Notes under the pieces: generated by a model
The model's database searches: none
Told to the model about the DNA's origin: nothing
The model's input: only the letters and a program-made list of their open reading frames with translations
Made by a program: the position numbers and the translations under genes
Shown here: positions 1-64,000 of the stretch, in pieces
Numbering within the stretch: the stretch's first letter is position 1
Layout of the letters: each line of letters starts with the position of its first letter
From: Streptomyces sp. CC228A
GTDB lineage: Bacteria; Actinomycetota; Actinomycetes; Streptomycetales; Streptomycetaceae
Assembly (NCBI RefSeq): GCF_021390935.1
Contig: NZ_JAJPUI010000010.1
Location: 62,001-126,000, forward strand
DNA: 64,000 bases
Direction: 5' to 3'

Positions 1-12
1 ACGACGTCCGGC

Positions 13-1101
13 GTGCAGATGTCGGAGGGCCTGCCGACGCCTCCCGGCTACAGCCGCTCGACCGGCGTCATCCGGGCCCTCACCCTGATGATCGACTTCC
101 CGGACGCACCCGGTGAGGGCCTCGCCATGAGGCGGTACGCGGAGTTCTTCCCGCAGACCTCGGACTGGTTCCGCACCAGCTCCTACGGCAGGCTCCACTA
201 CGTGCCCGAGACGCCCGTGCCGGACTGGCTGCGGATGCCCCGCCCCTTCCGCGCGTACGGGATCGCGCGCGGCGCCCCCTACGAGCCCGGCTACCGGCAG
301 CTCGTCGAGGACATCGTGGCCGCGTCCGACGACCGGGTGGACTTCAGCGCGTACGACCTGGTGAACGTCCTCGTCACGCCGAACGCGGGCCCTTCCGCGC
401 TGGACACGGTGCTGTCGGTGACCTTCTCCGGCAACAGCGACGCACCGGAGGCGGACGGGGTGGCCCTCGCGAACACGTCGTTCGTGTACAGCCGCCAGGA
501 CGACGGCTCGGGATCGTTCCACGAGACCGGCTACCGGGTGCTGCCCCACGAGAACGGCCACGTCTTCGGCCTGCCCGACCTGTACACCAGCGAGGGCGGC
601 GCCGCGGTGGGGCACTGGGACATCATGTCCGAGGACTGGGGCGCCAACAACGACCTGCTGGGCTGGCACAAGTGGAAGCTGGGCTGGCTCGACCCCGGCC
701 AGGTGCGGTGCGCGGCGGCGAGCGGCACCCGCGACTACACGCTGACACCGCTGGGCCGCAACGACGGCGGACCGAAGCTGGCGCTCGTCCCGCTCGACCG
801 GCGGTCCGGGTACGTGGTGGAGGTGCGCACGCCGGAAGGCAACGACGAGGCCGTGTGCGAGCCGGGCGTGCTCATCTACCGGGTGCGGTCCGACGTGGAC
901 ACCGGGCAGGGGCCCGTCAGGGTCCTGGACAGCGAGCCGGACAGCGGCGGCTGCACCCGGCGGCCGAACGTCCACGCGGAGCTGTCCGACGCGCCCTACC
1001 GGCCGGGCGAGTCGTTCGTCGACCGGAAGGCGGGGATCCGCATCTCGGTACTGGCACGCAAGGGAGACGGCACGCACCGGGTGCGCGTCACCCGCGAGTG
1101 A
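13..1101 (+). CDS. M6-family metalloprotease domain protein (5' end may lie outside window)
   Basis: A probable secreted zinc peptidase of the immune-inhibitor-A/M6 type. The zinc-binding HExxH motif reads HENGH (H179, E180, H183) followed by VFGLPDLY, the usual M6 context. The C-terminal third (from about residue 220) looks like the beta-rich domain seen after the catalytic domain in this family. The first in-frame start is GTG at 13, but the frame is open to base 1 and no signal peptide is visible, so the true N-terminus is probably upstream of the window. It is convergent with the acyl-CoA synthetase-like gene, and the two ends overlap by 14 nt. The family call is firm; the substrate is unknown. 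Confidence 0.8.
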   Translation: MQMSEGLPTPPGYSRSTGVIRALTLMIDFPDAPGEGLAMRRYAEFFPQTSDWFRTSSYGRLHYVPETPVPDWLRMPRPFRAYGIARGAPYEPGYRQLVEDIVAASDDRVDFSAYDLVNVLVTPNAGPSALDTVLSVTFSGNSDAPEADGVALANTSFVYSRQDDGSGSFHETGYRVLPHENGHVFGLPDLYTSEGGAAVGHWDIMSEDWGANNDLLGWHKWKLGWLDPGQVRCAAASGTRDYTLTPLGRNDGGPKLALVPLDRRSGYVVEVRTPEGNDEAVCEPGVLIYRVRSDVDTGQGPVRVLDSEPDSGGCTRRPNVHAELSDAPYRPGESFVDRKAGIRISVLARKGDGTHRVRVTRE

Positions 1102-3336
1102 GCGCCTCCAGGACCTCCTCGCGCAGCCGGTCCTTCAGGACCTTGCCGGCCGCGTTCCGGGGCAGCGGCGCGTCCCGTACGAGGATGTGCGCGGGCACCT
1201 TGAACGGCGCGAGGCCCGCTCGGAGCCGGTCCCGCAGCGCGTCCGCGGTGAGCCCCGCCCCGGTGGTACCGGGTGCCTCCGTGGCGCCGGGTGCCTCCGT
1301 GGTGCCGGGTGCCTCCGTGGTGCCGGGCGTCCCGGGGGCCGGGGGCCGTCTCCGCGCCCGCCGGGGGCCGGGGAGGCGGGAGCGTCCGCGGAGGAGTGGG
1401 CGGCGGGTGCCGCCGGGACGCGGGGGCGTACGACGGCGGCGACCTCCTCGCCGAGCACGGGGTGCGGGACGCCCAGGACGGCCGCGTCGGCGACGGCGGG
1501 GTCCGCGAACAGGGCGGCCTCCACCTCGACGCAGTACACGTTCTCGCCGCCCCGGATGACGACGTCCTTGATCCGGTCGACGACGGACACCCGCCCGTCC
1601 TCGCGGACCAGGGCCAGGTCGCCGGTGCGGAACCAGCCGTCGCCGGTGAACGCCTCCGCGGTGGCCCGCTCGTCCCGCCAGTAGCCGCGCACCAGGCTCT
1701 GGCCGCGCAGCCACAGCTCGCCGACCTCTCCGGTCGGCAGGGGGCGCCCCCCGGGTCCGGCGATCCGCGTCTCGGTGACGGGCGTGGGGCGGCCCACGCT
1801 GTCGGGGCGGCGGCGGTAGGCGTCGCCGTAGTGGGCGAGGACGCCGCCGCACGTCTCGGTGAGGCCGTAGCCGTTGCGCGGCTCGATGCGCTCGCCGTAC
1901 GCCGCGGTCAGCCGCCGTACGAGCGAGGGCGGTGCGGGGGCCCCTCCGGTGTTGAGGTTGGTGAGGCTCGGGAGGCGGTGGCCGCGGGCCTCCGCCGCGT
2001 CGAGGAGCTGGAGAGCGGTGGCCGGGACACCCGCGTAGTGCGTGGCGCCGTAGCGGTCGATCAGGTCCAGGGCGGTGTCCGGGTCCCACTTGCGCATCGT
2101 CACGAGGGTCCCGCCGGCGGCCATGATCCCGTAGAGGGAGGTGAAGGCGGCCGCGTGGAAGAAGGGGAACGTCGTCAGCGACACGGGCACGCGGCCCCTG
2201 CCCGGGTGGTCACCGCGTTCCATGGCGGCCGCGGCGGCCTGGAACCGCGGGTTGACCGCCGCGGCGGCCTGGGCGAGCTGCGTGGCGACGGCCCCCTTGG
2301 GGCGGCCGGTGGTGCCGGAGGTGTACGTGATCGTGGCGTCGTCCTCGGGCCGCACGGTGACGCGGGGCGCGGCGCCCGACGGGTCCGGAGCCCCGCCGCC
2401 GTACGCCCCGGTCCCCGGCGAGCCATGCGGACCGCGCCCCTCGGACCCCCGCGAGCCGTGGGGACCGTGCGGGCCGTGCAGGCCCTGCGGGCCGTGCGGG
2501 CCGGATGAGCGGTGCGGGCCGTGGGCCCCCGGCCCCTCCGGACTGCGCGGACCATTGGGGCCGTGGGGGCCGTACTCCCCCGGTCCCGGCGGGCCGTACG
2601 GGCCGTACTCGCCCGTCCCGTACGGCTCGAACCCGTGCGGCTCGAACCCGTACGTCCCGAACCCCCGCTGCGGGTCCCCGTGGAAGACGATCCCGGGCAC
2701 GCCCCGGCGCCGCGCCCACGGGGCGAGCCGCTCGGCCCGCTCGCCGTCCACGAGCAGGATGCCCGGCTCGCAGTCGTCCAGGGCGTACGCGCACTCCGCC
2801 GCCGTCCACCAGGCGTTCAGCGGTACGGCGACGAGTCCGGCGAGCTGCGCCGCCCAGAACGCGACCTGCCACTCCGGGCTGTTGCGTCCGGCGATCACCG
2901 CCCGGTCGCCCGGCCGCAGACCGTACGCGCCGGACAGCCGGCGCGCCAGGCCCGCCGCGGCCGCGTGGAAGGCGGCGTAGCTGTACGCCGTCCCGTCGTC
3001 CGCGACCAGGAACGTCCGCGTCCCGAAGCCCCGGGTGGCTTCCAGGACCTCCGGCAGCGTGCGGGGACCTCGGACGTACCGCAGCCGCCCGTCCTCTCCG
3101 CGGACGGTGGCGAACGGCGCCCCAGGCGCGCTCAGCGCGGCGACGCCGCCGGCGCCGGCGGCCACACCGGTCTCCGCCGAGGGGGTCTCCGCCGCGGGGG
3201 TCTCCGCTGCGGGGGTCTCCGCTGCGGGGGTCTCGGCCGCGGGGGTCTCGGCCGCGGGGCCGGGCTGCGCGTGGGTGGCGGTGGGTCCGCCGGGCGAGGC
3301 GGCGGGGGCCGGCTGGTCCGGGCGGCGGTACGACAT
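1088..3336 (-). CDS. AMP-binding acyl-CoA synthetase-like protein, apparent frameshift
   Basis: ANL-superfamily adenylate-forming enzyme. The main frame (3336 down to about 1370) carries the P-loop-like [22 protein letters not shown] and the hinge region [16 protein letters not shown]. The C-terminal subdomain with the catalytic lysine ([15 protein letters not shown]) lies in a different frame that ends at 1088. The frame changes between about 1320 and 1380, in a tract of G5 runs next to four 15-bp repeats encoding TEAPGTT-like units. Two unusual additions are visible: an N-terminal AETPA repeat (about residues 30-55) and a Gly/Pro/His/Tyr-rich insertion of about 90 residues inside the adenylation domain. 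The gene is either disrupted or carries a sequencing indel. The fatty or aryl acid substrate cannot be told. Confidence 0.75.
1261..1340. repeat. 15-bp tandem repeats in acyl-CoA synthetase gene
   Basis: About four copies of a 15-bp unit (core GGTGCCGGGTGCCTCCGT) in the linker between the two subdomains of the synthetase. Being a multiple of three, copy number changes would not shift the frame. The adjacent G5 runs (about 1325-1370) are the likelier place of the frame change. Confidence 0.6.
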
Positions 3337-3475
3337 GCTCGGAAGCTACCGCAGCCACCGGCATGGGGCCGTGGCCCCCGTCACCGCTCCCCACCCGTCC
3401 CGGGCGTCCGCTCCGCCCGTCCCGGGCATCCGCCCGAACGGCGCCCGCTCCGCCCGGCCCGGCGGCGTCCGGCCG

Positions 3476-4981
3476 TCAGTCGGCGGCCCAGGCTATGTAG
3501 CCGTCGGGCCGGACCAGCAGGGTCGTGCCCCGGCCGGCGCGGGCCCAGGTCGCGTGGACGACCTCCCCGGCCACAGCCGAGGCGGGAGCGCACCGCGCGG
3601 CGGCCGCCGCCGCGCCCGGCGGGTGCACCAGGACGAACGCGCCCTTCCTGAGGAGTTCGTAGAGGCGGCCCTCCTCCAGGGCCAGGTCCGGCGCGCGCCG
3701 CCCTGTGAGGCGGTGGGCGCCGCGTGGGGCGCGGTAGCGGATGCCGACGCCGCTGATCTGGCCGACGGCCCTGTCCGACACCGGCCGGGCGGCGCCGAGC
3801 AGACCGGTGACGGCGGCACGCAGGGCGCGCTGCGCCGGGGTGTCCGCCATGGCGAGGCGCAGGATGCCGCCGCTGCTGCGCAGCACGGCCCTGCCGACCG
3901 GGTGGCGCTCCGCGTGGTAGCTGTCCAGCAGCGCCTCGGGGTCCGGGGCGTGGCCGCGCAGCACGGCGGCCAGCTTCCACGAGAGGTTGGCCGCGTCCTG
4001 CAGCCCCGTGTTCATGCCCTGCCCGCCCGCGGGCGAGTGGATGTGGGCGGCGTCGCCCGCGAGGAAGACCCGCCCGGCGCGGTACGCCGGCACCTGCCGT
4101 TCGTCGCTGTGGAAACGGGAGAGCCAGCGCGGGTCGTGCATGCCGTAGTCGGTGCCGTGGGCCCGGCGCAGGATGCCGCGGACCTCCTCCAGCCCGACCG
4201 GTTCGCTGTCGGGCGCCTCCCGGTCGCGGTCCCAGCCCATCACCCGGTACCAGCCGTCGCCGAAAGGCGCCACGAACGCGAAGGCGCCGTCTGCGGCCTG
4301 CACGGCGACCAGGTCTTCCGGCTCCCGCGTGAACCGCACGTCGGCGAGGACCATCGAGCGGATCACCGCTTCGCCCGGGAAGGGCAGCCCCAGCAGCCCC
4401 CGCACGGTGCTGCGCAGCCCGTCCGCTCCGACGAGGTACCGGACCCTCAGCACGGACGCGCCGCCGCCGGGTGCGTCGAGCTCCGCCGTGACCCCCTCGG
4501 CGTCCTGGCGCAGGTGCCGCAGGGCCGTCTCGTACCGGAAGTCGACGCCGGCCTCCGCCGCGCGCCGCCGCAGCACGCGCTCCACCTCGTACTGGGGTGT
4601 GACGAGCAGGTACGGGAAGCGGGACCGCAGCCCGGAGAAGTCGAGCCGGGCGCGCCCGAAGAGGCGCAGCCGGGTGAGGCGGCTGCCCGTGTCGACCAGT
4701 TCGTCGGCCACGCCCCGGGCGTCGAGCGCTTCGAGGGTGCGGGCGTGGACACCGAAGGCGCGCGTGAGGTTGCCGGTGCCGGCGGGTCGGCGCTCGACGA
4801 GTGTCACCCGCAGGCCGGCCGCGGCGAGGTCTCCGGCGAGCAGCAGCCCCGTCGGGCCCGCGCCCACCACGGCGACATCCGCCTCCGTGCCACCGCCGCC
4901 CCTGTGCGCCCCCTCCTGCGGACCGGTGTCCGCGCCTGTGCCCGTGTCCGTGTCGGTGCCCGTGTGCAGCGTCCGGTTCAT
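3476..4981 (-). CDS. FAD-dependent aromatic monooxygenase-like protein
   Basis: Class A flavoprotein hydroxylase (PHBH/PgaE-like), 501 aa. The N-terminal Rossmann motif is VAVVGAGPTGLLLAGDLA, and the second FAD-binding motif is GRVFLAGDAAHIHSPAGGQG, followed by GMNTGLQDAANLSWKLA. The C-terminal thioredoxin-like domain typical of the PgaE/RebC type is present but short. I chose ATG at 4981 because it follows GGGAGGG at a good distance. The longer in-frame reading to 5257 would run through the regulator gene. Divergent from the TetR gene, with palindromes between them, so it is probably the TetR target. NAD(P)H-dependent hydroxylation of an aromatic compound is inferred. Confidence 0.85.
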   Translation of the reverse strand: MNRTLHTGTDTDTGTGADTGPQEGAHRGGGGTEADVAVVGAGPTGLLLAGDLAAAGLRVTLVERRPAGTGNLTRAFGVHARTLEALDARGVADELVDTGSRLTRLRLFGRARLDFSGLRSRFPYLLVTPQYEVERVLRRRAAEAGVDFRYETALRHLRQDAEGVTAELDAPGGGASVLRVRYLVGADGLRSTVRGLLGLPFPGEAVIRSMVLADVRFTREPEDLVAVQAADGAFAFVAPFGDGWYRVMGWDRDREAPDSEPVGLEEVRGILRRAHGTDYGMHDPRWLSRFHSDERQVPAYRAGRVFLAGDAAHIHSPAGGQGMNTGLQDAANLSWKLAAVLRGHAPDPEALLDSYHAERHPVGRAVLRSSGGILRLAMADTPAQRALRAAVTGLLGAARPVSDRAVGQISGVGIRYRAPRGAHRLTGRRAPDLALEEGRLYELLRKGAFVLVHPPGAAAAAARCAPASAVAGEVVHATWARAGRGTTLLVRPDGYIAWAAD

Positions 4982-5014
4982 GCCGCCCTCCCATGGCAGA
5001 CGAGCGTCAACAGT

Positions 5015-5100
5015 CGTTGGCCAACGCCTGTTGGTCAACGCTTGTTGGCAAGTCTGCTCCCGCCGCGGCTGGCTTGTCAACAGGTGTTGGCCTACATTCG
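5015..5100. promoter_or_regulatory. Divergent promoter region with TetR-type operators
   Basis: The 124-bp gap between the monooxygenase and tetR starts contains the perfect 12-bp palindrome CGTTGGCCAACG (5015-5026), a near copy TTGGTCAACG (5031-5040) and further GTTGGCA/TGTTGG half sites (5044-5050, 5086-5090 and just before the tetR start). The recurring half site is GTTGG/CCAAC. This is the expected layout for TetR repression of both genes. No footprint is known; the assignment is inferred. Confidence 0.6.
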
Positions 5101-5105
5101 TTGGC

Positions 5106-5789
5106 ATGATGACGGAAGTCCCAGCCCTCGCGCCCGGAACCCCCGGCCAGGGTCCGTACGCCCCGGAGCCCCCGACCCCCGGCCAGGGTCCGCACGCCCC
5201 GGAGCCCCCGGCCCCGGGCGGCACCGCGCCGGAGGCCCCGCGCCGCTCGGACGCCACGCGTGCCGCGATCCTGGCGGCCGCCCGGGAGCGCTTCGCCGCC
5301 GACGGCTACGAGCGCGCCACCATCCGCGCCATCGCCCGTGACGCGGGCATCGACCCGTCGATGGTGATGCGCTACTACGGCAACAAGGAGCGGCTCTTCA
5401 CCGCCGCGTCCGAGATCGACCTGCGCCTGCCGCGGCTGGGCGCGCTGCCCGTCCAGCACGTGGGAGCGGCCCTCGTCGGCCACTTCCTCGACCGCTGGGA
5501 GGCCGACGACGTGCTCACCGCAGTGCTCCGCGGCGGCATCACCAACCCGGCGGGGGCGGAGCGCATGCACGCGATCTTCCGGGAGCAGCTCGGCCCGCTG
5601 GTCGCCGGCCTGTGCCCGGACCCGGCCGAGGCACCCCGGCGCGCCGCGCTCGTCGCCTCGCAGATCCTGGGCATGGCCCTCGTCCGCTACGTCGTGAAAC
5701 TGCCGCCCGCCGCCGACCTGACGCGGGACGAGATCGTCGCGTGGCTCGCCCCGACCGTGCAGCGCTACCTCACCGCGGAGCGGCCGTAG
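5106..5789 (+). CDS. TetR/AcrR family transcriptional regulator
   Basis: A 227-aa repressor. After a Pro-rich N-terminal tail of about 45 residues with a PGQGP repeat, the HTH domain begins at RSDATRAAILAAARERFAA and has the helix-turn-helix TIRAIARDAGIDPSMVMRYYGNK. The C-terminal ligand domain is of the TetR_C type with LGMALVRYVVKLPP. The start is ATG at 5106 (another ATG follows directly). It lies only a few bases downstream of a TACATT -10-like box, so the mRNA could be leaderless. Divergent from the flavin monooxygenase, which it probably represses. Confidence 0.88.
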   Translation: MMTEVPALAPGTPGQGPYAPEPPTPGQGPHAPEPPAPGGTAPEAPRRSDATRAAILAAARERFAADGYERATIRAIARDAGIDPSMVMRYYGNKERLFTAASEIDLRLPRLGALPVQHVGAALVGHFLDRWEADDVLTAVLRGGITNPAGAERMHAIFREQLGPLVAGLCPDPAEAPRRAALVASQILGMALVRYVVKLPPAADLTRDEIVAWLAPTVQRYLTAERP

Positions 5790-6154
5790 GACCCGGCACG
5801 CGCGGGCATCCCGCGCCCGCAGGGCCTGCGGCGGGCGCAGGCTGCACGGCGGGCGCAGGGTCCCCGGGGCGTCCGCGGGCCCGGGCGCCCGCGGGTCCTC
5901 GGCGACACAGGACACGGCCGCCACAGGGCCCGGCGGCCAAGGACGCGGCCGCCGCGGGCCGAGTGACCGCATAACAGGGCGATTTCGGGACCCGCGGCCG
6001 CCGCAACCGGAACGGAACAAACCACTTCCCCGGTTTTCCATCCGGCTTCGAGTGGCGTGGCCCACTGTTGCACGGTGACAGAAGATCGGCCGTGCCCTCA
6101 CGCAGCGTCCGTGGCACAGGCCGTCGGGGAGTCGAGACCGGGGGGTCCAGGACC
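5790..6154 (+). other. Intergenic, ECF sigma upstream region
   Basis: No gene seen. The first 150 bases are GC-rich with short GCGGGCGCAGG-type repeats. From about 5965 the composition drops and there are GGAAC-type boxes (around 6010) and an ACAAACCACTTCC stretch, possible ECF promoter elements for the sigma gene. An in-frame TTG at 6068 could extend the sigma protein by 29 residues. Confidence 0.4.
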
Positions 6155-6733
6155 GTGGAGCAACGGCTGCCGAGCGCCGCGGCGCAGCGCGAGGAGACGC
6201 GCCGCGCGGAGGCGTTCGCCGCGTACGTACTGCCCGAGGTGGAGGTGCTGCTGAGGGTCGCGATGACGCTGACCTCCCAGCAGGCCGACGCCGAGGACCT
6301 GGTCCAGGAGACCCTGCTGCGCGCCTACAAGGCGGTGGACAGGTTCGACGGGCGGCACCCGCGCGCCTGGCTGCTGACCATCATGCGGCGGGCCGAGATC
6401 AACCGGCACCGGCGCAGAAGACCGCACCTGCTGGACCGGGAAGGCGACCTGGAGCGCCTGACGGCGGCCTCCGGGGACACGGAGCCGTCGCCGGAGTCCC
6501 TGGTGGTCGGCGACCTGTTCGACGAGGTCGTGGACGCGGCGATGGACGCCCTGCCGCCCGCGCACCAGCAGGTCTTACGGCTCGTCGACATCGACGGCCT
6601 GTCCTACGCGGAGACCGCCCGGCTGCTGGGCGTACCGGAGGGGACCGTGATGAGCAGACTGCACCGGGCGCGCAAGCGGATCCGCGTGCGCCTGGCGGCC
6701 GCCGGGCTCGTACCGGGGCGGGGCGGGCGGTGA
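6155..6733 (+). CDS. ECF-family RNA polymerase sigma factor (contains TTA codon)
   Basis: Sigma-70 family ECF protein, 192 aa from the GTG at 6155, which follows a G6 stretch. Region 2 has DAEDLVQETLLRAYKAVDRF and PRAWLLTIMRRAEINRHRR; region 4 has LPPAHQQVLRLVDIDGLSYA then PEGTVMSRLHRARKRI. Codon 6575-6577 (Leu of QQVLRL) is TTA, so in a Streptomyces background translation would depend on the bldA tRNA. The next gene starts inside its stop codon (GTGA) and encodes a zinc-finger protein, the normal sigma/anti-sigma arrangement. A TTG start at 6068 is possible. It probably controls itself and perhaps the arsenic locus just downstream. Confidence 0.88.
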   Translation: MEQRLPSAAAQREETRRAEAFAAYVLPEVEVLLRVAMTLTSQQADAEDLVQETLLRAYKAVDRFDGRHPRAWLLTIMRRAEINRHRRRRPHLLDREGDLERLTAASGDTEPSPESLVVGDLFDEVVDAAMDALPPAHQQVLRLVDIDGLSYAETARLLGVPEGTVMSRLHRARKRIRVRLAAAGLVPGRGGR

Positions 6734-7038
6734 GGTCCATGCGTACCGTGCGGGTGCTGCGGGCGGTACGGATGCTGCTGCGGCGCGCCGGGCCCGACCG
6801 GCCGATGGACTGCGCTCAGGTGGGCCGCGTGCTGCAGGCGCACCTGGACGGCGAGACCGGCGGGGGCACCGCGCAGCGCGTGGCCGCGCACCTGGAGCAG
6901 TGCCGCCACTGCGGCCTGGAGGCGCGGACGTACCAGGCGATCAAAGGGGCCCTGACCCGGCGCCGGGAGCCCGACCCGGACGCGCTGCGACGGCTGCGGC
7001 ATTTCGGGGAGTCGCTGCTGCGGCCCGACGAGGGCTGA
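6730..7038 (+). CDS. Zinc-finger (zf-HC2/ZAS) anti-sigma factor
   Basis: A 102-aa soluble protein with the HxxxCxxC zinc signature HLEQCRHCG (about residues 56-64) preceded by the typical VLQAHLDGE helix. It lacks a membrane segment, so it would be a cytoplasmic ZAS-type anti-sigma factor. Its GTG start overlaps the sigma stop codon, giving translational coupling. It presumably binds the ECF sigma factor upstream. Confidence 0.82.
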   Translation: MRSMRTVRVLRAVRMLLRRAGPDRPMDCAQVGRVLQAHLDGETGGGTAQRVAAHLEQCRHCGLEARTYQAIKGALTRRREPDPDALRRLRHFGESLLRPDEG

Positions 7039-7336
7039 GCCCGGCGACGCCCTCCCTGCGGGGCTTGCGTACGGCCGCCCGCCCCCTGCGCGGGGCGTGC
7101 CGGAGGGCCGCGCTCGCCGACCCGGTGCACCGCACCCCGGCCGAGACCGCGGCCCGCGGAAGCCGGGGGCGCCGCGCCAGCGGAGACCCGCGGCCCGCCG
7201 GAAGCCGAGGCTCCGGTCGGGACCGGGGCTCCGCACCGCCGGGACGCCGGCCACTTCGGGAGGCCCGCCACACCGGCACCGGCCCCACCGGGTGGAATGG
7301 GCGGAATGCGTGACATGGCGAGCGGGTTTCCGGCAT
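7039..7336 (+). other. Intergenic between two zinc-finger genes
   Basis: About 300 GC-rich bases without a convincing gene. Near the 3' end (7319-7334) there is GCGGGTTTCCGGCAT, which resembles the motif found before arsM and the MerA-like gene, and the decamer CCGGCATATG occurs twice (around 7330 and 7370). Confidence 0.35.
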
Positions 7337-7732
7337 ATGAAGACGCTGCTTTGCCGGCGGACTCCCGGCATATGGTCCCAGTGCCGTGAAAGGCTGCTCC
7401 ACTTGCGGCTGCGGAGATCGGTGGGGCCGTACGCGGACGGGGAGCTCACCGGCGCCGCGCGGGCACGGGTCGCCGAGCACATCGCCCGCTGCTGGGTGTG
7501 CAGCGGCACCCTGGAGACCCTGCGCCTCGTCAAGTCCTCGCTGCGCCGCGGCCCGCAGCGCGCACCCGCCTCCTCGCCGCCGCCCGCCTCCACCGCTACG
7601 CGCACCGGCTGGCCGGCGATCCCTCCGCGCCGGCGCCACCCGTGGGCAGCGGCCCCGGCACACCGGGCGGGGGGCGGGCGAAGTCAAGCCGCCCACCGGT
7701 CTCCTGACCCCTTACCCCCGTACCCCCTTTGA
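7337..7732 (+). CDS. Second zinc-finger anti-sigma-like protein, C-terminus doubtful
   Basis: The first about 75 residues hold the zf-HC2 signature HIARCWVCSG after PYADGELTGAARARVAEHI, as in anti-sigma factors. After about position 7555 the reading frame becomes Arg/Pro-rich. A neighbouring frame (closing at 7707) gives a more natural continuation, ARTRLLAAARLHRYAHRL, so a one-base frame shift near 7545-7560 is likely. It is the last plus-strand gene before arsM. It may be a second regulator of the ECF factor or a paralogue. Confidence 0.55.
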   Translation: MKTLLCRRTPGIWSQCRERLLHLRLRRSVGPYADGELTGAARARVAEHIARCWVCSGTLETLRLVKSSLRRGPQRAPASSPPPASTATRTGWPAIPPRRRHPWAAAPAHRAGGGRSQAAHRSPDPLPPYPL

Positions 7733-7734
7733 AC

Positions 7735-7803
7735 CGGTGGACCCGGTGGACCCGGTGGACCTGGTGGACCCGGTGGAGCCGGTGGAGCCGGTGGACCCGG
7801 TGG
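7735..7803. repeat. 9-bp tandem repeat (GGTGGACCC)n
   Basis: About seven and a half units of GGTGGACCC/GGTGGAGCC between the convergent zinc-finger and arsM genes. It encodes only Pro/Val/Asp-type runs and no gene. It may act as a spacer or an imperfect transcription barrier. Confidence 0.6.
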
Positions 7804-7834
7804 GAGGGGGCAGCGGCAGGCGGCCGCGCGGTGG

Positions 7835-8956
7835 TCAGCAGCAGGCGGCCGCGCCCTGACCCGGCGCCGAGGACGCACCGGCCGCCGTCGCGGGGCCGCA
7901 CGGAAACGGGCCGAAGTGGGTGGACTTGTCCCCTGTGACGGTGAAGTGGGGCGCGTAGCGGGTCGCGGAGAGCATGTCCGCCGTGTTCCCGCAGACCAGC
8001 AGGGGCTTCCCGGTCGGGAAGTGGTGGTGGTCGTCGAGGTCGAAGGCGTGCGGGTGCTCCGGCAGGGTCCCCCGGTAGACCGCCACCTGCCCGTAGTCCT
8101 CGCAGAGGTCCTCCAGCGGCAACTTGAAGGCGCGCACCGTGCGCGAGGTGAACGTGGCGAAACCGATCTCCCGCGCCACCTCGGGGTCGGTCAGCTCCAC
8201 CGGCGACTCCGCCACCGTACGGGCGTCCGCGCAGCCGGCCCGGTCCAGCACGCGGCGGAAGTCCTCGGTGTAGAGGGCGCCGGCGAGGCACTCCCCCACC
8301 AGGACGGGGTTGTCCAGCAGGCCGGCGGGCAGCCGGCGGTCGGCGAAGATGTCGGAGACGTACATCTCGCCGCCTTCCCTGAGCACCCGGAAGATCTCGG
8401 CGAGGACCCGCGGCTTGTCCGGGGACAGGTTGAGCACGCAGTTGGAGACGACCAGGTCCACGGACCCGTCCTCGATGCCGGCGGCGGCGAGGTCCTCGAT
8501 GTAGCCCTGGCGGAACTCCACGTTCGCGTAGCCGAACTCCTCGGCGTGCCAGTCGGCGTGGCGGCGGGCCACGGCCAGCTGCTCGTCCGTCATGTCGACG
8601 CCGATCACCCGGCCCGTCGGCCCGACCAGCTGGGCCAGGACGTACACGTCGCGGCCGCTGCCGCAGCCGAGGTCCAGGACCGTGGCGCCCTCCAGGGCCG
8701 GGGGGATGGGGGAACCGCAGCCGTAGTAGCGGTCCTTGACCTCCTCGTGTACGCGATTGAGGGCGGCGGCGATGTGCGGCGGAGGAGCGGTCGCCGTGCA
8801 GCAGGCGGTGGTCTTCAGGTCGGCGGAGGACGCCAGCACCTTGCCGTAGTAGTCCTTGACGGCCTCTGCCACCTGCGACGGCCCGGGCTGCCCGGGCTGC
8901 TCGGACTGCTGGGACTGCTGGGACTGGCCTGGCTGCTGGGTCACTTCGGTCGTCAT
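7835..8956 (-). CDS. arsM: Arsenite S-adenosylmethionine methyltransferase
   Basis: A 373-aa As(III) methyltransferase. SAM motif I is VLDLGCGSGRDVYVL (about residues 90-105). The conserved ArsM cysteines are in place: TTACCT (about 50), NCVLNLSP (about 170) and GECLAGALY (about 215), the arsenite-binding set. The C-terminal domain ends with a CC pair (AAACC). The start ATG at 8956 has GAGGAAGAGG in front. The product would be mono-, di- or trimethylarsenicals in the cytoplasm. Upstream (9010-9025) is a 16-bp motif also found before the second methyltransferase. It is convergent with the sigma/anti-sigma genes. In arsenosugar pathways ArsM acts first, giving dimethylarsenite. Confidence 0.93.
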   Translation of the reverse strand: MTTEVTQQPGQSQQSQQSEQPGQPGPSQVAEAVKDYYGKVLASSADLKTTACCTATAPPPHIAAALNRVHEEVKDRYYGCGSPIPPALEGATVLDLGCGSGRDVYVLAQLVGPTGRVIGVDMTDEQLAVARRHADWHAEEFGYANVEFRQGYIEDLAAAGIEDGSVDLVVSNCVLNLSPDKPRVLAEIFRVLREGGEMYVSDIFADRRLPAGLLDNPVLVGECLAGALYTEDFRRVLDRAGCADARTVAESPVELTDPEVAREIGFATFTSRTVRAFKLPLEDLCEDYGQVAVYRGTLPEHPHAFDLDDHHHFPTGKPLLVCGNTADMLSATRYAPHFTVTGDKSTHFGPFPCGPATAAGASSAPGQGAAACC

Positions 8957-9258
8957 GCCTCTTCCTCACGTCGTCAGTCGCCCGCGCCCGTACGCACCGA
9001 GCGGGCCGTGCGTCGGGAACCCGGCGACCCGCCGCCCACCTTCCCGCCGCCCGCCCTTCCTGCCCTTGCCTTCCCGTCCCCGCCTTCCGGGTCTCCCGGC
9101 CCGGCCCGTGACTCCGCCGCCATCCGCCGCGACGCCTCACCCGAGCCGTCGGGCCGTGGAGCGGTGGAGCCGTCGAGCTGTCGAGCTGTCGAGCCGTGGA
9201 GCGGTGGGGCCGTGGGGCCGTGGGCGCCGCAGTGCCGAATGGACTGGAGAAGACCTGG
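8957..9258 (-). other. arsM upstream region
   Basis: No gene. Contains the shared cis motif at 9010-9025 (listed separately) and, at about 9155-9230, a run of 9-bp repeats of the type GTCGAGCTG / GTGGAGCGG. The arsM promoter is expected here; no clear -35/-10 pair was seen. Confidence 0.5.
9010..9025 (-). promoter_or_regulatory. Shared 16-bp cis motif upstream of arsM
   Basis: Plus-strand GCGTCGGGAACCCGGC, identical to 11164-11179 (before the second methyltransferase). Read in the direction of arsM it is GCCGGGTTCCCGACGC, 54 bases before the start codon. It could be an ECF promoter element or a repressor operator. Confidence 0.5.
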
Positions 9259-10182
9259 TCAACGCCCCCGCTGCTCGACGGTCTTCGCGCCCTCCCTCTT
9301 CGCCGCCCTCCCGTAGCGGCGGGCAGCCCAGCCGCCGCCGACGCTCAGCACCACCAAGGCGCCGATGGCCGCCCACAGCATCGGGGAGCCGGGCTGACGC
9401 AGGGCGCCGCCCAGGCCGACCAGGGTGAGCGTGCCCGGCACGATGCCGAGCGCGGTGGCCGTCACGAACGGCAGGAAGCGCACCCCGGACACGCCCGCAC
9501 CATAGTTGACGAGGTTGAAGGGGAACAGCGGCACCAGCCGCATGACCAGTACGGCCAGGAAGCCGCGCCGTGCGAGGAAGTCGTCCAGCCGGGCCAGCCG
9601 CCCCGTTCCCGCGTACCGTTCGACGGCCGGGCGGCCCAGCCGGCGGCCGATACCGAACGACAGGGACGCGCCGGCGGTCGCCCCCACCAGGACGGCCGCC
9701 GCGCCCACCGGCACGCCGAACAGCGCGCCCGCGGTCGCGGACAGCACCGCGCCGGGCAGCAGCCCGGTCACCGCCAGCGCGTAGCACAGGGCGAAGACGA
9801 AGGGGGCCCAGGCGCCGAGTGCGTCGACCCGTTCGCCGACGCCGGCCAGCAGCCGGGCCCCGTCCAGGGCGGCCCACGCCGCCAGGCCGCCGAGCAGCAC
9901 GGCGAACGCCAGCAGCCGCAGCAGGGGGCCCCGCGGCCGCCCCGCCCCGCCGCGCCGGGCTCGGCCCGCGACGGTGCCGTCGGCGCCGGTGCTTCCGGCA
10001 CCGGTGCGGGGGCCGTGCCGTCGCCGGTCGTGCCATCGGTGCCGGTGCCCGTGTCCGGGGCGTGCGGGTCGTGCGGGGCATGGGGTGCGTGGGGGTCGTG
10101 GGGGTCGGCGCTGCGCGGGCTGCCGGTGCCGCCGGTGTCGGTGTCCGTGCCGGTTCCAGGGATCATGCGGGTCCGTCCTCAC
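9259..10182 (-). CDS. TVP38/TMEM64 (DedA/SNARE-associated) family membrane protein
   Basis: A polytopic membrane protein. The family core runs from about residue 125 to 290 and includes GLLPGAVLSATAGALFG, the conserved FxxRxxPLFPFNLVNYGAG-type stretch (VLVMRLVPLFPFNLVNYGAG) and a final helix ALVVLSVGGGWAA. The start is unresolved. The frame opens with GTG at 10182, but its first about 75 codons have poor third-position GC. An overlapping frame starting with ATG at 10166 has much better codon use there (Asp/Thr/Gly/Pro-rich), implying a frame shift near 9930-9965 in a G5C4 tract. TVP38 proteins recur in arsenosugar loci. A transport or membrane-homeostasis role is inferred. Confidence 0.75.
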   Translation of the reverse strand: MRTDPHDPWNRHGHRHRRHRQPAQRRPPRPPRTPCPARPARPGHGHRHRWHDRRRHGPRTGAGSTGADGTVAGRARRGGAGRPRGPLLRLLAFAVLLGGLAAWAALDGARLLAGVGERVDALGAWAPFVFALCYALAVTGLLPGAVLSATAGALFGVPVGAAAVLVGATAGASLSFGIGRRLGRPAVERYAGTGRLARLDDFLARRGFLAVLVMRLVPLFPFNLVNYGAGVSGVRFLPFVTATALGIVPGTLTLVGLGGALRQPGSPMLWAAIGALVVLSVGGGWAARRYGRAAKREGAKTVEQRGR

Positions 10183-10378
10183 GGCTGCGGGCGGCGCCCG
10201 GCCGGGGCGCGGTGCCTGGTGGTGTGTGGGGCCAGTCGGGGCGCGGTGCCAGGTGGTGGGTGGGCCGGTCGGGGCGCGGGGCCCGTAGGTCGGTGGGCCG
10301 GTCGGTGTGGTGCCGGGTGCGGTACGGGGCCGGGCGGACCGCGGGGCGTTCAGCGGTGACGGGTGCGGGCGCCGGCCG

Positions 10379-11137
10379 TCACGGTGCGGTGGGTACGGCG
10401 ACGACCCGCCGCAGCGGGAGTTCCAGTCGGCGCCCGGGGCGCGCCCAGGCGGCGAGGGCGCGTCCGGCCGACGCGGTGCGCTCCGGCGGGACGCCGGGCA
10501 GGTACAGCCCCTCGACCAGCAGCGACACCGCGGCGGGCGTCTCCAGGGCGAGGCGGAACACCCGGCGCTCGTCGGAGCGGACCGTGAAGCCCGCCCCGCG
10601 CAGGACCCCGGCCAGTCCGTCCCGTGCCTGCGGGTTCGGCCACGGCTGGCGGACGGCGCGCAGCGCGCCCATCACCCGCGCCCATCCGAGCAGCCCGCGC
10701 GGGGACAGCCCGGAGCCGGACGGCACCAGCGCGGCCAGCACCCCGCCGGGGCGCAGCACCCGCCGTGCCTCGCTCAGCACCCGCGGCAGGGGCGTGAGCA
10801 CCGGGAGGCACATCGCGGCGCACACCGCTCCCGCTGTGGCCGCGCCGAAGGGCAGGGCGTCGGCCCCGGCCCGGACCAGCGGGCCCCGGCCGCGCCGGGC
10901 GGCCTCCGCGAGCTCCCCCGCGGAGAGGTCCACTCCGACCCAGTCGGCACCGGCCAGTTCCGCGCGGGTGGGTGCCGATCCGCACGCCAGGTCCAGCACG
11001 GGGCCCGGCACGGTCCGCAGGGGCTCGGCCAGCCACGCGTACGGGGACGTCTCGGCCAGCCCGAGCAGCCGCTCGGTGATGCCGGGACGCGCGTCGTGGT
11101 AGGCGCTCACGTACCGGCGCCAGGACCGTTCGTCCAT
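10379..11137 (-). CDS. Class I SAM-dependent methyltransferase
   Basis: A protein of about 252 aa with SAM motif I GPVLDLACGSAPTRAEL, then GVDLSAGEL, ALPFGAATAGAV and VLRPGGVLAALVPSG. The start is the ATG (MDERSW) preceded by GGAAGGAGG; a GTG 15 codons upstream is less likely. It lies between the TVP38 gene and the divergent MerA-like gene, and has the 16-bp motif shared with arsM 27 bases upstream of its start. The substrate is unknown. Given the context, methylation of an arsenical or of a sugar/carboxyl group is possible. Confidence 0.8.
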   Translation of the reverse strand: MDERSWRRYVSAYHDARPGITERLLGLAETSPYAWLAEPLRTVPGPVLDLACGSAPTRAELAGADWVGVDLSAGELAEAARRGRGPLVRAGADALPFGAATAGAVCAAMCLPVLTPLPRVLSEARRVLRPGGVLAALVPSGSGLSPRGLLGWARVMGALRAVRQPWPNPQARDGLAGVLRGAGFTVRSDERRVFRLALETPAAVSLLVEGLYLPGVPPERTASAGRALAAWARPGRRLELPLRRVVAVPTAP

Positions 11138-11163
11138 CACGGCCGCCTCCTTCCGTCCTGACC

Positions 11164-11179
11164 GCGTCGGGAACCCGGC
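11164..11179 (-). promoter_or_regulatory. Shared 16-bp cis motif upstream of second methyltransferase
   Basis: GCGTCGGGAACCCGGC, identical to 9010-9025 upstream of arsM. It forms the left arm of a 14-bp inverted repeat with 11193-11206. Confidence 0.5.
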
Positions 11180-11555
11180 CACCCTGCCTCATGCCGGGTT
11201 CCCGACCCGTGCTACCCCGCGCCGGGAACCCGGCCGGTGCACCCGGTCATTCCCGCCGGGGCCCTCGTTCCCGTCCCTGCCCCCGTTCCCTCCACGCCCT
11301 CCACCCCGTCCCTGCCCCCGTTCCCTCCACGCCCGCGTTCCCGTTCCTGCCCCGTACGTCTCCCGCGGCCCGGCCGCAGCATGCACCGCCCGCACGCGAG
11401 GAACCCGGCCACACACGGCACAGAAGGCGCGCGAGGCCACAGAGGGCACGCGAGGGCGCCGAAGGCACGCGGGCACGGGAGGCAGGCGTGGAAAGGGGGG
11501 CACACGAGGAAGGGGGGATGGGAAGAGGAGGAGAAGGGAAGGCGCCACGGGGCAT

Positions 11556-11571
11556 GGCGGGTTTCCGACGC
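11556..11571 (+). promoter_or_regulatory. Shared cis motif upstream of MerA-like gene
   Basis: GGCGGGTTTCCGACGC, 14 of 16 bases identical to the transcription-oriented arsM motif GCCGGGTTCCCGACGC, 70 bases upstream of the ATG at 11642. Confidence 0.45.
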
Positions 11572-11641
11572 AGCAGGGAGCCGGAGAGCAGGACACAGCA
11601 CCACCGAGCGGGCCCAAGCGGCGGAATGAGGGAATCCACCC

Positions 11642-13063
11642 ATGAGCAGTGCACGCGCGTACGACCTCGTGGTCATCGGGGGCGGCAGCGCCGGCCTGAC
11701 GGCCGCCCGCACCGCGGGCCGTTTCGGCGCCCGCACCCTGCTGGTGGAGCGCGACCGGCTGGGCGGCGACTGCCTGTGGACCGGCTGCGTGCCCAGCAAG
11801 GCGCTGCTGCACGTGGCCGCCGAGGTGCACGCGGCCCGCGGGGTCGACCGCTACGGGCTCGCCGCGCCCGCCGGCCCCGCCGACCTGGCCGCCGTGATGC
11901 GGGACGTCAAGGGCGCCATCGCGGCCATCGAGCCGCACGACTCGCCCGAGGCCCTGCGGCCGTTCGGCGTGGAGGTGGCGTACGGCCCGGCCGTCTTCAC
12001 CGGCCCCCGCACGCTGTCGGTCGGCGAGCGGCGGGTCTCCTTCCGGTACGCGCTGGTCGCGACCGGTTCCGCGCCCGCCCTCGCCCCGGTGCCGGGTCTC
12101 GCCGAGGCCGCGCCGCTGACCAGTGACTCCGTGTGGGACCTGGAGCGGCTGCCGGAGCGGCTCGCGGTGCTGGGCGGCGGCCCCATCGGCTGCGAGCTGG
12201 CGCAGGCCCTCGGCCGGCTCGGGTCCCGGGTGACGCTCGTCGAGGCGCAGGACCGGCTGCTGCCCCGCGAGGAACCCGACGCCTCCCGGGTCGTACGGGA
12301 ACGGCTGGAGGCCGAGGGGGTGACCGTCCTGACCGGGTACCAGGTGGAGAAGGTCGCCGACGGCGCCCTGCACGGCCCCGGCGGCGAGACCGTCCCGTAC
12401 GACGCGCTCCTCGCGGTCACCGGGCGCCGCCCCCGCACGGACGGCCTGGACCCGGCGGCGGCCGGGGTGGAGGTGGACGGCCGCGGCCACATCCGCGTCG
12501 ACGACCGGCTGCGCACCACCAACCCCCGGGTGTTCGCGGCCGGGGACGTGACCGGCACGTCGGCGTTCACGCACCTGGGCGGCGTCCAGGGCGGCACCGC
12601 CGCCACCAACGCGCTGCTCGGGCCGGTGCGCCGCATCGACCACCGGGCGGTCCCGTGGGTGACGTACACCGACCCGGAGGTGGCCCGCGTCGGGCTGACC
12701 GCCGACGAGGGCCGCGCGGCGCACGGCGACCGGGTGCGGGTCCGCACGCTGCGGCACGACCGCGTGGACCGGGCCGTCGCCGACGGCCGCACCGAGGGCT
12801 TCACCACCCTGGTGCTCGACCCGCGGGGCCGCGTCGTCGGAGCGACCGTGGTGGCACCGCGCGCCGGGGAGACCATCGCGCACCTGGCGACCGCGGTAAG
12901 GCTCGGCTGGACGGCGTCGCGGTACGCGGGGACCGTCCACCCGTACCCGACGTACGCCGACGGGCCGTGGCACGCCGCGATCCTCGACGTGCACCAGCGG
13001 CTGGCCCGGCACAGCCGGGTCATCGGCGGCCTCGTCGGGCTGCGGCGGCGGGTGCGCCCGTGA
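11642..13063 (+). CDS. MerA/dihydrolipoamide-dehydrogenase-like pyridine nucleotide-disulfide oxidoreductase
   Basis: A 473-aa FAD enzyme with the N-terminal dinucleotide motif VIGGGSAGLTAA, the redox-active disulfide GDCLWTGCVPSKALL (two Cys), the NAD(P)H motif VLGGGPIGCELAQALG, the FAD motif VFAAGDVTGTSAF, and a dimerisation domain with the active HPYPTY motif. It lacks the N-terminal HMA domain and the C-terminal Cys pair of true mercuric reductase, so mercury reduction is not indicated. FAD-containing reductases of this type occur in arsenosugar loci. Reduction of an arsenical or its thiol carrier is inferred. ATG 11642 directly follows the control region. Confidence 0.87.
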   Translation: MSSARAYDLVVIGGGSAGLTAARTAGRFGARTLLVERDRLGGDCLWTGCVPSKALLHVAAEVHAARGVDRYGLAAPAGPADLAAVMRDVKGAIAAIEPHDSPEALRPFGVEVAYGPAVFTGPRTLSVGERRVSFRYALVATGSAPALAPVPGLAEAAPLTSDSVWDLERLPERLAVLGGGPIGCELAQALGRLGSRVTLVEAQDRLLPREEPDASRVVRERLEAEGVTVLTGYQVEKVADGALHGPGGETVPYDALLAVTGRRPRTDGLDPAAAGVEVDGRGHIRVDDRLRTTNPRVFAAGDVTGTSAFTHLGGVQGGTAATNALLGPVRRIDHRAVPWVTYTDPEVARVGLTADEGRAAHGDRVRVRTLRHDRVDRAVADGRTEGFTTLVLDPRGRVVGATVVAPRAGETIAHLATAVRLGWTASRYAGTVHPYPTYADGPWHAAILDVHQRLARHSRVIGGLVGLRRRVRP

Positions 13064-13220
13064 CCGGGGAGGTCCGCCCTCCGCGGGGGCGGCCGGGCCC
13101 GCCCGGACGGGGACGCGCCCGGCGGACGCGTACGGGCGCGGGCCCTCGGCGGACGCGTACGGGCGCGGGGCGCGCGGCGCCCGCATCAGTAGCAGGCACG
13201 GCACAAGGGGAGGAACCCAC
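13064..13220 (+). repeat. Short spacer with a 21-bp direct repeat
   Basis: The two copies at 13121-13141 and 13148-13168 share GGCGGACGCGTACGGGCGCG. The phosphorylase RBS (GGGGAGGAA) is at its end. No gene. Confidence 0.5.
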
Positions 13221-14009
13221 ATGCGCATCGGTGTCATCACCGGCTCGGGCAGCTATGCCTGGCCCCACCTGGACGACGCGTCCGACGAGACGGTCGGCAC
13301 GGAGTACGGCGACGTGCCCGTCACCCGGGGGCGGCTCAAGGGGACCGAGATCGTGCAGCTGTCCCGGCACGGCGCACAGCACCACCGCCTGTCCCACCAG
13401 GTCGACCACAAGGCCAACCTCGCGGCCCTGCGCGCCTGTTCCGTGGACGGCGTGATCTCGCTGACGGTGTGCGGGGCGGCTGACGCGGGCGCCGCGCCCG
13501 GCTCGCTCGTGGTCTTCGACGACCTGTACTTCCCGTCGAACAGGCTGCCCGACGGCTCGCCGTGCACGTGGTTCACGGCGCCCGGCGAGGCCGGCCGGGG
13601 GCACTGGATCTTCGACAGGCCCTTCAGCGAGCCGCTGCGGCGCGCCCTGCTCGCCGGCGCGGAGGGCCTCGGCGTGCCCGTCCTGGCGGGCGGGGTGTAC
13701 GGGCACGTCGACGGGCCCCGGTTCAACACGCGCAGCGAGATCGCGGCACTGGCGGCCGCCGGGGTCACGGCGGTCAGCCAGACCGCGGGCCCGGAAGTCG
13801 TCCTGGCGGGGGAGGCGGAACTCCCCCTGGCCCTCGTCGGCTTCGTCACCGACTACGCCAACGGCGTGGCCCCCGAACCGGAGCCGGTGGAAGCGCTGCT
13901 GGAGCGCATGGCCGCCAGCAAGGGCGTCTTCGCGGAGCTCGTGGGGCGGGCGGTGTCGGGGCTGGAGGCGGTGGAACCGGCCGGATTCGTCTACCGGTTC
14001 GGGTCATGA
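13221..14009 (+). CDS. 5'-methylthioadenosine/purine nucleoside phosphorylase family protein
   Basis: A 262-aa family-2 nucleoside phosphorylase. Visible signatures are the phosphate loop IGVITGSGSY, SRHGAQHHRLSHQVDHKAN (RHGxxH...N.RAN-type), GGVYGHVDGPRFNTRSEI and FVTDYANGV. The Asp in TDY corresponds to the adenine-selecting residue of MTA phosphorylases, although the second Asp of TDYD is Ala. In this neighbourhood a 5'-arsenical adenosine, formally an MTA analogue, is a plausible substrate, giving adenine and an arsenosugar 1-phosphate. That is inference. The glycosyltransferase ATG overlaps its stop (ATGA). Confidence 0.85.
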   Translation: MRIGVITGSGSYAWPHLDDASDETVGTEYGDVPVTRGRLKGTEIVQLSRHGAQHHRLSHQVDHKANLAALRACSVDGVISLTVCGAADAGAAPGSLVVFDDLYFPSNRLPDGSPCTWFTAPGEAGRGHWIFDRPFSEPLRRALLAGAEGLGVPVLAGGVYGHVDGPRFNTRSEIAALAAAGVTAVSQTAGPEVVLAGEAELPLALVGFVTDYANGVAPEPEPVEALLERMAASKGVFAELVGRAVSGLEAVEPAGFVYRFGS

Positions 14010-14839
14010 GCGGCCCGCACCGCGAGAAGTCCGGAAACGGCTCGGGGCCCGCGCCCGCGGCCCCGCTGCCGACCGTGTCGATCGTCGTGCCGGTGCTGAA
14101 CGAGGAGGACACGATCGTGGCGGCGGTGCGCCGGCTGCGGCGCGACTTCCCCGGCTGCGAGCTCGTCGTGGTCGACGGCGGGTCCACGGACGCGACCGCG
14201 GAACTGGCCGCGCCGCACGCCACCCTCGTACGCAGCGAGCGGGGCAGGGCCCGGCAGATGAACGCCGGCGCCCGGCACTGCACCGGGGACGTGCTCTGGT
14301 TCGTCCACGTCGACACGGAGATCGCGCCCGCCGCGCTGGACCAGATCCGCACGGCGATGTCCGACCCGCGGGTGGTGGGCGGCGGGCTGACCCTGCGCTT
14401 CGACCGCCGCAGCCCTGGCCTGGACTACCTCGCGTACACGTCCAACGCGCGCGCCCGGCACCTGCGGCACATCTTCGGCGACCAGGCCATGTTCGTCCGG
14501 CGCGGCGTCTTCGACGAGCTCGGCGGCTTCCCGGACCTGGCCATCATGGAGGACCTGGAGATGTCCCGCCGCCTCGACCGGCGCGGCCGGCTGGCGCTGC
14601 TGCCCGCCACGTCCACGGCGTCGGCGCGGCGCCTCGTCGCGCACGGCGTGTGGCGGATGACCGTGTTCATGCAGTACCTGAAGGTGCTGTACTTCGCGGG
14701 CGTCGACCCGGAACGCATCGGCCGGCGCTACGCGGCGGGCCCGCCCCGCCTCCTGCGGCGCCGCCCGCCACGCCGCCCGGACGGCGGGCGGAACCGGCGC
14801 CTCCCACGTGCCGTGCCGGCGGACCGGCCGCGGCCCTGA
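14006..14839 (+). CDS. Arsenosugar-type family 2 glycosyltransferase
   Basis: A 277-aa GT-A glycosyltransferase: VSIVVPVLNEEDTI, the DXD-like area VVVDGGSTDAT, then GRARQMNAGARHCTGDVLWF and VHVDTEI, GDQAMFVRRGVF and MEDLEMSRRL. This pattern, notably GRARQMNAGA, matches the small glycosyltransferase family (TIGR04283) named from arsenosugar gene neighbourhoods. It overlaps the phosphorylase stop by four bases, so the two are co-translated. It probably attaches or rearranges a sugar or aglycone on the arsenical. The last about 35 residues are Arg/Pro-rich. Confidence 0.83.
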   Translation: MSGPHREKSGNGSGPAPAAPLPTVSIVVPVLNEEDTIVAAVRRLRRDFPGCELVVVDGGSTDATAELAAPHATLVRSERGRARQMNAGARHCTGDVLWFVHVDTEIAPAALDQIRTAMSDPRVVGGGLTLRFDRRSPGLDYLAYTSNARARHLRHIFGDQAMFVRRGVFDELGGFPDLAIMEDLEMSRRLDRRGRLALLPATSTASARRLVAHGVWRMTVFMQYLKVLYFAGVDPERIGRRYAAGPPRLLRRRPPRRPDGGRNRRLPRAVPADRPRP

Positions 14840-15263
14840 CCCCGTGCCGGCGGACCGGCCGCGGCTCTGCCGCCGCGGCGGCGGACGGCTGCGGCACTGC
14901 TCCCGTGGCGGCGGGCGGCCGCGGTTCGACGGCCGCCCGGGCTCGCGCGTACGGCCGCCGGCTCCGGTCCGCGGCCCGGACGGCGATGCGGGCCCCGGCC
15001 CACGGGCGCCGCGGGCTCGGGTCCCGCCGCCCCCGCGCCGCCCCGGTCCGCCCCGCGCCGCGCCTCCGTCCTCCGCACTCCTCCGTCCATGGCCCGCCTC
15101 AGCCCGCACCGCGGCCTGACCGCACCGCCACAGGTCGCGGCCGGGCCGGCACCGCCCCCCAGCCCGTCCGGCACCGCCCCCCCAACCCGTCCGGCACCGC
15201 CCCCGACCCGTCCGGCACCACCACCGGAACACGCCCCTTCCGTACACCCTTTGGAGACAGCTC
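14840..15263 (+). other. Intergenic spacer before the phosphoesterase-radical SAM gene
   Basis: About 420 GC-rich bases without a gene. It contains near repeats GTGCCGGCGGACCGGCCGCGG (14812 and 14843 areas) and CCCGTCCGGCACCGCCCCC units (15165-15220). The next gene has a good GGAG ribosome site just before 15264. Confidence 0.4.
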
Positions 15264-16940
15264 ATGCGGATCGCAGTATGCGGCGGCCCCTACGGCAACC
15301 CGTACGCCCTCCGGGCCTTCGTGGACGACGCCCGCGCCCGCGGCGCCCAGCGCCTCTACTGCCTGGGCGACCTGGGCGGCTTCGGCGCGGAGGTGGACGC
15401 CCTGTGGCCGATCCTCACCGGCGCCGACGTCACCTGCGTGGCGGGCAACTACGACGTGGCCGTCGCCCGCGGCGACACGGACTGCGGCTGCGGCTACCGC
15501 GACCCGAAGGACAACGAGTTCGCCCAGCTCATCTACGACCACACGCTGGCCACCACCAGCCGCGACTTCGCCGCCTGGATGGGGGCGCTGCCCACCGAGC
15601 GCCGGGAGACCCTCGGCGGGGTCGACGTGCACATGGTGCACGGGTCCACCCTCGCCCTGAACGACTTCTGGTGGGAGTCGCTGCCGGAGGAGCAGCACCG
15701 GCTGCGGGCGGCGGCCTCCGGCGCCGGCGTCGTCCTGTGCACCCACAGCGGGCTGCCCTGGCAGAAGCGGGTCGACGACACCCTCGTCGTGAACGTCGGA
15801 GTGCTCGGCAAGCCGGCCAACGACGGGAAGCGGAACGTCTGGTACGCGCTGCTCGACCTCGACGAGGGGCGCGCCGAGGCGGAACTCGTCCCCCTGGACT
15901 ACGACTGGCGGGCGCAGGCCGCCTCCATGCGGGCCGCGGGGCTGCCCGAGGTGTTCGTCGAGACCATCGAGACCGGCTGGTGGACCACCTGCCTGGAGGT
16001 GCTGCCGCCGGCGGAGCGCTCCCGCGGCCGCTACCACCTCTACCGCTCCACGCTGCCCACCGGCTTCCGCCCCGCCGACGACGGCTGGGGCTCCGCGCCG
16101 GGCGCGGACCTCTCGGAGGACCGGCCGGTCGTGCCGCTCTTCGGCAGCGCGTACTTCCCGTCCCGCCTGTGGCTCTACACCAACTTCCACTGCAACCTGG
16201 CCTGCGACTACTGCGCCGTCGCCTCGTCCCCCAAGGCGGCGCCGCGCGTGCTGACGGCGGACCACTTCCGCGGGCTCGTCGACGAGGCGGTCGCCGCGGG
16301 CTTCGCCGAGCTGTACGTGACGGGGGGCGAGCCCTTCCTGCACCCGGACATCGTGGCCCTGCTCGACTACGCCTCCGCGCAGCTCCCCACGGTCGTCATG
16401 ACCAACGCCATGCTGCTGCGCGGCCGCAGGGCGCAGGGACTGGGGGACCTCGCCGGGCGCAAGCTGACCGTGCAGACCTCGCTGGACGGGGCCACGGCCG
16501 CCACCCACGACCGGCACCGCGGCGCGGGCTCCTGGCAGCGCACCGTCGCCGGTATCCGCCACCTGATCGACCTGGGGCTGCCGCCGCGGGTCGCGCTCAC
16601 CGAGACGCCCGAGAACACCGCGGAGGTCCCCGCGACCGCTGCCCTGCTGGCCGGGCTCGGACTGCCGGAGGACCACTTCGCGGTGCGGCCGCTGCTGCGG
16701 CGCGGGTTCGCCGAGACCGGCGTGGAGATCGGCGAGGACACGTCCGTGCCCGAGCTGACGGTGAGCGGGGACGGCCTGCACTGGCACCCCGCGGGCGCCG
16801 ACACGGCCACCAGCCCGGACATGCACCTGGCGCCCGCGGGCACACCGCTGGAGCGGGGCAAGCAGCTCGTCACCGAACGGTTCTTCGCGGCCCGCCTGGC
16901 GGACGGCAGCCTCCCCCGCCCGGTCCACTGCGCCATCTGA
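15264..16940 (+). CDS. Metallophosphoesterase-radical SAM fusion protein
   Basis: A 558-aa two-domain protein. Residues 1 to about 235 form a calcineurin-like metallophosphoesterase (CLGDLGGFG, VAGNYD, MVHGS, CTHSG, NVGVLGKP, supplying the metal Asp/Asn/His ligands). Residues about 300-558 form a radical SAM domain with the [4Fe-4S] motif CNLACDYC (CxxxCxxC), the SAM-binding YVTGGEPFLHPD and the strand TVQTSLDGATAATHDRHRG. It ends in a single Cys (VHCAI). It lies where an ArsS-type radical SAM enzyme would be expected. The inferred role is 5'-deoxyadenosylation of dimethylarsenite, with the phosphatase half acting on the sugar phosphate released later. The fusion architecture is unusual. Confidence 0.85.
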   Translation: MRIAVCGGPYGNPYALRAFVDDARARGAQRLYCLGDLGGFGAEVDALWPILTGADVTCVAGNYDVAVARGDTDCGCGYRDPKDNEFAQLIYDHTLATTSRDFAAWMGALPTERRETLGGVDVHMVHGSTLALNDFWWESLPEEQHRLRAAASGAGVVLCTHSGLPWQKRVDDTLVVNVGVLGKPANDGKRNVWYALLDLDEGRAEAELVPLDYDWRAQAASMRAAGLPEVFVETIETGWWTTCLEVLPPAERSRGRYHLYRSTLPTGFRPADDGWGSAPGADLSEDRPVVPLFGSAYFPSRLWLYTNFHCNLACDYCAVASSPKAAPRVLTADHFRGLVDEAVAAGFAELYVTGGEPFLHPDIVALLDYASAQLPTVVMTNAMLLRGRRAQGLGDLAGRKLTVQTSLDGATAATHDRHRGAGSWQRTVAGIRHLIDLGLPPRVALTETPENTAEVPATAALLAGLGLPEDHFAVRPLLRRGFAETGVEIGEDTSVPELTVSGDGLHWHPAGADTATSPDMHLAPAGTPLERGKQLVTERFFAARLADGSLPRPVHCAI

Positions 16941-16965
16941 CCACTGCGCCATCTGACCACTGCCC
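16926..16965 (+). repeat. 16-bp tandem duplication across the stop codon
   Basis: CACTGCGCCATCTGAC is repeated back to back over the end of the phosphoesterase-radical SAM gene (the stop is in the first copy), with a partial third copy. The following 200 bases to the flavoprotein are GC-rich with GCAGAACC triplications and no gene. Confidence 0.5.
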
Positions 16966-17180
16966 CAACTGCCGCCCGCCCCTGACGCGGCCCTGTCCCC
17001 GGCCCCGGCCCCACCCCGGCTCCGTCCGACGCCCGGCCGCACCACCGCACCGCACCACCACGCGGCGCCGCACCGCACCGCACCGCACCGCCCCGAGCAG
17101 CGCCCCCAGCGCACCACCGCACCACTGCAGAGCCGCAGAACCGCAGAACCGCAGAACCGCAACCGAAAGGCCCCACGCCC

Positions 17181-18455
17181 ATGCCGCAAGCCACTTCCGC
17201 GCCCGCGACAGCCTCCGCGCCCGCCTCCGCCGCCCGCGGGCCCGCCGCGGGCGGCGTCCCGCACGTCGCGATCGTCGGCGCCGGACCCGTCGGCCTCGAC
17301 GCGGCGCTGGCCTGCGCCGACGCCGGCTGGCCGTTCACCGTGTACGAGGCCGCGGACGGCCCGGCCGCGCACGTCGGCGCCTGGGGGCACGTCCGCCTGT
17401 TCACCCCGTGGGATCTGAACGTGTCACCCCGGATGCGCGCCCACCTCGCCGACGCGCCGCGCGGGGGCGACTGCCCGACGGGCGCCGAACTCGTCGCCCG
17501 GCTCCTGCGGCCCGTCGCCGAACTGCCCGTGCTGCGGGACCGGATCCGCTACCGGACCCGTGTCGCCGGGATCGCCCGCGCCGGCCTGCTCAAGCACGAG
17601 CACATCGGCACCCCCACCCGGGCGGGCGCGCCGTTCACGCTGCTGCTGGACACCCCGCACGGCGAGGAGAGCGCCGCGGCGACCCTCGTCCTCGACTGCA
17701 GCGGCACCTACGCCCACCCGAACACGCTCGGGGACGGCGGCATCCCCGCGCCCGGCGAGCGGTCCCTCGGCCACCGCATCACCCGCACCATCCCCGACAC
17801 CGCCGACCCGTCCCGCTGGGCGGGCACCGTCCTGCTGGTGGGCGCCGGCAAGTCCGCGCAGACCGCCGCCCGCGACCTCGCCGCGCTCCCCGGCACCCGG
17901 CTCGTCTGGGCGGTGCGCAACCCGGCGCCCGACTGGGGCGAGGTCCCCGACGACACGCTGCCCGCCCGGCAGGGCCTCGTCGACGCGTCCCGTGCGCTCG
18001 CGGGAGGCGGCCTTGAGCGCGTCACGGTCCACACGGGCGCCCGGGTGGCGTCCCTGAAGGCGTCGCAGGACGGCCGGGTGACGGCGGTCCTGGACACCGG
18101 CGCCGGGCCCCGGGAGGTGGCGGCCGACCACGTCGTCTCCCTCACCGGTTACACCGGCGACCCGGTGCTCCACCGCCAGCTCCAGGTCCACGAGTGCTAC
18201 GCGACGGGCGCCCCCATGGCCCTGTCGGCGGCGCTCCTGTCCGCGGGGGGCGCGGGTGCCGACTGCCTCGCCCAGCCGGCCGCCGGCATCGACCAGTTGC
18301 GCAGTCCGGAACCGCACTTCTTCGTGCTGGGCGCCAAGTCGTACGGCCGCCTCAACACCTTCCTGCTGCGCAGCGGTTACGAGCAGGTCGACGAGGTCGC
18401 CGGTGCGTACGCCGCGCAGCCCGGCGCCGCCGCGCGGTCCGGTACGGACGGGTAG
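17181..18455 (+). CDS. FAD-dependent oxidoreductase (flavin monooxygenase-like)
   Basis: A 424-aa flavoprotein. After an Ala/Pro-rich leader of about 27 residues it has VAIVGAGPVGLDAALACADA, then TVYEAADGPAAHVGAW. A second nucleotide-binding motif, VLLVGAGKSAQTAARDLA, is placed as in FMO/Trx-reductase-like enzymes, followed by VVSLTGYTGD and FFVLGAKSYGRLNTFLL. The order and spacing fit a two-dinucleotide-binding-domain monooxygenase. Last gene of the plus-strand arsenic set. Oxidation of the arsenosugar (for example aldehyde to acid, or As(III) to As(V)) is a guess from context. Confidence 0.8.
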   Translation: MPQATSAPATASAPASAARGPAAGGVPHVAIVGAGPVGLDAALACADAGWPFTVYEAADGPAAHVGAWGHVRLFTPWDLNVSPRMRAHLADAPRGGDCPTGAELVARLLRPVAELPVLRDRIRYRTRVAGIARAGLLKHEHIGTPTRAGAPFTLLLDTPHGEESAAATLVLDCSGTYAHPNTLGDGGIPAPGERSLGHRITRTIPDTADPSRWAGTVLLVGAGKSAQTAARDLAALPGTRLVWAVRNPAPDWGEVPDDTLPARQGLVDASRALAGGGLERVTVHTGARVASLKASQDGRVTAVLDTGAGPREVAADHVVSLTGYTGDPVLHRQLQVHECYATGAPMALSAALLSAGGAGADCLAQPAAGIDQLRSPEPHFFVLGAKSYGRLNTFLLRSGYEQVDEVAGAYAAQPGAAARSGTDG

Positions 18456-18563
18456 CCGTGGGCGCCGGACCGGCCCGGTCCGACCGGCCGCGCCGGGCGG
18501 CGGGGAGCACGTCGCGGCGGCCCGCCGTACGGCGGGGACGCGCGGCGCCGGTACGGTCCGGCG

Positions 18564-19403
18564 TCACCGGCTGCCGTGCAGGGTGGTTGCGTGGGCGGCG
18601 CCCCGGGTGGAGGCGTTGCGGGGCGGGGCGCTCCGGGCGGGCCCCGCCGCCGCGGCGCGCGGCGTCCCGTGCGGCGGACCGGCAGGCGGGGACAGCGGCG
18701 GGGACGGCGGCACCGCGGGGGACTTGGCGGCGGGCCGCACGTCGGCCAGGCTCTGCTGCGGGGTGATGACCCCGTCGGTGCCCGCCGGGTCGAGGCGTTC
18801 CAGTTCCTCCGGGGTCGCCAGCCGGGGCAGCAGCAGCTGCCAGAAGCCGGTCACCGAGTACCGGGACAGCCACTCCTGGTTGCGCCGCCCCAGCACCTCG
18901 AAGCCGATGGTCGCGGCGACCACGGCGGCGGCCATGTCCCCGCGGTTCACGCCCGCCGCGAGGCTGCCCTCACCGGCTGCCTCGGCCAGCATCTGCTGGA
19001 CGAACTGCTGCCACTCGCGGCGCAGGTCCACCTCGCCGGTGCGGGTGGTGTCGCAGCTGAGCCGGAAGCCGGCCCGGGTGACGGCGTCCCGGCGCAGCAG
19101 GTGCGCCAGGGCGTGCGAGGCGTCCGTCAGCGCCTGCAGGGCGGGGCTGACGGCGCGCCCCCCGCGTGCTCCTCGCCGCACTCCGCGGTAGGCGGCGCGC
19201 AGGGCGCGGGACGCCTCGGTCTCCACGGCCGCGGCGACGGCCGCCTTGTTCTCGAAGTGGAAATGGAGGGCCCCCGTGCTGACCCCGGCCCCTGTGGAGA
19301 TCAGTGCGAGCCTCGCCTGGGCGTAGCCATACTCCTCGAACACCGCGGCAGCCGACTTGATCAGGGCACGGCGGGTGCGCTCGGCCCGTTCCTGCTTGCT
19401 CAA
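18564..19403 (-). CDS. Gamma-butyrolactone-receptor-like TetR regulator
   Basis: A 279-aa ScbR/ArpA/JadR2-type repressor. Its N-terminus, QERAERTRRALIKSAAAVFE, and helix-turn-helix region, LALISTGAGVSTGALHFHFE, are diagnostic for the receptor family. The ligand domain ends near GRRNQEWLSRYSVTGFWQL, and a Pro/Ala-rich tail of about 75 residues follows. An ARE-like palindrome (19507-19526) lies 100 bases upstream, suggesting autoregulation. A second one covers the promoter of the next gene, an OmpR-type regulator. The pairing resembles jadR2/jadR1 of S. venezuelae. Whether it binds a butyrolactone or is a pseudo-receptor cannot be told. Confidence 0.88.
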   Translation of the reverse strand: MSKQERAERTRRALIKSAAAVFEEYGYAQARLALISTGAGVSTGALHFHFENKAAVAAAVETEASRALRAAYRGVRRGARGGRAVSPALQALTDASHALAHLLRRDAVTRAGFRLSCDTTRTGEVDLRREWQQFVQQMLAEAAGEGSLAAGVNRGDMAAAVVAATIGFEVLGRRNQEWLSRYSVTGFWQLLLPRLATPEELERLDPAGTDGVITPQQSLADVRPAAKSPAVPPSPPLSPPAGPPHGTPRAAAAGPARSAPPRNASTRGAAHATTLHGSR

Positions 19404-19506
19404 CGGAGCCTCCCCTCGACAGTGGAGGGCCGGGTGGGGCGGCCCGGACGTGTGGGCGCGGGAGTGCGGGTCTCCTGCACGCGATGGGACTGCAGCATGC
19501 AGGTAT

Positions 19507-19526
19507 CAAACCATCTCCCTGGTTTG
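19507..19526. promoter_or_regulatory. ARE-like operator upstream of the TetR gene
   Basis: Inverted repeat CAAACCA (19507-19513) and TGGTTTG (19520-19526) with a 6-base centre, matching the A/CAAACC...GGTTTG pattern of autoregulatory elements. The rest of 19404-19799 shows no gene. Confidence 0.7.
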
Positions 19527-19711
19527 TTTTCCAGTGACGTCCGTGCGCGTGACGCAATCGGTACGCCGTTCCGACCGGCGGGAAGACCCCCCTGCCACCC
19601 CGCACGACCACCGGTAACACCCGTATCCAGGAGGCGGATCGGGCGCTCCGGTGCGATAGTCGGGACCGTGCCCGCTTGGCGCAGAGACGACCGAACAAGC
19701 CTTTCGAACCT

Positions 19712-19741
19712 TTGACAAACCGCCGAAGCGGTTTGTAATCT
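19712..19741 (+). promoter_or_regulatory. Promoter with embedded ARE for the OmpR-type regulator
   Basis: Perfect -35 TTGACA (19712-19717) and -10 TAATCT (19736-19741) with 18-bp spacing. The spacer is filled by a perfect inverted repeat, ACAAACCGC (19715-19723) and GCGGTTTGT (19728-19736), 4-base centre. Binding of the butyrolactone-receptor-like protein would exclude polymerase. The start codon is about 60 bases downstream. Confidence 0.82.
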
Positions 19742-19799
19742 TCTGACGAACGGTCGGCTAGCGGCATCCCAGGCCGCGCGAACGTGCAGGAGCCAGCAG

Positions 19800-20567
19800 A
19801 TGAATCAGCAGACCGCAAGTCTCCTCGAAGCCCGCATACTGCACCAGCAGCCCGCCCGGCGCGCGCCCACGCCGCCGCGCGGCACCGCACCGGACGCCCG
19901 TACGGGCCTGCGCGTCCTGGTGGTCGAGAACGAAGCGCGCGCCGCCGAGTCCCTGGTCCTGGGCCTGCGCCGGCACGGGTACGAGGCGGACAGCGTCAAC
20001 ACCGGCGCGAGGGCCCTGCAGGCCCACACCGAGACCGACCTGGTGCTGCTCGACTTGGACCTGCCCGACCTCGACGGCCTGGAGGTGTGCCGGGGCATCA
20101 GGGCCGCCTCCGACACCCCGATCATCGCCATCACCGCACGCGACACCGAACTGGACCGCGTGCTCGGGCTGCAGGCCGGGTCGGACGACTACATGGTCAA
20201 GCCGTACGGGTTCCGCGAGCTGATGGCCCGTATCGAGGCCGTGATGCGGCGGGTGCGGCCCCGTCCGCCGGCCGCCCACGTCATCACCAGCGGCCCGCTG
20301 AGCATCGACGCGCGCACCCGGCAGGTACGGCTCGACGGGCGGCCCGTCGAGGTCACCCGCAAGGAGTTCGACCTGCTGTACCTGCTCGCCTCCCAGCCCG
20401 AGACCGTGGTCTCGCGCAAGCAGCTGATGACGCAGGTGTGGGACGACTCCTGGTCGCGCCCCGGCCGGACCATCGACACCCACGTCAGCAGCCTGCGCGG
20501 CAAGCTCGGCTCCAGCAGCTGGATCATCACGGTACGGGGCGTGGGCTTCCGCTTCGGCCACGCCTGA
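19800..20567 (+). CDS. Orphan OmpR-family response regulator (JadR1-like arrangement)
   Basis: A 255-aa regulator: about 36 N-terminal extra residues, a receiver domain (37-155) and an OmpR-type winged helix (about 165-253, VTRKEFDLLYLLASQPETVV ... TIDTHVSSLRGKL ... ITVRGVGFRFG). Phospho-acceptor D85 (LVLLDLDLPD), T112 and K134 are present, but the usual Asp pair reads E43-N44, an atypical acidic pocket. No histidine kinase is nearby. Atypical regulators such as JadR1 respond to small molecules rather than phosphorylation, which fits. It is the likely pathway activator; heptamer repeats at 22113-22150 are its candidate site. Confidence 0.88.
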   Translation: MNQQTASLLEARILHQQPARRAPTPPRGTAPDARTGLRVLVVENEARAAESLVLGLRRHGYEADSVNTGARALQAHTETDLVLLDLDLPDLDGLEVCRGIRAASDTPIIAITARDTELDRVLGLQAGSDDYMVKPYGFRELMARIEAVMRRVRPRPPAAHVITSGPLSIDARTRQVRLDGRPVEVTRKEFDLLYLLASQPETVVSRKQLMTQVWDDSWSRPGRTIDTHVSSLRGKLGSSSWIITVRGVGFRFGHA

Positions 20568-21359
20568 ACGCGGACCGGCCACCCCTGCAGCCGCTCCGAC
20601 CCGCCGCTCCCTCCGGCCGCTCCCTCCGGCCGCTCCGGCCAGCCGCTCCGCCGGCAGGTCCGACCGCCCCGGAGTCCGACCGCCCCGAGTCCGCCTGGTC
20701 TCCGTCCCGGTCGGCGCCCTGCCCGCACGGGGCGCACCCGGCAATCGGCCGACCCGCTCCGGGAACACCCGGGAGCCCATCCGTTGCCGCCGCGGAGAAA
20801 CCACCGGCTCCGCACCCGTCTCGGGATCCGCCGACCCCACCCCCGGCGCGGAGCCCGATCCGGCCCCCAGCAGGCCGCCGAGCAGGCCGCCGAGCAGGCC
20901 GCCGAGCAGGCCGCCGAGCAGGCCGCCGAGCAGCGAACGACGCCCCGGCGCAGCCCGCTCCGGTGGCCGGCGGCCACGGCACCGCGGCAGCATCCGACCG
21001 GGGGCGAACCGCAGGAATCCGACGACCGGCCGCAACGCCGCCCGGCGAAGCGGGACCGGCACACCGGGGCGCCGCCTGTGCCGCCCCGGGCAGAGGCGCC
21101 TCCGCCGACCGGCGGGTGCACCCCGGCACCAGCGTCCAGCGCCCGCACGCCCGTTCAGCGACCGTGCCACCGACGCCCGGCGACCCGTACCCACCGGGCT
21201 CGACGCCGGCGCGCGCCCCCGGCCCGCACGCCGACGTCCGCACCGCACCGCACCGCACCGGCGGCCCCTCATCGCCGGAGCACCGCACGGCTCCCGGACA
21301 CGTACGCGACAGGGGACGGCCCCGCCCTCCAGGGCGGGGCCGTCCCCGTGCGTCGACGC
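20568..21359 (+). other. Non-coding stretch with 12-bp tandem repeat
   Basis: Nearly 800 bases without a convincing gene. At 20871-20933 there are five copies of a 12-bp unit (CAGGCCGCCGAG). The remainder is GC-rich low-complexity sequence. It ends with the strong terminator at 21312-21347. Confidence 0.5.
21312..21347. terminator. Perfect 16-bp hairpin terminator
   Basis: Stem GGGGACGGCCCCGCCC (21312-21327) pairs completely with 21332-21347 around the loop TCCA. It lies 13 bases past the stop of the minus-strand OvmZ-like gene and faces the OmpR regulator, so it can serve both directions. No T-tract, as usual in Streptomyces. Confidence 0.85.
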
Positions 21360-22008
21360 CTACCGCGTCCTGCGCCGGCCCCCCGCCGCGAGGCGGCTCA
21401 TCTGCAGCCACTCGTGGCCCAGCCACCGGTGGGACGGGTCCGCGTCGCAGACGATCCTGGCGGGCAGCTGCGGCCGGTCCGGCTGGACGGCGGCCGTGAG
21501 CCCTCCGGGGCACCCCGGCTCGACACAGGCGCCGATCGGCACCCGGCGCCGCGGATCGGGGTCCACGACCTGCCGGGCCCTGCGCACCAGCCGGGCCACC
21601 TCCTCCGTGACGTCCGCCGCGGCATCGTGCGCGGCGAGCCACGAGGAGTGGCGCACCAGCAGCGCGGCCAGCTCGGCCACCGTGCGCGCCGGCCGCGGGG
21701 CCCTCGCGGGCCCCGCCGGACGGCAGTTCGTCGGCGACCAGGGCCGCCCAGGAACGCAGCACGTCGACGATGGAGGCGCGCACCTCTGCCGCCGCGCCGC
21801 CCTCCGGCGCGGCGGGCAGCGTCCCGCACTCGTCGTACAGGGCGGGCAGCCTCTCCAGCTCCCCGACGAAGCGGTGCCCGCAGCCGAAGCACAGGCGGGC
21901 CCCCCGCTCGGCGCTGCGCCGCGGACGGCCGGACGCCTCCTGGCGGCGGCAGCCCGCACCCTCGCACTCTTTCGTGACCGTGGGCGACGGAATCGTTCGC
22001 TGACTCAC
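21360..22008 (-). CDS. OvmZ-like cysteine-rich protein, apparent frameshift
   Basis: A conserved actinomycete protein often near secondary-metabolite genes. The N-terminal half (GTG at 22008, G6 ribosome site) has a zinc-ribbon-like pair, KECEGAGC and RLCFGCGHRF, then ELERLPALYDECGTL. The C-terminal half, in another frame, has VPIGACVEPGCPGGLTA, PARIVCDADPSHRW and LGHEWLQMSRL. The switch falls at about 21695-21720 in a run of GGGG/CCCC blocks. Fused, the product would be about 215 aa. Function unknown; possibly a DNA-binding accessory regulator. It diverges from the ACP-like gene. Confidence 0.65.
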
Positions 22009-22112
22009 CTGGACCCCCCATCATCGAATTTCCGCCAAGGTAAGTGGCCGCTCGGCGGCGGGACAAGACGGATCCCTCACCTTTGTGGACATCTTTTCCC
22101 AGCCCGCAAGCG

Positions 22113-22150
22113 CCTGAAAATCCCTGACACAACCTGACAGAGATCTGACA
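22113..22150 (+). promoter_or_regulatory. Heptamer direct repeats: candidate activator site
   Basis: CCTGAAA (22113-22119), CCTGACA (22123-22129), CCTGACA (22133-22139) and TCTGACA (22144-22150) repeat at 10-11 bp, i.e. on one face of the helix, ending 9 bases before a -35-like TTGACT (22160-22165). The -10 (CAGTCT, 22183-22188) is weak, as expected of an activated promoter. SARP and OmpR-type activators bind such arrays. The spacer 22009-22276 carries nothing else evident. Confidence 0.65.
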
Positions 22151-22276
22151 CCGTCCGCGTTGACTCCCGTGACGGATGAGGACAGTCTTCTTCGCAGCTC
22201 AGCCGGACCGTGCCGAGCACGCCGATCGCGCCGTCCCCACCGACGGGCCCCGCCATACGCAGGAAAGGGAACGGGC

Positions 22277-22546
22277 ATGTACAAGCACGAGTTCACCCTT
22301 GAGGCCTTCAGGCTCGTTCTGCTGGAGGACGCCGGCCCCGACCAGAGCGTCGACCTCGACCGGGACATCCTCGACGTCGGGTTCGACGAGTTGGGCTACC
22401 CGCCGCCGGCCCTCGCGGAGACGCTGGGCAGGATCGAGCGCGAGTACGGCATCGCGCTGGACGACGACGTGTGCAGCGACAACCCGACCCCGCGCGGGCT
22501 GATCGCCGCCGTCAACGCCCGGCTGGAACCGTCCGTCCCGGCCTGA
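22277..22546 (+). CDS. Acyl-carrier-protein-like protein lacking the phosphopantetheine serine
   Basis: An 89-aa protein with the ACP fold pattern of type II polyketide systems: VDLDRDILDVGFDELGY, then ETLGRIEREYGIALDDD. Where the attachment motif should read GYDSLA it reads GYPPPA (P42-P44), so the serine is absent and normal 4'-phosphopantetheinylation is impossible. The start is ATG 22277 with AGGAAAGGGA upstream. It is preceded by the heptamer repeats, so it is probably the first gene controlled by the pathway regulator. It could be a structural or decoy partner for the ketosynthases. The family call is from pattern only. Confidence 0.7.
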   Translation: MYKHEFTLEAFRLVLLEDAGPDQSVDLDRDILDVGFDELGYPPPALAETLGRIEREYGIALDDDVCSDNPTPRGLIAAVNARLEPSVPA

Positions 22547-23364
22547 TGCCGGGTGCGGCCGGACCCTGTGGACCGGCCGCGCCCCGTCCCGCCCCACAGC
22601 ACCGCGGCTGCCGTGCCGACCCGATCCCTCCCCCCAGGCACGGCGGCCGCGGTCCACAGCAACCCCCGCCCGGGCAGCGCACGTCCGGGCGCGCCGGAGC
22701 GGAGGCACCGGCGGCGGGCGGACAGCGGGACACACCCGCGCAACCGCGGCCGCCGCGGAATACCCGCCATCCGCCGTTCCCCCCGCGGACGGCTCACGGC
22801 CTCCCGTAATTCACCGTATGCGAAAGGCGTTTTCCGTGCCGGAGAACCGCGGCCACCACGCCGCCGGAACCGGACGTATCCGCGACGGTCGCCGCACGCC
22901 GATCGCGGCGGGCCGGACGCGAAAGGGACGCCATCACGCGGCACCTTCACCGCCGTTCTCCCCGCCGGCCCCGCAGACATTCTCCCGGCCGTTCTCGCCG
23001 CCGTTCTCGCCGCCTTTCCGGAATTCTCTGTTCCGCGCGGCGGAGGACGAAACTCCGCGCCCATTCCGGGGGCCACGGCCGTACGCGCGGCACCCGGCTC
23101 CGCGCGCACCCGACCGGCCACGGCGGAGAGCGGCGGCCCGACCGCCCCCACGGAGGGCGAGGCCACCGCCGCGCACGACCCGCTTCGGCCGGGCCGCGGG
23201 CTCGGCACCAGCCCGCCCACCGCGTCCCTTGACCGCCACCGCCCCGAGGCGCTCCCGCCGCGCCCCGGGACGTCGGCATGCCCGCCCGCCGCACCGGCCC
23301 GCCCCCTCACGCACACCGCGCTGACCGACACCCACCACCCGACAGAACACGCAGGAGCCTGCCC
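22547..23364 (+). other. Spacer without recognised gene
   Basis: About 820 bases. Around 22795-22850 and 22960-23050 the composition drops (AATTCACCG, TTTCC, TTCTC runs) with CGTTCTCGCCGC repeats near 22985-23010. Long open frames exist but are Arg/Pro-rich and have no family signature. I see no gene I can support. Confidence 0.45.
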
Positions 23365-23871
23365 ATGCCCGCAACACCCTCGACCGACGCCCAGGTCGCG
23401 CCGCTCGGCGCCCCGCTCGGGGCGCTGGCCGACCGCCTGGCCGTCAAGGACCTCCTCGACCGGTACGTCGAGGCCCTGGACCGGGCCGACGAGCCCGGGT
23501 ACGACGACGACTGGTACCGGACCGTCTTCACCGAGGACGCCCGACTCGACGTGCCGGCGGGCACCCACCGGGGCGTCCGCGGCTTCGCGGCCTTCCGGCG
23601 TGCGGCGCAGGCGCGCTGGGACCGCACCCACCGCCTCGGCGGCACCCTGCTCGTGGACCTGGACGGCGACCGTGCCCGGGTGCGCGCCCACCAGGTGGCC
23701 AGCCACCGGCGCTCGGGACCCGCCCACGGGGACGACCCGTACGTGGTCAGCGGCTACTACGACGCGCGCGCCCGGCTCACCGCGGAGGGCTGGCGGCTCG
23801 ACGCGCTGACGTTCCACGTGGTGTCGGCCCTCGGCAGGCCGCTGCCGTCGGCGGCCGGGGCGGTGTTCTGA
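23365..23871 (+). CDS. SnoaL-like (NTF2-fold) domain protein
   Basis: A 168-aa protein of the SnoaL_4 type: LADRLAVKDLLDRYVEALD, DDWYRTVFTEDARLDVP and GVRGFAAFRR, ending in strands VVSGYYDARARLTAEGWRLD and LTFHVVSALGRPL. The Tyr/Asp pattern is that of small cyclases, dehydratases or ring-hydroxylase-like subunits. The start is ATG 23365 after GGAGCC. In the cluster it could serve as the missing dehydratase/isomerase for the KS-ACP system. That is inference. Confidence 0.8.
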   Translation: MPATPSTDAQVAPLGAPLGALADRLAVKDLLDRYVEALDRADEPGYDDDWYRTVFTEDARLDVPAGTHRGVRGFAAFRRAAQARWDRTHRLGGTLLVDLDGDRARVRAHQVASHRRSGPAHGDDPYVVSGYYDARARLTAEGWRLDALTFHVVSALGRPLPSAAGAVF

Positions 23872-24434
23872 TGGACGGCCCGGTCCCCCTCAGAAGCCTG
23901 CTCCGCCGGCGCGTCGTCCGGTGCCTGCACGCGGTGCTGCCCCGCCGCGGCGCCGCCTCCGCGGCCCGGACCCGTACGACCGCCACGGCCCGTACCACCG
24001 GAACCACCCGTACCACCGGCCCGACCGGAACGGCCCGTACCGCCGGCCCGACCGGAACCACCCGTACCACCGGCCCGACCGGAACGGCTGGTGCGGTCGG
24101 CGCGGCGGGACCGCCTCGGACGGCGCCCGCGACCCGCGGGGCTGACCCGTGGCATGAGCGCACCGCGCGGCCGCCAGGAGGCTTCGCTGCTGCGGCACCA
24201 CGTCGCCGGCGGGCCTGTTCGCCTCGGCCCGCGGGCGGGGCCCCGGCGGGCGCGCGTGGCGCGCGTCCGCCGGAAGCACCCCGCGCCCGGCCCCGCAGGC
24301 CGGGCACCACCGGGCACCCGGAGCGCCTCCGGCACGGCGGGGGCCGCCGCCGCAGCCACCCCCTCAGGACCGCTGCCGCGTACGGGCCCGGAGGGCCCCC
24401 GCCCGAACACCTCCCCGCCCGCCGGGCCGCCGGA
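23872..24434 (+). other. Spacer with 27-bp tandem repeats
   Basis: An ATG at 23871 overlaps the SnoaL stop (TGATG) and opens a frame, but its product is Thr/Gly/Arg low complexity and I cannot support it. At 24007-24087 a 27-bp unit (start CCCGTACCACCGGCCCGACC) is repeated three times. One frame reads PYHRPDRNG-like 9-residue repeats. Confidence 0.4.
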
Positions 24435-25397
24435 TCAGCGGCCGTCGGAGAAGTTGTGCACGCCCCACCAGCCGGACCCGTCGCGGTGGATCCCCACCCC
24501 GACCTCGGTGAACGACGCGTCCGTCTGCGCCTTGTAGTGCCCGGGGCTGTGCCGCCACATGGACTGGAACTTCTCCGCCACCTCCTGCGCGGACATCGAC
24601 GCGTCGCTCCACCACACGATGTTCTCGCCGACCCAGGTGCGGCCGCCGGTCACCAGGTACTGCCTGTCCGCGTCACCGGAGTGGCCGAAGCCCGAGGCGC
24701 GCATGTGCGCGGCCCACCCCCGGGCGAAATCGCTCAGGTCCGTACGCAGGGCCAGCGGGGGCAGGCCGACGGTCGCCCGCTCGGCGTTGAGCAGCCGCAG
24801 CGACATGGCCTCCGCCTCGCTCGCGCTCGTGGAGTCCGAGCGGGGCCCGGGAAGGGTCGGGTCGGGCCCTACGGGACCGCTCCCGGACACCGGCCCCCGC
24901 TTCGTGGCGGGGACCTCGGGGCGCGGGGAGCGCGCCTCGGGAGTACGGCTCCGCGCCGGGGAGGCCGCGGCGCCGGGGGCCGCCGACCGCCCGGCCGACG
25001 CCCCGGCCGACGGCGGGGCCGACCGTGACGGAGACGGCGAGGGAGCAGCCGACGGCGCGCCCGAGGACGTCGGGGACATGCCCGCGGAAGGTGCGCCCGC
25101 CGCGCCCTCCCCAGGGGTCCCCGCCGTCACCGCCTCGTCGGCCGCACCACCGCCGGCAGCGGCCGGCGAGGCCGCACCGGTCGCACCGGTCGCACCGAGG
25201 GGGCCCGCGTCCCGACCGCCCAGTCCGACCGCGCCCACCACGGCCATACCGGCGACGACGACACCGGCCAGGGCGGCACCCGCCCTGCCCCCTCGGCGCC
25301 GCCGCCGGTGACGGCGCTCCTCCACCCGGCGCCCGCGCCGGTGCCCACCGCCCCGGCTGCCCGCCGCCCGCCCCGACCGCTCACCGCGCTGTCCCAT
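24435..25397 (-). CDS. CAP-superfamily (SCP/PR-1) exported protein
   Basis: A 320-aa protein. The N-terminus is Arg-rich followed by a single hydrophobic segment (GAALAGVVVAGMAVVGAVGL, about residues 40-60), a signal anchor or signal peptide. Then comes a long Pro/Ser/Ala linker, and from about residue 190 the CAP domain: LLNAERATVGLPPLAL, LSDFARGWAAHMRASGFGHS, VGENIVWWSD, QSMWRHSPGHYKAQ and FTEVGVGIHRDGSGWWGVHNF. Start ATG 25397 with GGGAGGAG. Such proteins are common and cell-surface located. Probably not part of the biosynthetic pathway. Confidence 0.85.
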   Translation of the reverse strand: MGQRGERSGRAAGSRGGGHRRGRRVEERRHRRRRRGGRAGAALAGVVVAGMAVVGAVGLGGRDAGPLGATGATGAASPAAAGGGAADEAVTAGTPGEGAAGAPSAGMSPTSSGAPSAAPSPSPSRSAPPSAGASAGRSAAPGAAASPARSRTPEARSPRPEVPATKRGPVSGSGPVGPDPTLPGPRSDSTSASEAEAMSLRLLNAERATVGLPPLALRTDLSDFARGWAAHMRASGFGHSGDADRQYLVTGGRTWVGENIVWWSDASMSAQEVAEKFQSMWRHSPGHYKAQTDASFTEVGVGIHRDGSGWWGVHNFSDGR

Positions 25398-25516
25398 GAC
25401 CGCTCCTCCCTGTCCGCGTCCGCCGCTCTGACGGCCGCCGACAGGGAGACCCGCACGCCCCGCGCCGACAACACTTCCTGCGCCGCCGGGCTCATGGACG
25501 TGGCACGGAAAAGCGG

Positions 25517-25598
25517 GAGCGCCCCGGTCGGGCACGACCGGGGCGCTCGTCGGGCGACAGCCTGCGGCTCGGGCCCGCCGGCAGGGGGTGCCGGCGGG
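25517..25598. terminator. Double hairpin terminator of the KS operon
   Basis: First hairpin 25517-25548: stem GAGCGCCCCGGTCG, loop GGCA, perfect complement. Second 25574-25598: stem CCCGCCGGCA, loop GGGGG, perfect complement. Both follow the minus-strand enoyl-CoA hydratase stop at 25621. Confidence 0.8.
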
Positions 25599-25620
25599 TC
25601 GCGGACCACGCCGTGGGCTG

Positions 25621-26427
25621 TCAGTGCCCCTCGTAGTCCGTCGAGTGGTCCGGCCCCTCCGCCAGGAAGGCGCGCACGGCACGGCTGTGGTCGCGGGTGG
25701 CGGCCACCGCCGCGGCGAGGGCGGGCAGGCAGGCGTCGGCCGCGGGCACTCCGCCGTCCATGCAGCGCCGGACGACCTCCTTGGTGGCCGTGTGCGCCCG
25801 GGTGGGACCGGTGGCGAGCCGCATCGCGTAGGCGTGCGCGTCGGCGTCGAACGACTCCGGTGGGAAGAGGGCGTTGACCACGCCCCAGTCCGCCAGCACG
25901 GACCCGCGGTAGAGGTCGCCGGTCATGACGAGTTCGCGGGCGCGGGCGGGGCCGACCCGCTCGGCCAGCCGCTGGGTGCCGCCCATCGCCGGGGTGAACG
26001 CGACCTTCCGTTCGACCAGTCCGAACCGGGCCTGCGGGGTGGCGACCACGAGGTCGCAGGCCAGGGCCAGTTCGAAGGCCGCGGTGAGCGTCAGTGAGTG
26101 CGCGGCGAACACCGTGGGGCAGGGCAGCGCCTCCAGTGCCCGGGTGAGGTCCAGTTGGGTCCGCCAGAAGGCTTCCGCGTCCTGCGGGGCGAGCTCGGCG
26201 AAGACCCGCACGTCGACCCCGGCGCTGACGACCCGGCCCTCCGCCCGCACCAGCAGGGCCCGCGGCGGGTGGGCGGTCAGCCAGGCCACCGCGTCCGCCC
26301 AGGCCGCCCACATCGCCTCGTCGAAGAGGTTCATGGGCGGGCTGTGCAGGGTGAGCACGGCCAGCGGGCCGTCGCAGGACAGCCGGAGGACCGCGCTGTC
26401 GCCGGTGAGGGACGGAGGAGGGGTCAC
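25621..26427 (-). CDS. Enoyl-CoA hydratase/isomerase family protein
   Basis: A 268-aa crotonase-fold protein: LAVLTLHSPPMNLFDEAMW, VSAGVDVRVFAEL (oxyanion-hole strand), ALPCPTVFAAHSLTLTAAFELALACDLVVA, GLVERKVAFTPAMGGTQRLAERVG. In the second oxyanion segment the usual GxxxGGG is SLTLTAA, and Glu appears in FELAL and GLVERK. Its start GTG 26427 overlaps the KS stop (GTGA). Likely role: hydration/dehydration or isomerisation of an acyl-ACP intermediate made by the preceding ketosynthase. Last gene of the minus-strand operon. Confidence 0.87.
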   Translation of the reverse strand: MTPPPSLTGDSAVLRLSCDGPLAVLTLHSPPMNLFDEAMWAAWADAVAWLTAHPPRALLVRAEGRVVSAGVDVRVFAELAPQDAEAFWRTQLDLTRALEALPCPTVFAAHSLTLTAAFELALACDLVVATPQARFGLVERKVAFTPAMGGTQRLAERVGPARARELVMTGDLYRGSVLADWGVVNALFPPESFDADAHAYAMRLATGPTRAHTATKEVVRRCMDGGVPAADACLPALAAAVAATRDHSRAVRAFLAEGPDHSTDYEGH

Positions 26428-27638
26428 GACACGTTCCGGAAGATGCTGATCGCGTTGTTGCCGCCGAAACCGAAGGCGTTGTTCTGGACGTACCGCAGGT
26501 CCGGCACGGCCAGCGGGGCGCCGGTGACGAGGTTGACGCCCGGCTCCACGTCGTCGGGGTCGACCGCCGTCGGCGGGACGAGGCGGTGCCGCAGCGCCAG
26601 GCAGGCCGCGACGGCGTTGGCGGCTCCGGCGGCTCCCATCAGGTGGCCGACGGTGCCCTTGATGGCGGTGACCGCCGCCCTCGGGTAGTGCTCCGCGAAG
26701 ATGCCGCCCTCGATGGTGTCGTTGGCGCGGCTCCCGGTGCCGTGGGCGAAGACCACGTCGATGTCGTCGGCCTTGAGTCCGGCCTCCTCCAGCGACCTGC
26801 GGTGGCAGGCGGCGACACCGTCGCGGTCCGGCGCGGTGGGGTGGTTCGCGTCGTTGCTGACGGCGGTGGCCAGCACCTCCGCGTACGGGGTGGCGCCGGC
26901 GTGCAGGGCGCGCTCGGTCTGCAGGACGAACATGCCCGCGCCCTCGGAGGGCGTGACGTAGCGCCGGCCGCGGGTGAACGGCTTGCAGGGGACGGGCCCG
27001 ATCGCCTGCAGGGTGTTGAACCCGATGATGTTCTTCTCCGAGTACGGGTCGCAGCCCCCGACGACCGCGGTGTCGGCGACGCCCGCGCGCAGCATCTCCA
27101 GGGCGCACGACAGCGCCACGTTCGCGGAGGCGCAGGTGCTCTGCAGCAGGTAGGCCGGGCCGGTGGCGCCGACCGTACGGGCCACGCCCTGGGCGATGGA
27201 GTAGCTGGAGAAGCCGCCGATCCCGGCGGGGTCCCTGCGCCCGGCGACCACGTCCTCCAGCGCCTCGGCCTGGCCGTCGCTGCTGCCGACGCAGACGACG
27301 GCGCCGCGCAGCGCCGGGTCGCCGGGTGCCAGCCCGGCGTCCCGCAGGGCTTCCAGCGCGGCGAACTCCGCGAACAGCGACGCGGCGCGGGGCCGTTCGC
27401 GGGTGACCGCGTCCACGGCGGCCAGGGCTGTCTCGCGGGCCTCCTGCGGCACCCGGCCGCCGAGGATGCCGGGCTTCATCCCGGCGTAGAGCGGCGGCAG
27501 TTCCACGAAGCGGCTGCGGCCCGCGCACAGGTCGTCCCAGAAGGGGGCCGTGCCCGCGCCGGCCGGCGAGATGACGCCGAGACCGGTGATGAAGACCCGC
27601 GCCGCTCCCTGGTCCATCCTTGCTGCTCCCTGGCTCAC
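26424..27638 (-). CDS. Beta-ketoacyl-ACP synthase (FabF/type II KS)
   Basis: A 404-aa condensing enzyme: VFITGLGVISPAGAG, active-site Cys in LLQSTCASANVALSC (about residue 169), first His in HGTGSRANDTIEG, and Lys/His in IKGTVGHLMGAAGA, ending with QNNAFGFGGNNAIS. All catalytic residues are present. GTG 27638 overlaps the upstream stop (GTGA). An ATG at 27617 preceded by a duplicate QGAAR stretch is an alternative start. It probably pairs with the shorter KS-like protein encoded just upstream as KS/CLF, extending chains on the ACP at 28607. Confidence 0.92.
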   Translation of the reverse strand: MSQGAARMDQGAARVFITGLGVISPAGAGTAPFWDDLCAGRSRFVELPPLYAGMKPGILGGRVPQEARETALAAVDAVTRERPRAASLFAEFAALEALRDAGLAPGDPALRGAVVCVGSSDGQAEALEDVVAGRRDPAGIGGFSSYSIAQGVARTVGATGPAYLLQSTCASANVALSCALEMLRAGVADTAVVGGCDPYSEKNIIGFNTLQAIGPVPCKPFTRGRRYVTPSEGAGMFVLQTERALHAGATPYAEVLATAVSNDANHPTAPDRDGVAACHRRSLEEAGLKADDIDVVFAHGTGSRANDTIEGGIFAEHYPRAAVTAIKGTVGHLMGAAGAANAVAACLALRHRLVPPTAVDPDDVEPGVNLVTGAPLAVPDLRYVQNNAFGFGGNNAISIFRNVS

Positions 27639-28561
27639 CGGGGTCCCCCGTCCATGCTGTCCGCGCTGTCCGCGCTGTCCGTGGTGTCCGCGGTGTCCGC
27701 GTGTCGCCGGGTCACCGTCACCGCGGCGTGGCGGCCGTCCGGGGCGTGGCAGGCGAGGACGGCCCGTTCGGTGGGCGCCAGCGTGTGCACGAGGTCCAGG
27801 AAGGCGCGGGTGGCGAAGGCACTGTTGTGCTCCGCGAAGGCGATGCGCGCCGCGCCGTCGCCTTCGCCGAGGCCGTCGCCTTCCGCTTCGGTGCTTCGGG
27901 CGGCGGTCTTGCAGACGGTGCGCAGGAGGCCCGGCCGCGGTGCGTCGGCGGTGCCGAACGCGAACTCCGCGGTGAGGTCGGCGCCGCTGTGCAGGAACGC
28001 GTGGACGACACCGTCCCGGCACGGCACGTCGGGCGCGTCGAGCCGGGCGTCGGCGACGGCCTCCGGCCCGTAGACGTCGCCGACGAGGAGGCGGCTGACG
28101 TCGGAGCGTCCGCGCTCCAGGGCGGACAGGGCCTGCCACAGGGCGAGGACCGGCGTGAGGACGCCCGCGTTGACGGTCATGTTGCGGCCCGTCGAGCCGA
28201 TGCGCAGGTTCACGAACGCCGACGCCGAGCTCGACGTGGCGTTGGGGAAGTACTGGGCGGACAGCAGCTTCCCCTTCTCCGCGGCGTGGCGCTGGAGCCG
28301 GGTCAGGGCGGCCGTGTTGCCGTACTCGGTGCCGATCACGACGGTGTCGTCGGTGCGCGTCGCGCCGTCCGCGCGCGCCCCGGAGGCGTCCGCGGCCCCG
28401 AGCGCGAGGTACAGGCAGGTCCGGGTGAACGCGTCGCGGAACTGGTCGCCGGCGGTGCCGATCACCTCGTGCAGGTCGGTCGGCAGGCCCTCGTGCTCGT
28501 CCGTGCCGTTCGTCGGGCCCGGAGCGCACAGCGCGACCGGGCCGAGGGAGAACTCAAACAA
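27635..28561 (-). CDS. Truncated ketosynthase/chain-length-factor-like protein
   Basis: A 308-aa protein, about 100 shorter than a KS. It shows thiolase-fold signatures such as DDTVVIGTEYGN, SAQYFPNATSSSASAFVNLR and GSTGRNMTVNAG, but where the active cysteine should be it reads VNAGVLTPV. The C-terminal half lacks the catalytic His and Lys motifs. It ends in an Asp/Ser/Thr tail (TADTTDSADSADSMDGG). This is the pattern of a CLF or beta-ketoacyl-synthase N-terminal-like subunit. Stop overlaps the KS start. Likely a non-catalytic partner setting chain length. Confidence 0.75.
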   Translation of the reverse strand: MFEFSLGPVALCAPGPTNGTDEHEGLPTDLHEVIGTAGDQFRDAFTRTCLYLALGAADASGARADGATRTDDTVVIGTEYGNTAALTRLQRHAAEKGKLLSAQYFPNATSSSASAFVNLRIGSTGRNMTVNAGVLTPVLALWQALSALERGRSDVSRLLVGDVYGPEAVADARLDAPDVPCRDGVVHAFLHSGADLTAEFAFGTADAPRPGLLRTVCKTAARSTEAEGDGLGEGDGAARIAFAEHNSAFATRAFLDLVHTLAPTERAVLACHAPDGRHAAVTVTRRHADTADTTDSADSADSMDGGPR

Positions 28562-28606
28562 CGCAACTCTCCAGGGCGGTGCTTCGGAGGGGCGGGTACG
28601 CGCGGG

Positions 28607-28855
28607 TCAGCCGGCGACGTGCTCGCTCACGTGCCGCTGGAGGTCCCCCACCGTGACGAGGTCGCGGGAGAAGTCGTCGCCGAGCTCGACGTCCAGGACG
28701 GCCTCCACCTGGACGACGACGTCTATCAGCTTGAGCGAATCGATGTTCAGGTCCGCCTTGAGGTCCTGCTCGGGCGTGATCTCGAACGAATCCGGGAGTT
28801 CGGCAATCTCCCTCAGCACCGCAGCAATTCGACCGTCGATAACGCTGTCCGACAT
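28607..28855 (-). CDS. Acyl carrier protein
   Basis: An 82-aa type II ACP: ADLNIDSLKLIDVVVQVE with the phosphopantetheine serine S40 in DSL, and an acidic surface (VELGDDFSRD). First gene of the minus-strand operon, with GGGGGA ahead of its ATG at 28855 and the promoter at 28898-28927. Partner of the KS and KS-like proteins, and distinct from the serine-less copy at 22277 and the amino-acid carrier protein at 31126. Confidence 0.92.
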   Translation of the reverse strand: MSDSVIDGRIAAVLREIAELPDSFEITPEQDLKADLNIDSLKLIDVVVQVEAVLDVELGDDFSRDLVTVGDLQRHVSEHVAG

Positions 28856-28897
28856 TATTCCCCCATTAATTCAAAAACAGATGCTTGACGGCTACGA

Positions 28898-28927
28898 ACC
28901 CTAACCAGGCGCCAACTGGCTTGTCAA
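28898..28927 (-). promoter_or_regulatory. Promoter of the ACP-KS operon
   Basis: On the minus strand: -35 TTGACA (plus-strand complement at 28922-28927), 18 bases, -10 TAGGGT (28898-28903). It is about 43 bases upstream of the ACP start. The surrounding 28856-29210 is distinctly less GC-rich and is a divergent promoter region. A 92-codon open frame across it (28885-29163) is rejected as non-coding. Confidence 0.65.
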
Positions 28928-29120
28928 CGAACGAAGAACGCCCCCGGGCGCTCGCAGCGATTGCAGTACGGCGCCATTACACAGGGCGAAAACGGGCGGA
29001 ATGCGCCCCACCGGTTACCCGGCCCACCAGGCCGAATCGCGTAGCCCGCGCAGAATTCCCTGATCAGGCGCCAGATTCCGAGACCATTTTCGGCCAAGTT
29101 GGCTTACGGCTGGAATCTTT

Positions 29121-29166
29121 CGTGACCCACGTCACGTTGCCCGCGACTCCCGGACTGCACTAAATT
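29121..29166 (+). promoter_or_regulatory. Promoter and inverted repeat before the dioxygenase operon
   Basis: Inverted repeat CGTGAC (29121-29126) and GTCACG (29131-29136), 4-base centre, directly followed by a -35-like TTGCCC (29137-29142) and a -10-like TAAATT (29161-29166), 18-bp spacing. It sits 45 bases upstream of the dioxygenase start. An activator or repressor site for the main biosynthetic operon is likely. Confidence 0.55.
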
Positions 29167-29210
29167 CCGGTGCCTGTTGTTGACTTACGAAAACGGGGGA
29201 GCTTTTCGCT

Positions 29211-29981
29211 ATGCCTGCAAATCCTTCGACCCTCTCCCGCCAGGGCTGGGACCGCTGGAATCTCGGTACGGAATTCGGTATCGACGAGACGGACAGCGAC
29301 TACCGCGCGCTCCGGGCCGCGTACGACGACCTCCCGGAAGATCCGTACGCGACCGGCTCCGGCCGGTACCGGCGCTACGCCCGAGGTGTCTTCCTGCCGT
29401 GGTCCAGGGAATTCTTCTGGATGCCGGCCACGGAGAGCCAGGCCCGGGAGGGCATGAACGGCTACTACCAGGGCGACAACAATCCCGAGTACGTGAACGT
29501 CACGCGGAACCTGCCGGCCATCAGCGAGGAGATCTGCGGCAACAAGCTCCTGCTGGACATGATCCAGTTCGACTTCTCGCAGACCCGCTGGAGTGAGGAC
29601 GACGCGGTCTGGCCGCTCTACGTCGGCGTCCACCTGATCAAGCTGCACATCGAGGAGGACGGCCGGGAGGCCGTCTCGTCCCCGAACGAACTGCACCAGG
29701 ACGGCGAGCCCTACGTCTTCGCCCACCTGATCTACCGGGACAACGCCGAGGGCGGCGCCAACCTCATCGCCACCCCCGAGTACCGGGGCAAGCAGCCGGA
29801 GGACGTCCCGCCGGCGGACCGCCTCGCCGAGTTCCAGATGGAGAACCCCCTCGAGGCGTACGCCATCACCGACCACCTCGTCAGCCACTACGTCGGCCCG
29901 ATCCGCAAGGGCGGCGCCGACCGGCCCGGCGAGCGGGCCATCCTGCTGGCCGACTGGGTCCCGATGCGCCACCGCATCTGA
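29211..29981 (+). CDS. 2-oxoglutarate/Fe(II) dioxygenase (PF10014-type amino acid hydroxylase)
   Basis: A 256-aa protein. The iron ligands appear in ELHQDGEPYVFAHLIYRDN (HxD) and in the distal ITDHLVSHYVGPI; the C-terminus is ILLADWVPMRHRI. The pattern NARNLPAIS-type (NVTRNLPAISEEI) and QFDFSQT fits the 2OG-Fe_Oxy_2 family, which includes free L-isoleucine and other amino acid hydroxylases. First gene of the plus-strand operon, with GGGGGAG before its ATG. It probably hydroxylates the amino acid that is then loaded by the ligase downstream or used by the NRPS. Confidence 0.85.
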   Translation: MPANPSTLSRQGWDRWNLGTEFGIDETDSDYRALRAAYDDLPEDPYATGSGRYRRYARGVFLPWSREFFWMPATESQAREGMNGYYQGDNNPEYVNVTRNLPAISEEICGNKLLLDMIQFDFSQTRWSEDDAVWPLYVGVHLIKLHIEEDGREAVSSPNELHQDGEPYVFAHLIYRDNAEGGANLIATPEYRGKQPEDVPPADRLAEFQMENPLEAYAITDHLVSHYVGPIRKGGADRPGERAILLADWVPMRHRI

Positions 29982-29992
29982 GAGGGCGGCAC

Positions 29993-31081
29993 ATGAACGG
30001 CGTGCGTTACCGCCATGAGCGTCCGGTGAGCGCCGAGGCGGCCGGCGAACTGCGCAAGGCCCTCGCGTTCCACTACGCCGGCGCCACCGTCGAGCCGCTG
30101 GACAAGGGCGTCGAGGTCCGCGTCCCCGCCGGGCCGACCGAGTCGGAGCTCGGGGAGATGGTCCGCCACTTCCTGCGCGGCCACCGCGAGGTGCCGGTGA
30201 CGGTCGTCGCCGAGCACCCCGGGCGGCCGGGCCTGACCTGCCGCGCCCCCGAGGACGACCACCGGGTCGCCGTGGCCCGGGGCGCCTACCTGCAGGGCCC
30301 GGAGTGGACGGCGGCGATGGACGGGGTGCGCCGGCTGTGCCGGGAGCGGCTCGCCGAGCCGTTCGGCGCGCCGCTGCTGACCGGACCGGCGCAGCTCTCC
30401 CGCGACGTGCTGGTCCGGGCCGGGTACTACCAGAAGTTCCCGAACCTGGTGAACGCGGTCGCCCGGATCCGCGACCACTACTGGGACGGCGTCACCGTCT
30501 CGCAGCTCCGGCCCGGTCAGACCGACGCGCGGGACTCCTTCTACCGTCCGGCCGACACCGTCCTCACACCGGTCACCTGCTACCACGTCTACGCCAACGC
30601 GGCGGAGCTCAAGGAGCGCTACGACACGGGGCTGTTCGGCATCGAAGGGCCGGTGTTCCGGCACGAGTCGCACAACCACAGCCCCACCCGGCTCGGCGAG
30701 TTCCGCATGTTCGAACTGGTGCGGATGGGCGGCACCGAGGAGGTCGCGGGCGACTTCGCGCGCATGCTGGAGGCGTTCACGGAGTTCTTCGCCGACCTCG
30801 GCGTGCCGCACCGCATCGTCAGCGCCTCCGACGCCTTCTTCGGGGACGCGCCGACCATGACCCGCGAGGCGCAGCTGCTCAACAAGAGCAAGTTCGAGGT
30901 ACGGGTGCCGCTGGGCACCGGCGAACTGTCCGTGGCCAGCGTCAACGCGCACGGCGAGGTGTTCGCCGACGCCTTCGGCCTGCGCGGGCTCGGCGCCGAC
31001 GGAACCTGCTGCGCGGGCATCGGCCTGGACCGGCTCACGTACGCGCTGCTGTCCTACGGCCTGCTCGGTGCCGCGGCCTGA
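29993..31081 (+). CDS. Class II aminoacyl-tRNA-synthetase-like amino acid:[carrier protein] ligase
   Basis: A 362-aa protein related to the seryl-tRNA synthetase catalytic core without a tRNA-binding arm. Recognisable class II pieces are the motif-2 region FRHESHNHSPTRLGEFRMFE (FRxE and loop), NKSKFEVRVPLG, and the motif-3 like CCAGIGLDRLTYALLSYG (GxGxxR). N-terminal about 100 residues are separate. Such homologues activate a small amino acid and load it on a carrier protein. A carrier protein gene follows directly (31126), which supports this role over protein synthesis. Substrate (Gly, Ala or Ser) not determinable. Confidence 0.85.
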   Translation: MNGVRYRHERPVSAEAAGELRKALAFHYAGATVEPLDKGVEVRVPAGPTESELGEMVRHFLRGHREVPVTVVAEHPGRPGLTCRAPEDDHRVAVARGAYLQGPEWTAAMDGVRRLCRERLAEPFGAPLLTGPAQLSRDVLVRAGYYQKFPNLVNAVARIRDHYWDGVTVSQLRPGQTDARDSFYRPADTVLTPVTCYHVYANAAELKERYDTGLFGIEGPVFRHESHNHSPTRLGEFRMFELVRMGGTEEVAGDFARMLEAFTEFFADLGVPHRIVSASDAFFGDAPTMTREAQLLNKSKFEVRVPLGTGELSVASVNAHGEVFADAFGLRGLGADGTCCAGIGLDRLTYALLSYGLLGAAA

Positions 31082-31125
31082 CCCGGCCGCACACCGCCAC
31101 CGTACCCACAGAGGGAAAGAGTTCC

Positions 31126-31377
31126 ATGGAAGACCTGAAGACGGTCGTCGACGACCTGCTGCAGCAGCTCGCGCAGGCGCGGGACGTGCCGGCCGACGCG
31201 GAGCCGTCGCAGATCATCGTCAGCTCGCTCGACCAGATGCGCTTCCTCGTCGGGCTTGAGGAGCGGCTGGACGCCATGCTCGACGTCGGCGACGTGCTGC
31301 CCTTCGACCTGTCCGACCGCGAGGCGCTGCTCAAGAGCGTCCACGAGCTGCTAGAGGAATCCGGAGTGACCCTGTGA
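31126..31377 (+). CDS. Carrier protein for the aa:CP ligase
   Basis: An 83-aa acidic four-helix protein (MEDLKTVVDDLLQQLAQARD). The likely attachment serine is S34 in IVSSLDQMRFL, an SSL variant of the usual DSL. It differs clearly from the type II ACP at 28607 and resembles the small carrier proteins encoded next to synthetase-like ligases. GAGGGAAAG ribosome site before ATG 31126. It presumably holds the aminoacyl group for the BtrH-like transferase or the NRPS condensation domain. Confidence 0.82.
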   Translation: MEDLKTVVDDLLQQLAQARDVPADAEPSQIIVSSLDQMRFLVGLEERLDAMLDVGDVLPFDLSDREALLKSVHELLEESGVTL

Positions 31378-31405
31378 CCTCCGGCCCCGCCGGCGGTGAC
31401 GGGCG

Positions 31406-32812
31406 ATGAGCACCACCCGGAGCCGGCTGCTCGACCTGAGGGCGATGGGCGAGGTCGTACGCGTCTCGGTGCCGCTGATGTTCGGCATGGTCGGCAACCT
31501 GGTCCTGATGCTGGTCGACCGCATCTGCCTGGCCCGCTACTCGGAGGACGCGCTGAAGGCGTCCGGCCCCGCCGTCTTCACCGCGACCACCGTGATCATG
31601 GTGACCACGGGGGCGGTCGGCATCACCCGCTCCTACGTGGCACAGGCCCACGGCCGCGGCGACAAGCGCGGCACCATGGACGAGGGTGCCAACGGGTTCG
31701 CCCTCGGCCTGCTGCTCGCCGCGCTGCTGCTGGCCGCCACCCCGCTGCTGACGCGGGTGCCGCAACTGGGCGGGCACCCCCCGCACATCCAGGAGCTGGA
31801 GGCGCAGTACCTCGGCCTGTCCACCCTGTTCGGCGCCGTCATGACCCTCAACATGGCGCTGTCGTCGTACTTCAACGGGCTGGGCAGGACCCGGATCCCG
31901 ATGACCGTCGGGATCATCGGGCAGGTGGTCGGCGTCGTGATGACCGTCGGCCTGGTCTTCGGCCGCTTCGGACTGCCGGAGATGGGCATGCGGGGCTCCG
32001 CGCTCGGCACGCTGTGCGCGGTGTCCGTCATGTTCGCCGGCTACGCCGTGTGCCTGCCCCGCGGCTACGCGGCGGGCTTCGGCCGGCTGCTGCGCCAGGG
32101 CGCCGGCCGCGTCGCCGGGGTGCTGTGGCTGCGGCTGCGGCGCGGCGCCCCCGCGGGCGGCTCGCTCAGCCTGGAGGAGCTGGGGCAGACGGCGTTCGTG
32201 TGGCTGGCCGGGGTCCTCGGACCCGTGGCGCTCGCCGCGAACAACGTCGCCCTGGCCCTCAACTACGCCGCCGTCATCCCCCTGATCGGCCTGGGGATGG
32301 GCTGCAACATCCTGTGCGGCAGGGCCGTCGGCGCAGGCCGGCACGGCGACATCCCGCACATCATGCGGGTCACCCTGACGATCTCCGGCGGGTACGTGGC
32401 CGCGGTCGCGGCCCTCCAGATCCTCACACCGTCCCTGCTGCTGAGCCCGTTCGGCCTCGGCGGCGCCGGCTCCGCCGTGACGGACCACGCCGTGGACACC
32501 TCGCGGGTGCTGTGGACGTACGCCGCCGCCTTCATGTTCTCCATGGTCGGCTCGGGCGTCCTCGAATGCCTCGGGCTCGCGCGCTTCGGTTTCGTGGCGC
32601 GGATCGTCCTCATGTGGTGCCTGTGCGTGCCCACGCTCATCGTGTTCGTGCTGCTCTCCCGGGACGACCCGGACATGCTGCCGGTGATGTGGGTGATCTT
32701 CTCCGCCTTCGAGGCCGTGATGGCCGCGGTGTGCCTGTGGCGCATCCGCCGCGCCGTCGCCGGCGGGGAGAACCGGCTCCACACCGACAGCCCCACCCCG
32801 CAGCCCGCCTGA
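31406..32812 (+). CDS. MATE-family efflux transporter
   Basis: A 468-aa integral membrane protein with about 12 hydrophobic segments; the two MATE halves begin at VRVSVPLMFGMVGNLVLMLV and LEELGQTAFVWLAGVLGPVA. Conserved pieces include NMALSSYFNGLGRTRIPM and GLGMGCNILCGRAVGAGR. Na+ or H+ driven export is the family role. As the only transporter of the operon it is the probable exporter/self-resistance gene. Confidence 0.93.
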   Translation: MSTTRSRLLDLRAMGEVVRVSVPLMFGMVGNLVLMLVDRICLARYSEDALKASGPAVFTATTVIMVTTGAVGITRSYVAQAHGRGDKRGTMDEGANGFALGLLLAALLLAATPLLTRVPQLGGHPPHIQELEAQYLGLSTLFGAVMTLNMALSSYFNGLGRTRIPMTVGIIGQVVGVVMTVGLVFGRFGLPEMGMRGSALGTLCAVSVMFAGYAVCLPRGYAAGFGRLLRQGAGRVAGVLWLRLRRGAPAGGSLSLEELGQTAFVWLAGVLGPVALAANNVALALNYAAVIPLIGLGMGCNILCGRAVGAGRHGDIPHIMRVTLTISGGYVAAVAALQILTPSLLLSPFGLGGAGSAVTDHAVDTSRVLWTYAAAFMFSMVGSGVLECLGLARFGFVARIVLMWCLCVPTLIVFVLLSRDDPDMLPVMWVIFSAFEAVMAAVCLWRIRRAVAGGENRLHTDSPTPQPA

Positions 32813-32831
32813 CCCGTCCCCCACAGAGAGT

Positions 32832-34055
32832 GTGGCCATTTCCGTGAACGTACTCCTCCTCGGTCGCGAGGAAGACTGCCGCGACTACCTCGACTACGCG
32901 CAGCAGCGGGGCTTCGCCGTCCGCTTCTTCGACCCGCCGCAGCTCACCGGCGACGACCGCGAGCAGTGGCGCCGCACCGTCATCGACGCGGCGCGCGCCG
33001 CCGTCGACCTCGACGGCCTCGACGACGTCATCTCCTTCCACGACAGCTACCAGATCCAGCTGGAGCTGCTCCGCGGCGAACTCTCCCTGCCCACCAGGGA
33101 CATCGACACCCTGCTGTGCCTGGCCGACAAGACCCGGTTCAAGGCCCACCCGGCGGTCCGCGACCACATCACCCGCCACATCGAGATCGACCCCTCGGCG
33201 AAGGCGCCCCAGGCGCTGGCCGCCGTCACGGAGGCCCTGTCCTTCCCCGTCGTGGTCAAGCCGTCGAACGGCTTCTACAGCGCGGGCGTGGTGAAGGCCG
33301 AGGCACCGGAGGACTTCCCCAAGGCGTTCCTCCAGACCAAGCGCGTCTGCACCGTGCTGCGGGAGGGCAACGGCCAGTCCCGGATGCTCGCGGAGGAGTA
33401 CCTCGACGGCAACGAGTACGCCATCGACGGCGTCGTCAGCCGCGGCAGGATCATCCCGCTCCAGGTCCACCGCAAGCTCCCTCCGCTGGTCGGCCCCCTG
33501 TTCCACGAAGTGGCCTATCTGACGGAGCCGTTCGACGCGGAGCTGGGACGCGGCTTCAGCGCCCTGCTGGCGGACGTGATCCCGGGCGTCGGGCTGGACG
33601 ACTCGCCTTTCCACGCCGAGTTCCGGTTCGACGGGCAGGGCCGGCTGCGCATCCTCGAACTCGCCCCCCGCCTCTGCGGCGGCGGCACCACCACGTACCA
33701 GCAGCTGCGCATCTGCACCGCTATCGACGCCTACGACCTGCTGCACCGGCTGGGCCGTGAGGCCGTCGACCCGAAGCCGCTGCACCACCGGGTGGCGCTG
33801 GAGTACGACGCCCCCATCGAGCGCAGCGGCTTCCTGAAGAACACGGCCCGCGCGGTCGAGGTGTGCCGCAAGAACGATGTCACCACCGTGCACCTGCACC
33901 GCCCTGACGGGCAGTTCGTGCTCGCCCCGCCGCTCAACTTCGAGACGGTCCTGACCGCCTACTTCGCACGGGACACCCGTGAAGAGGCCGAGGCGCTGCT
34001 GGACGTCCTGATGACCGACTGCACGATCGAGACGGAAACGGAAAAGTCGCCATGA
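32832..34055 (+). CDS. ATP-grasp ligase
   Basis: A 407-aa ATP-grasp enzyme of the carboxylate-amine ligase type: the ATP-binding [31 protein letters not shown], the Mg site in [21 protein letters not shown], and GGGTTTYQ. The N-terminal Rossmann-like part begins [12 protein letters not shown]. Family members join an amino acid to another amine or to a carrier protein (BtrJ of butirosin does the latter). GTG start at 32832. Its stop overlaps the next ATG (ATGA), so it is co-translated with the aminotransferase. Confidence 0.9.
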
Positions 34056-35332
34056 GGCCGGAAATCAAGCGCGCCCTGCACAGCATCCCGATCGGCGCCA
34101 GCTCCCCGCTCCGCGCCTGCCGCAACGTGGGGACGGAGCCGCTGGTCGTGGCCGAGGCCCGCGGCCAGTACCTCCACGACATCGACGGCACCCGGTACGT
34201 CGACTTCATGTACGGCTTCGGGCCGCTGATCCTCGGCCACGCGCCGGAGGCCGTCAGCTCCGCCCTCGCCCGCCAGGCCGCGGCCGGCACCCTCTTCGGC
34301 ACGTACTGCATGCAGGAGATCGAGCTCGCCGAGCGCATCACCGCGACCGCCGGGCACCTGGAGCAGCTGCGCTTCGTGTGCAGCGGCACCGAGGCCGTGA
34401 TGTCCACGCTGCGGCTGGCCCGCGCCTACACCGGCCGCACCCGTGTGCTGCGCTTCAACGGCGGCTACCACGGTCACTTCGACCTGGTGCAGAACAAGGA
34501 CGAGTCCCGGATGCGCGACGCCGGCCTCGACCCGGCCGCGATGCGGTCCAACCTCTACGCCGAGTACAACGACGCGGAGAGCGTCGAGCGGGCCTTCGCC
34601 GAGCACCCCGGCGAGATCGCCGCCATCGTCGTGGAGCCGGTCGCCTGCAACATGTCGCTCGTGCTGCCCGAGGACGGCTTCCTCGCCGACCTGCGCCGCA
34701 TCTGCGACCGCGAGGGCGCGCTGCTGGTCTTCGACGAGGTCATCACCGGCTTCCGGCTCACCTACGGCCCGGCGTCCAACCTGCTCGGAACCACCCCCGA
34801 CCTCACCGCCTTCGGCAAGATCATCGGTGGTGGCACGCCCGTCGGCGCGTTCGGCGGCCGCCGCGACGTCATGCGGCTGCTGGACGAGCAGCGGGTCCTG
34901 CAGGGCGGCACCCTGGCGGGCAACCCGCTGACGATGGCGGCCGGCCTCGCCACGCTCGACGTGCTGGCGGAGCCCGGCTTCTACGAGGAGCTGGAGCGCA
35001 AGGGGGCGCTGCTCGAAGCCGCGGTGGAGCGCCACCGGGCCGCGCACGGGCTCGACTTCCGGTTCGTCCGCACCGGCAGCATCTTCGCGTTCATCTTCGT
35101 CCCGCGCGCCGCGCAGGTCCGGCGCAAGGCGGATGTCGCGGCCCAGGCGCAGTCCCCGTACACCACGCTGTACGCGGGCATGCGGAAGGACGGCTACCAC
35201 CTGGCGCCGGACATCGAGGAGCCGATGTACGTCTCCGCCGCGACGCCGGACGAGACCCTGGAGGACTTCGCGGCCCGCGCCGTCGCCCTCCTCGCCACCG
35301 ACCCGGACACCCCGCGGGTCAGTCCGGCCTGA
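34052..35332 (+). CDS. Glutamate-1-semialdehyde aminotransferase-like PLP enzyme (class III)
   Basis: A 426-aa fold-type I PLP protein: [43 protein letters not shown] and the Schiff-base lysine in [19 protein letters not shown]. The sequence is closest to GSA 2,1-aminomutase-type enzymes but lies in a biosynthetic operon, so it is likely a dedicated aminotransferase or aminomutase, for example making a beta-amino or diamino acid. ATG overlaps the ATP-grasp stop. Confidence 0.9.
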
Positions 35333-36132
35333 GGCGCGCCCGCGCGGTGGCGGGCGGTCCGTGCGCGCAGCGGCGGACGGGACCGGGCGGGGACCTCGGG
35401 GAAGCCTCCTCCCGCCGGTTCCGGTCCCCGGGCGGCCCCTCCTGGGGCCGCCCCCGGGTCCCGGGGCCTTCCCTGCCGGGACGAGGCCCCTCCGGCCACG
35501 CCGGGCGGGGCGCCACTGGGCGGTGGGCCGCCGACCGGCGGCCCACCCGGCGGGGCTCACGGCCCGGCGGGGCTCACGGCCCGGCGGGGCTCGGGGCGTC
35601 GGCGCGACCCCGCGGCCGGAGGGGCTCGGCGGGTCGCCGCGATCGGCGGCGGCGGGGCTCGGCGTGCCGACCGGACCCAGCGGGGTGGCCGAACCCGGCG
35701 GCCGACAGAGCTCCGTGGCCGACCGAACCGGGCGGCCGGCGGAGCCCGGTGCGCCTGGAGCCCGGCGTGCCGACGGAGCCCGTGTACGAGCGAACCCGGC
35801 AGCCGGTGCGGGGTTCGGCGGGCCGACCGGACCCAGCGGGGTGGCCGAACCCGGCGGCCGGTGCGGGGTTCGGCGGGCCGCACGTCCCGCCCGCCGCGCC
35901 CCACGACATCGCCGTCACCTCACCCACCTCGTGCACCGCACCTGACTCCCCTGCCACGTCTACCTCCGACGCCTCGCACACCTCTGTGCCACAAGCACCA
36001 CCACCGCCTTCAGCACCCGCCCCCGCGCCACCGCCCCACCACGCCCCTCAGCACCCCAGCCCCGCACCGACCGGGTCGGCGTCCGCGTCGCCCGGACGCC
36101 GGACCGCCCGCCCCCTGCCGACGGAACCAGAC
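35333..36132 (+). other. Repeat-rich spacer before the NRPS gene
   Basis: Eight hundred bases without a gene. It begins with a terminator-like hairpin (35430-35453). A 39-bp perfect direct repeat occurs at 35666-35704 and 35822-35860 (start GCCGACCGGACCCAGCGGGG), and a 24-bp repeat at about 35802 and 35857. From 35900 it is A/C-rich (CACCACC runs). No promoter was recognised, though the NRPS may need its own. Confidence 0.5.
35430..35453 (+). terminator. Hairpin after the aminotransferase gene
   Basis: Stem GGGCGGCCCC, loop TCCT, perfect complement, extended by flanking C/G tracts. It stands about 100 bases after the stop codon. It may end or attenuate transcription of the upstream operon. 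Confidence 0.6.
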
Positions 36133-39100
36133 ATGAACACTGAGGCCAGGACCCTTCCCCTTCTCCCCACCCAAGAGAGCGTGCTGTTCGCCGAGGCGGC
36201 GCACGGCAGGCCGGGCACCCACAACCTGGCGCTGGCCCTGCGGCTCACCGGTCCACTCGACCGGGCCGCCGTCGACGGCGCACTGCGGGCCCTGACCGAG
36301 CGGCACGAGGCCCTGCGGGTGCGCATCACCGAGCACGACGGCGAGCTGCGGCAGACGATCGCGGACACCGTGGCCGTGCCGCTCGACGAGGTCGACCTCG
36401 GCTCGCCGGGCGAGGGCCCCGCCGACACCGTCCCCGACCGGTACCTCACCGAAGCCCAGGACCGGCCGTTCCCGCTGGACCGGGCACCCCTGCTGCGGGC
36501 CACCCTCTTCCGGCTCGGCGAGCAGCGGCACGTCCTGCTGCTCGTGGCTCACCACAGCATCGCCGACGGCGACTCCCTCGACGTGCTCGCCCGCGAGTTC
36601 CCGCCCCTGTACGCGGCCTGCGCCGAAGGGCGCCCGAACCCGCTCCCGCCCCTCGCCGTGAGCTACGCCGACCACATCACCGCCCGGCTCTCCGGCGCCT
36701 CCGACCGGCGCCGAGCCCGGTCCCTGGAGCACTGGCGCACCGCACTCGACGGCGCACCGGCCACCCTGGACCTGCCCATGGCCCGGCTCGGCGGCACGAC
36801 GCGCCGGCACGCGGCCACCCACCGCCGGGACCTGCCGCGCCCCGTGGCGGACGGGCTGCGCGCGCTCGCCGCCGAGCACCGGGCCAGCCTGTTCTCCGTA
36901 CTCGCCGCCGGCGCGTTCGCCCTGGTCGGCCGCTACACCGGCGAGAGCGACCTGGTGCTCGGCGTGCCCCTGTCGACCCGGCTGGAACCGGGCTCCGAGG
37001 GCCTGGTCGCCCTGACGGTCAACACCATGCCGCTGCGCGTGGCGTGCGACACCGGACAGGACTTCCTGCCGCTGCTGCGCCAGGTGCAGGGCCGCACCTT
37101 CCAGGCGCTGCGCCACCAGGGCGTGGCCTTCCACGAGCTGGTCCAGGAGGTCAACCCGCCCCGCTCGGCCGGTCGGCAGCCGGTGTTCCAGCTGGCCCTC
37201 AACCACGTCCGCACCGGCCCGGCGGGCCGGCCCGCCGCGGGGCTGGTCGCGGAGCCGCTGCCGGTCGCCAACGCCACGGCCGCGTTCGAGCTGATGCTCA
37301 CCTTCGTGGAGGCCGGGGACGACATCCGCTTCTACGCCGAGTACGACACGGAGCGCTTCGACGCCGGCGCCGTCCACGCCCTCGCGGACCACCTCGCCCA
37401 CCTGCTCGCCGCCGTCTGCGCCGAGCCCACCGCCCCCCTCGCCGACCTCGACCTGATGGGCGAGGAGGAGCGGCAGCGGGTCCTGCACCACTGGAACGAC
37501 ACCGGCGCCCCCCTCACCGACGACACCGTCCCGGCCCTTCTCGCCCGGCAGGCGGCACGGCGGGGCGACGCCACCGCCGTCGTCTGCGGCACCGACCGCC
37601 TCAGCTACCGGGACCTCGACCGGCGCTCCGCCCGCATGGCCCGCATGCTCACCGAACACGGCGTCCGGGAGGGCGACTTCGTGGGCCTGGCGACCCGCAG
37701 GTCCGCCGCCGCCGTCGTCGCCCTGCTCGGCGTGCTGCGCGCCGGAGCCGCCTATGTGCCGCTCGACCCCGCCTACCCGCAGGACCGGCTGGCCTTCATG
37801 GTGCGGGACGCCGCCCCCGCCCTGCTGGTCACCGACACCTCCTCCGCCGACCGGCTCCCCACCGGCCCGGGCACGCCCCCGGTCCTGCTGCTCGACGACC
37901 CGCGCACGGCGGCCCTGCTGGAGGAGCCCGGCGACGCCCCGGTCGCCTCCCCCGCGACCGCCGACCACACCGCCTACGTCATCTACACGTCCGGCTCGAC
38001 CGGTCGGCCCAAGGGCGTCGAGGTCACCCACCGCAACGTCGCCAACCTCGCCGCCTGGGCGGCCGACGCCTTCGGCGACGGGCTGGCCCGGGTGCTCGCC
38101 GCCACGTCCCTCAGCTTCGACGTGTCCGTCTTCGAGGTCCTCTGCCCCCTGCTCAACGGCGGCAGCATCGAAGTCGTCCGCGACCTGCTGGAGATCGGCG
38201 AACGCGGCGGCTGGCAGGGCACCCTCGTCAGCGGCGTCCCGTCCGTCCTGGACCGGCTGATCGCCGACGGCGCCCCCGACCTGCGGGCCGACCACCTCGT
38301 CCTCGCCGGCGAGGCCCTGTCCCCGCAGGTCTCCGCCCGGCTGCGGGCCGCCGTGCCCGGCGCCCGCCTGGTCAACGCCTACGGCCCCACCGAGACGACG
38401 GTGTACGCCAGCGCGTCCGACACCCGGGACCGCGGCGGCGACGGCCCCGCGCAGGAGGCGCCGCCCATCGGGCGGCCGCTGCGCAACACCCGGCTGTACG
38501 TCCTCGACGACCGGATGCGGCCGCTGCCCGTGGGCGTGCCCGGCGAGCTGTACATCGCCGGCGCCGGTGTCACCCGCGGTTACCTGCACCGGCCCGACCT
38601 CACCGAGGCCCGTTTCGTCCCCGACCCCTTCGGCCCGCCCGGCGCGCGGATGTACCGCTCCGGCGACATCGTGCTCCGCCGCCCCGACGGGCAGCTCCAG
38701 TACGTCGGCCGCGCCGACGACCAGGTCAAGCTGCGCGGCTTCCGGGTCGAACCGAGCGAGGTGGAAGCGGTCCTCGGCGCGCAGCCCGAGGTGGCCCAGG
38801 CCGTCGTCGTCGTACGCGAGGACCACCAGGGCGAACGGCGGCTGGTCGGCTACGTCACCCCGGCGGCGGGCGCCGCCCCGGACCCCGACCGGCTGCGCGC
38901 CGCGCTGGCCCGGCTGCTGCCCGCCTACATGGTCCCGGCCGCCGTCGTCCCGCTCGACGCGCTGCCGCTGTCGCCCGCCGGCAAGCTGGACCGCGGCCGG
39001 CTGCCCGACCCCGGCTTCGGCACCCGCACCGGCCGGCCTCCCCGCGCCGGTGACGAGGCCGCCCTCGCCGCGCTGTTCGCCGAGGCGCTGGGTGTGCCCG

Positions 39101-40029
39101 AGGTGGCCGCCACCGACGGCTTCTTCGACCTCGGCGGGCACTCACTGCTGGCGATCCGGCTGGTCCGCGGCATCCGCGCACGGCTCGGCGCCGACCTGAC
39201 CGTCCGGGACCTCTTCGAGACGCCCACCGTGGAGGGCCTGGCCCAGCGGCTGCGCCCGGCCCCCGGCGGGCCCGCGAGGACCGCAGGCGCGGCGGCGCGG
39301 ACCGACGACTTCGGGGTGCTGCTGCCGCTGCGCACCCGCGGCGACCGGCCCCCGCTGTTCTGCGTCCACCCGGGGTTCGGACTCAGCTGGAGCTACGCCG
39401 CGCTGATGCGCGCCCTCCACCCCGAGCAGCCGGTGTACGCCCTCCAGGCCCGCGGGATCACCCCCGCCGACGAGATGTCCGCCGGTTACGGGGAACTCCT
39501 CGACGACTACCTGGCCCAGGTCCGCGCCGTCCGCCCGCACGGCCCCTACCGGCTGCTCGGCTGGTCGTTCGGCGGCCTCGTCGCCCACTCGCTGGCGGCA
39601 CGGCTCCAGGCCGAGGGCGAGCAGGTCGAGCTGCTCGCCATGCTGGACACGGTGATGGTCTCCGGAGACGAGTACACGCCGGAGGACCTGTGGGAGCTGA
39701 TCGAGGCGGAGACCGCCGCCGTACGCCAGGTCGTGCCCGACGAGCAGCGGCTGCTGGCGGTCGTGGAGAACCTGATCCGCGTCCGCGACGAGTTCCGGCC
39801 CGAACGGTACCGCGGTGACGTGCTGTTCTTCGTCGCCGACAAGGAGCCGGACCGGCCGCCGGCCTTCGGCGAACCGTGGCTGCCGTACGTGGACGGCCGC
39901 CTGCTGGAGCACCGGATCCCCTGCACCCACATGCAGATGATGGACGCCCGCCCGGCCCGCGAGATCGGTGACGTGCTGGCCAAGGCGCTCGACGCGCTCG
40001 ACAGCACCGGCCCGGAGCGGGACCGCTAG
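36133..40029 (+). CDS. Single-module NRPS, C-A-T-TE
   Basis: A 1298-aa synthetase. C domain about 10-440 with HHSIADG (His at about 140, intact). A domain about 455-960 with [11 protein letters not shown] (617), [11 protein letters not shown] and [11 protein letters not shown] domain with the phosphopantetheine Ser in [14 protein letters not shown] (about 1003). C-terminal thioesterase about 1060-1295 with LFCVHPGFG and GWSFGG (Ser about 1144). My reading of the specificity pocket begins D-V-F-S-V-A-A-V-Y; D235 indicates an alpha-amino acid, but I cannot name it. It would condense an upstream acyl/aminoacyl thioester with one amino acid and release it. Start ATG 36133. Confidence 0.93.
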
Positions 40030-40202
40030 GGAGCGCCCGCACAGCAGCCGTCCCCCCCGGACGACGCACCGGGCCGGGTCGGGGGCGCGACCGCGGCGAC
40101 GCGGCGAGTTCGCGCCCGGGACGCCGGCGGGCAGCCGGGGCGTCGCCCCACCGACCCGGCCGCCCCGTACGACTGGACACGCAACGAAGAAGGGCCCGCA
40201 CT

Positions 40203-40907
40203 ATGCCCCGTACCGCCCTCGTACTCGGCGGGAACCGCGGAATCGGCCTCGCCGTCGCCCGGCACCTCGCCGCCCGCGGCGACCGCGTCGCCGTCAGCCA
40301 CCGCACCGGTGAGCCGCCCGCCGGGCTGTTCTCCGTACGCTGCGACGTCACCGACGCGGAGGCGGTGGCCGAGGCGTGCGCCCGCGTCAAGGACGAGCTG
40401 GGCCCCATCGAGGTGCTCGTCCACAACGCGGGCATCACCCGGGACCGGCCGCTCGCAGCCATGACCGCCGAGGACTTCCAGGCGCCGCTGCAGACCAACC
40501 TCCTCGGCGCGTTCCACGGCATCAAGCCGGTGCTCCGCGGCATGATGCGCGCCCGCTGGGGCCGCATCGTCCTGATGTCGTCCACCGTGGCGCTGTCCGG
40601 CGCGGTCGGCCAGACCAACTACGCGGCCTCCAAAGCCGGCCTGATCGGTCTCGCCCGGTCCCTGGCGCTGGAGGTGGCCGCCCACGGCATCACCGCCAAC
40701 GTCGTCGCGCCCGGCTACACGGACACCGACATGGTGGCGGCCATGCCCGAGGACAAGCGGCAGAGCCTGCTGGCGACCGTGCCGATGCGCCGCATGGCCG
40801 CGCCCGCCGAGGTCGCCGCGGCCGTCGGCTACCTCACCGGCGAGGACGCCGGCTACGTCACCGGCACCGTGCTCCGCGTCGACGGAGGCGTCGGCATGGG
40901 CCACTGA
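40203..40907 (+). CDS. 3-oxoacyl-ACP reductase (FabG-like SDR)
   Basis: A 234-aa short-chain dehydrogenase: ALVLGGNRGIGLAVARHLA (TGxxxGIG-type cofactor loop, LGG variant), LVHNAGITRDRPL, VLMSSTVALSGAVGQTNYAASK (Ser, Tyr, Lys triad), NVVAPGYTDTDM and the C-terminal VLRVDGGVGMGH. Full length for FabG. It would supply the beta-keto reduction step for the KS/ACP chain, since the minus-strand operon has no reductase. Confidence 0.93.
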   Translation: MPRTALVLGGNRGIGLAVARHLAARGDRVAVSHRTGEPPAGLFSVRCDVTDAEAVAEACARVKDELGPIEVLVHNAGITRDRPLAAMTAEDFQAPLQTNLLGAFHGIKPVLRGMMRARWGRIVLMSSTVALSGAVGQTNYAASKAGLIGLARSLALEVAAHGITANVVAPGYTDTDMVAAMPEDKRQSLLATVPMRRMAAPAEVAAAVGYLTGEDAGYVTGTVLRVDGGVGMGH

Positions 40908-40985
40908 CCCCGCGCCCCGGCACCCGCACCGACCCGGCACCGCAGCAGCCACGGCCGGACCGAACCACCCGAGGAGGAGCCCGCA

Positions 40986-42052
40986 GTGCCCACAAGCCCG
41001 CCGCACACCCCGGGCCCGGCGGCGCCCGCCGCCCCGGCGCCCCTCGCCCTGGTGCGTGCCACGGCGGACGTCCTCCCGCTGCTGGACGCCGTCGCCCTCG
41101 CCCCGTACGAGCAGGACCGTGCCGCCCGGCTGGCCCCGGGGCAGCAGCGCGACGACTACCTGGCCGCCCACGTGCTGGTACGCGTGTGCGCGGCGCGGCT
41201 CCTCGGCGTGGACCCGGCCGTCCTGGTCCTCGGCCAGCGCTGCGCCGGGTGCGGCGGCGAGGACCACGGCCGGCCGTTCCTGCGCGGCCTGCCCGGCGTC
41301 GGCGTGAGCCTGTCCCACACCCGGGGCGCCGTCGCCGCCGCCGCGGGCCCGGGCCCGGTCGGCGTGGACGTGGAGGACGCCGTGGACGCGGTGTTCTCCC
41401 CCGGGTGGCCGCCCGCGTGCTGGCCCCCGCGGAACTCGCCGCGGTCCGGGCCGCCCCCGACCCCGCACGGGCCTTCCTCCGCCTGTGGGCGCGCAAGGAG
41501 TCCCTGGTGAAGGTGGGCGTCACGACGCTCGGCGCGCTGCGGGAGATCGACCTCACGGCGTCCGGCGCACCGGCCCCCGGGCGCCCCGGCGCCGAGCCGC
41601 CCGCCACCGCGCGCCTCGCGGCCGGCCGACCCGCCGAGCGGGAGCACCCCGCCGGGTGGTGGCCCACCGACCGGGAGCACCCCGCCCAGCAGCGGCCCGC
41701 CGCCCCGGAGGGCCCCGCCGCCGAGCGCCCCGCCGACGGACGGTCCACCCACGTGGACAGCCCCACCGACGGACGAGTCACCGCCGTCGAGCGCCCCGCC
41801 GACGGACGGCCCGCCGACGTGGACAGCCCCACACACGGACGAGTCACCGCCATCGAGCGCCCCGCCGACGGGCGGCCTACCGACGGGCGGTCCATCCGGC
41901 CGGAGCGCCTCGCGGCGTGGCGGTTCGCCGACTGGAGCAGCCCGGACGGCCGCCTGATCGCCGCCGCCGCCGCGCACACCACCCCCGCCATCGACGGGGG
42001 GAGCGAACCCCGTTCCCCTCTGTTCGCCTATTCAGGAGAGCGACACGCATGA
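40986..42052 (+). CDS. 4'-Phosphopantetheinyl transferase (Sfp-type), apparent frameshift
   Basis: Sfp-superfamily enzyme activating carrier proteins. The N-terminal frame (GTG 40986) contains LAAHVLVRVCAARLLGV, RPFLRG, GVGVSLSHTRG and the Mg motif VGVDVED. The C-terminal frame, closing at 42052, contains VLAPAEL, FLRLWARKESLVKVGV (WxxKES) and RFADWSSPDGRLIAAAAA. The frames switch at about 41398-41405 in a C5G3 run; one extra C restores a continuous protein. Between WxxKES and the C-terminus is an abnormal insertion of about 100 residues built of 66-bp DNA repeats. Its stop overlaps the DDAH-like start (ATGA). Confidence 0.75.
41753..41884 (+). repeat. 66-bp tandem duplication inside the PPTase gene
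   Basis: Two copies (41753-41818, 41819-41884) with few differences, encoding VDSPT-GRVTA-ERPADGRP-like units. Degenerate ERPADGR/EHPA units flank them (about 41630-41900). Being in frame, they lengthen the protein's C-terminal region. Confidence 0.75.
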
Positions 42053-42888
42053 CTGCGCACCAGCCCCAGGCAGGCAACCGGAACCGGACGGCGACCCCGC
42101 GCCGGTTCCTGATGTGCCCCCCGCGCCACTTCGACGTCACCTACTCCATCAACCCGTGGATGCACCCCGGCAAGCCCGTGGACGGCGGCCTCGCGCTGCG
42201 CCAGTGGGAGGGGCTGCGCGACCTGTACCGGGAACTCGGGCACACCGTGCAGGAAATAGAGCCCGCCCCCGGGCTGCCCGACATGGTCTTCGCCGCCAAC
42301 GGCGCGACCGTGGTCGACGGCAAGGTGCTCGGTGCCCGCTTCCGGCACGTCGAGCGCACCGCGGAGGGCCCCCTGTACCTGGAGTGGTTCCGGCGGCAGG
42401 GCTTCGCGGAGCTGTACTGGCCGGAGCACATCAACGAGGGCGAGGGGGACTACCTGGTCGCCGGCCGCCGGCTGCTCGCCGGCACCGGCTTCCGCACCGA
42501 CCAGCGCTCCCACTTCGAGGCGCAGGAGTTCTTCGGACTGCCCGTCACCAGCCTCCGGCTCGTGAACCCGTCGTACTACCACCTGGACACGGCGCTCGCG
42601 GTGCTGTCCGACGACGAGGTGGCGTACTACCCGAAGGCGTTCAGCGAGGGCAGCCAGGCCGTCCTGCGCGCGATGTTCCCGGACGCGGTCCTCGCGTCCG
42701 ACGAGGACGCGGCGGTGTTCGGGCTGAACATGCTCTCCGACGGCAAGCACGTCCTGCTGCCCCAGGCCGCCACCGGCCTCGCCGCACAGCTCGCCGCCCG
42801 CGGCTTCGAGCCGATCGGGGTGGACCTGACGGAGCTCCTCAAGGCCGGCGGCAGCGTGAAGTGCTGCACCCTGGAACTGCGGGGCTGA
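42049..42888 (+). CDS. DDAH/amidinotransferase-fold hydrolase
   Basis: A 279-aa protein of the dimethylarginine dimethylaminohydrolase type: FLMCPPRHFDVTYSINPWM, MVFAANGATVVDGKVL, INEGEGDYLVAG, the His in LVNPSYYHLDTALAVL, and the nucleophile Cys near the end in GGSVKCCTLELRG (C272/C273). Catalytic chemistry in the family is attack on a guanidine to give citrulline (or ornithine) plus amine or ammonia. In this cluster it probably remodels an arginine-derived building block. Starts within the PPTase stop. Confidence 0.88.
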   Translation: MTAHQPQAGNRNRTATPRRFLMCPPRHFDVTYSINPWMHPGKPVDGGLALRQWEGLRDLYRELGHTVQEIEPAPGLPDMVFAANGATVVDGKVLGARFRHVERTAEGPLYLEWFRRQGFAELYWPEHINEGEGDYLVAGRRLLAGTGFRTDQRSHFEAQEFFGLPVTSLRLVNPSYYHLDTALAVLSDDEVAYYPKAFSEGSQAVLRAMFPDAVLASDEDAAVFGLNMLSDGKHVLLPQAATGLAAQLAARGFEPIGVDLTELLKAGGSVKCCTLELRG

Positions 42889-42893
42889 CGCCG

Positions 42894-43889
42894 ATGGACA
42901 GCCACATCACCGAGCGGTACGACGAGGCCGCCGTCAACTGCCTCACCGGGAGCTACTCGTTCCTCGCCGGGATCGCCGGCCGCCCCGTGGCGGAGCAGAC
43001 CGTCTTCGAGCGGGGGGACGGCTACCTGTTCCAGGCGGGTCTGGACGAGTCGGGATACCCCGAGTACATCTTCCCCGTCGAGGAGGCCGGCGCACTCGGC
43101 ATGACGCGCTCCGGGTTCACCGTGCACAAGGAACCCATCGCGTTCGACGCGCCGGCTCCGCAGCTGGAGGCGCTGCTGGCACGGCACAAGGCGGTCATCG
43201 TGTGGGTCAACACGGCCCACCTGCACTACGCCGACGTCTACCGGGACAACAACCCGTACCTGCACGCGGTCGTGGTGCACGGCATCGCCGCCGACCGGGG
43301 CCACGTCGCCGTGCACGACAGCCTCGTCGTGGGCCCCCAGCCGTACAGCTGCCGGGCCGCGGTCGCCTTCGACGACCTCGTCCGGTCGGCGGCCGACCGC
43401 ATCAAGAGCGACGCGCACGACGCGATGGGCTTCTTCTACGCAGTCTCCGACGACTCCGGCCCCGCAGCCGGGTCCCCGGACGGGACGGAACTGAGCGGCG
43501 CGCTGGCCCGCCAGGCGGAGCGGTTCTTCGCCGAGGAGCGGTTCCGCCAGGCGATCCGCCGCTACCAGGAGCTGTGCGAGGAGTGCTTCGCCGGCCCGCC
43601 CGAGCGCTCCGCCCACGGCGCCCGCCGGCTCTTCCACCACGCCTCGGTCCTCTACGCGGTCCCCAGCCTGAAGCTGATGGCCCGCTCCCTGCGAACCGCC
43701 GGCGCCCCCGAGCACACCCTCGCCCTGCACGAGGAGGCCATGCGGCACTGGGAGGCCATGGGCGTCCTCGCCCTGCGCTACGAGGCGACGTCCGCGCCGT
43801 CGGTCCTGAAACGGATCACCCAGCGCTTCCAGCAGCTCGACGAGACGACCACCCGCCTGTGGGAGTCCGTGGCAAAGCCCGGGGGGTGA
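42894..43889 (+). CDS. BtrH-like cysteine acyltransferase
   Basis: A 331-aa protein. The N-terminal about 180 residues match the BtrH_N pattern: an early Cys (C16 in AAVNCLTGSYSFLAG), FVFPVEE-like YIFPVEEAG, and the later His/Asp pair in YLHAVVVHGIAADRGHVAVHD. The C-terminal half is helical (QAERFFAEERFRQAIRRYQE). BtrH transfers an aminoacyl side chain from an ACP onto an amine in butirosin synthesis. With a carrier-protein-loading ligase in the same operon, an analogous aminoacyl transfer is the natural inference. Last gene of the operon. Confidence 0.78.
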   Translation: MDSHITERYDEAAVNCLTGSYSFLAGIAGRPVAEQTVFERGDGYLFQAGLDESGYPEYIFPVEEAGALGMTRSGFTVHKEPIAFDAPAPQLEALLARHKAVIVWVNTAHLHYADVYRDNNPYLHAVVVHGIAADRGHVAVHDSLVVGPQPYSCRAAVAFDDLVRSAADRIKSDAHDAMGFFYAVSDDSGPAAGSPDGTELSGALARQAERFFAEERFRQAIRRYQELCEECFAGPPERSAHGARRLFHHASVLYAVPSLKLMARSLRTAGAPEHTLALHEEAMRHWEAMGVLALRYEATSAPSVLKRITQRFQQLDETTTRLWESVAKPGG

Positions 43890-44295
43890 CCGGGGGCGCC
43901 GCGGCGGCGCGGCCGCGGTGCGGGGGCCGGTGGCGGGGGCGCGGGGCGGGGGCGCGGGGCGGGGTGCCCGGTGTCGGGGCCGCGGGGCGGGGGCGCGGGG
44001 CGGGGTGCCCGGTGTCGGGGGCACGGTGGCGGGGCGGCGGTGGCTGTGGGCGTGCTTGCCGGTCGGGGCCGTGGCCGCCGTTCGGGGTGGCCACGGACTG
44101 CGGTGACCAGCGGTGGCGGGGCCGCGGTGGCGGGAGCGCGGACCGGGAACGAGCCGGAGCCCTCCTCCTCCACCCGCTCCCCTCCGCTGATCCGCTACCC
44201 TGTTCAGGGACCTCCCTACGGGGCGGTCCCTGGCCTTGCCACAGCGGAACGGGACACTCACCCAGAGTGCTCCACCAAGCTCCATGCAAGGCCCC
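43890..44295 (+). other. G-rich repeat spacer downstream of the biosynthetic operon
   Basis: No gene. 43920-44030 holds repeated GGGGCGCGGGGCGGG blocks and two GGTGCCCGGTGTCGGGG units, which could form strong secondary structure and end the operon. The tRNA promoter is expected near 44200-44290 but was not resolved. Confidence 0.5.
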
Positions 44296-44368
44296 GCCTT
44301 CGTAGCTCAGGGGATAGAGCACCGCTCTCCTAAAGCGGGTGTCGCAGGTTCGAATCCTGCCGGGGGCA
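44296..44368 (+). tRNA. tRNA-Arg (anticodon CCU)
   Basis: 73 nt. Acceptor GCCTTCG pairs with CGGGGGC (two G-U), D arm GCTC...GAGC, anticodon stem CCGCT/AGCGG with loop CTCCTAA (anticodon CCT), T arm GCAGG TTCGAAT CCTGC, discriminator A. No encoded CCA. Reads AGG. Arginine tRNA genes of this type are frequent integration sites; an imperfect copy of the 3' half lies at 45873. Confidence 0.95.
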
Positions 44369-44369
44369 C
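44333..44369. other. tRNA-embedded attachment-like sequence (attL candidate)
   Basis: The last 37 bases of the tRNA region match 45873-45909 at 34 of 37 positions. The copy inside the tRNA keeps the gene intact, as in site-specific integration of actinomycete elements. Confidence 0.55.
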
Positions 44370-44395
44370 GCTCGTGACCAGCTAGGTCACCCTCG

Positions 44396-44430
44396 AAGGC
44401 CCAGGTCCGACACTGTCTCGCCTGGGCCTT
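44396..44430 (+). terminator. Terminator after tRNA-Arg
   Basis: Stem AAGGCCCAGG (44396-44405) with CCTGGGCCTT (44421-44430), 15-base loop, followed by TCGCC. Just downstream (44430-44520) come several GCCTACG / CTACGGCC repeats that might be integrase arm sites. Confidence 0.7.
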
Positions 44431-44565
44431 TCGCCTACCTTCCGCACTTTGCCTACGCCCCGCCTACGCCCCGCCTACGGCCTCACTACGGCCCTACTAC
44501 GGACCCCCATCCCCTAAATATCGCCTAAACGACCCGCGAGCGGTTGTACGGGTGGGGGACGACGC

Positions 44566-45228
44566 TCAGCGCGCTCGCGCGTTGAAGTCGCCGATCAGAG
44601 ACGGCAGCTCGGTGAGGCTTTCAATGCGGAAGGTCGGGAGCTTCACCGCTTCCTCGGTGTTCCACTGGATCGTCGCCCACGGGCCACGGTGGATGAGCGC
44701 CGAGTGCATGCCGGCGGCGGCTGCCGGGCGCAGGTCGTTGTCGACGCGGTCCCCGACGTACAGGATCTCCGAGCTGGTGAACGGGGTGACTTCGGCGACC
44801 CGGCGGAAGAACTCCGGGTCGGGTTTGCTGGCGCCCCAGTCGTCCGAGGTGCCGATCAGGTCCACGTCCTTGGTGAACAGCTCACGCAGGAGGCCGCCGG
44901 CACGCACGGTCTGGTTCCCCGCGATGCCGAGCCACAGCCCGTCGGCGCGCAGCTGGGCGAGGGCGGGGCGGACATCCGGGTACAGGTCGTCCTCGCCGAA
45001 CCACTCGGGCTGGTCGGCCTCCGCGCGCTTCTCGCGCTCGGCGTACAGGTCGAATCCGGGCTGGAACTCCTGGAACGTCTCGCGGTAGTCCCGGCCCTGT
45101 GCGATGACGGCGCCGAACATCGCGGCGAACGTGTGGCGGGGGACCCCCAGCCAGTCCGCCCACGTTCCGTACTCGCGGGTCTCGTCTACCAGGCACTCAC
45201 CAACGTCGAACACCACAGCGCGAATCAT
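44566..45228 (-). CDS. HAD-superfamily hydrolase
   Basis: A 220-aa HAD protein: motif I VVFDVGECLVDET (Asp nucleophile; the second position of DxD is changed to Glu as DVGE), motif II GIAGNQT, Lys in DWGASKPDP, motif IV ILYVGDRVDNDLRPAAAAG. Cap region in between. Phosphatase- or dehalogenase-like activity on a small molecule. It sits between the tRNA and the imperfect tRNA copy and may be cargo of the former element or a bystander. Confidence 0.88.
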   Translation of the reverse strand: MIRAVVFDVGECLVDETREYGTWADWLGVPRHTFAAMFGAVIAQGRDYRETFQEFQPGFDLYAEREKRAEADQPEWFGEDDLYPDVRPALAQLRADGLWLGIAGNQTVRAGGLLRELFTKDVDLIGTSDDWGASKPDPEFFRRVAEVTPFTSSEILYVGDRVDNDLRPAAAAGMHSALIHRGPWATIQWNTEEAVKLPTFRIESLTELPSLIGDFNARAR

Positions 45229-45422
45229 GCCCGCAGCCTAGCCAGTTCGGGGGATGCGGCGTCAGCAGGATCCGGGCATGACGCAGCCGCCCCCTGCCCT
45301 CCCGCGGGGGAGCAGGGGGCGGGGGAGCCGCGGGGAACGCCGGCGACTCCCGAGCGAACGTGCAGCTCAGCGTTCTCCCAGGTCAGCCCACGTCCGCGTA
45401 CGACGAGGCCGGCGCACGGCAC

Positions 45423-45608
45423 CTACAGGGAAGAGGCCCAGACGACTATCCCGATGGGAGTGAGGCCGCATAGGAGGCCGAGGCACAGGCATGCGTAGGC
45501 CAAAGCCTTGAACGCCTTGTGTCTCTGGGCTCGACATGCAGCGAAGCATGTGAAGCCGGCGACGGCGAGGCACGGCAGGATGACGAAGAAGAACCCCAGC
45601 GCTGCCAT
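45423..45608 (-). CDS. Small two-helix membrane protein
   Basis: A 61-aa hypothetical protein made of two hydrophobic stretches (LGFFFVILPCLAVAGFTCFA and ALAYACLCLGLLCGLTPIG) joined by a short basic loop (CRAQRHKAFK). Rich in Cys. ATG 45608 follows GGGGAGATC, a good ribosome site, which is the main reason to accept it. Function unknown. It lies within the possible integration scar. Confidence 0.5.
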   Translation of the reverse strand: MAALGFFFVILPCLAVAGFTCFAACRAQRHKAFKALAYACLCLGLLCGLTPIGIVVWASSL

Positions 45609-45850
45609 GATCTCCCCGATCGTGCGGCCGCGGTACAGCAGGAAAGTACAGCAACCACCACGACCGCAGTCGACCGCCACCGCCCCATGCAGCCGCTCGA
45701 CCAGCCTTGCAGACCTCGGCAACCCTCCCGCCCGTAGCTCGTCGCATCGAGGGGGCGACTGACATCCACAGCCGGCTTCAACGACGTCGGACGGGGGCGT
45801 CTGCGAACGCTCCTGCCAGACCGCAGCAGTACCAGGCCACCCCGCCAGGA

Positions 45851-46333
45851 TCAGCTTCCGATCGAACTCCTCAAGCGGGTGTCGCAGGTTCGCATCGTGC
45901 CGAGGGCACACGGCACAGGGACGGTTCGGAGGCTTCGTCCCTCGAACCGGCCCTGCCGCGTCATCACAGCCCTGCCACGGCGAACCATGAACTCCGGTCT
46001 GGTCCCACCGCACCGGTGTCCTGCCGTCAGCCTTTTCCGGCCGTAGATGCGCGCCGCTTCGGCGTCGAAGGGGATGGGGGCGAAGGGGATGGGGTCGAAC
46101 TCGTTCTCGGCGCGTTGCAGGATGTCGAGCCTGCGGGCGCGTTCGGCGTGTTCGTCGTAGCTGCTCTGTTCGTCGTTGCGACGGACCTCGTGCGGACCGG
46201 CGGACAACTCGGCCAGGGTGATGGCGGTGATCGCCATCTCGTCCGGCAGCTCCTCTGGCGCCACCCAGCGGCGCAGAATCATGATGTCGGTGTCGAGAAT
46301 GCCCTGGCGATGCGTCGAGACGTCAGCGGTCAT
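45851..46333 (-). pseudogene. VapC-like PIN toxin, C-terminus lost
   Basis: The first about 90 residues are a normal PIN domain start: ILDTDIMILRRW, AITAITLAELSAGPHE, RRLDILQRAENEFDPIPF and FDAEAARIYGRKRLTAG. After that the sequence no longer shows the conserved acidic C-terminal segment (DLLIAATA-type); it reads through unrelated sequence that includes the antisense of the imperfect tRNA copy (45873-45909). The gene therefore looks truncated and probably inactive as a ribonuclease. Its ATG overlaps the antitoxin gene by 11 bases. Confidence 0.65.
45873..45909. other. Imperfect copy of the tRNA-Arg 3' end (attR candidate)
   Basis: AAGCGGGTGTCGCAGGTTCG then diverging at three positions from 44333-44369 (34/37 identical). 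It cannot form a tRNA on its own. It overlaps the corrupted end of the vapC-like gene. No integrase gene remains between the copies. Confidence 0.6.
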
Positions 46334-46586
46334 AGGGATCGACCGGGTAGGGGTCGGCCGTGGCAGCCTGATCGGCCCGGAACCTGTCAAGGTCGATGCC
46401 CGGGGCGGTCCTGGACATCGCGGCGAACTCCTGGCGAGAGACGAACCGACGGCGTCGACGCAGCGGGACGAGCCGGCCGATCGGATGTCCGTCGCGGGTG
46501 ACGGTGAACGACTGCCCGCTCTGTACGGCATCCATGATTTCTCGGGACCGGCTGCGTAGATCCCGTTGGGTGATTTCGGGCTGAAT
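46323..46586 (-). CDS. Phd/YefM-type antitoxin
   Basis: About 87 aa: EITQRDLRSRSREIMDAVQS, then SFTVTRDGHPIGRLVPL, a typical DNA-binding Phd N-terminus, and a disordered acidic C-terminus (DLDRFRADQAATADPYPVD) that would neutralise the toxin. No ATG, GTG or TTG suits; the most natural start is an ATT at 46586 preceded by GAGGGG. An alternative is a lost start codon. The toxin gene overlaps its 3' end. Confidence 0.65.
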   Translation of the reverse strand: MQPEITQRDLRSRSREIMDAVQSGQSFTVTRDGHPIGRLVPLRRRRRFVSRQEFAAMSRTAPGIDLDRFRADQAATADPYPVDPYDR

Positions 46587-46864
46587 GCTCCCCTCACCAC
46601 GGTGGCGCCGGTGCCACCAGGTAGCACATGGCGCCCAAGGGCTTGCATCGACGTCCCTCCGGTCGTAGCGGCCGGTATGGCGTTCGGTGGTCGATTGGGC
46701 CGGGGCCACGGAGACGCCTCCTACCGCGGCACGGTGACAGTACGAGGCGGTCCGGTGGGTGGAGGTAGCGCCGGACCCGCCCGTCGGCGGTGGCTGGACA
46801 GGTCGCGCAGAGTCCTGGCGTCGCCGGGATGGTTCGATGGGCGGGAAGCGCGGGGGAGACATAG

Positions 46865-47098
46865 GTGGAGGTGGGGCGCGTGGTGGTGGCGACGGTCCGG
46901 GAGTGGCACGACGAGGAGGGGTGGGGCGTGCTCGACTCGGCCGAGACGCCCGGCGGGTGCTGGGCGCACTACTCCTGCCTGGAGATGGACGGGTTCCGGG
47001 CCTTGGCTGTCGGGCAGCGGGTGCGGCTTCGATGGGAGGACCCCGGCTTCCTGCAGGACGGGTACGCGTACCGGGCCCTGAGCGTCGTCGTCCTCTGA
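46865..47098 (+). CDS. Cold-shock-like small protein
   Basis: A 77-aa protein: VATVREWHDEEGWGVLDSAE, GGCWAHYSCLEMDGFRALAVGQRVRLRWEDPG, a cold-shock-domain-like beta barrel of a kind common in actinomycetes (RNP1-like GWGVL). GTG 46865 or a later GTG may be the start. The upstream 46587-46864 is GC-rich with no gene. Confidence 0.75.
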   Translation: MEVGRVVVATVREWHDEEGWGVLDSAETPGGCWAHYSCLEMDGFRALAVGQRVRLRWEDPGFLQDGYAYRALSVVVL

Positions 47099-47405
47099 GG
47101 CCGTACGGGCCCGGGACGGGCTGCTGACGGTACGGGCTCACCGCCTGCGGGCCCGCGACCTCGTGCGGGGCTCGCTGCCTGCGCGCCCGCGACCCTGTGC
47201 GGGGCTCGCTGCCTGCGGACCCGCGGTCCCCACGGGGCTCGCTGTCTGCGGAGCTTTGCTCCTGTGCGCGTAGGCAAGCAGCCGCCGTGCACGGGGGCAG
47301 CGCTGGGGTCGCTGCCTGCGGGGTCTGCTGCCGGGCGCGGTGGTTGGTCCGGCGGAGGGCCGCGGGCCACAGGGGCACCCGCCCGCCCGGTGTGCCCGCG
47401 GGGGG
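47099..47405 (+). other. Intergenic repeat-rich stretch
   Basis: Three imperfect repeats of about 32 bases (core GGGGCTCGCTGCCTGCGG) between 47155 and 47255. No gene seen. Confidence 0.45.
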
Positions 47406-48182
47406 CTACGGGTTGCGTGTGGTGTGCGGCAGGGAGCGGTACGCGACGCGGGTGTCGGCCGCCGTGTCGATGAGCGTCACCATCAGCGGGGTGCTGCCCG
47501 TGGGGCCCTGGTTCAGGGCGGTCAGGCGGTAGCGCGTGCTCCGTACCGCGTCGCGGGCCAGCGGGGTGCCGCCGCTGTGGAGGTGCGGCGGCATCGTGTC
47601 GTTGGCGATCCGCAGCGGTTCGTCGCGCCACATGCCGGCCGCCGGGTCCCAGCGCTGGAGCAGGAAGCCGTCCTGGGGTGCCTGCTCCGCGGACCTGCCG
47701 TCGATCAGCATCTCCATCTGGAACGCCAGCTTCAGGTGCGTGTACGCGCGTGTGTTGCCGTTGTCGAGCGTGACCGTGAACTCCTGCGGCGCCCCTCCCC
47801 GTGCCAGGTCGATCCGGCCGCCGGCCGTCCGCACCGCCATCGCCAGGTACGTCGGCGCCGGCGGCGCCGTCCGCGCGGGCGCCTCCCCGCGGGTGGGCTC
47901 GGCCCGCGGGGCCGGGGTGCTCGGCGGTGCGGTGGTCGGCCGCTTGGCGTTCGGCTGCGCTGCCGACGGCGTCGGGGCCGCCGCCGATGCCGGGGGCGCG
48001 GTCACGGTCGGAGTCGGGGTCGGTACGGGGGTACGGGTCGGCTCCGGGGCCGCCGGCGCGGAGGACTGCGACGCCCGGGGCTTCGCCGCCGGAGCCGCGT
48101 CCGGTCCGTCGCAGCCCACGGCCGCCCCGCCCAGCAGGGCCGTCGCCACACCGCCCGCCACCAGTCCGCGTGCGATGCGCAT
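47406..48182 (-). CDS. Putative lipoprotein
   Basis: A 258-aa exported protein. Signal peptide MRIARGLVAGGVATALLGG with lipobox LLGGAAVGC (Cys about 24), then a Pro/Thr/Ala-rich linker of about 90 residues and a C-terminal beta-rich domain (EFTVTLDNGNTRAYTHLKLA, MLIDGRSAEQAPQDGFLLQR) resembling the signal-peptide-protein domains of unknown function on actinomycete surfaces. The ATG at 48182 is chosen for the signal peptide. Function unknown. Confidence 0.75.
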   Translation of the reverse strand: MRIARGLVAGGVATALLGGAAVGCDGPDAAPAAKPRASQSSAPAAPEPTRTPVPTPTPTVTAPPASAAAPTPSAAQPNAKRPTTAPPSTPAPRAEPTRGEAPARTAPPAPTYLAMAVRTAGGRIDLARGGAPQEFTVTLDNGNTRAYTHLKLAFQMEMLIDGRSAEQAPQDGFLLQRWDPAAGMWRDEPLRIANDTMPPHLHSGGTPLARDAVRSTRYRLTALNQGPTGSTPLMVTLIDTAADTRVAYRSLPHTTRNP

Positions 48183-48392
48183 CGTCGTCTCCCCCTGCCC
48201 CGTGGTCACAGCTGTCCCGGTGAACCTAGCCCGCCCAGGTCACGCCCCGGCACGTGGCCGATAACGTTCGGTCGTCGATTCCGTCAGGGGCCGCATACGG
48301 ACAGCACTGCCTGCGGAGCGCCCTGTGCCCTGCGGAGAGTCCCGCGCGCCGCCGGCGTTGCTTTCGGACAGCGTCGGACGGAAGATCATCGG

Positions 48393-49433
48393 GTGATCCG
48401 TCTGACCGCCTCCCTCCGCCGCTCCCGGCTCGCCGCGCGCGTCCCCGACCAGTTCGACCCTTCGGCCCACGGGCTCGTACCGCGCGCGGAGCTCGACGAC
48501 CGCTGGCCGGGGCCGCCCCCGCCGCTGCACGAGGCCAAGGCCGCGCAGGCCCTCGCGGACGCCGCCTGGGACGGGGACTGGCAGACCGCCGCCGCCCACC
48601 TGGAGGCGGCCGGGCAGGACTGGGACGAGCACTGGTCCCGCATGGAACTGCTCCAGCAGGTCGCCGCCGAGGACGACGGCTGGCTCGACGCCTGGCGCGC
48701 CGCCCGGCCCGAGGACGGCGACGCCGCGACGCTGCACGCGCTCCTGCTGCTGCGCCGCGCCTGGGCGATCCGCGGCAGCGCGTACGCGCACGAGGTCCCC
48801 GAGGAGCGGATGAGCCGCTTCCGGCAGCTCGTCCCCGCCTCCATCGAGGCGGCCCGCAAGGCGTCCCTCGCCGCGCCCGGCCACCCCGGCCCGTGGGTGG
48901 TGATGGTCACCGCCGCCCGCGGCGCCCAGTACTCCCCCCACCAGTTCGTCCCCCTGTGGGCGGAGCTCGCGGCCCGCGCCCCGTACCACTACGAAGGCCA
49001 CTGGCAGGCGATGCAGTACTGGTGCGCCAAGTGGTTCGGCTCCGACCGGCAGATGCTGGAGTTCGCGGAGCACGCCCTGCGGATCGCCCCGGAGGGCAGC
49101 CCGCTCGCCGGCATCTATCTGCACGCCCTGCAGGAGTTGGAGCAGCGCGGCAGCCGGCTGCCGTCCGGGCGGCGGGCCCAGGACCTCCTCGTCGCCGCCG
49201 CCCGCTCGCTCGGCACCGTGCCCGCCGGCGACCGGCGCCTGCCCCGGCTGCGCCACCTGCTGGCCCACCACCTGCTGCGGACGGGGCTGTACGAGGAGGC
49301 CTTGGAGCAGTTCCGGCTGATCGGCCCCTGGTGCGGGGCCGGTCCGTGGGACGACGAGCGGGACATCGTGGCGGCGTTCGACCTGGCCCGCGGCACCGCC
49401 GCTCTGGGGGCGGCGCGGCGCAACCGCTCCTGA
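48393..49433 (+). CDS. Conserved hypothetical protein (TPR-like helical)
   Basis: A 346-aa soluble, Ala/Leu/Arg/Trp-rich helical protein with recurring Trp motifs (DAAWDGDWQTAAAHLEAAGQ, DWDEHWSRMELLQQ, YHYEGHWQAMQYWCAKW), reminiscent of tetratricopeptide-type repeats. GTG 48393 is the first plausible start. Typical of a streptomycete core protein of unknown function. Divergent from the lipoprotein gene. Confidence 0.7.
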   Translation: MIRLTASLRRSRLAARVPDQFDPSAHGLVPRAELDDRWPGPPPPLHEAKAAQALADAAWDGDWQTAAAHLEAAGQDWDEHWSRMELLQQVAAEDDGWLDAWRAARPEDGDAATLHALLLLRRAWAIRGSAYAHEVPEERMSRFRQLVPASIEAARKASLAAPGHPGPWVVMVTAARGAQYSPHQFVPLWAELAARAPYHYEGHWQAMQYWCAKWFGSDRQMLEFAEHALRIAPEGSPLAGIYLHALQELEQRGSRLPSGRRAQDLLVAAARSLGTVPAGDRRLPRLRHLLAHHLLRTGLYEEALEQFRLIGPWCGAGPWDDERDIVAAFDLARGTAALGAARRNRS

Positions 49434-50161
49434 CCGGTGGCCCGGCGCACCCCGACCGGCCGGCGCACCTCCGGCTGACGGGCCGGTGGGCCGTCCCTCA
49501 CCGGTCGGCGCACTTCCGGCTGGTCAGCCGGTCCGCGCACCCCCGGCTGACCAGCCGGTACGCCGGCACGTGGCCACCCGGTACGCCGGCACGTGACCAG
49601 CCGGTACGCCGACACATGGGCACCCGGTACGCCGGCACGTGACCAGCCGGTACGCCTCCGCCGGGCCCCCACCGGGTCGGCCGGTGCGCCCGCACGTGAC
49701 CGGCCGCCGCGCCCCACTCGGCCCAGCCGCCGGGCCCGCCCAAGGCCCAACCGGCGGCCCTCGGACCGGCCGGGCCCGGGGGCTGCTTGCCCCTCGGCTC
49801 GGCCGGCGCCGGTCGGCCCCGGCCCGCCCTGATCTGCGGCGGTCCGCGCCGGTCCACCCCGGTCCGCCCCGATCTGCGCCGGTCTTCGGCGGTCGACCCC
49901 GGCCCGCCCCGGCCGGCCCAGGTCGCGCCGGCCCGCGCCGGAGGGCCCCGGTCCGCGCCGGTCGGCCCCGGTCTTTGCCGGGGGCGCAACACACGCAACA
50001 CACCTGGTCAGCGCGGACATTCGAGCCGTTCTGGATCGCGCGACGAGTACGTGGCTGTTCCATGAATGCGGCTTCCACTCCGGCGGCGTGCTCGTGCGCC
50101 GCCGCTTCGGCTGCTCACTTTCGCGCTTCCGACCGCGCAACTCCCCGTGAGGTGTCACTTC
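49434..50161. other. Spacer with 23-bp tandem repeats
   Basis: No gene. 49555-49656 holds 4.4 copies of a 23-bp unit (CCGGTACGCCGGCACGTGAC plus 3), each containing a palindromic CCGG/CACGTG core. 49800-49990 holds looser GGTCCGCCCCGATCTGCGCC-type repeats. The HD-protein start follows. Confidence 0.55.
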
Positions 50162-50800
50162 ATGTCCGAAATCATCGCCGGTGTCGCCATTCCCGACAGC
50201 ACGATCGCCAAGGAGGCGACCGAGCTGATCCGCGACGCCACGGATGAGCTGATCTACCACCACTCCCGCCGGGTCTTCATCTGGGGCGCGCTCCAGGGGC
50301 AGAACCGCGGGCTGTCCTTCGACGCGGAACTGCTCTACGTCGGGGCCATGTTCCACGACCTGGGGCTCACCGAGCCGTACCGCGACAACGGCACCCGCTT
50401 CGAGATCGACGGCGCCGACGAGGCCCGCAAGTTCCTCGTCTCCCGCGGGATCGACGCGGAGCGCGCGCGGGTCGTGTGGGAGGCCATCGCGCTGCACACC
50501 ACCCCGGAGATCCCCACCCGGATGGCCCCGGAGATCGCCCTGGTGACGGCGGGCGTGGAGCTGGACGTCCTCGGCATCGGCTACCACGACGTGTCGGACG
50601 AGACCCGCGGCGCGGTCGTCGCCGCGCACCCGCGCCCCGACTTCAAGCGGCGCATCCTCCAGGCGTTCAACGACGGCATCACCCGCCGCCCGGCCACCAC
50701 GTTCGGCAACGTCAAGGCCGACGTCCTGGAGCGGTTCACCGACGGCTACGTCCGGCCGAACTTCGTGCAGGTCATCGAGGGCTCGCCCTGGTCCGAGTGA
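50162..50800 (+). CDS. HD-domain protein (cyanamide hydratase-like)
   Basis: A 212-aa HD-fold metal hydrolase: YHHSRRVFIWGAL (first His), LLYVGAMFHDLGLT (HD pair), WEAIALHTTPEIPTRM and LDVLGIGYHDV. This arrangement is that of the small HD family annotated as cyanamide hydratase or phosphohydrolase. ATG 50162 chosen; upstream reading is Arg-rich and unlikely. Single gene. Confidence 0.85.
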   Translation: MSEIIAGVAIPDSTIAKEATELIRDATDELIYHHSRRVFIWGALQGQNRGLSFDAELLYVGAMFHDLGLTEPYRDNGTRFEIDGADEARKFLVSRGIDAERARVVWEAIALHTTPEIPTRMAPEIALVTAGVELDVLGIGYHDVSDETRGAVVAAHPRPDFKRRILQAFNDGITRRPATTFGNVKADVLERFTDGYVRPNFVQVIEGSPWSE

Positions 50801-51459
50801 CCGGAGCCCCGACCCGGCCCGGACCCCACCCGCCACCGGGCCGGCGGGGCACCCGCGGGAACAACCCTGCCGCAGCACGGCGCTGAGCCCGCCGTCACCC
50901 GCACGGTCCGCCGGGCTCTGCGGCACCCCGTGAAACCCGCGGGACCCGCCCAACCCCGCAGGCCTGCTCGCCGCCACGAACCCGCCACCCGTACGGCCAA
51001 GAGCCCGCCCCCGTACGGCCACGAGCCCCCGCGCACCGGCCGCCGCGGGCCCCGCGCACCCGCTCCGAACCGACCGGGGCCGAGGGCGCACCCGCCCGCA
51101 CGACCCCGGGCACGACCGCGCCGTACGACCACGGCCCCGACCGCCCGCACCGCCGGGAGCCCGCCGGCACGCATCCGACGACCCGTACGGCTGCGGAGAC
51201 CACCGACCCGTACGACCCGGGCACGACCACCCCATGCGCCCCGGCCGTACCGGCGCGCTCAGCCCCCGGTACCACCGCTGCCACCACCACGCCCACGGGC
51301 ACGGGCACGGGCACGGGCACGGATCCGACCACCCCGTACGTACGTCCCCGTGGCCTCCGCGCGCCGCCACGCCGCCCCCCTTGCCACAACCGTGCGCAGC
51401 CTGCCGCCGGGCCCGCGCGCACTCACCCACGCACCCACTCATCCCTTAAGGAACCCGTC
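50801..51459 (+). other. Spacer with hexanucleotide repeat
   Basis: About 660 bases of C-rich low-complexity sequence without a gene. A (GGGCAC)n run of about five units lies at 51296-51325. The PAP2 gene promoter must be within the last 150 bases, but I see no clear boxes. Confidence 0.45.
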
Positions 51460-53001
51460 GTGCATACCCGCACCCCGCGCAACCGCACGTACCGCAACCC
51501 CGTCCGCCTGCGCTCCGGCATCTCGGCCGCCGCCGCGCTCGTGCTGACGGTGACCGCCACCGGTTTCCAGGCCGTCGCCGCTCCCGCACCGGGCGCCGGC
51601 GCCGCAGCGGGCGCAGCGGCCCCTGCCGCCGCGTCCGGCAGCCTCGTCGTCCAGTGGAACCAGCAGATCAGCCAGGCCCTCAGCACCGAGTCCGCCACGC
51701 TCGGCCGCCCGACGGCTCCGCCGGTCGGTGCCCGCGCGTTCGCGATCGTCCACGCCGCGATGTACGACGCCTGGGCGGCGTACGACGCGAAGGCCGTCGG
51801 CACCGTGCTGGGCGGAGAGCTGCGGCGGCCCGCCGCCGAGCGGACCGAGGCCAACAAGAAGGCCGCGGTCAGCTACGCGGCCCACCGCGCCCTGACCGAC
51901 CTCTTCCCCGGGCAGCGCGCCGCCTTCGACGCGCGGTTGACCGCCCTCGGCTACAGCCCGTCCGACCTGGTGGCCCCGGTCGCCGGCAGCCCGGCGGACG
52001 TGGCGCTCACCGCCGCCGACGCGCTGCTGGAGAAGCGTGCGGGTGACGGCTCGAACCAGCACGCCACTCCGGCCTACGCGACGCCGAAGGGCTACTACAC
52101 CCCGGTCAACGCGCCGCAGGACGTCGACGCGTTCGACAAGGCGGCGCTGACCCACCCCGACCGCTGGACGCCGCTGCGGGTCAACGGCAAAGTGCAGGAG
52201 TTCGCCACCCCGCACTTCGCCACGGTCGACCCGTTCGTCGTGAAGGACCCGAAGAAGTACCTGCCGCCGGCGCCGCCCGCGTACGGCACCAACGAGGCCA
52301 AGCGGGCCATCTACCACCAGATCCTGGTCAACGCCACGCTGACGGAGCGCCAGAAGGCGCTGGCAGAGCACTGGCAGTACCCCGGCTCCAGCTCGTCGGC
52401 CATCCCCCAGGAGTGGGCCGCGTACGTATCCCAGCGGGACGGGTACACCCTGGACCAGGACGTGAAGATGTTCTTCGCCCTCAACCTCGCCGAGGGCGAG
52501 GAGTCGGTGGTGGCCTGGCTGACCAAGGTCTCGTTCGACTACGGGCGCCCGATCACGATGGTCCGCCACGCCATGTCGGGGCAGCGGATCCCGGGCTGGG
52601 CAGGCCCCGGCAAGGGCACCCGGATCATCGACGGCGAGAAGTGGACCCCGTACCTGAAGACCCCGCCCTTCGCCGCGTACGGCTCCGGGCACACCGGGTT
52701 CACCGCCGTGGCCGCCGAGACGCTCAAGCTCTTCACGGGCTCCGACCGCTACGGCGCCACCGGCGTCATCAAGGCAGGCAGCTCCGCGATCGAGCCCGGC
52801 ATGCCGTCGAAGGACGTGCCGCTGAAGTGGGACACGTTCTCGGCCGCCGCCCAGGAGGTGGGCCAGTCCCGCATCTACGGCGGCGCGCACTGGTACTACG
52901 ACCACGACGCCGCCTACCAGCAGGGCCAGGAGCTGGCCCGGGACGTCTGGAAGCACACCCAGGCGCTCTTCGACGGCACCCACACCAACGCCGGGCGGTA
53001 G
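51460..53001 (+). CDS. Vanadium haloperoxidase-like PAP2-fold exported protein
   Basis: A 513-aa protein. Signal peptide residues 1 to about 42 (basic start, ISAAAALVLTVTATGFQAVA). The PAP2/VHPO phosphate or vanadate site is in the C-terminal half: AYGSGHTGFTAVA (SGH) and SRIYGGAHWYYDHD (R and second His). The N-terminal domain has FAIVHAAMYDAWAAYD, usual for bacterial VHPO-like phosphatases. Secreted, probably acid phosphatase or haloperoxidase-like. The Lys/Arg of the first motif (RPITMVRHAM) is present. Confidence 0.85.
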   Translation: MHTRTPRNRTYRNPVRLRSGISAAAALVLTVTATGFQAVAAPAPGAGAAAGAAAPAAASGSLVVQWNQQISQALSTESATLGRPTAPPVGARAFAIVHAAMYDAWAAYDAKAVGTVLGGELRRPAAERTEANKKAAVSYAAHRALTDLFPGQRAAFDARLTALGYSPSDLVAPVAGSPADVALTAADALLEKRAGDGSNQHATPAYATPKGYYTPVNAPQDVDAFDKAALTHPDRWTPLRVNGKVQEFATPHFATVDPFVVKDPKKYLPPAPPAYGTNEAKRAIYHQILVNATLTERQKALAEHWQYPGSSSSAIPQEWAAYVSQRDGYTLDQDVKMFFALNLAEGEESVVAWLTKVSFDYGRPITMVRHAMSGQRIPGWAGPGKGTRIIDGEKWTPYLKTPPFAAYGSGHTGFTAVAAETLKLFTGSDRYGATGVIKAGSSAIEPGMPSKDVPLKWDTFSAAAQEVGQSRIYGGAHWYYDHDAAYQQGQELARDVWKHTQALFDGTHTNAGR

Positions 53002-53303
53002 CAGGTACGGAAGCACCGCACGTCAGGAGGCGGGGAAGCGGGCGGCCGGGGCGTGACCGGCCCGGCCGGGGGCGCGGCGGCCTCCTCCGCCGCCGGATGC
53101 CCGCGGCCGGGCGTCCCGGGCGCCCGCGACCGCCGTGCCCCGACTCCCCCGGGCACCCGCGGGCGCCCTGCCACGCCGTGCTGGTCCCCGTCCCGGCCGT
53201 CCCGCACCGCGGGGCCGCCGGGACGGGGCGTGCCGTGCGTGCCGGCGCGGCCCGGATGTCTGCGCGGATCGCCGCCGCCTCGTCCCGCGACGGCGGGGCC
53301 GCT
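53002..53303. other. Intergenic, no gene seen
   Basis: About 300 GC-rich bases between convergent genes, with imperfect inverted repeats but no clear terminator hairpin. Confidence 0.4.
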
Positions 53304-55241
53304 TCAGCAGGGTGTGCCCCGCGACAGCAGCCCGTAGGGCGCTTCCAGCCGGTACAGCCCGGCCTGCGGGGCCACCAGTTCGGTCCACCGGTCGCCGTCC
53401 GCCGTCTCGGGCGCCCCGCGCAGGCAGCCGCGGCCGTCGTCCGCGGACAGCCGTCGGCCCGCCCCGTCGACCAGGGCCAGCCACGGCGAGTGGGCGACGC
53501 GGATCAGGACCCGCCCCGGCTCGTCGACGCGCAGCAGCATCCCGCCCGCACCGGCGTGCTCGACGGTGGCGGGTGGGTCGGCCAGCGGGGTGGCGTCCCG
53601 CACGGCGAACAGGCGCCAGTCGGTGTCGGACCACACCTCCTCCAGGTACGGCAGTCCGCCCGCCACCAGCGCAGCCTCCTCGCGGGCGCCCATGTCGGGT
53701 GTGCCGCCGGTCGGCAGGACCACGTACCGCACGGCCCACCGGTGCAGCCAGGCCCGGTACGTCGCTGCGGTCAGGGACCCGTCGTAGAAGAGCGGGTTGC
53801 GTTCCAGGTCGGCCTGGCGGTTCCAGCCGCGCGCCAGGGTGACGTAGGGGGCGAGCGCGGACGACTCGCGGTGGCTGCGCGCGGGCACCACCTCCACCCG
53901 CGCGAGGTTCGCGCCCCGGTCGGTCAGCTCCGCGACCAGCGGGGCGGGGTCGTGCGCCCACGATCCCTTCGGGGTGGTGCGCACCACGTCGTCGACGCTC
54001 TTGAACCCGACCCACGCGTGGAACACGACGAGCGCCAGGGCCAGCGCGTACCAGCGGCGCCCGCGACCGCCCCGCGGGCCCGCGGCCGTTCCGGTGGCGC
54101 CTCGGCGGTGCGCGTCCCCGCCGGTACGGCTCGCACCCGCACGAGGAGGGCTGCTGCCCGCACCCTCGCGGCGCGTGCCCGGGGCGTCGGCGCCCTCACC
54201 GCCGCCCGCACCTGCGTCCGGCGGGCCCGGGGCGTCCCTGCGCGCGTGGGGCAGGGCCGCGAGCAGCACGACGCCACCGAACAGCATCGCGAGACGGGTC
54301 ACGTTGGAGCCGATCTGCGAGTCGGCGAGCCACGTCAGCAGCGTCGCGAGCGCGTAGACGGCGGCGACCGCGCGGACCGTCCGCCACTGCGCGGGTACGA
54401 GGCCGAAGGCCAAGACCGCGCACGCGAACGGCAGCACGACCGTGCCGAGCCCCATCGGCTGCGTCCCCGCGAAGGGGAAGAGCCACGCCGAGAGCGCCAC
54501 CACCGCCACCGCCGGCAGACCCGCCGCCAGCGACGGCGCGAACCGGCCCCGCAGGAAGAGGGCCGCCGCCACGAACCCCAGGAACAGCCCGGCCACGGGG
54601 CTGGCCGCCGTGGCCAGTCCGCCCAGCGCCCCGACGGCGAGCAGGTGCCGGCCCCGGCGCCGTACCGGGGCCGCGGCCGGCGCTTCCGGGTCGAGGCGGC
54701 ACACCAGCACCGCGACCGCGCCCAGGGCGAAGGCGAGACCGAGCCCGAACGTCACCCGCCCTGACAGGGCGTTGCCCAGCAGCGCCGACACCGCGGCGAA
54801 CGAGCAGGCCGGCACGTTCCGGACGGCCCGCGCGCGCACCAGCAGCAGCGCGACGAGCCCGGCGGAGACCGTGCCCGCGAGCATCATCGTCGTCCGCACG
54901 CCGAGCACCGCCATCACGTACGGCGAGAGCAGGCTGTACGAGGCGGTGTGCATCCCGCCGTACCAGGAGAGGTTGTACGCGCTGCCCGGGTGGTCGGCGG
55001 CGAACCGGGCCCAGGCGTCCTGCGCGGCCAGGTCGCCGCCGCTGTTCGCGAGCAGCAGGAACCACAGCATGTGCAGGACCGCGGCCAGTCCGGTCGCGGC
55101 CGCCACGGGGTACGCGGCGGGTACCCGCGCCAGGCGCGCGAGGAGACGGCCCCCCGTGCGCTCCGCGCCCCCTGCGCCCCCCGCGGCCGCGGGGGCGTCC
55201 GCGCGGCGGCCGGTGCCTGCCGCCTCCTCCGCGGTGGTCAC
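53304..55241 (-). CDS. Large polytopic membrane protein of unknown function
   Basis: A 645-aa protein with about ten hydrophobic helices in the first 380 residues (AAATGLAAVLHMLWFLLLAN, GLVALLLVRARA, ALGAVAVLVC and so on), a hydrophilic Pro/Gly/Asp-rich loop at about 335-395, another helix WYALALALVVFHAWVGF, and a soluble C-terminal domain of about 200 residues. The pattern resembles streptomycete membrane proteins of the glycosyltransferase/mannosyltransferase-like class, but no catalytic motif can be named. GTG 55241. Followed upstream by repeat sequence and the dac gene. Confidence 0.75.
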   Translation of the reverse strand: MTTAEEAAGTGRRADAPAAAGGAGGAERTGGRLLARLARVPAAYPVAAATGLAAVLHMLWFLLLANSGGDLAAQDAWARFAADHPGSAYNLSWYGGMHTASYSLLSPYVMAVLGVRTTMMLAGTVSAGLVALLLVRARAVRNVPACSFAAVSALLGNALSGRVTFGLGLAFALGAVAVLVCRLDPEAPAAAPVRRRGRHLLAVGALGGLATAASPVAGLFLGFVAAALFLRGRFAPSLAAGLPAVAVVALSAWLFPFAGTQPMGLGTVVLPFACAVLAFGLVPAQWRTVRAVAAVYALATLLTWLADSQIGSNVTRLAMLFGGVVLLAALPHARRDAPGPPDAGAGGGEGADAPGTRREGAGSSPPRAGASRTGGDAHRRGATGTAAGPRGGRGRRWYALALALVVFHAWVGFKSVDDVVRTTPKGSWAHDPAPLVAELTDRGANLARVEVVPARSHRESSALAPYVTLARGWNRQADLERNPLFYDGSLTAATYRAWLHRWAVRYVVLPTGGTPDMGAREEAALVAGGLPYLEEVWSDTDWRLFAVRDATPLADPPATVEHAGAGGMLLRVDEPGRVLIRVAHSPWLALVDGAGRRLSADDGRGCLRGAPETADGDRWTELVAPQAGLYRLEAPYGLLSRGTPC

Positions 55242-55258
55242 CCCGTACCCCCCTCTCC

Positions 55259-55405
55259 TTCTCCCTCGTCCGTCAGCCTCGTCCGCCGGCCTCTTCCGCC
55301 GGCCTCTTCCGCCGGCTTCGTCTGCCGGTCTCGTCCGTCAGCCTCTTCCGCCGGCCTCGTCTGCCGGTCTCGTCCGCCGGCCCGATCCGCCGGCCGGTCC
55401 GTCAC
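55259..55405. repeat. Short tandem repeats CTCTTCCGCCGGC type
   Basis: About nine degenerate 15-bp units (CGTCTGCCGGTCTCG / CTCTTCCGCCGGC) between two minus-strand genes. No coding meaning. Confidence 0.6.
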
Positions 55406-55420
55406 CTCGTCCGTCAGCAA

Positions 55421-55452
55421 AGGCGCCCCGGACGGCGAAGTCCGGGGCGCCT
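55421..55452. terminator. Terminator of the D-Ala-D-Ala carboxypeptidase gene
   Basis: Perfect hairpin: stem AGGCGCCCCGGAC (55421-55433), loop GGCGAA, complement 55440-55452. It lies 10 bases past the minus-strand stop at 55463. Confidence 0.85.
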
Positions 55453-55462
55453 GTGCGGTGGG

Positions 55463-58125
55463 TCAGCCGAGCCTGGTGAGCTTCGCGCCGATCCCGGGTT
55501 CCTCAAGGTCCTTCTGGAGCGCGACCGGCACGGCCACCCGCCCCTCGCCCTCACCGACGGTGAGGGTACCGACGACCGTGCCGTCGGGGGCGGAGCCCGG
55601 CAGGGCCTTCCCGCCGTCCGTGAGCTCCAGGTCGACGGTGAGGCCGCCCCAGCCGACGGGCTTGAGGTCCTCGGTCGCCACGACGGGGGTCCGGCCGCCG
55701 AGGCCGTCGTCGATGTGGCCGACCACCTCGCCCTTCTCCACGACGGTCTGCGACACGACCCCGTCCTGCGCCTTCTTGATGAGGTCGTAGCTGTACGTCT
55801 CGATGGCCAGCTTCGTCTTCAGGTGCAGCTGCTGGGGGCTCTTGACGCCCATGACGACACCGAGGATCCGGCGGAGCTTGCCGTCGACCTTCGTGTACGC
55901 GGCCCACAGCAGGTTTCCGCCCGCCGGGGTGGAGGTGCCGGTCTTGATGCCGGCGACGCCGCCCTTGAGCAGGATCCTGTTGCCGTTGTGCAGGGTGTGG
56001 CCGATCTGCGGCAGGGTGATCTGCGGCAGGTCGACGATCTCGCGGAACACCTTGTCCTGCATGGCCGCCTTCGCCAGCTTCAGCTGGTCGAGCGGCGTGG
56101 ACACGGTGGTCTTCTCGAAGCCGCTGGGGTCGGTGTAGACCGTGTCCTTCATGCCGAGTTCCTTGGCGGCGTCGTTCATCTTCTTGAGGAACGCCTCCTC
56201 GCTGCCCGCGTCCCACCGCGCCAGCAGGTGCGCCACGTTGTTCGCGGACTGCACCATCAGCAACTGGAGCAGCTCGCCCTGGGTGTAGACCTGCCCCTCC
56301 TTGACGGGGGCGACCGACCAGTCCGGGTTGCTCGCCTGCTCCTCGGTCAGCTTGTCGATCTCTATCTTCGGCCCGCCGTCCTTGTCCTTCAGCGGGTGGC
56401 CCTTGAGGATGACGTAGGCCGTCATCGCCTTGGCGACACTGGCCGTGGGCTGCGGCTTCTGCGGCCCGTACGTGCCGATGAGCCCGACGCCCTCGACCTC
56501 GACGGCGCCCTGCCCCTCTCCCGGCCACGGCATGTCGAGCGTGCCGCCCTGGAAGGTGTACGACTCCTCGGCGGTGAGCCGCAGGGTCGGTTCCGGGAGC
56601 GGCCGCAGCAGCTGCACGGTCGCAAAGACGATCACCAGCAGGAGGACCAGCGGCGTCCAGATCTTGACCCGGCGGGCCGTCGTGCGCAGCAGGGTCTCCG
56701 GAGGCGGCGGGGTGTTCGTCAGCTCCGCCAGGAGGTCGAGCGGCGGCAGCGGGGGAACCGGCTGCTGCCTGGTCCGCTCAGCCTCGGTCAGAGACGCCGG
56801 AGTGGGCACGGTCGCGGTGACGGAAGCGGTGGAGGACTCCGCCGGAGCCTCGGCCCCGGCGGCGTCGGCAGAGCTGTCGGCGGCAGCGGGAGCGGTGGCG
56901 GCCGGGCCTCCGGCGGCGGGCTTCGCGGCCCGTGCGTCACCGGGCCGCAGCGGAACGAACCTGCTCGTCCGCTCGGCGTCCCCGTCGGTGTCGGCGGCGG
57001 CCCACTGGGGCGCGGCCTTGCCGGCGGCGGGCCCGGTCGGCTCCGCCGCGGCAGAGGCGGGCGCCGGCTTGGCCGGGTCGTGCTTGGCGGCCTCCTGCTT
57101 GGCGGAGGCGTTCTTGGCGGGGGCAGCATCGGTGGGCGTGCCGCCGCCGGGCACAGCGTCGCCGGGCACGGCGGCGGCGCGCGCGGCGTTGGAGGGCCCG
57201 GCGTCGGCGCGCGCGGCGTCGGAGGCCCTGGTGTCAGAGGTACCTGCGTCGGAGGTTGCGGCGTCGGCGGGGGCCGCCTTGCTGGGCTCGGCCTTGGTGG
57301 GGGCCGCCTTGGTGGGGGCCGCCGTGGCCGGGTCCGGCTCAGCGGAGTGCGTGTCGGGCTCGGCCGGCTCGCCGTTCGCGCGTGCAGGCGTCGAACCGGG
57401 CGTGACGGACGTGAAGACGGCGGTGGGCTGATCGACCTCGGGGCGCGGCTGGGCGCGCTTCTGGAAGGCGTGGAAGACCGCGGTGGGCTGGTCCACGGCC
57501 CCGGAGGACCGCTTGCCCCCCGTCTCGGCACCGGCACCGTCCGCCTCGGCGCCGTTCGCCTCGGCATCCTCGCGGTCGGCCTCGGCGCGCTCAGGCTCCG
57601 ACTGGCCGGCCTCGGCGCCCGCGGAGCCCTCGGAGTCCTGCACCCTCTCCGGCTGACCGGACTGAGGGGGCCTGCCGGACTGTGCAGACCCGGCGCCCTT
57701 GTCCGACGTGTCGCCCGCACCCGAGTCCGCGACCGCGTCGGGCGCGTCGGCCGCGTCAGCCGTGCCGGCCGCTGCGACGTTCCTGCTGCTTCCTGCGCGC
57801 TCACCCGAGGGGCGCATGACGAGCGTGCCGTCGGCGGGGGCCGCCCGGTCGGCCGCACCGGCGCGCCGGGCATCCGCCACCGCCTCGGCGGAGCCCCGGC
57901 ACCGCCCTCGCCGTCCGCCTCGGGGGTCTCGCTCACGGCCGGCTCGTCCGCGGGCTCAGGGTCCGGCCGGGGCGCCCGGAACACCGCCGTGGGCTGGTCG
58001 CCCGCCGGCAGTCCCGTGGCGGTCGACTCCGCGAGCCGGGGGTCGCGCCGTCCGGCAGAGCCGTCCGCAGCCGTCTCCCCCGGTGACCTCCGCTGCTCCG
58101 ACTTGTCGGGGGACTCGCCCGCCAC
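55463..58125 (-). CDS. D-alanyl-D-alanine carboxypeptidase (S11, PBP5-like) with long cytoplasmic tail, apparent frameshift
   Basis: Type II membrane protein, about 887 aa if the frame shift is repaired. Catalytic domain (C-terminal about 390 residues): SxxK as TASVAKAMTAYV, SxN as VQSANNVAHLL, KTG as GIKTGTSTPAGGN. One membrane helix IWTPLVLLLVIVFATVQLL precedes it. The N-terminal tail of about 500 residues is Ala/Asp/Glu/Pro-rich and carries three DQPTAVF motifs. The start ATG 58125 (MAGESPDK) lies in a different frame from the bulk; the switch is at about 57875-57890 near a CCCC run. It trims peptidoglycan pentapeptides. Divergent from the GPP34 gene. Confidence 0.85.
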
Positions 58126-58304
58126 CGTGCCTCCTCAACCAACGCCTTGTCCGAACCGTGTACCAGTGTCCTGTGTGAGCACATGGCCACCCGTGCAAGA
58201 CGAGAACGACATACCTACTGGTTCCCGCACGAAGCACCCAGGCACTCTCGACAGATGAATGTGAGAGGGGTCACCCTGTCATTCATCCACGCGGGGAGGC
58301 ATGG

Positions 58305-59042
58305 ATGGGCAGGAGCCGCAGAACACTTCCGGAGGAGCTTCTGCTGCTCGCTCTGGACCCGGCGACGGGTACCACAGCGCAGCCGCAGTCGCTCGACCTC
58401 GGCCTCGCCGGAGCGCAGCTAGTGGAGCTGGCTCTGGCAGGGCGGATAGCCCCTGACGGGGATCGTATCGCCGTGGTGATGCCACGGCCGACAGGAGATC
58501 CGACCCTGGACTCCGCACTGGAGCTGCTGCGCAGGCGCGGCAGTCCGGTACGGGCCGTCCACTGGATAGGCGGGCCCCGGCTGGGGCTGCGCCAGACGTA
58601 CCTCTCGCACCTGGAGCGCTGCGGCATGGTCCACGCCGTGGAGAGCCAGATGTGCGGGGTGCTGCCGACGACGCGCTACCAGGCGACGGACACGGCGATC
58701 AGCCGGGAGATCAGGGCCCGGCTGGACAGTGCGATCCGCACCGGCGTCCCGCCGGACCCGCGGACCGCCGCGCTCGCCGCGCTCGCGCACGCCGTCGGGC
58801 TGGGCAAGCATCTGTACCCGGGGAACGAAGGGCGCTCGTCGCGTTCCCGGCTCCGGGACCTGATCAGGCACGACCCCATGGGCGGCCTCGTGGCGCACGC
58901 CGTGCTGGACGTCCAGAACGGCGCGGCCGCGCAGCCGCGCCGGGCCGCCGCCCCGGGTGGCGCCGGCCGGCAGTCCCCCGGCGCGCCCCTGCGGTCGCCG
59001 TCGCGCCGGCCCGGGTCCATGGCCCGGGCCGCCGCGAGCTGA
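58305..59042 (+). CDS. GPP34 (Golgi phosphoprotein 3-like) family protein
   Basis: A 245-aa protein: RTLPEELLLLALDPATG, LDLGLAGAQLVELALAGRI, PTLDSALELLRRRG and AALAALAHAVGLGKHLYP, the GPP34 helices. Phosphoinositide-binding homologues exist in eukaryotes; in actinomycetes the role is unknown, and such genes neighbour conservons. ATG 58305 with GGGGAGG. Confidence 0.88.
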   Translation: MGRSRRTLPEELLLLALDPATGTTAQPQSLDLGLAGAQLVELALAGRIAPDGDRIAVVMPRPTGDPTLDSALELLRRRGSPVRAVHWIGGPRLGLRQTYLSHLERCGMVHAVESQMCGVLPTTRYQATDTAISREIRARLDSAIRTGVPPDPRTAALAALAHAVGLGKHLYPGNEGRSSRSRLRDLIRHDPMGGLVAHAVLDVQNGAAAQPRRAAAPGGAGRQSPGAPLRSPSRRPGSMARAAAS

Positions 59043-59291
59043 ACGTCCCGCAGGACACGGGTGCCCCACCCGTCGCACAACCGCACGCCCGCCGTACCGA
59101 CGTCCCCACCAGGCCCGGTCCGGGAGCCGCACGAGCGCGCGGGACGGTCTTCCAGGCCGTTCCGCGCGTTCGCGATCGCTCACCCGTGTGGCAATTCTCC
59201 AGCGCGGCACGGCCTTTGGTGGCAGTCTGCTGAGCGGTAGATACGCAGAGCAACGCCCGCGACAGAGCAGGCAGCCGGAGGTGCAGTTCCC
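59043..59291 (+). other. Spacer before the XRE regulator
   Basis: About 250 bases; no gene. Promoter for the XRE gene expected near 59170-59250. Confidence 0.35.
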
Positions 59292-60158
59292 GTGGCGTCG
59301 AACGTCAACCCCACCGTCAGGCGGCGCAGACTGGGCATGGAGCTCCGCCGACTGCGAGAACAGAAAGGCATGACGGCGGAGGAGGTCGCGGAGCGCCTCC
59401 TGGTCTCCCAGTCGAAGATCAGCCGGTTGGAGAACGGGCGCCGCTCCATCAGCCAGCGCGACGTCCGCGACCTGTGCGAGGTGTACGAGGTCGAGGACCG
59501 CCGGATGGTGGACTCGCTGATGCAGATGGCCAAGGACTCCCGCCAGCAGGGGTGGTGGCACGCGTTCGGGGACATCCCGTACAGCGTCTACATCGGCCTG
59601 GAGACGGATGCGGCGTCGCTGCGCGTGTACGAGCCGCAGATCGTGCCGGGGCTGCTGCAGACCCGGGCGTACGCGGAGGCGGTGATCACCGGGGCGCTGC
59701 CGGAGGCGCCGGCCGCCGACATCGAGAAGCGGGTCAACGTCCGCACGCGGCGCCAGGACCGCGTCAAGGACACGGACAAGCCGCTGCGGCTGTGGGCTGT
59801 GATCGACGAGTCCGCGCTGCGCCGGGTCGTCGGCACGCCGCAGGTGATGGTGGAGCAGCTGGAGTCGCTGATCGAGCAGTCGCACCTGCCGCACGTCACC
59901 GTACAGGTCCTGCCGTTCGAGATGGGCGCGCACCCGGGGATCAGCGGGCACTACGCGATCCTGGAGTTCCCCGACGCGACCGACTCGTCGGTCGTCTACA
60001 TCGAGGGCGTCACCAGCGACCTGTACCTGGAGAAGCCGAACGACGTGCAGCGCTACAGCCTTATGTACGAGTACCTGCGCGCGCAGGCCCTGGGTGTCGA
60101 GCAGACCCGGCAGTTCCTCGCCAAGGTCGCCAAGGAGCACGCCGAGGCGGCGCGCTGA
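59292..60158 (+). CDS. XRE-family regulator with DUF5753
   Basis: A 288-aa protein. HTH about residues 17-75 (LGMELRRLREQKGMTAEEVA, LLVSQSKISRLENGRR). The DUF5753 ligand-like domain follows (YEPQIVPGLLQTRAYAEAV, QSHLPHVTVQVLPFEMGAH, GHYAILEFPDA). GTG 59292. It is paired with a DUF397 protein downstream, the WhiJ/BldB-associated arrangement widespread in streptomycetes and linked to development and antibiotic control. Confidence 0.93.
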   Translation: MASNVNPTVRRRRLGMELRRLREQKGMTAEEVAERLLVSQSKISRLENGRRSISQRDVRDLCEVYEVEDRRMVDSLMQMAKDSRQQGWWHAFGDIPYSVYIGLETDAASLRVYEPQIVPGLLQTRAYAEAVITGALPEAPAADIEKRVNVRTRRQDRVKDTDKPLRLWAVIDESALRRVVGTPQVMVEQLESLIEQSHLPHVTVQVLPFEMGAHPGISGHYAILEFPDATDSSVVYIEGVTSDLYLEKPNDVQRYSLMYEYLRAQALGVEQTRQFLAKVAKEHAEAAR

Positions 60159-60399
60159 GGGGTGCGGATCCCGCGGCCCCGCATGCACGGTTTGCCGGAT
60201 TCGACCGAACCGTGGCCGAGAAAGCCGGCACCGTACACCGCTGCCGGCTCCCAGCGGAAGACCGCGCCTGCATATGCCATCCGGTCGAGTGAACGCCCGT
60301 CCCGCACGCGGAGGTCGGCGAGTAGCGTCGATCACGCCAGCCTCCGGGTTGGCGTGACTCCTACCAGCCAGAATCAGCCAGAACCGGGAGCGAAAGCAC

Positions 60400-60600
60400 A
60401 TGGCCATCACTCAGGGCGCCACCGACACCTGGACCAAGTCCTCCTACTCCGGCGGCAACGGCGCATGCGTCGAGGTCAAGTCCCCTGTCGTCGCCTCCGT
60501 CGCGGTCCGCGACTCCAAGGTCCCGGCGGGCCCTTCGATCACGTTCGTCGCGGACGCGTGGAACGCCTTCGTCCGCGAGGTGGGCACCGAGTCCCTCTGA
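60400..60600 (+). CDS. DUF397 small protein
   Basis: A 66-aa protein with the family pattern TWTKSSYSGGNGACVEVK, VAVRDSKVPAGPSITF and AWNAFVREV. It may act as partner or antagonist of the XRE regulator (as in toxin/antitoxin-like WhiJ systems). GGGAGCGAAAG ribosome site. Confidence 0.93.
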   Translation: MAITQGATDTWTKSSYSGGNGACVEVKSPVVASVAVRDSKVPAGPSITFVADAWNAFVREVGTESL

Positions 60601-60628
60601 GCACCCCGCTCCTCCGCGCACCGCCGTA

Positions 60629-60668
60629 GAGCCCTCTCGACTGGTCGCCGTCCCGGCCGAGGGGGCTC
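60629..60668 (+). terminator. Terminator after DUF397 gene
   Basis: Stem GAGCCCTCTCG with CGAGGGGGCTC, one G-T mismatch, followed by GGCCTTTTCC. The space to 60829 holds no gene. Confidence 0.75.
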
Positions 60669-60829
60669 GGCCTTTTCCCCGGGCCTGCCGGGCGGTGTCT
60701 TGGCCGTTGCTTTTCCGGCCTTTTCTGTGAAGTTGGTCGACATACCGGTCAGTACCCGGCAGGGTGGCCTCTGAGCGGCGCCACCGGTCCAGCCTCCCCC
60801 TTCCCGCCCGGACCGGTCGTACCGCCCCG

Positions 60830-61948
60830 CTACCGCGGATAGCGCGCGAGCCAGCCCGGTGACGCGGCCGTCGGGCCGTGCAGCGCGGGGCCCTGCGTCA
60901 TCTCCATCGCGAAGTCGTCGGCCATTTCCAGGACCGTCGACCGTCCTTCCAGTTCGGCGAGCCAGGCGGGCGGCAGCGCCGTCTCGCCATGCAGGACGCC
61001 CAGCAGCCCGCCGGTCAGCGCGCCCGTGAGCTGCGAGGGCCCGTCGTGGTTCACGGCCAGCCGCAGGCCGTGCCGTACGTCCTCGCCGACCTGGGCGCAG
61101 TACAGCGCGATGGCCAGTGCGTCCACGGCGGCCTCGCCGTCCGTGTCGCCCAGGGACGCGATCCGGTCCGGCGAAGGCGCCCCCTGCCGTACGGCCGCGA
61201 GGGCCTGGTCCATGGCCGCGGCGACCGGTTCGTGGCCGGGCCGCGGCGCCAGTTGGGCGGATGCGCCGCGGACGGCCGCGGCGATGTCCTGGCCGCGCGC
61301 GACGCCGTGCACCACGACGGCGTACGCCCCTGCCGCGAGGTACGCCTCGGGGTGGCCGTGCGTCTGAGCGGCGCACTCCACGGCCAACTGGCACACCAGG
61401 TGCGGCTCCCAGCCGACGAGCAGGCCGAAGGGAGCGGAGCGGGCGAGGGCGCCGGCGTCCCGCGCGGCGGGGTTCTTCGGCCGGTCGAGGGTGCCGAGGA
61501 CGTCGTCGCCGAGCCCGGTGAGCGTGGCGCGGTCGGGGCCGCGGCGGGAGTACAGCCACTCCTGGGCGGCGAGCCATCCGTTGTCCTTGCGCCGCTCGTC
61601 CGGGCCCCAGTCCCGCTGGGTGGCCGCCCAGCGCAGGTAGGCGCGGTGCAGGTCGGTGGGAGGGTGCCAGGTGCCCGTGTCGCGCCGCACGTGCGCGCGG
61701 ATCAGCCCGTCGACGGTGAAGAGGGCGAGCTGCGTGGCGGAGGTGACGGCCCCCCGGCGCCCGTAGGCGGGTGCGAGGTCGGTGAGCCCGTCGGCCCCGT
61801 GAGCGGCACGGATGGACTCCACGGGCAGGTGCGCGACGCCCGCGCCGAGGGCGTCGCCGATCGCGGTGCCGAGCAGGCAGCCCCGTACGCGGGACCGGAA
61901 GTCCTGCTGCTCGGCACGGCCCCAGACCGCTGCCGCCGTGGTACTCAC
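60830..61948 (-). CDS. ADP-ribosylglycohydrolase family protein
   Basis: A 372-aa helical protein: RVRGCLLGTAIGDALGAGVAH, GAVTSATQLALFTVDGLIRA, LAIALYCAQVG and NHDGPSQLTGALTGGLLGVL. The Mg-binding Asp pattern is altered: where typical enzymes have DDT and HDGDSDSTG, this has TSATQL and HDGPSQLTG, as in a subgroup in streptomycetes. De-ADP-ribosylation is the family role; activity is uncertain. ATG 61948. Confidence 0.85.
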   Translation of the reverse strand: MSTTAAAVWGRAEQQDFRSRVRGCLLGTAIGDALGAGVAHLPVESIRAAHGADGLTDLAPAYGRRGAVTSATQLALFTVDGLIRAHVRRDTGTWHPPTDLHRAYLRWAATQRDWGPDERRKDNGWLAAQEWLYSRRGPDRATLTGLGDDVLGTLDRPKNPAARDAGALARSAPFGLLVGWEPHLVCQLAVECAAQTHGHPEAYLAAGAYAVVVHGVARGQDIAAAVRGASAQLAPRPGHEPVAAAMDQALAAVRQGAPSPDRIASLGDTDGEAAVDALAIALYCAQVGEDVRHGLRLAVNHDGPSQLTGALTGGLLGVLHGETALPPAWLAELEGRSTVLEMADDFAMEMTQGPALHGPTAASPGWLARYPR

Positions 61949-62049
61949 CGCAGGCCCTCCACGAGGTAGCTCCGCCCAGCACTGCTCCGGCCAGCACTGT
62001 AATCGAACGGGTCCCCTGCGACGGGGGGTTCAGCGCAGCACCGGGGGGT

Positions 62050-62409
62050 TCAGCGCAGCAGTCGCAGCACCAGGAGGCCGCCGGCCCCGGGGACGAGCGA
62101 GCACCAGCGGGCGGCGGGCGTCGCCCGCGGCCCCGCGGCGAAGGTCAGGGCGATCACCGCGAGGTACGCCGCTCCGTGCACGGGGCCGCCGAGCGAGGTG
62201 ACGGGCCCTGCGTGCACGGTGGCCAGGTTCAGGAGGAGCGCCAGCAGGGAGGCCGCCTCCACGGCGGCGGCCAGGCGCAGTGGCCGGGAGCGGGGACGGG
62301 GGCAGGGATGGGGGTGGGGCCCGGGGCCGGGATAGGGCGCGGGACCGGGACGGGGGTGGGCCCCGGGGCCGGGACGGGGCGCGGGGCCGGGACGGCTCAC
62401 AGCGCTCAC
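62050..62409 (-). CDS. DUF3817 membrane protein
   Basis: A 119-aa protein. The first about 45 residues are a Pro/Gly/His/Arg repeat (PGPAPRPGPGAHPRPGPAPY) encoded by short DNA repeats at 62285-62395. Then two to three membrane helices (AASLLALLLNLATVHAGP, GAAYLAVIALTFAAG), the DUF3817 pattern. GTG 62409 overlaps the stop of the upstream membrane gene (GTGA), so the pair is coupled. Confidence 0.78.
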   Translation of the reverse strand: MSAVSRPGPAPRPGPGAHPRPGPAPYPGPGPHPHPCPRPRSRPLRLAAAVEAASLLALLLNLATVHAGPVTSLGGPVHGAAYLAVIALTFAAGPRATPAARWCSLVPGAGGLLVLRLLR

Positions 62410-62846
62410 GCCCCCGTCGTGGAGCCGGGCCGGACGATCATCAGGACCACCACGACCGACCACAGCAGGTTGAAGACGCCCGTGGCCATCGCCAGCCGGG
62501 CCGTCGCCGGCCGGGGCAGGTCCTGCTCGCCGCCCTCGGCCCGGGCCAGCAGGCGGCTCTGGGCCGGCAGGACGACGAGGCCGAGGAGGGCGGCGGCAAC
62601 GACGGTCAGCCCCATCGACACGACGAGCCAGGCGTCCGTGAGGACGCCCATCTGCGCGCCGGTGGCGATGCCGAAGACCGGGACGACGACACCGGCGACG
62701 GCGTAGCCCCGGCACACCCGGTGCAGGAACACCGCGACCTTCACCGACTCCCGCACGTACCGCGGGAACAGGGAGGCCGCCACGGCGACCGAGCCCACCG
62801 CCAGGATGGCGGCGAGGACGTGGACGGACAGCAGGAACTTGGTCAC
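62406..62846 (-). CDS. DUF2269-like integral membrane protein
   Basis: A 146-aa four-helix membrane protein: KFLLSVHVLAAILAVGSVAVA, YAVAGVVVPVFGIATGA, WLVVSMGLTVVAAALLGLVV and TGVFNLLWSVVVVLMIV. The SVHVLAAI start is typical of DUF2269-type proteins. GTG 62846. Divergent from the PadR gene across two related palindromes. Confidence 0.75.
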   Translation of the reverse strand: MTKFLLSVHVLAAILAVGSVAVAASLFPRYVRESVKVAVFLHRVCRGYAVAGVVVPVFGIATGAQMGVLTDAWLVVSMGLTVVAAALLGLVVLPAQSRLLARAEGGEQDLPRPATARLAMATGVFNLLWSVVVVLMIVRPGSTTGA

Positions 62847-62873
62847 GGCAGGACTCCCCCACGCGACGATATG

Positions 62874-62884
62874 TTGGCTGCCAA
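62874..62884. promoter_or_regulatory. PadR-type operator, upstream copy
   Basis: TTGGC-T-GCCAA, perfect palindrome, 28 bases before the DUF2269 gene start. Its core GGCTGCC is shared with the second operator. Confidence 0.55.
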
Positions 62885-62908
62885 TAGATAGCACGCCTAC
62901 CGCTTGAT

Positions 62909-62927
62909 TAGGTAGGCTGCCTACCTA
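62909..62927. promoter_or_regulatory. PadR-type operator at the padR start
   Basis: TAGGTAGGC-T-GCCTACCTA, perfect 19-bp palindrome ending on the A of the ATG. Centre 39 bp from the other operator. Autoregulation with steric block of transcription or a leaderless start is likely. Confidence 0.65.
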
Positions 62928-63277
62928 TGAGGGCAGACGCGGTACGCGGCCACCTGGACGGGCTCCTGCTGGCCGTACTCGAACCCGGACCGCTGCACGG
63001 CTACGCGATCATCGCCGCCGTCCAGCGGCGCAGCGGAGGCGCGCTGGAACTGCGCACCGGCACCATCTATCCGGCGCTCCAGCGCCTGGAGCGCCTCGGC
63101 CTGCTGCGCAGCAGCTGGGACTCCTCCGCAGGCGAGCGGCGCCGCCGCAGCTACGAGCTGACGGACGCGGGCCGCCGCAGCCTCGCCGACGAGCGCTCCT
63201 CCTGGCAGGAGTTCACGCGCGCCATCGGCTCCGTGCTGAACCCGGACGCGCCCGCGTCGCCGGGCCTCGCGACATGA
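62927..63277 (+). CDS. PadR-family transcriptional regulator
   Basis: A 116-aa winged-helix regulator: VRGHLDGLLLAVLEPGPLHG, AIIAAVQRRSGGALELRTGT, YPALQRLERLGLLRSSW, ERRRRSYELTDAGRRSL. Compact PadR-s2 type. Its stop overlaps the next ATG (ATGA), which encodes a membrane protein with a permease-prefix domain, the usual partner. Confidence 0.92.
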   Translation: MRADAVRGHLDGLLLAVLEPGPLHGYAIIAAVQRRSGGALELRTGTIYPALQRLERLGLLRSSWDSSAGERRRRSYELTDAGRRSLADERSSWQEFTRAIGSVLNPDAPASPGLAT

Positions 63278-63911
63278 ACACCGAGCGGTTCGCCGCCGAC
63301 CTGTCCGGCGCCCTGCACGGCCCCGCCCGGGTCAAGGCCCACATGGTCGACGAGGTGCGCACCGGCCTGGCGGACACCGCGGACGCCTACGAGGAGGCCG
63401 GCCTGACGGCCGGGCAGGCCGCCGCGGCCGCCGTGCGGGACTTCGGCACGCCCACCGAACTGGCGCCCGCCCTCCAGCGGGAGCTGACCGTCGCACAGGC
63501 GCGCAGCACCGCCCGCACGGCCGCCCTCACCGTCCCCTTCGCCGCCGTGTGCTGGCTGCACGTACGGCTCGTGGACGGCGCAGGCCACGCGGCCGTGCCC
63601 TTCCTGACCGCCCATCTGGCGGCCGTCGCCGTCGTCGCCGCGCTGCTCGCCGCGGGGACCCTGGCCGCGACCGGCCCGCTCGCCAGGCGGCTGCCGACGC
63701 CGCACCGGCTGCCGCTCGCGGTGGCCTGGGTGGGCACCGCCGCGAGCGTCGCCATGGCCGTCGCCGCCGTGTGCCTCGCGGTGCTGGCGGTGCTGGCCAC
63801 CGAGTGGGCAGCGGCCGCGGGGGCGGCGCCCTGGCCGTCGCGGCCCACGCCGTCACCGCCCGCTCCGCCCGCACCTGCCGCATCTGCGCCCGGCTGCCCG
63901 CCGCACCCTGA
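63274..63911 (+). CDS. Permease-prefix-domain membrane protein, apparent frameshift
   Basis: About 212 aa. N-terminal helical prefix domain (FAADLSGALHGPARVKAHM, DTADAYEEAGLTAGQAAAAA, VRDFGTPTELAPALQREL) followed by membrane helices (AAVAVVAALLAAGTLAA, VGTAASVAMAVAAVCLAVLA). The initial frame does not close within the window. A one-base shift at the G5 run near 63815 gives a natural ending LAVAAHAVTARSARTCRICA to a stop at 63911. Probably coupled to PadR in membrane stress or transport control. Confidence 0.72.
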
Positions 63912-64000
63912 CGCCGCGGCCGCGCGGGCGGCGTGTCAGTCGGTCGCCAGGGGCAGCAGCGCGGGCAGGTGCCCGTCCGAGGCCGCGGCGGCGGCCCGGC

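Follow-up and report, generated by a model that had tools for sequence, protein, structure and literature searches.

According to the available part of a review (PMC12159101), only two radical SAM routes to carbon-arsenic bonds have been described, those of ArsS and ArsL. The first belongs to the ArsM/ArsS pathway of arsenosugar biosynthesis, with which the families TIGR04167 (ArsS), TIGR04283 and TIGR04282 are associated. The second is found in the arsinothricin cluster arsQML of Burkholderia gladioli, which, in the accessible text of its description, pairs ArsM with a radical SAM enzyme forming the C-As bond (PMC8552651). A streptomycete organoarsenical pathway is known from Streptomyces lividans as the bisenarsan (bsn) cluster, as outlined in the same portion of the review (PMC12159101). 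A further system of comparable logic is the methylthioxylose capping of mycobacterial lipoarabinomannan, where a 5-deoxy-5-methylthio sugar glycoside is made with the help of MtxS (Rv0539) and MtxT (Rv0541c), as far as the available text of the source goes (PMC8780516).

The window analysed here, a stretch of 64,000 nucleotides from Streptomyces sp. CC228A, contains at 7835-18455 an arsenosugar-type gene set in which the radical SAM component is a fusion protein and ArsS is missing. Judging from the sequence, we consider it fairly likely that this locus encodes a stress-inducible pathway of arsenosugar type, a variant of arsenosugar biosynthesis in which the fusion replaces ArsS.

Organization of the locus

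ORF and profile scans recovered at this place every gene family that had been named in a sequence-only reading of the same DNA. The minus strand carries ArsM (arsenite S-adenosylmethionine methyltransferase, 7835..8956), a TVP38/TMEM64 (VTT-domain) membrane protein (9259..10182; PF09335, 91.8 bits) and MT2, a second class I methyltransferase (10379..11137; Methyltransf_11, 52 bits), for which the ATG at 11137 is taken as the start, the longest ORF extending to 11182. On the plus strand follow a MerA-like FAD/pyridine nucleotide-disulphide oxidoreductase (11642..13063; 363.9 bits, under the MerA cut-off of 454.45), an MTAP-like nucleoside phosphorylase (13221..14009), a TIGR04283 'arsenosugar biosynthesis' family 2 glycosyltransferase (14006..14839), the radical SAM fusion (15264..16940) and an FAD/NAD-binding flavoprotein (17181..18455). 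The last of these shows weak DAO/Pyr_redox matches, and family and structure comparison found neither a close characterised family nor a useful solved relative for it. A ScbR-like regulator at 18564-19403 has no homologue in the 80 loci compared and is excluded from the cluster parts. The gene set recurs in relatives, and its occurrence at this place is therefore not due to chance.

Window ArsM shows near full-length similarity to a solved arsenite methyltransferase (5evj, 410.8 bits, residues 13-371; 4fr0, 313 bits), and the conserved cysteines that had been pointed out in it are indeed present as C52/C53, C80, C173 and C223, in contexts typical of ArsM. It scores below the NCBIfam cut-offs, with 200.3 bits against 263 for arsenite methyltransferase NF008823 and 108 against 400 for the arsenosugar ArsM NF038099.

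Next to these genes lie, both on the plus strand, an ECF sigma factor (6068..6733; Sigma70_r2/r4_2; TIGR02937 107.9 bits, cut-off 42.9), the listed start of which is a TTG with the true start probably downstream, and a zinc-finger (zf-HC2) protein (6730..7038; 33.7 bits, cut-off 22.2) that is a probable anti-sigma factor. A promoter-like element, GGAA[GT]-N17/18-GGTTCCC, is found on the minus strand at 9015..9044, 59 bp upstream of the start codon of ArsM, and again at 11224..11253 before MT2, which makes 2 sites in the window against 0.02 expected. Across the fusion loci 75 sites were counted against 0.4 expected from a Markov control of 5 runs, a post-hoc count, as the element was discovered in these same loci; of 77 sites, 59 are oriented towards a listed gene start and 18 are not. 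This neighbouring sigma/anti-sigma pair, the two promoter-like elements and the absence, described below, of TIGR04282 and of a second radical SAM protein (rSAM2) are additions to what the sequence-only reading had noted. Both GGAAT and GGAAG occur as the left box upstream of cluster genes, with GGTTCCC as the right box, and SigR-type promoters have GGAAT as the -35 box and GTTG as the -10 box, in the accessible text of PMC5005934. The element, which marks the cluster, may be a SigR-like promoter, and the ECF sigma/anti-sigma pair probably acts on it to induce the cluster during thiol or metalloid stress.

A fusion protein probably in place of ArsS

The fusion is a single ORF of 558 residues, in which a degenerate metallophosphoesterase-type domain (1-245; Pfam match 1-201) is followed by a radical SAM domain at the C-terminus (290-550). 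Radical SAM membership is clear from the CxxxCxxC motif (C310, C314 and C317 in 48/48 homologues), from PF04055 at 65.1 bits and from a fold match to SkfB (Z 22.2, rmsd 2.9 over 244 residues). The nearest curated family is the uncharacterised Rv1681 family NF049973, which we take to be the one named MoeX, at 267.7 bits over 299-556 and below its cut-off of 380. ArsS is more distant from the domain than are this family and several peptide maturases: its profile TIGR04167 gives 48.6 bits against a cut-off of 300 and aligns just at positions 10-147 of 303. The sequence-only reading had rightly described the protein as a fusion and no typical ArsS. In the surroundings of 10 stand-alone Rv1681-type relatives, no TIGR04283-like match of at least 60 bits was seen.

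The N-terminal domain passes the Metallophos_2 Pfam cut-off (47 bits against 27), and in fold comparison phosphoesterases rank first by Z score (25.8 for 2gju, 24.2 for 3qfm). Motif I, D-x-H, is replaced by G8-x-Y10 (48/48 and 47/48 homologues), and the GHTH metal-ligand motif reads T/S-H-S/T-G; D36, N62, H126 and H161 are retained. Motif I is likewise lacking in 2gju and 1nnw in the alignment with this domain. An active phosphatase was rejected on these motifs, the motif I metal ligands being gone in 48/48 homologues, and the dephosphorylation step that had been proposed for the fused domain is therefore unlikely. C74, C76, C159 and C243 are invariant, and C556 is present in 47/48 homologues. 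From these motifs the domain is more likely to bind a substrate or a metal than to act as a phosphatase, and at a guess C74, C76 and C159 might lie close together in space.

Within the window genome no second copy of the fusion was reported among the 4 of 28 first-look candidates that were scored. The protein is rare: among 296 sampled genomes of the class it is whole only in G000, the N-terminal part occurs in G016, and the other 15 genomes with a match have the radical SAM part only. The plasmid collection gave no full fusion and just one stand-alone radical SAM match.

ArsS and its neighbours in the phylum

ArsS above the cut-off was found neither in the window genome nor in any of the fusion genomes tried (34/34) or of the class genomes (296/296), so that a canonical arsenosugar locus is not present: TIGR04283 occurs and ArsS is missing from both locus and genome. 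Elsewhere in the phylum, outside this class, ArsS is encoded by 8 of 396 genomes, in 10 copies. At six of these copies TIGR04283, ArsS and MTAP are consecutive, with phosphorylases that bear the signature of the window enzyme; the full triad is missing around the other four. One ArsS (L142, 357.3 bits, cut-off 300) likewise carries this degenerate phosphoesterase-type domain at its N-terminus; the domain aligns with that of the fusion over 220 columns (hhalign probability 97.3) and shares its GG-x-YGNP start and C-G-C pair. C159 is not retained in the L142 protein, and a cysteine stands four residues further on instead. The lack of ArsS, the TIGR04283 and phosphorylase context common to ArsS loci and an ArsS with the same N-domain together suggest that the fusion probably does the job of ArsS.

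The phosphorylase and the glycosyltransferase

The window phosphorylase scores 148.8 bits against the S-methyl-5'-thioadenosine phosphorylase model TIGR01694 (cut-off 274.85), and a separate housekeeping MTAP in the same genome reaches 295.7 bits. It belongs to the subfamily of ArsS loci by a common signature, also seen in L140 and L144, and by its grouping apart from generic MTAP. In a tree of 12 fusion-locus, 4 ArsS-locus and 2 generic sequences, from which the generic fragment L106 was left out, all 16 locus enzymes split from the 2 generic ones at 100/100. The glycosyltransferase is a member of TIGR04283 (226.2 bits, cut-off 182), and the pattern GRARQMNAGA, earlier singled out as arsenosugar-associated, lies at its residue 80. 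The proposal of an arsenosugar-type locus with an MTAP-like step is supported.

These features bear on a rival explanation, ordinary arsenic detoxification, in which ArsM methylates on its own amid general stress genes and nothing sugar-linked is formed. For a long time simple methylated arsenicals were the only ones known from actinomycetes, as stated in the available part of the review (PMC12159101), and the Streptomyces loci adjoin an ECF stress regulator. However, the phosphorylase, TIGR04283 and the fusion are conserved together, the MTAP reading frame shares 4 bases (14006-14009) with that of the glycosyltransferase, and an MTAP paralogue is dedicated to the locus besides the housekeeping enzyme; we regard this explanation as highly improbable.

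Co-conservation in relatives and genes missing here

Gene presence was scored by tblastn at a threshold of at least 60 bits over 47 well-flanked fusion loci. The TIGR04283 glycosyltransferase is found in 42 of them, rSAM2 in 39, the flavoprotein in 31, MTAP in 27, homologues of the ECF factor in 17 and of the zinc-finger protein in 13, SelL-like proteins in 8 and mycoredoxin in 6. A 'MerA' match was obtained in 37/47; such a match can be the MerA-like reductase itself, and the figure should not be read as the frequency of true MerA. Five loci with the fusion have no glycosyltransferase, MTAP or rSAM2, which suggests that the fusion also works outside this cluster. The expected co-conservation stands for the radical SAM and glycosyltransferase genes and falls short for ArsM, which only 18 of the 42 loci with a glycosyltransferase retain.

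An ArsM or ArsM-like protein is encoded nearby in only 21/47 loci, and among 25 fusion genomes picked because the locus is without ArsM, 11 gave no ArsM match and the match is close in just 3. The absence of ArsM from many relatives favours the explanation that the core module acts on another thiophilic substrate or on a sulphur or selenium nucleoside, with arsenic incidental and ArsM a Streptomyces add-on. The mercury (mer) genes that flank several relatives' loci and the SelL-like and mycoredoxin genes point the same way, and methylthio-sugar synthesis by MtxS and MtxT in mycobacteria offers a comparable scheme, in the accessible text (PMC8780516). Against it, ArsS genes share both this MTAP subfamily and this N-domain, ArsS being an arsenic enzyme according to the portion of PMC12159101 available, and ArsM is preceded by the same promoter element as the other cluster genes. 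ArsM is near only 1 of the 10 ArsS copies of the phylum (L143), so distance from ArsM proves little, and in one relative (L072) an ArsP permease and an ArsM-like protein adjoin the fusion. We find a substrate other than arsenic quite improbable.

Neither rSAM2 nor TIGR04282, both usual in relatives, was found at the window locus, and this copy of the cluster may be incomplete. One TIGR04282 paralogue, below the cut-off, lies elsewhere in the genome. No rSAM2 was found elsewhere in it by a kind of search that was positive in 7/12 relatives, an absence that is not certain because the assembly is 94.6% complete. It is conceivable that in these clusters the role of arsenic adenosyltransferase falls to rSAM2 instead of the fusion, and that the window locus is a decayed or partial copy yielding only methylarsenicals or an intermediate. 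Besides its frequency alongside the fusion, rSAM2 has extra invariant cysteines (C56, C296 and C428) that suit an auxiliary cluster, and its nearest fold is GDGT-MAS (7tol, Z 22.9), a carbon-carbon bond-forming enzyme; of four tested genomes with a TIGR04283 locus lacking rSAM2, three (L004 CC53, L029 and L063) encode it elsewhere. However, it was not found in the L072 genome either, whose locus keeps TIGR04283, TIGR04282, TVP38 and the flavoprotein; dN/dS of 0.10-0.31 for 5 window genes against the closest relative indicates purifying selection; and the N-domain of a true ArsS is common with the fusion, not with rSAM2. This assignment to rSAM2 appears unlikely to us.

Proposed pathway

In the favoured variant, where the fusion replaces ArsS, ArsM would first methylate As(III), an activity suggested by its family and cysteines. 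The radical SAM domain of the fusion would then join 5'-deoxyadenosyl to a trivalent dimethylarsenical. This step is suggested by the TIGR04283 and phosphorylase genes next to the fusion, by the lack of ArsS and by a real ArsS elsewhere in the phylum with an N-domain of this type. The dedicated MTAP paralogue would take off adenine by phosphorolysis to give an arseno-ribose 1-phosphate, in keeping with its family and the signature common to ArsS loci. In relatives the CofC-like protein TIGR04282 might activate the sugar phosphate, a role that another enzyme would have here, and the TIGR04283 glycosyltransferase would then form a riboside. Since family 2 transferases are inverting enzymes, the product would be the beta-riboside found in known arsenosugars. 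At a guess, the MerA-like reductase and the flavoprotein set the redox state of arsenic, and TVP38 serves the membrane.

A more far-reaching form is possible, and we hold it only tentatively. The fusion would be a further family of As-C bond-forming radical SAM enzymes besides ArsS and ArsL, its N-domain a module for binding arsenic(III) that evolution has joined on two occasions, to true ArsS in one class and to an Rv1681-like domain in actinomycetes. Together with rSAM2, with its fold similar to that of the lipid-joining GDGT-MAS, it might allow actinobacteria to make a lipid- or glycoside-linked arsenical unlike the known arsenosugars.

Comparison with known systems

The closest resemblance is to the ArsM/ArsS pathway, where TIGR04283 likewise lies by the radical SAM gene with an MTAP-like phosphorylase of the same subfamily (6/10 ArsS copies), TVP38 occurs in the L130 locus and one ArsS is fused to the same N-domain. 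Unlike that pathway, an Rv1681-like domain stands here in place of the ArsS radical SAM domain and DUF3641 part, and the window adds the MerA-like reductase, the flavoprotein, MT2 and ECF regulation, with rSAM2 in the loci of most relatives. Methylthioxylose synthesis is also linked to MTAP, and differs in using sulphur instead of arsenic; we know of no radical SAM step in the capping. The arsinothricin cluster has three genes, its ArsL transfers a 3-amino-3-carboxypropyl group, and neither MTAP nor a glycosyltransferase appears in the accessible description (PMC8552651). Window ArsM scores 164.8 against the profile of arsinothricin-cluster ArsM (cut-off 500). The bsn pathway, in the available text, has no SAM-dependent enzymes and requires an EPSP-synthase homologue and polyketide synthase genes (PMC12159101), neither of which is among the 10 window proteins scanned.

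In the literature searched, outside which most subscription journals fall, the papers listed gave no description of this cluster, and none of those ranked first joined arsenosugar, phosphorylase and methylthioadenosine. If the proposed pathway is true, sugar-linked arsenic chemistry would have been re-invented with a radical SAM domain of an unrelated family replacing ArsS, and it would reach soil actinomycetes. The comparison also hints at a missing step after ArsS, as a dedicated phosphorylase adjoins ArsS in 6/10 copies and is found in 27/47 fusion loci, and through this enzyme the removal of adenine becomes directly testable.

Composition of the locus and its radical SAM component

The comparisons reported here show a real, co-conserved locus, which is probably a module of arsenosugar type in which ArsS has been replaced. 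It lies in a 6.86-Mb assembly that is 94.6% complete (window at G000:C2:62001-126000), and the genes named in the sequence-only reading are indeed adjacent within 7835-18455: ArsM (7835-8956, -), a TVP38/VTT protein (9259-10182, -), the second methyltransferase MT2 (10379-11137, -), a MerA-like reductase (11642-13063, +), an MTA-phosphorylase-like enzyme or MTAP (13221-14009, +), a TIGR04283 glycosyltransferase (14006-14839, +), a metallophosphoesterase-type/radical SAM fusion (15264-16940, +) and a flavoprotein (17181-18455, +). An ECF sigma factor with a zf-HC2 protein (6068-7038) is found immediately to the left. On its sequence the identification of ArsM is sound, as it matches the solved arsenite methyltransferase 5evj, a Chlamydomonas enzyme, with 410.8 bits over residues 13 to 371, and the conserved cysteines reported earlier lie at 52/53, 80, 173 and 223, all in expected contexts. 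The profile check proposed for the glycosyltransferase gave 226.2 bits, above the TIGR04283 cut-off of 182.

Other features of the window include an ScbR-type autoregulator-binding regulator adjoining the locus (18564-19403, -; NF041196, 170.7 bits, cut-off 150), of which no homologue was found among 80 fusion loci. A small non-ribosomal peptide-like set (29211-40029) comprises a 2OG-Fe dioxygenase, a MatE transporter, an ATP-grasp protein and an 1883-residue condensation/adenylation/carrier/thioesterase protein, and a protein at 51460-53001 (+) combines DUF6851 with a vanadium-chloroperoxidase-type helical-bundle domain.

The fusion scored 48.6 bits against TIGR04167 (cut-off 300), which rules it out as an ArsS and agrees with its earlier description as a fusion rather than a typical ArsS; against the Rv1681 family it reached 267.7 bits (cut-off 380). 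No ArsS over cut-off was detected in the window's own genome, in 34 fusion genomes tried from those behind the 80 loci, or in 296 genomes of the class, in searches scoring limited first-look candidates per genome, with the Synechococcus elongatus control genome positive each time.

In an AlphaFold2 model built with 48 homologues (mean pLDDT 85.0, pTM 0.69), residues 1-245 of the fusion match Ap4A-hydrolase-type phosphoesterases (2gju, Z 25.8; 3qfm, Z 24.2) and residues 290-550 match radical SAM enzymes (SkfB, Z 22.2; BlsE, 19.7). The D-x-H of motif I is replaced by G-x-Y (G in 48/48, Y in 47/48) and GHTH lacks its second histidine; D36, N62, H126 and H161 are retained. Cysteines C74, C76, C159 and C243 are invariant, and C556 near the C-terminus is present in 47/48. 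The N-terminal domain may thus have lost one metal site and gained a thiolate site, and, because the metal-ligand motifs are altered in this manner, it is unlikely to carry out the dephosphorylation step proposed earlier.

Conservation of the locus in relatives

The best 80 of 135 fusion relatives from a scan of named genomes were analysed, and these loci are not independent because several genomes contribute two or more. By title they are mostly from Actinobacteria, and three contigs (L042, L049, L071) come from one MAG, isolate REEB343 (G314), titled Acidobacteriota. Sampling for this MAG and for the window drew an identical set of four ArsS genomes, so the taxonomy used here assigns it to the window's own phylum and the Acidobacteriota label is probably an error.

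Neighbours were counted by tblastn (at least 60 bits) in those 47 of the 80 loci that extend at least 7 kb upstream and at least 5 kb downstream of the fusion. A TIGR04283 gene was found in 42/47, the second radical SAM protein (rSAM2) in 39, the MerA-like reductase in 37, the CofC-like TIGR04282 and the flavoprotein in 31 each, MTAP in 27, ArsM or an ArsM-like protein in 21, MT2 in 20, the ECF sigma factor in 17, TVP38 in 16, DUF427 in 15, MFS in 14 and the anti-sigma factor in 13. No TIGR04283-like match of at least 60 bits occurred in a contrast set of 10 loci of stand-alone radical SAM domain relatives. The co-conservation expected by the sequence-only reading therefore holds for fusion and glycosyltransferase but only partly for ArsM. 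Among 25 fusion genomes picked for a locus without ArsM, 14 contain a match with an E-value of at most 1e-20, only three of them close (77-80%), and 11 have none. ArsM is not universal among fusion genomes, which counts against an arsenosugar-type reading, as do the mercury genes flanking several fusion loci.

Five of the 47 loci (L043, L046, L050, L052, L074) carry the fusion without TIGR04283, MTAP or rSAM2; three of them (L043, L052, L074) have instead an ArsM-like protein together with a transporter of the PhnD/PhnE type. A phosphonate-type ABC transporter (PhnD/PhnE-like) adjoins the fusion in L043, L044, L045, L048, L052, L054 and L074, all without a glycosyltransferase match, and this represents a second context for the enzyme. 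An ArsP-type permease (L072:15558-17006, -; PF03773, 201 bits) was observed beside a Pseudonocardia MAG fusion locus.

Most relatives carry rSAM2 (~470 residues; for example L069:8482-9900, -), including 52 of the 66 TIGR04283-holding fusion loci of any length. Two members only just reach the general model for Radical_SAM, at 26.9 and 29.6 bits, and among curated families only a very weak match to TrsS was seen. The predicted rSAM2 model (mean pLDDT 84.7) most resembles GDGT-MAS, which synthesises tetraether lipids (7tol; Z 22.9, with an rmsd of 3.7 across 315 residues); the best entry for any other protein has Z 14.0. Six cysteines (C56, C66, C70, C73, C296, C428) are invariant across 27 aligned proteins, of which 26 also have C444. 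Neither rSAM2 nor TIGR04282 is present at the window's locus; a search of the window genome gave no match to rSAM2 and one TIGR04282-like protein elsewhere (121.5 bits, below the cut-off of 134). The visible stretches of L004, L029 and L063 also lack rSAM2, yet each genome has a copy elsewhere; the L072 locus holds the glycosyltransferase set, but a search of its genome gave no rSAM2.

The complete fusion is rare, occurring in 1/296 sampled genomes of the class, the window's own. Its nearest relative, on a contig of Streptomyces sp. CC53 (L004), is 96% identical, and dN/dS against that locus is 0.11 for ArsM, 0.24 for the reductase, 0.10 for MTAP, 0.31 for the glycosyltransferase and 0.14 for the fusion. 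Because of these values the window genes appear to be maintained by selection, the absence of rSAM2 notwithstanding.

ArsS loci elsewhere in the phylum

An ArsS over cut-off is present in 8 of 396 genomes from the phylum's other classes, and the neighbourhoods of all ten copies were examined. A TIGR04283-type gene, ArsS and an MTAP-like gene are consecutive around six copies (L130-L133, L140, L144), and the three glycosyltransferases scanned from these loci all pass TIGR04283 (240.8, 226.5 and 271.7 bits). On a 7.2-kb contig (L145) ArsS is flanked by a weak TIGR04283-like gene and by a TIGR04282-like gene, without MTAP. L141-L143, three copies from a single genome, have neither of these flanking genes, but L143 adjoins ArsM (56% identity), the only copy of the ten with ArsM nearby.

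The phosphorylases of L130-L133 are 43-47% identical to the window's MTAP and share with 12 fusion-locus phosphorylases motifs such as FDD[LI]Y[FY]..NRLP, GPRFN, SQ[TS][AC]GPE and D[YF]ANG, only L033 deviating at the last (DHANA). The corresponding motifs in the housekeeping MTAP of the window genome (295.7 bits) read GPRFS, GMTGHPE and TDLDAG. In a tree of 18 sequences, one generic fragment having been left out, the 16 ArsS- and fusion-locus rows split from two generic ones at 100/100. The fusion probably occupies the same slot as ArsS beside TIGR04283 and MTAP-type genes, and the dedicated MTAP-like gene directly after ArsS in 6/10 copies is a candidate for adenine removal in arsenosugar synthesis.

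L142:6894-8906 (+) encodes a single 670-residue protein in which residues 370-667 are ArsS (357.3 bits, cut-off 300), with DUF3641 at 529-666. Its N-terminal part aligns with that of the fusion over 220 columns at 27% identity (hhalign probability 97.3), and a BLASTP alignment of the two proteins covers 490 residues (E 7e-14). Both share the altered GG-x-YGNP start as well as the C-G-C pair formed by C74/C76. C159 is not conserved in L142, but a cysteine occupies the position of G163; the general phosphoesterase model matches weakly there (18.5 bits, below the cut-off of 27). As judged from these alignments, L142 connects an ArsS with the N-terminal domain of the window's fusion but not with the radical SAM domain of that fusion, an arrangement seen in 1/10 ArsS copies.

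A putative promoter element

The element GGAA[GT]-N17/18-GGTTCCC, first searched on the opposite strand as GGGAACC-N17/18-[AC]TTCC, was counted 75 times across the 80 loci (1.32 Mb), where first-order Markov sequences would give 0.4, having been discovered post hoc in the very loci counted. Two sites (0.02 expected) precede ArsM and MT2 in the window. With the window counted in there are 77 sites, of which 59 are directed towards the start of a cluster gene lying within -60 to 200 bases; the other 18 are not. SigR promoters contain GGAAT and GTTG, according to an excerpt of PMC5005934, and the adjacent ECF sigma factor would for this reason be a natural candidate regulator.

Proposed chemistry and comparison with known systems

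From the protein families present, ArsM would act first, followed by adenosylation by the radical SAM enzyme, phosphorolysis, an activation step and finally glycosyl transfer. Phosphorolysis yields an alpha sugar phosphate and family 2 transferases invert, so that the product would be a beta-riboside; natural arsenosugars contain a beta-riboside. In the window, activation would proceed without its TIGR04282 enzyme. It speaks against such a pathway that, before bisenarsan, actinomycetes had long been known for simple methylated arsenicals only, as stated in an excerpt of PMC12159101. If the fusion does form the C-As bond, it would represent a new enzyme family for this reaction. The methylthioxylose system of mycobacteria is linked to MTAP. 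That system offers a comparable scheme, its transferases being named in a figure legend of PMC8780516.
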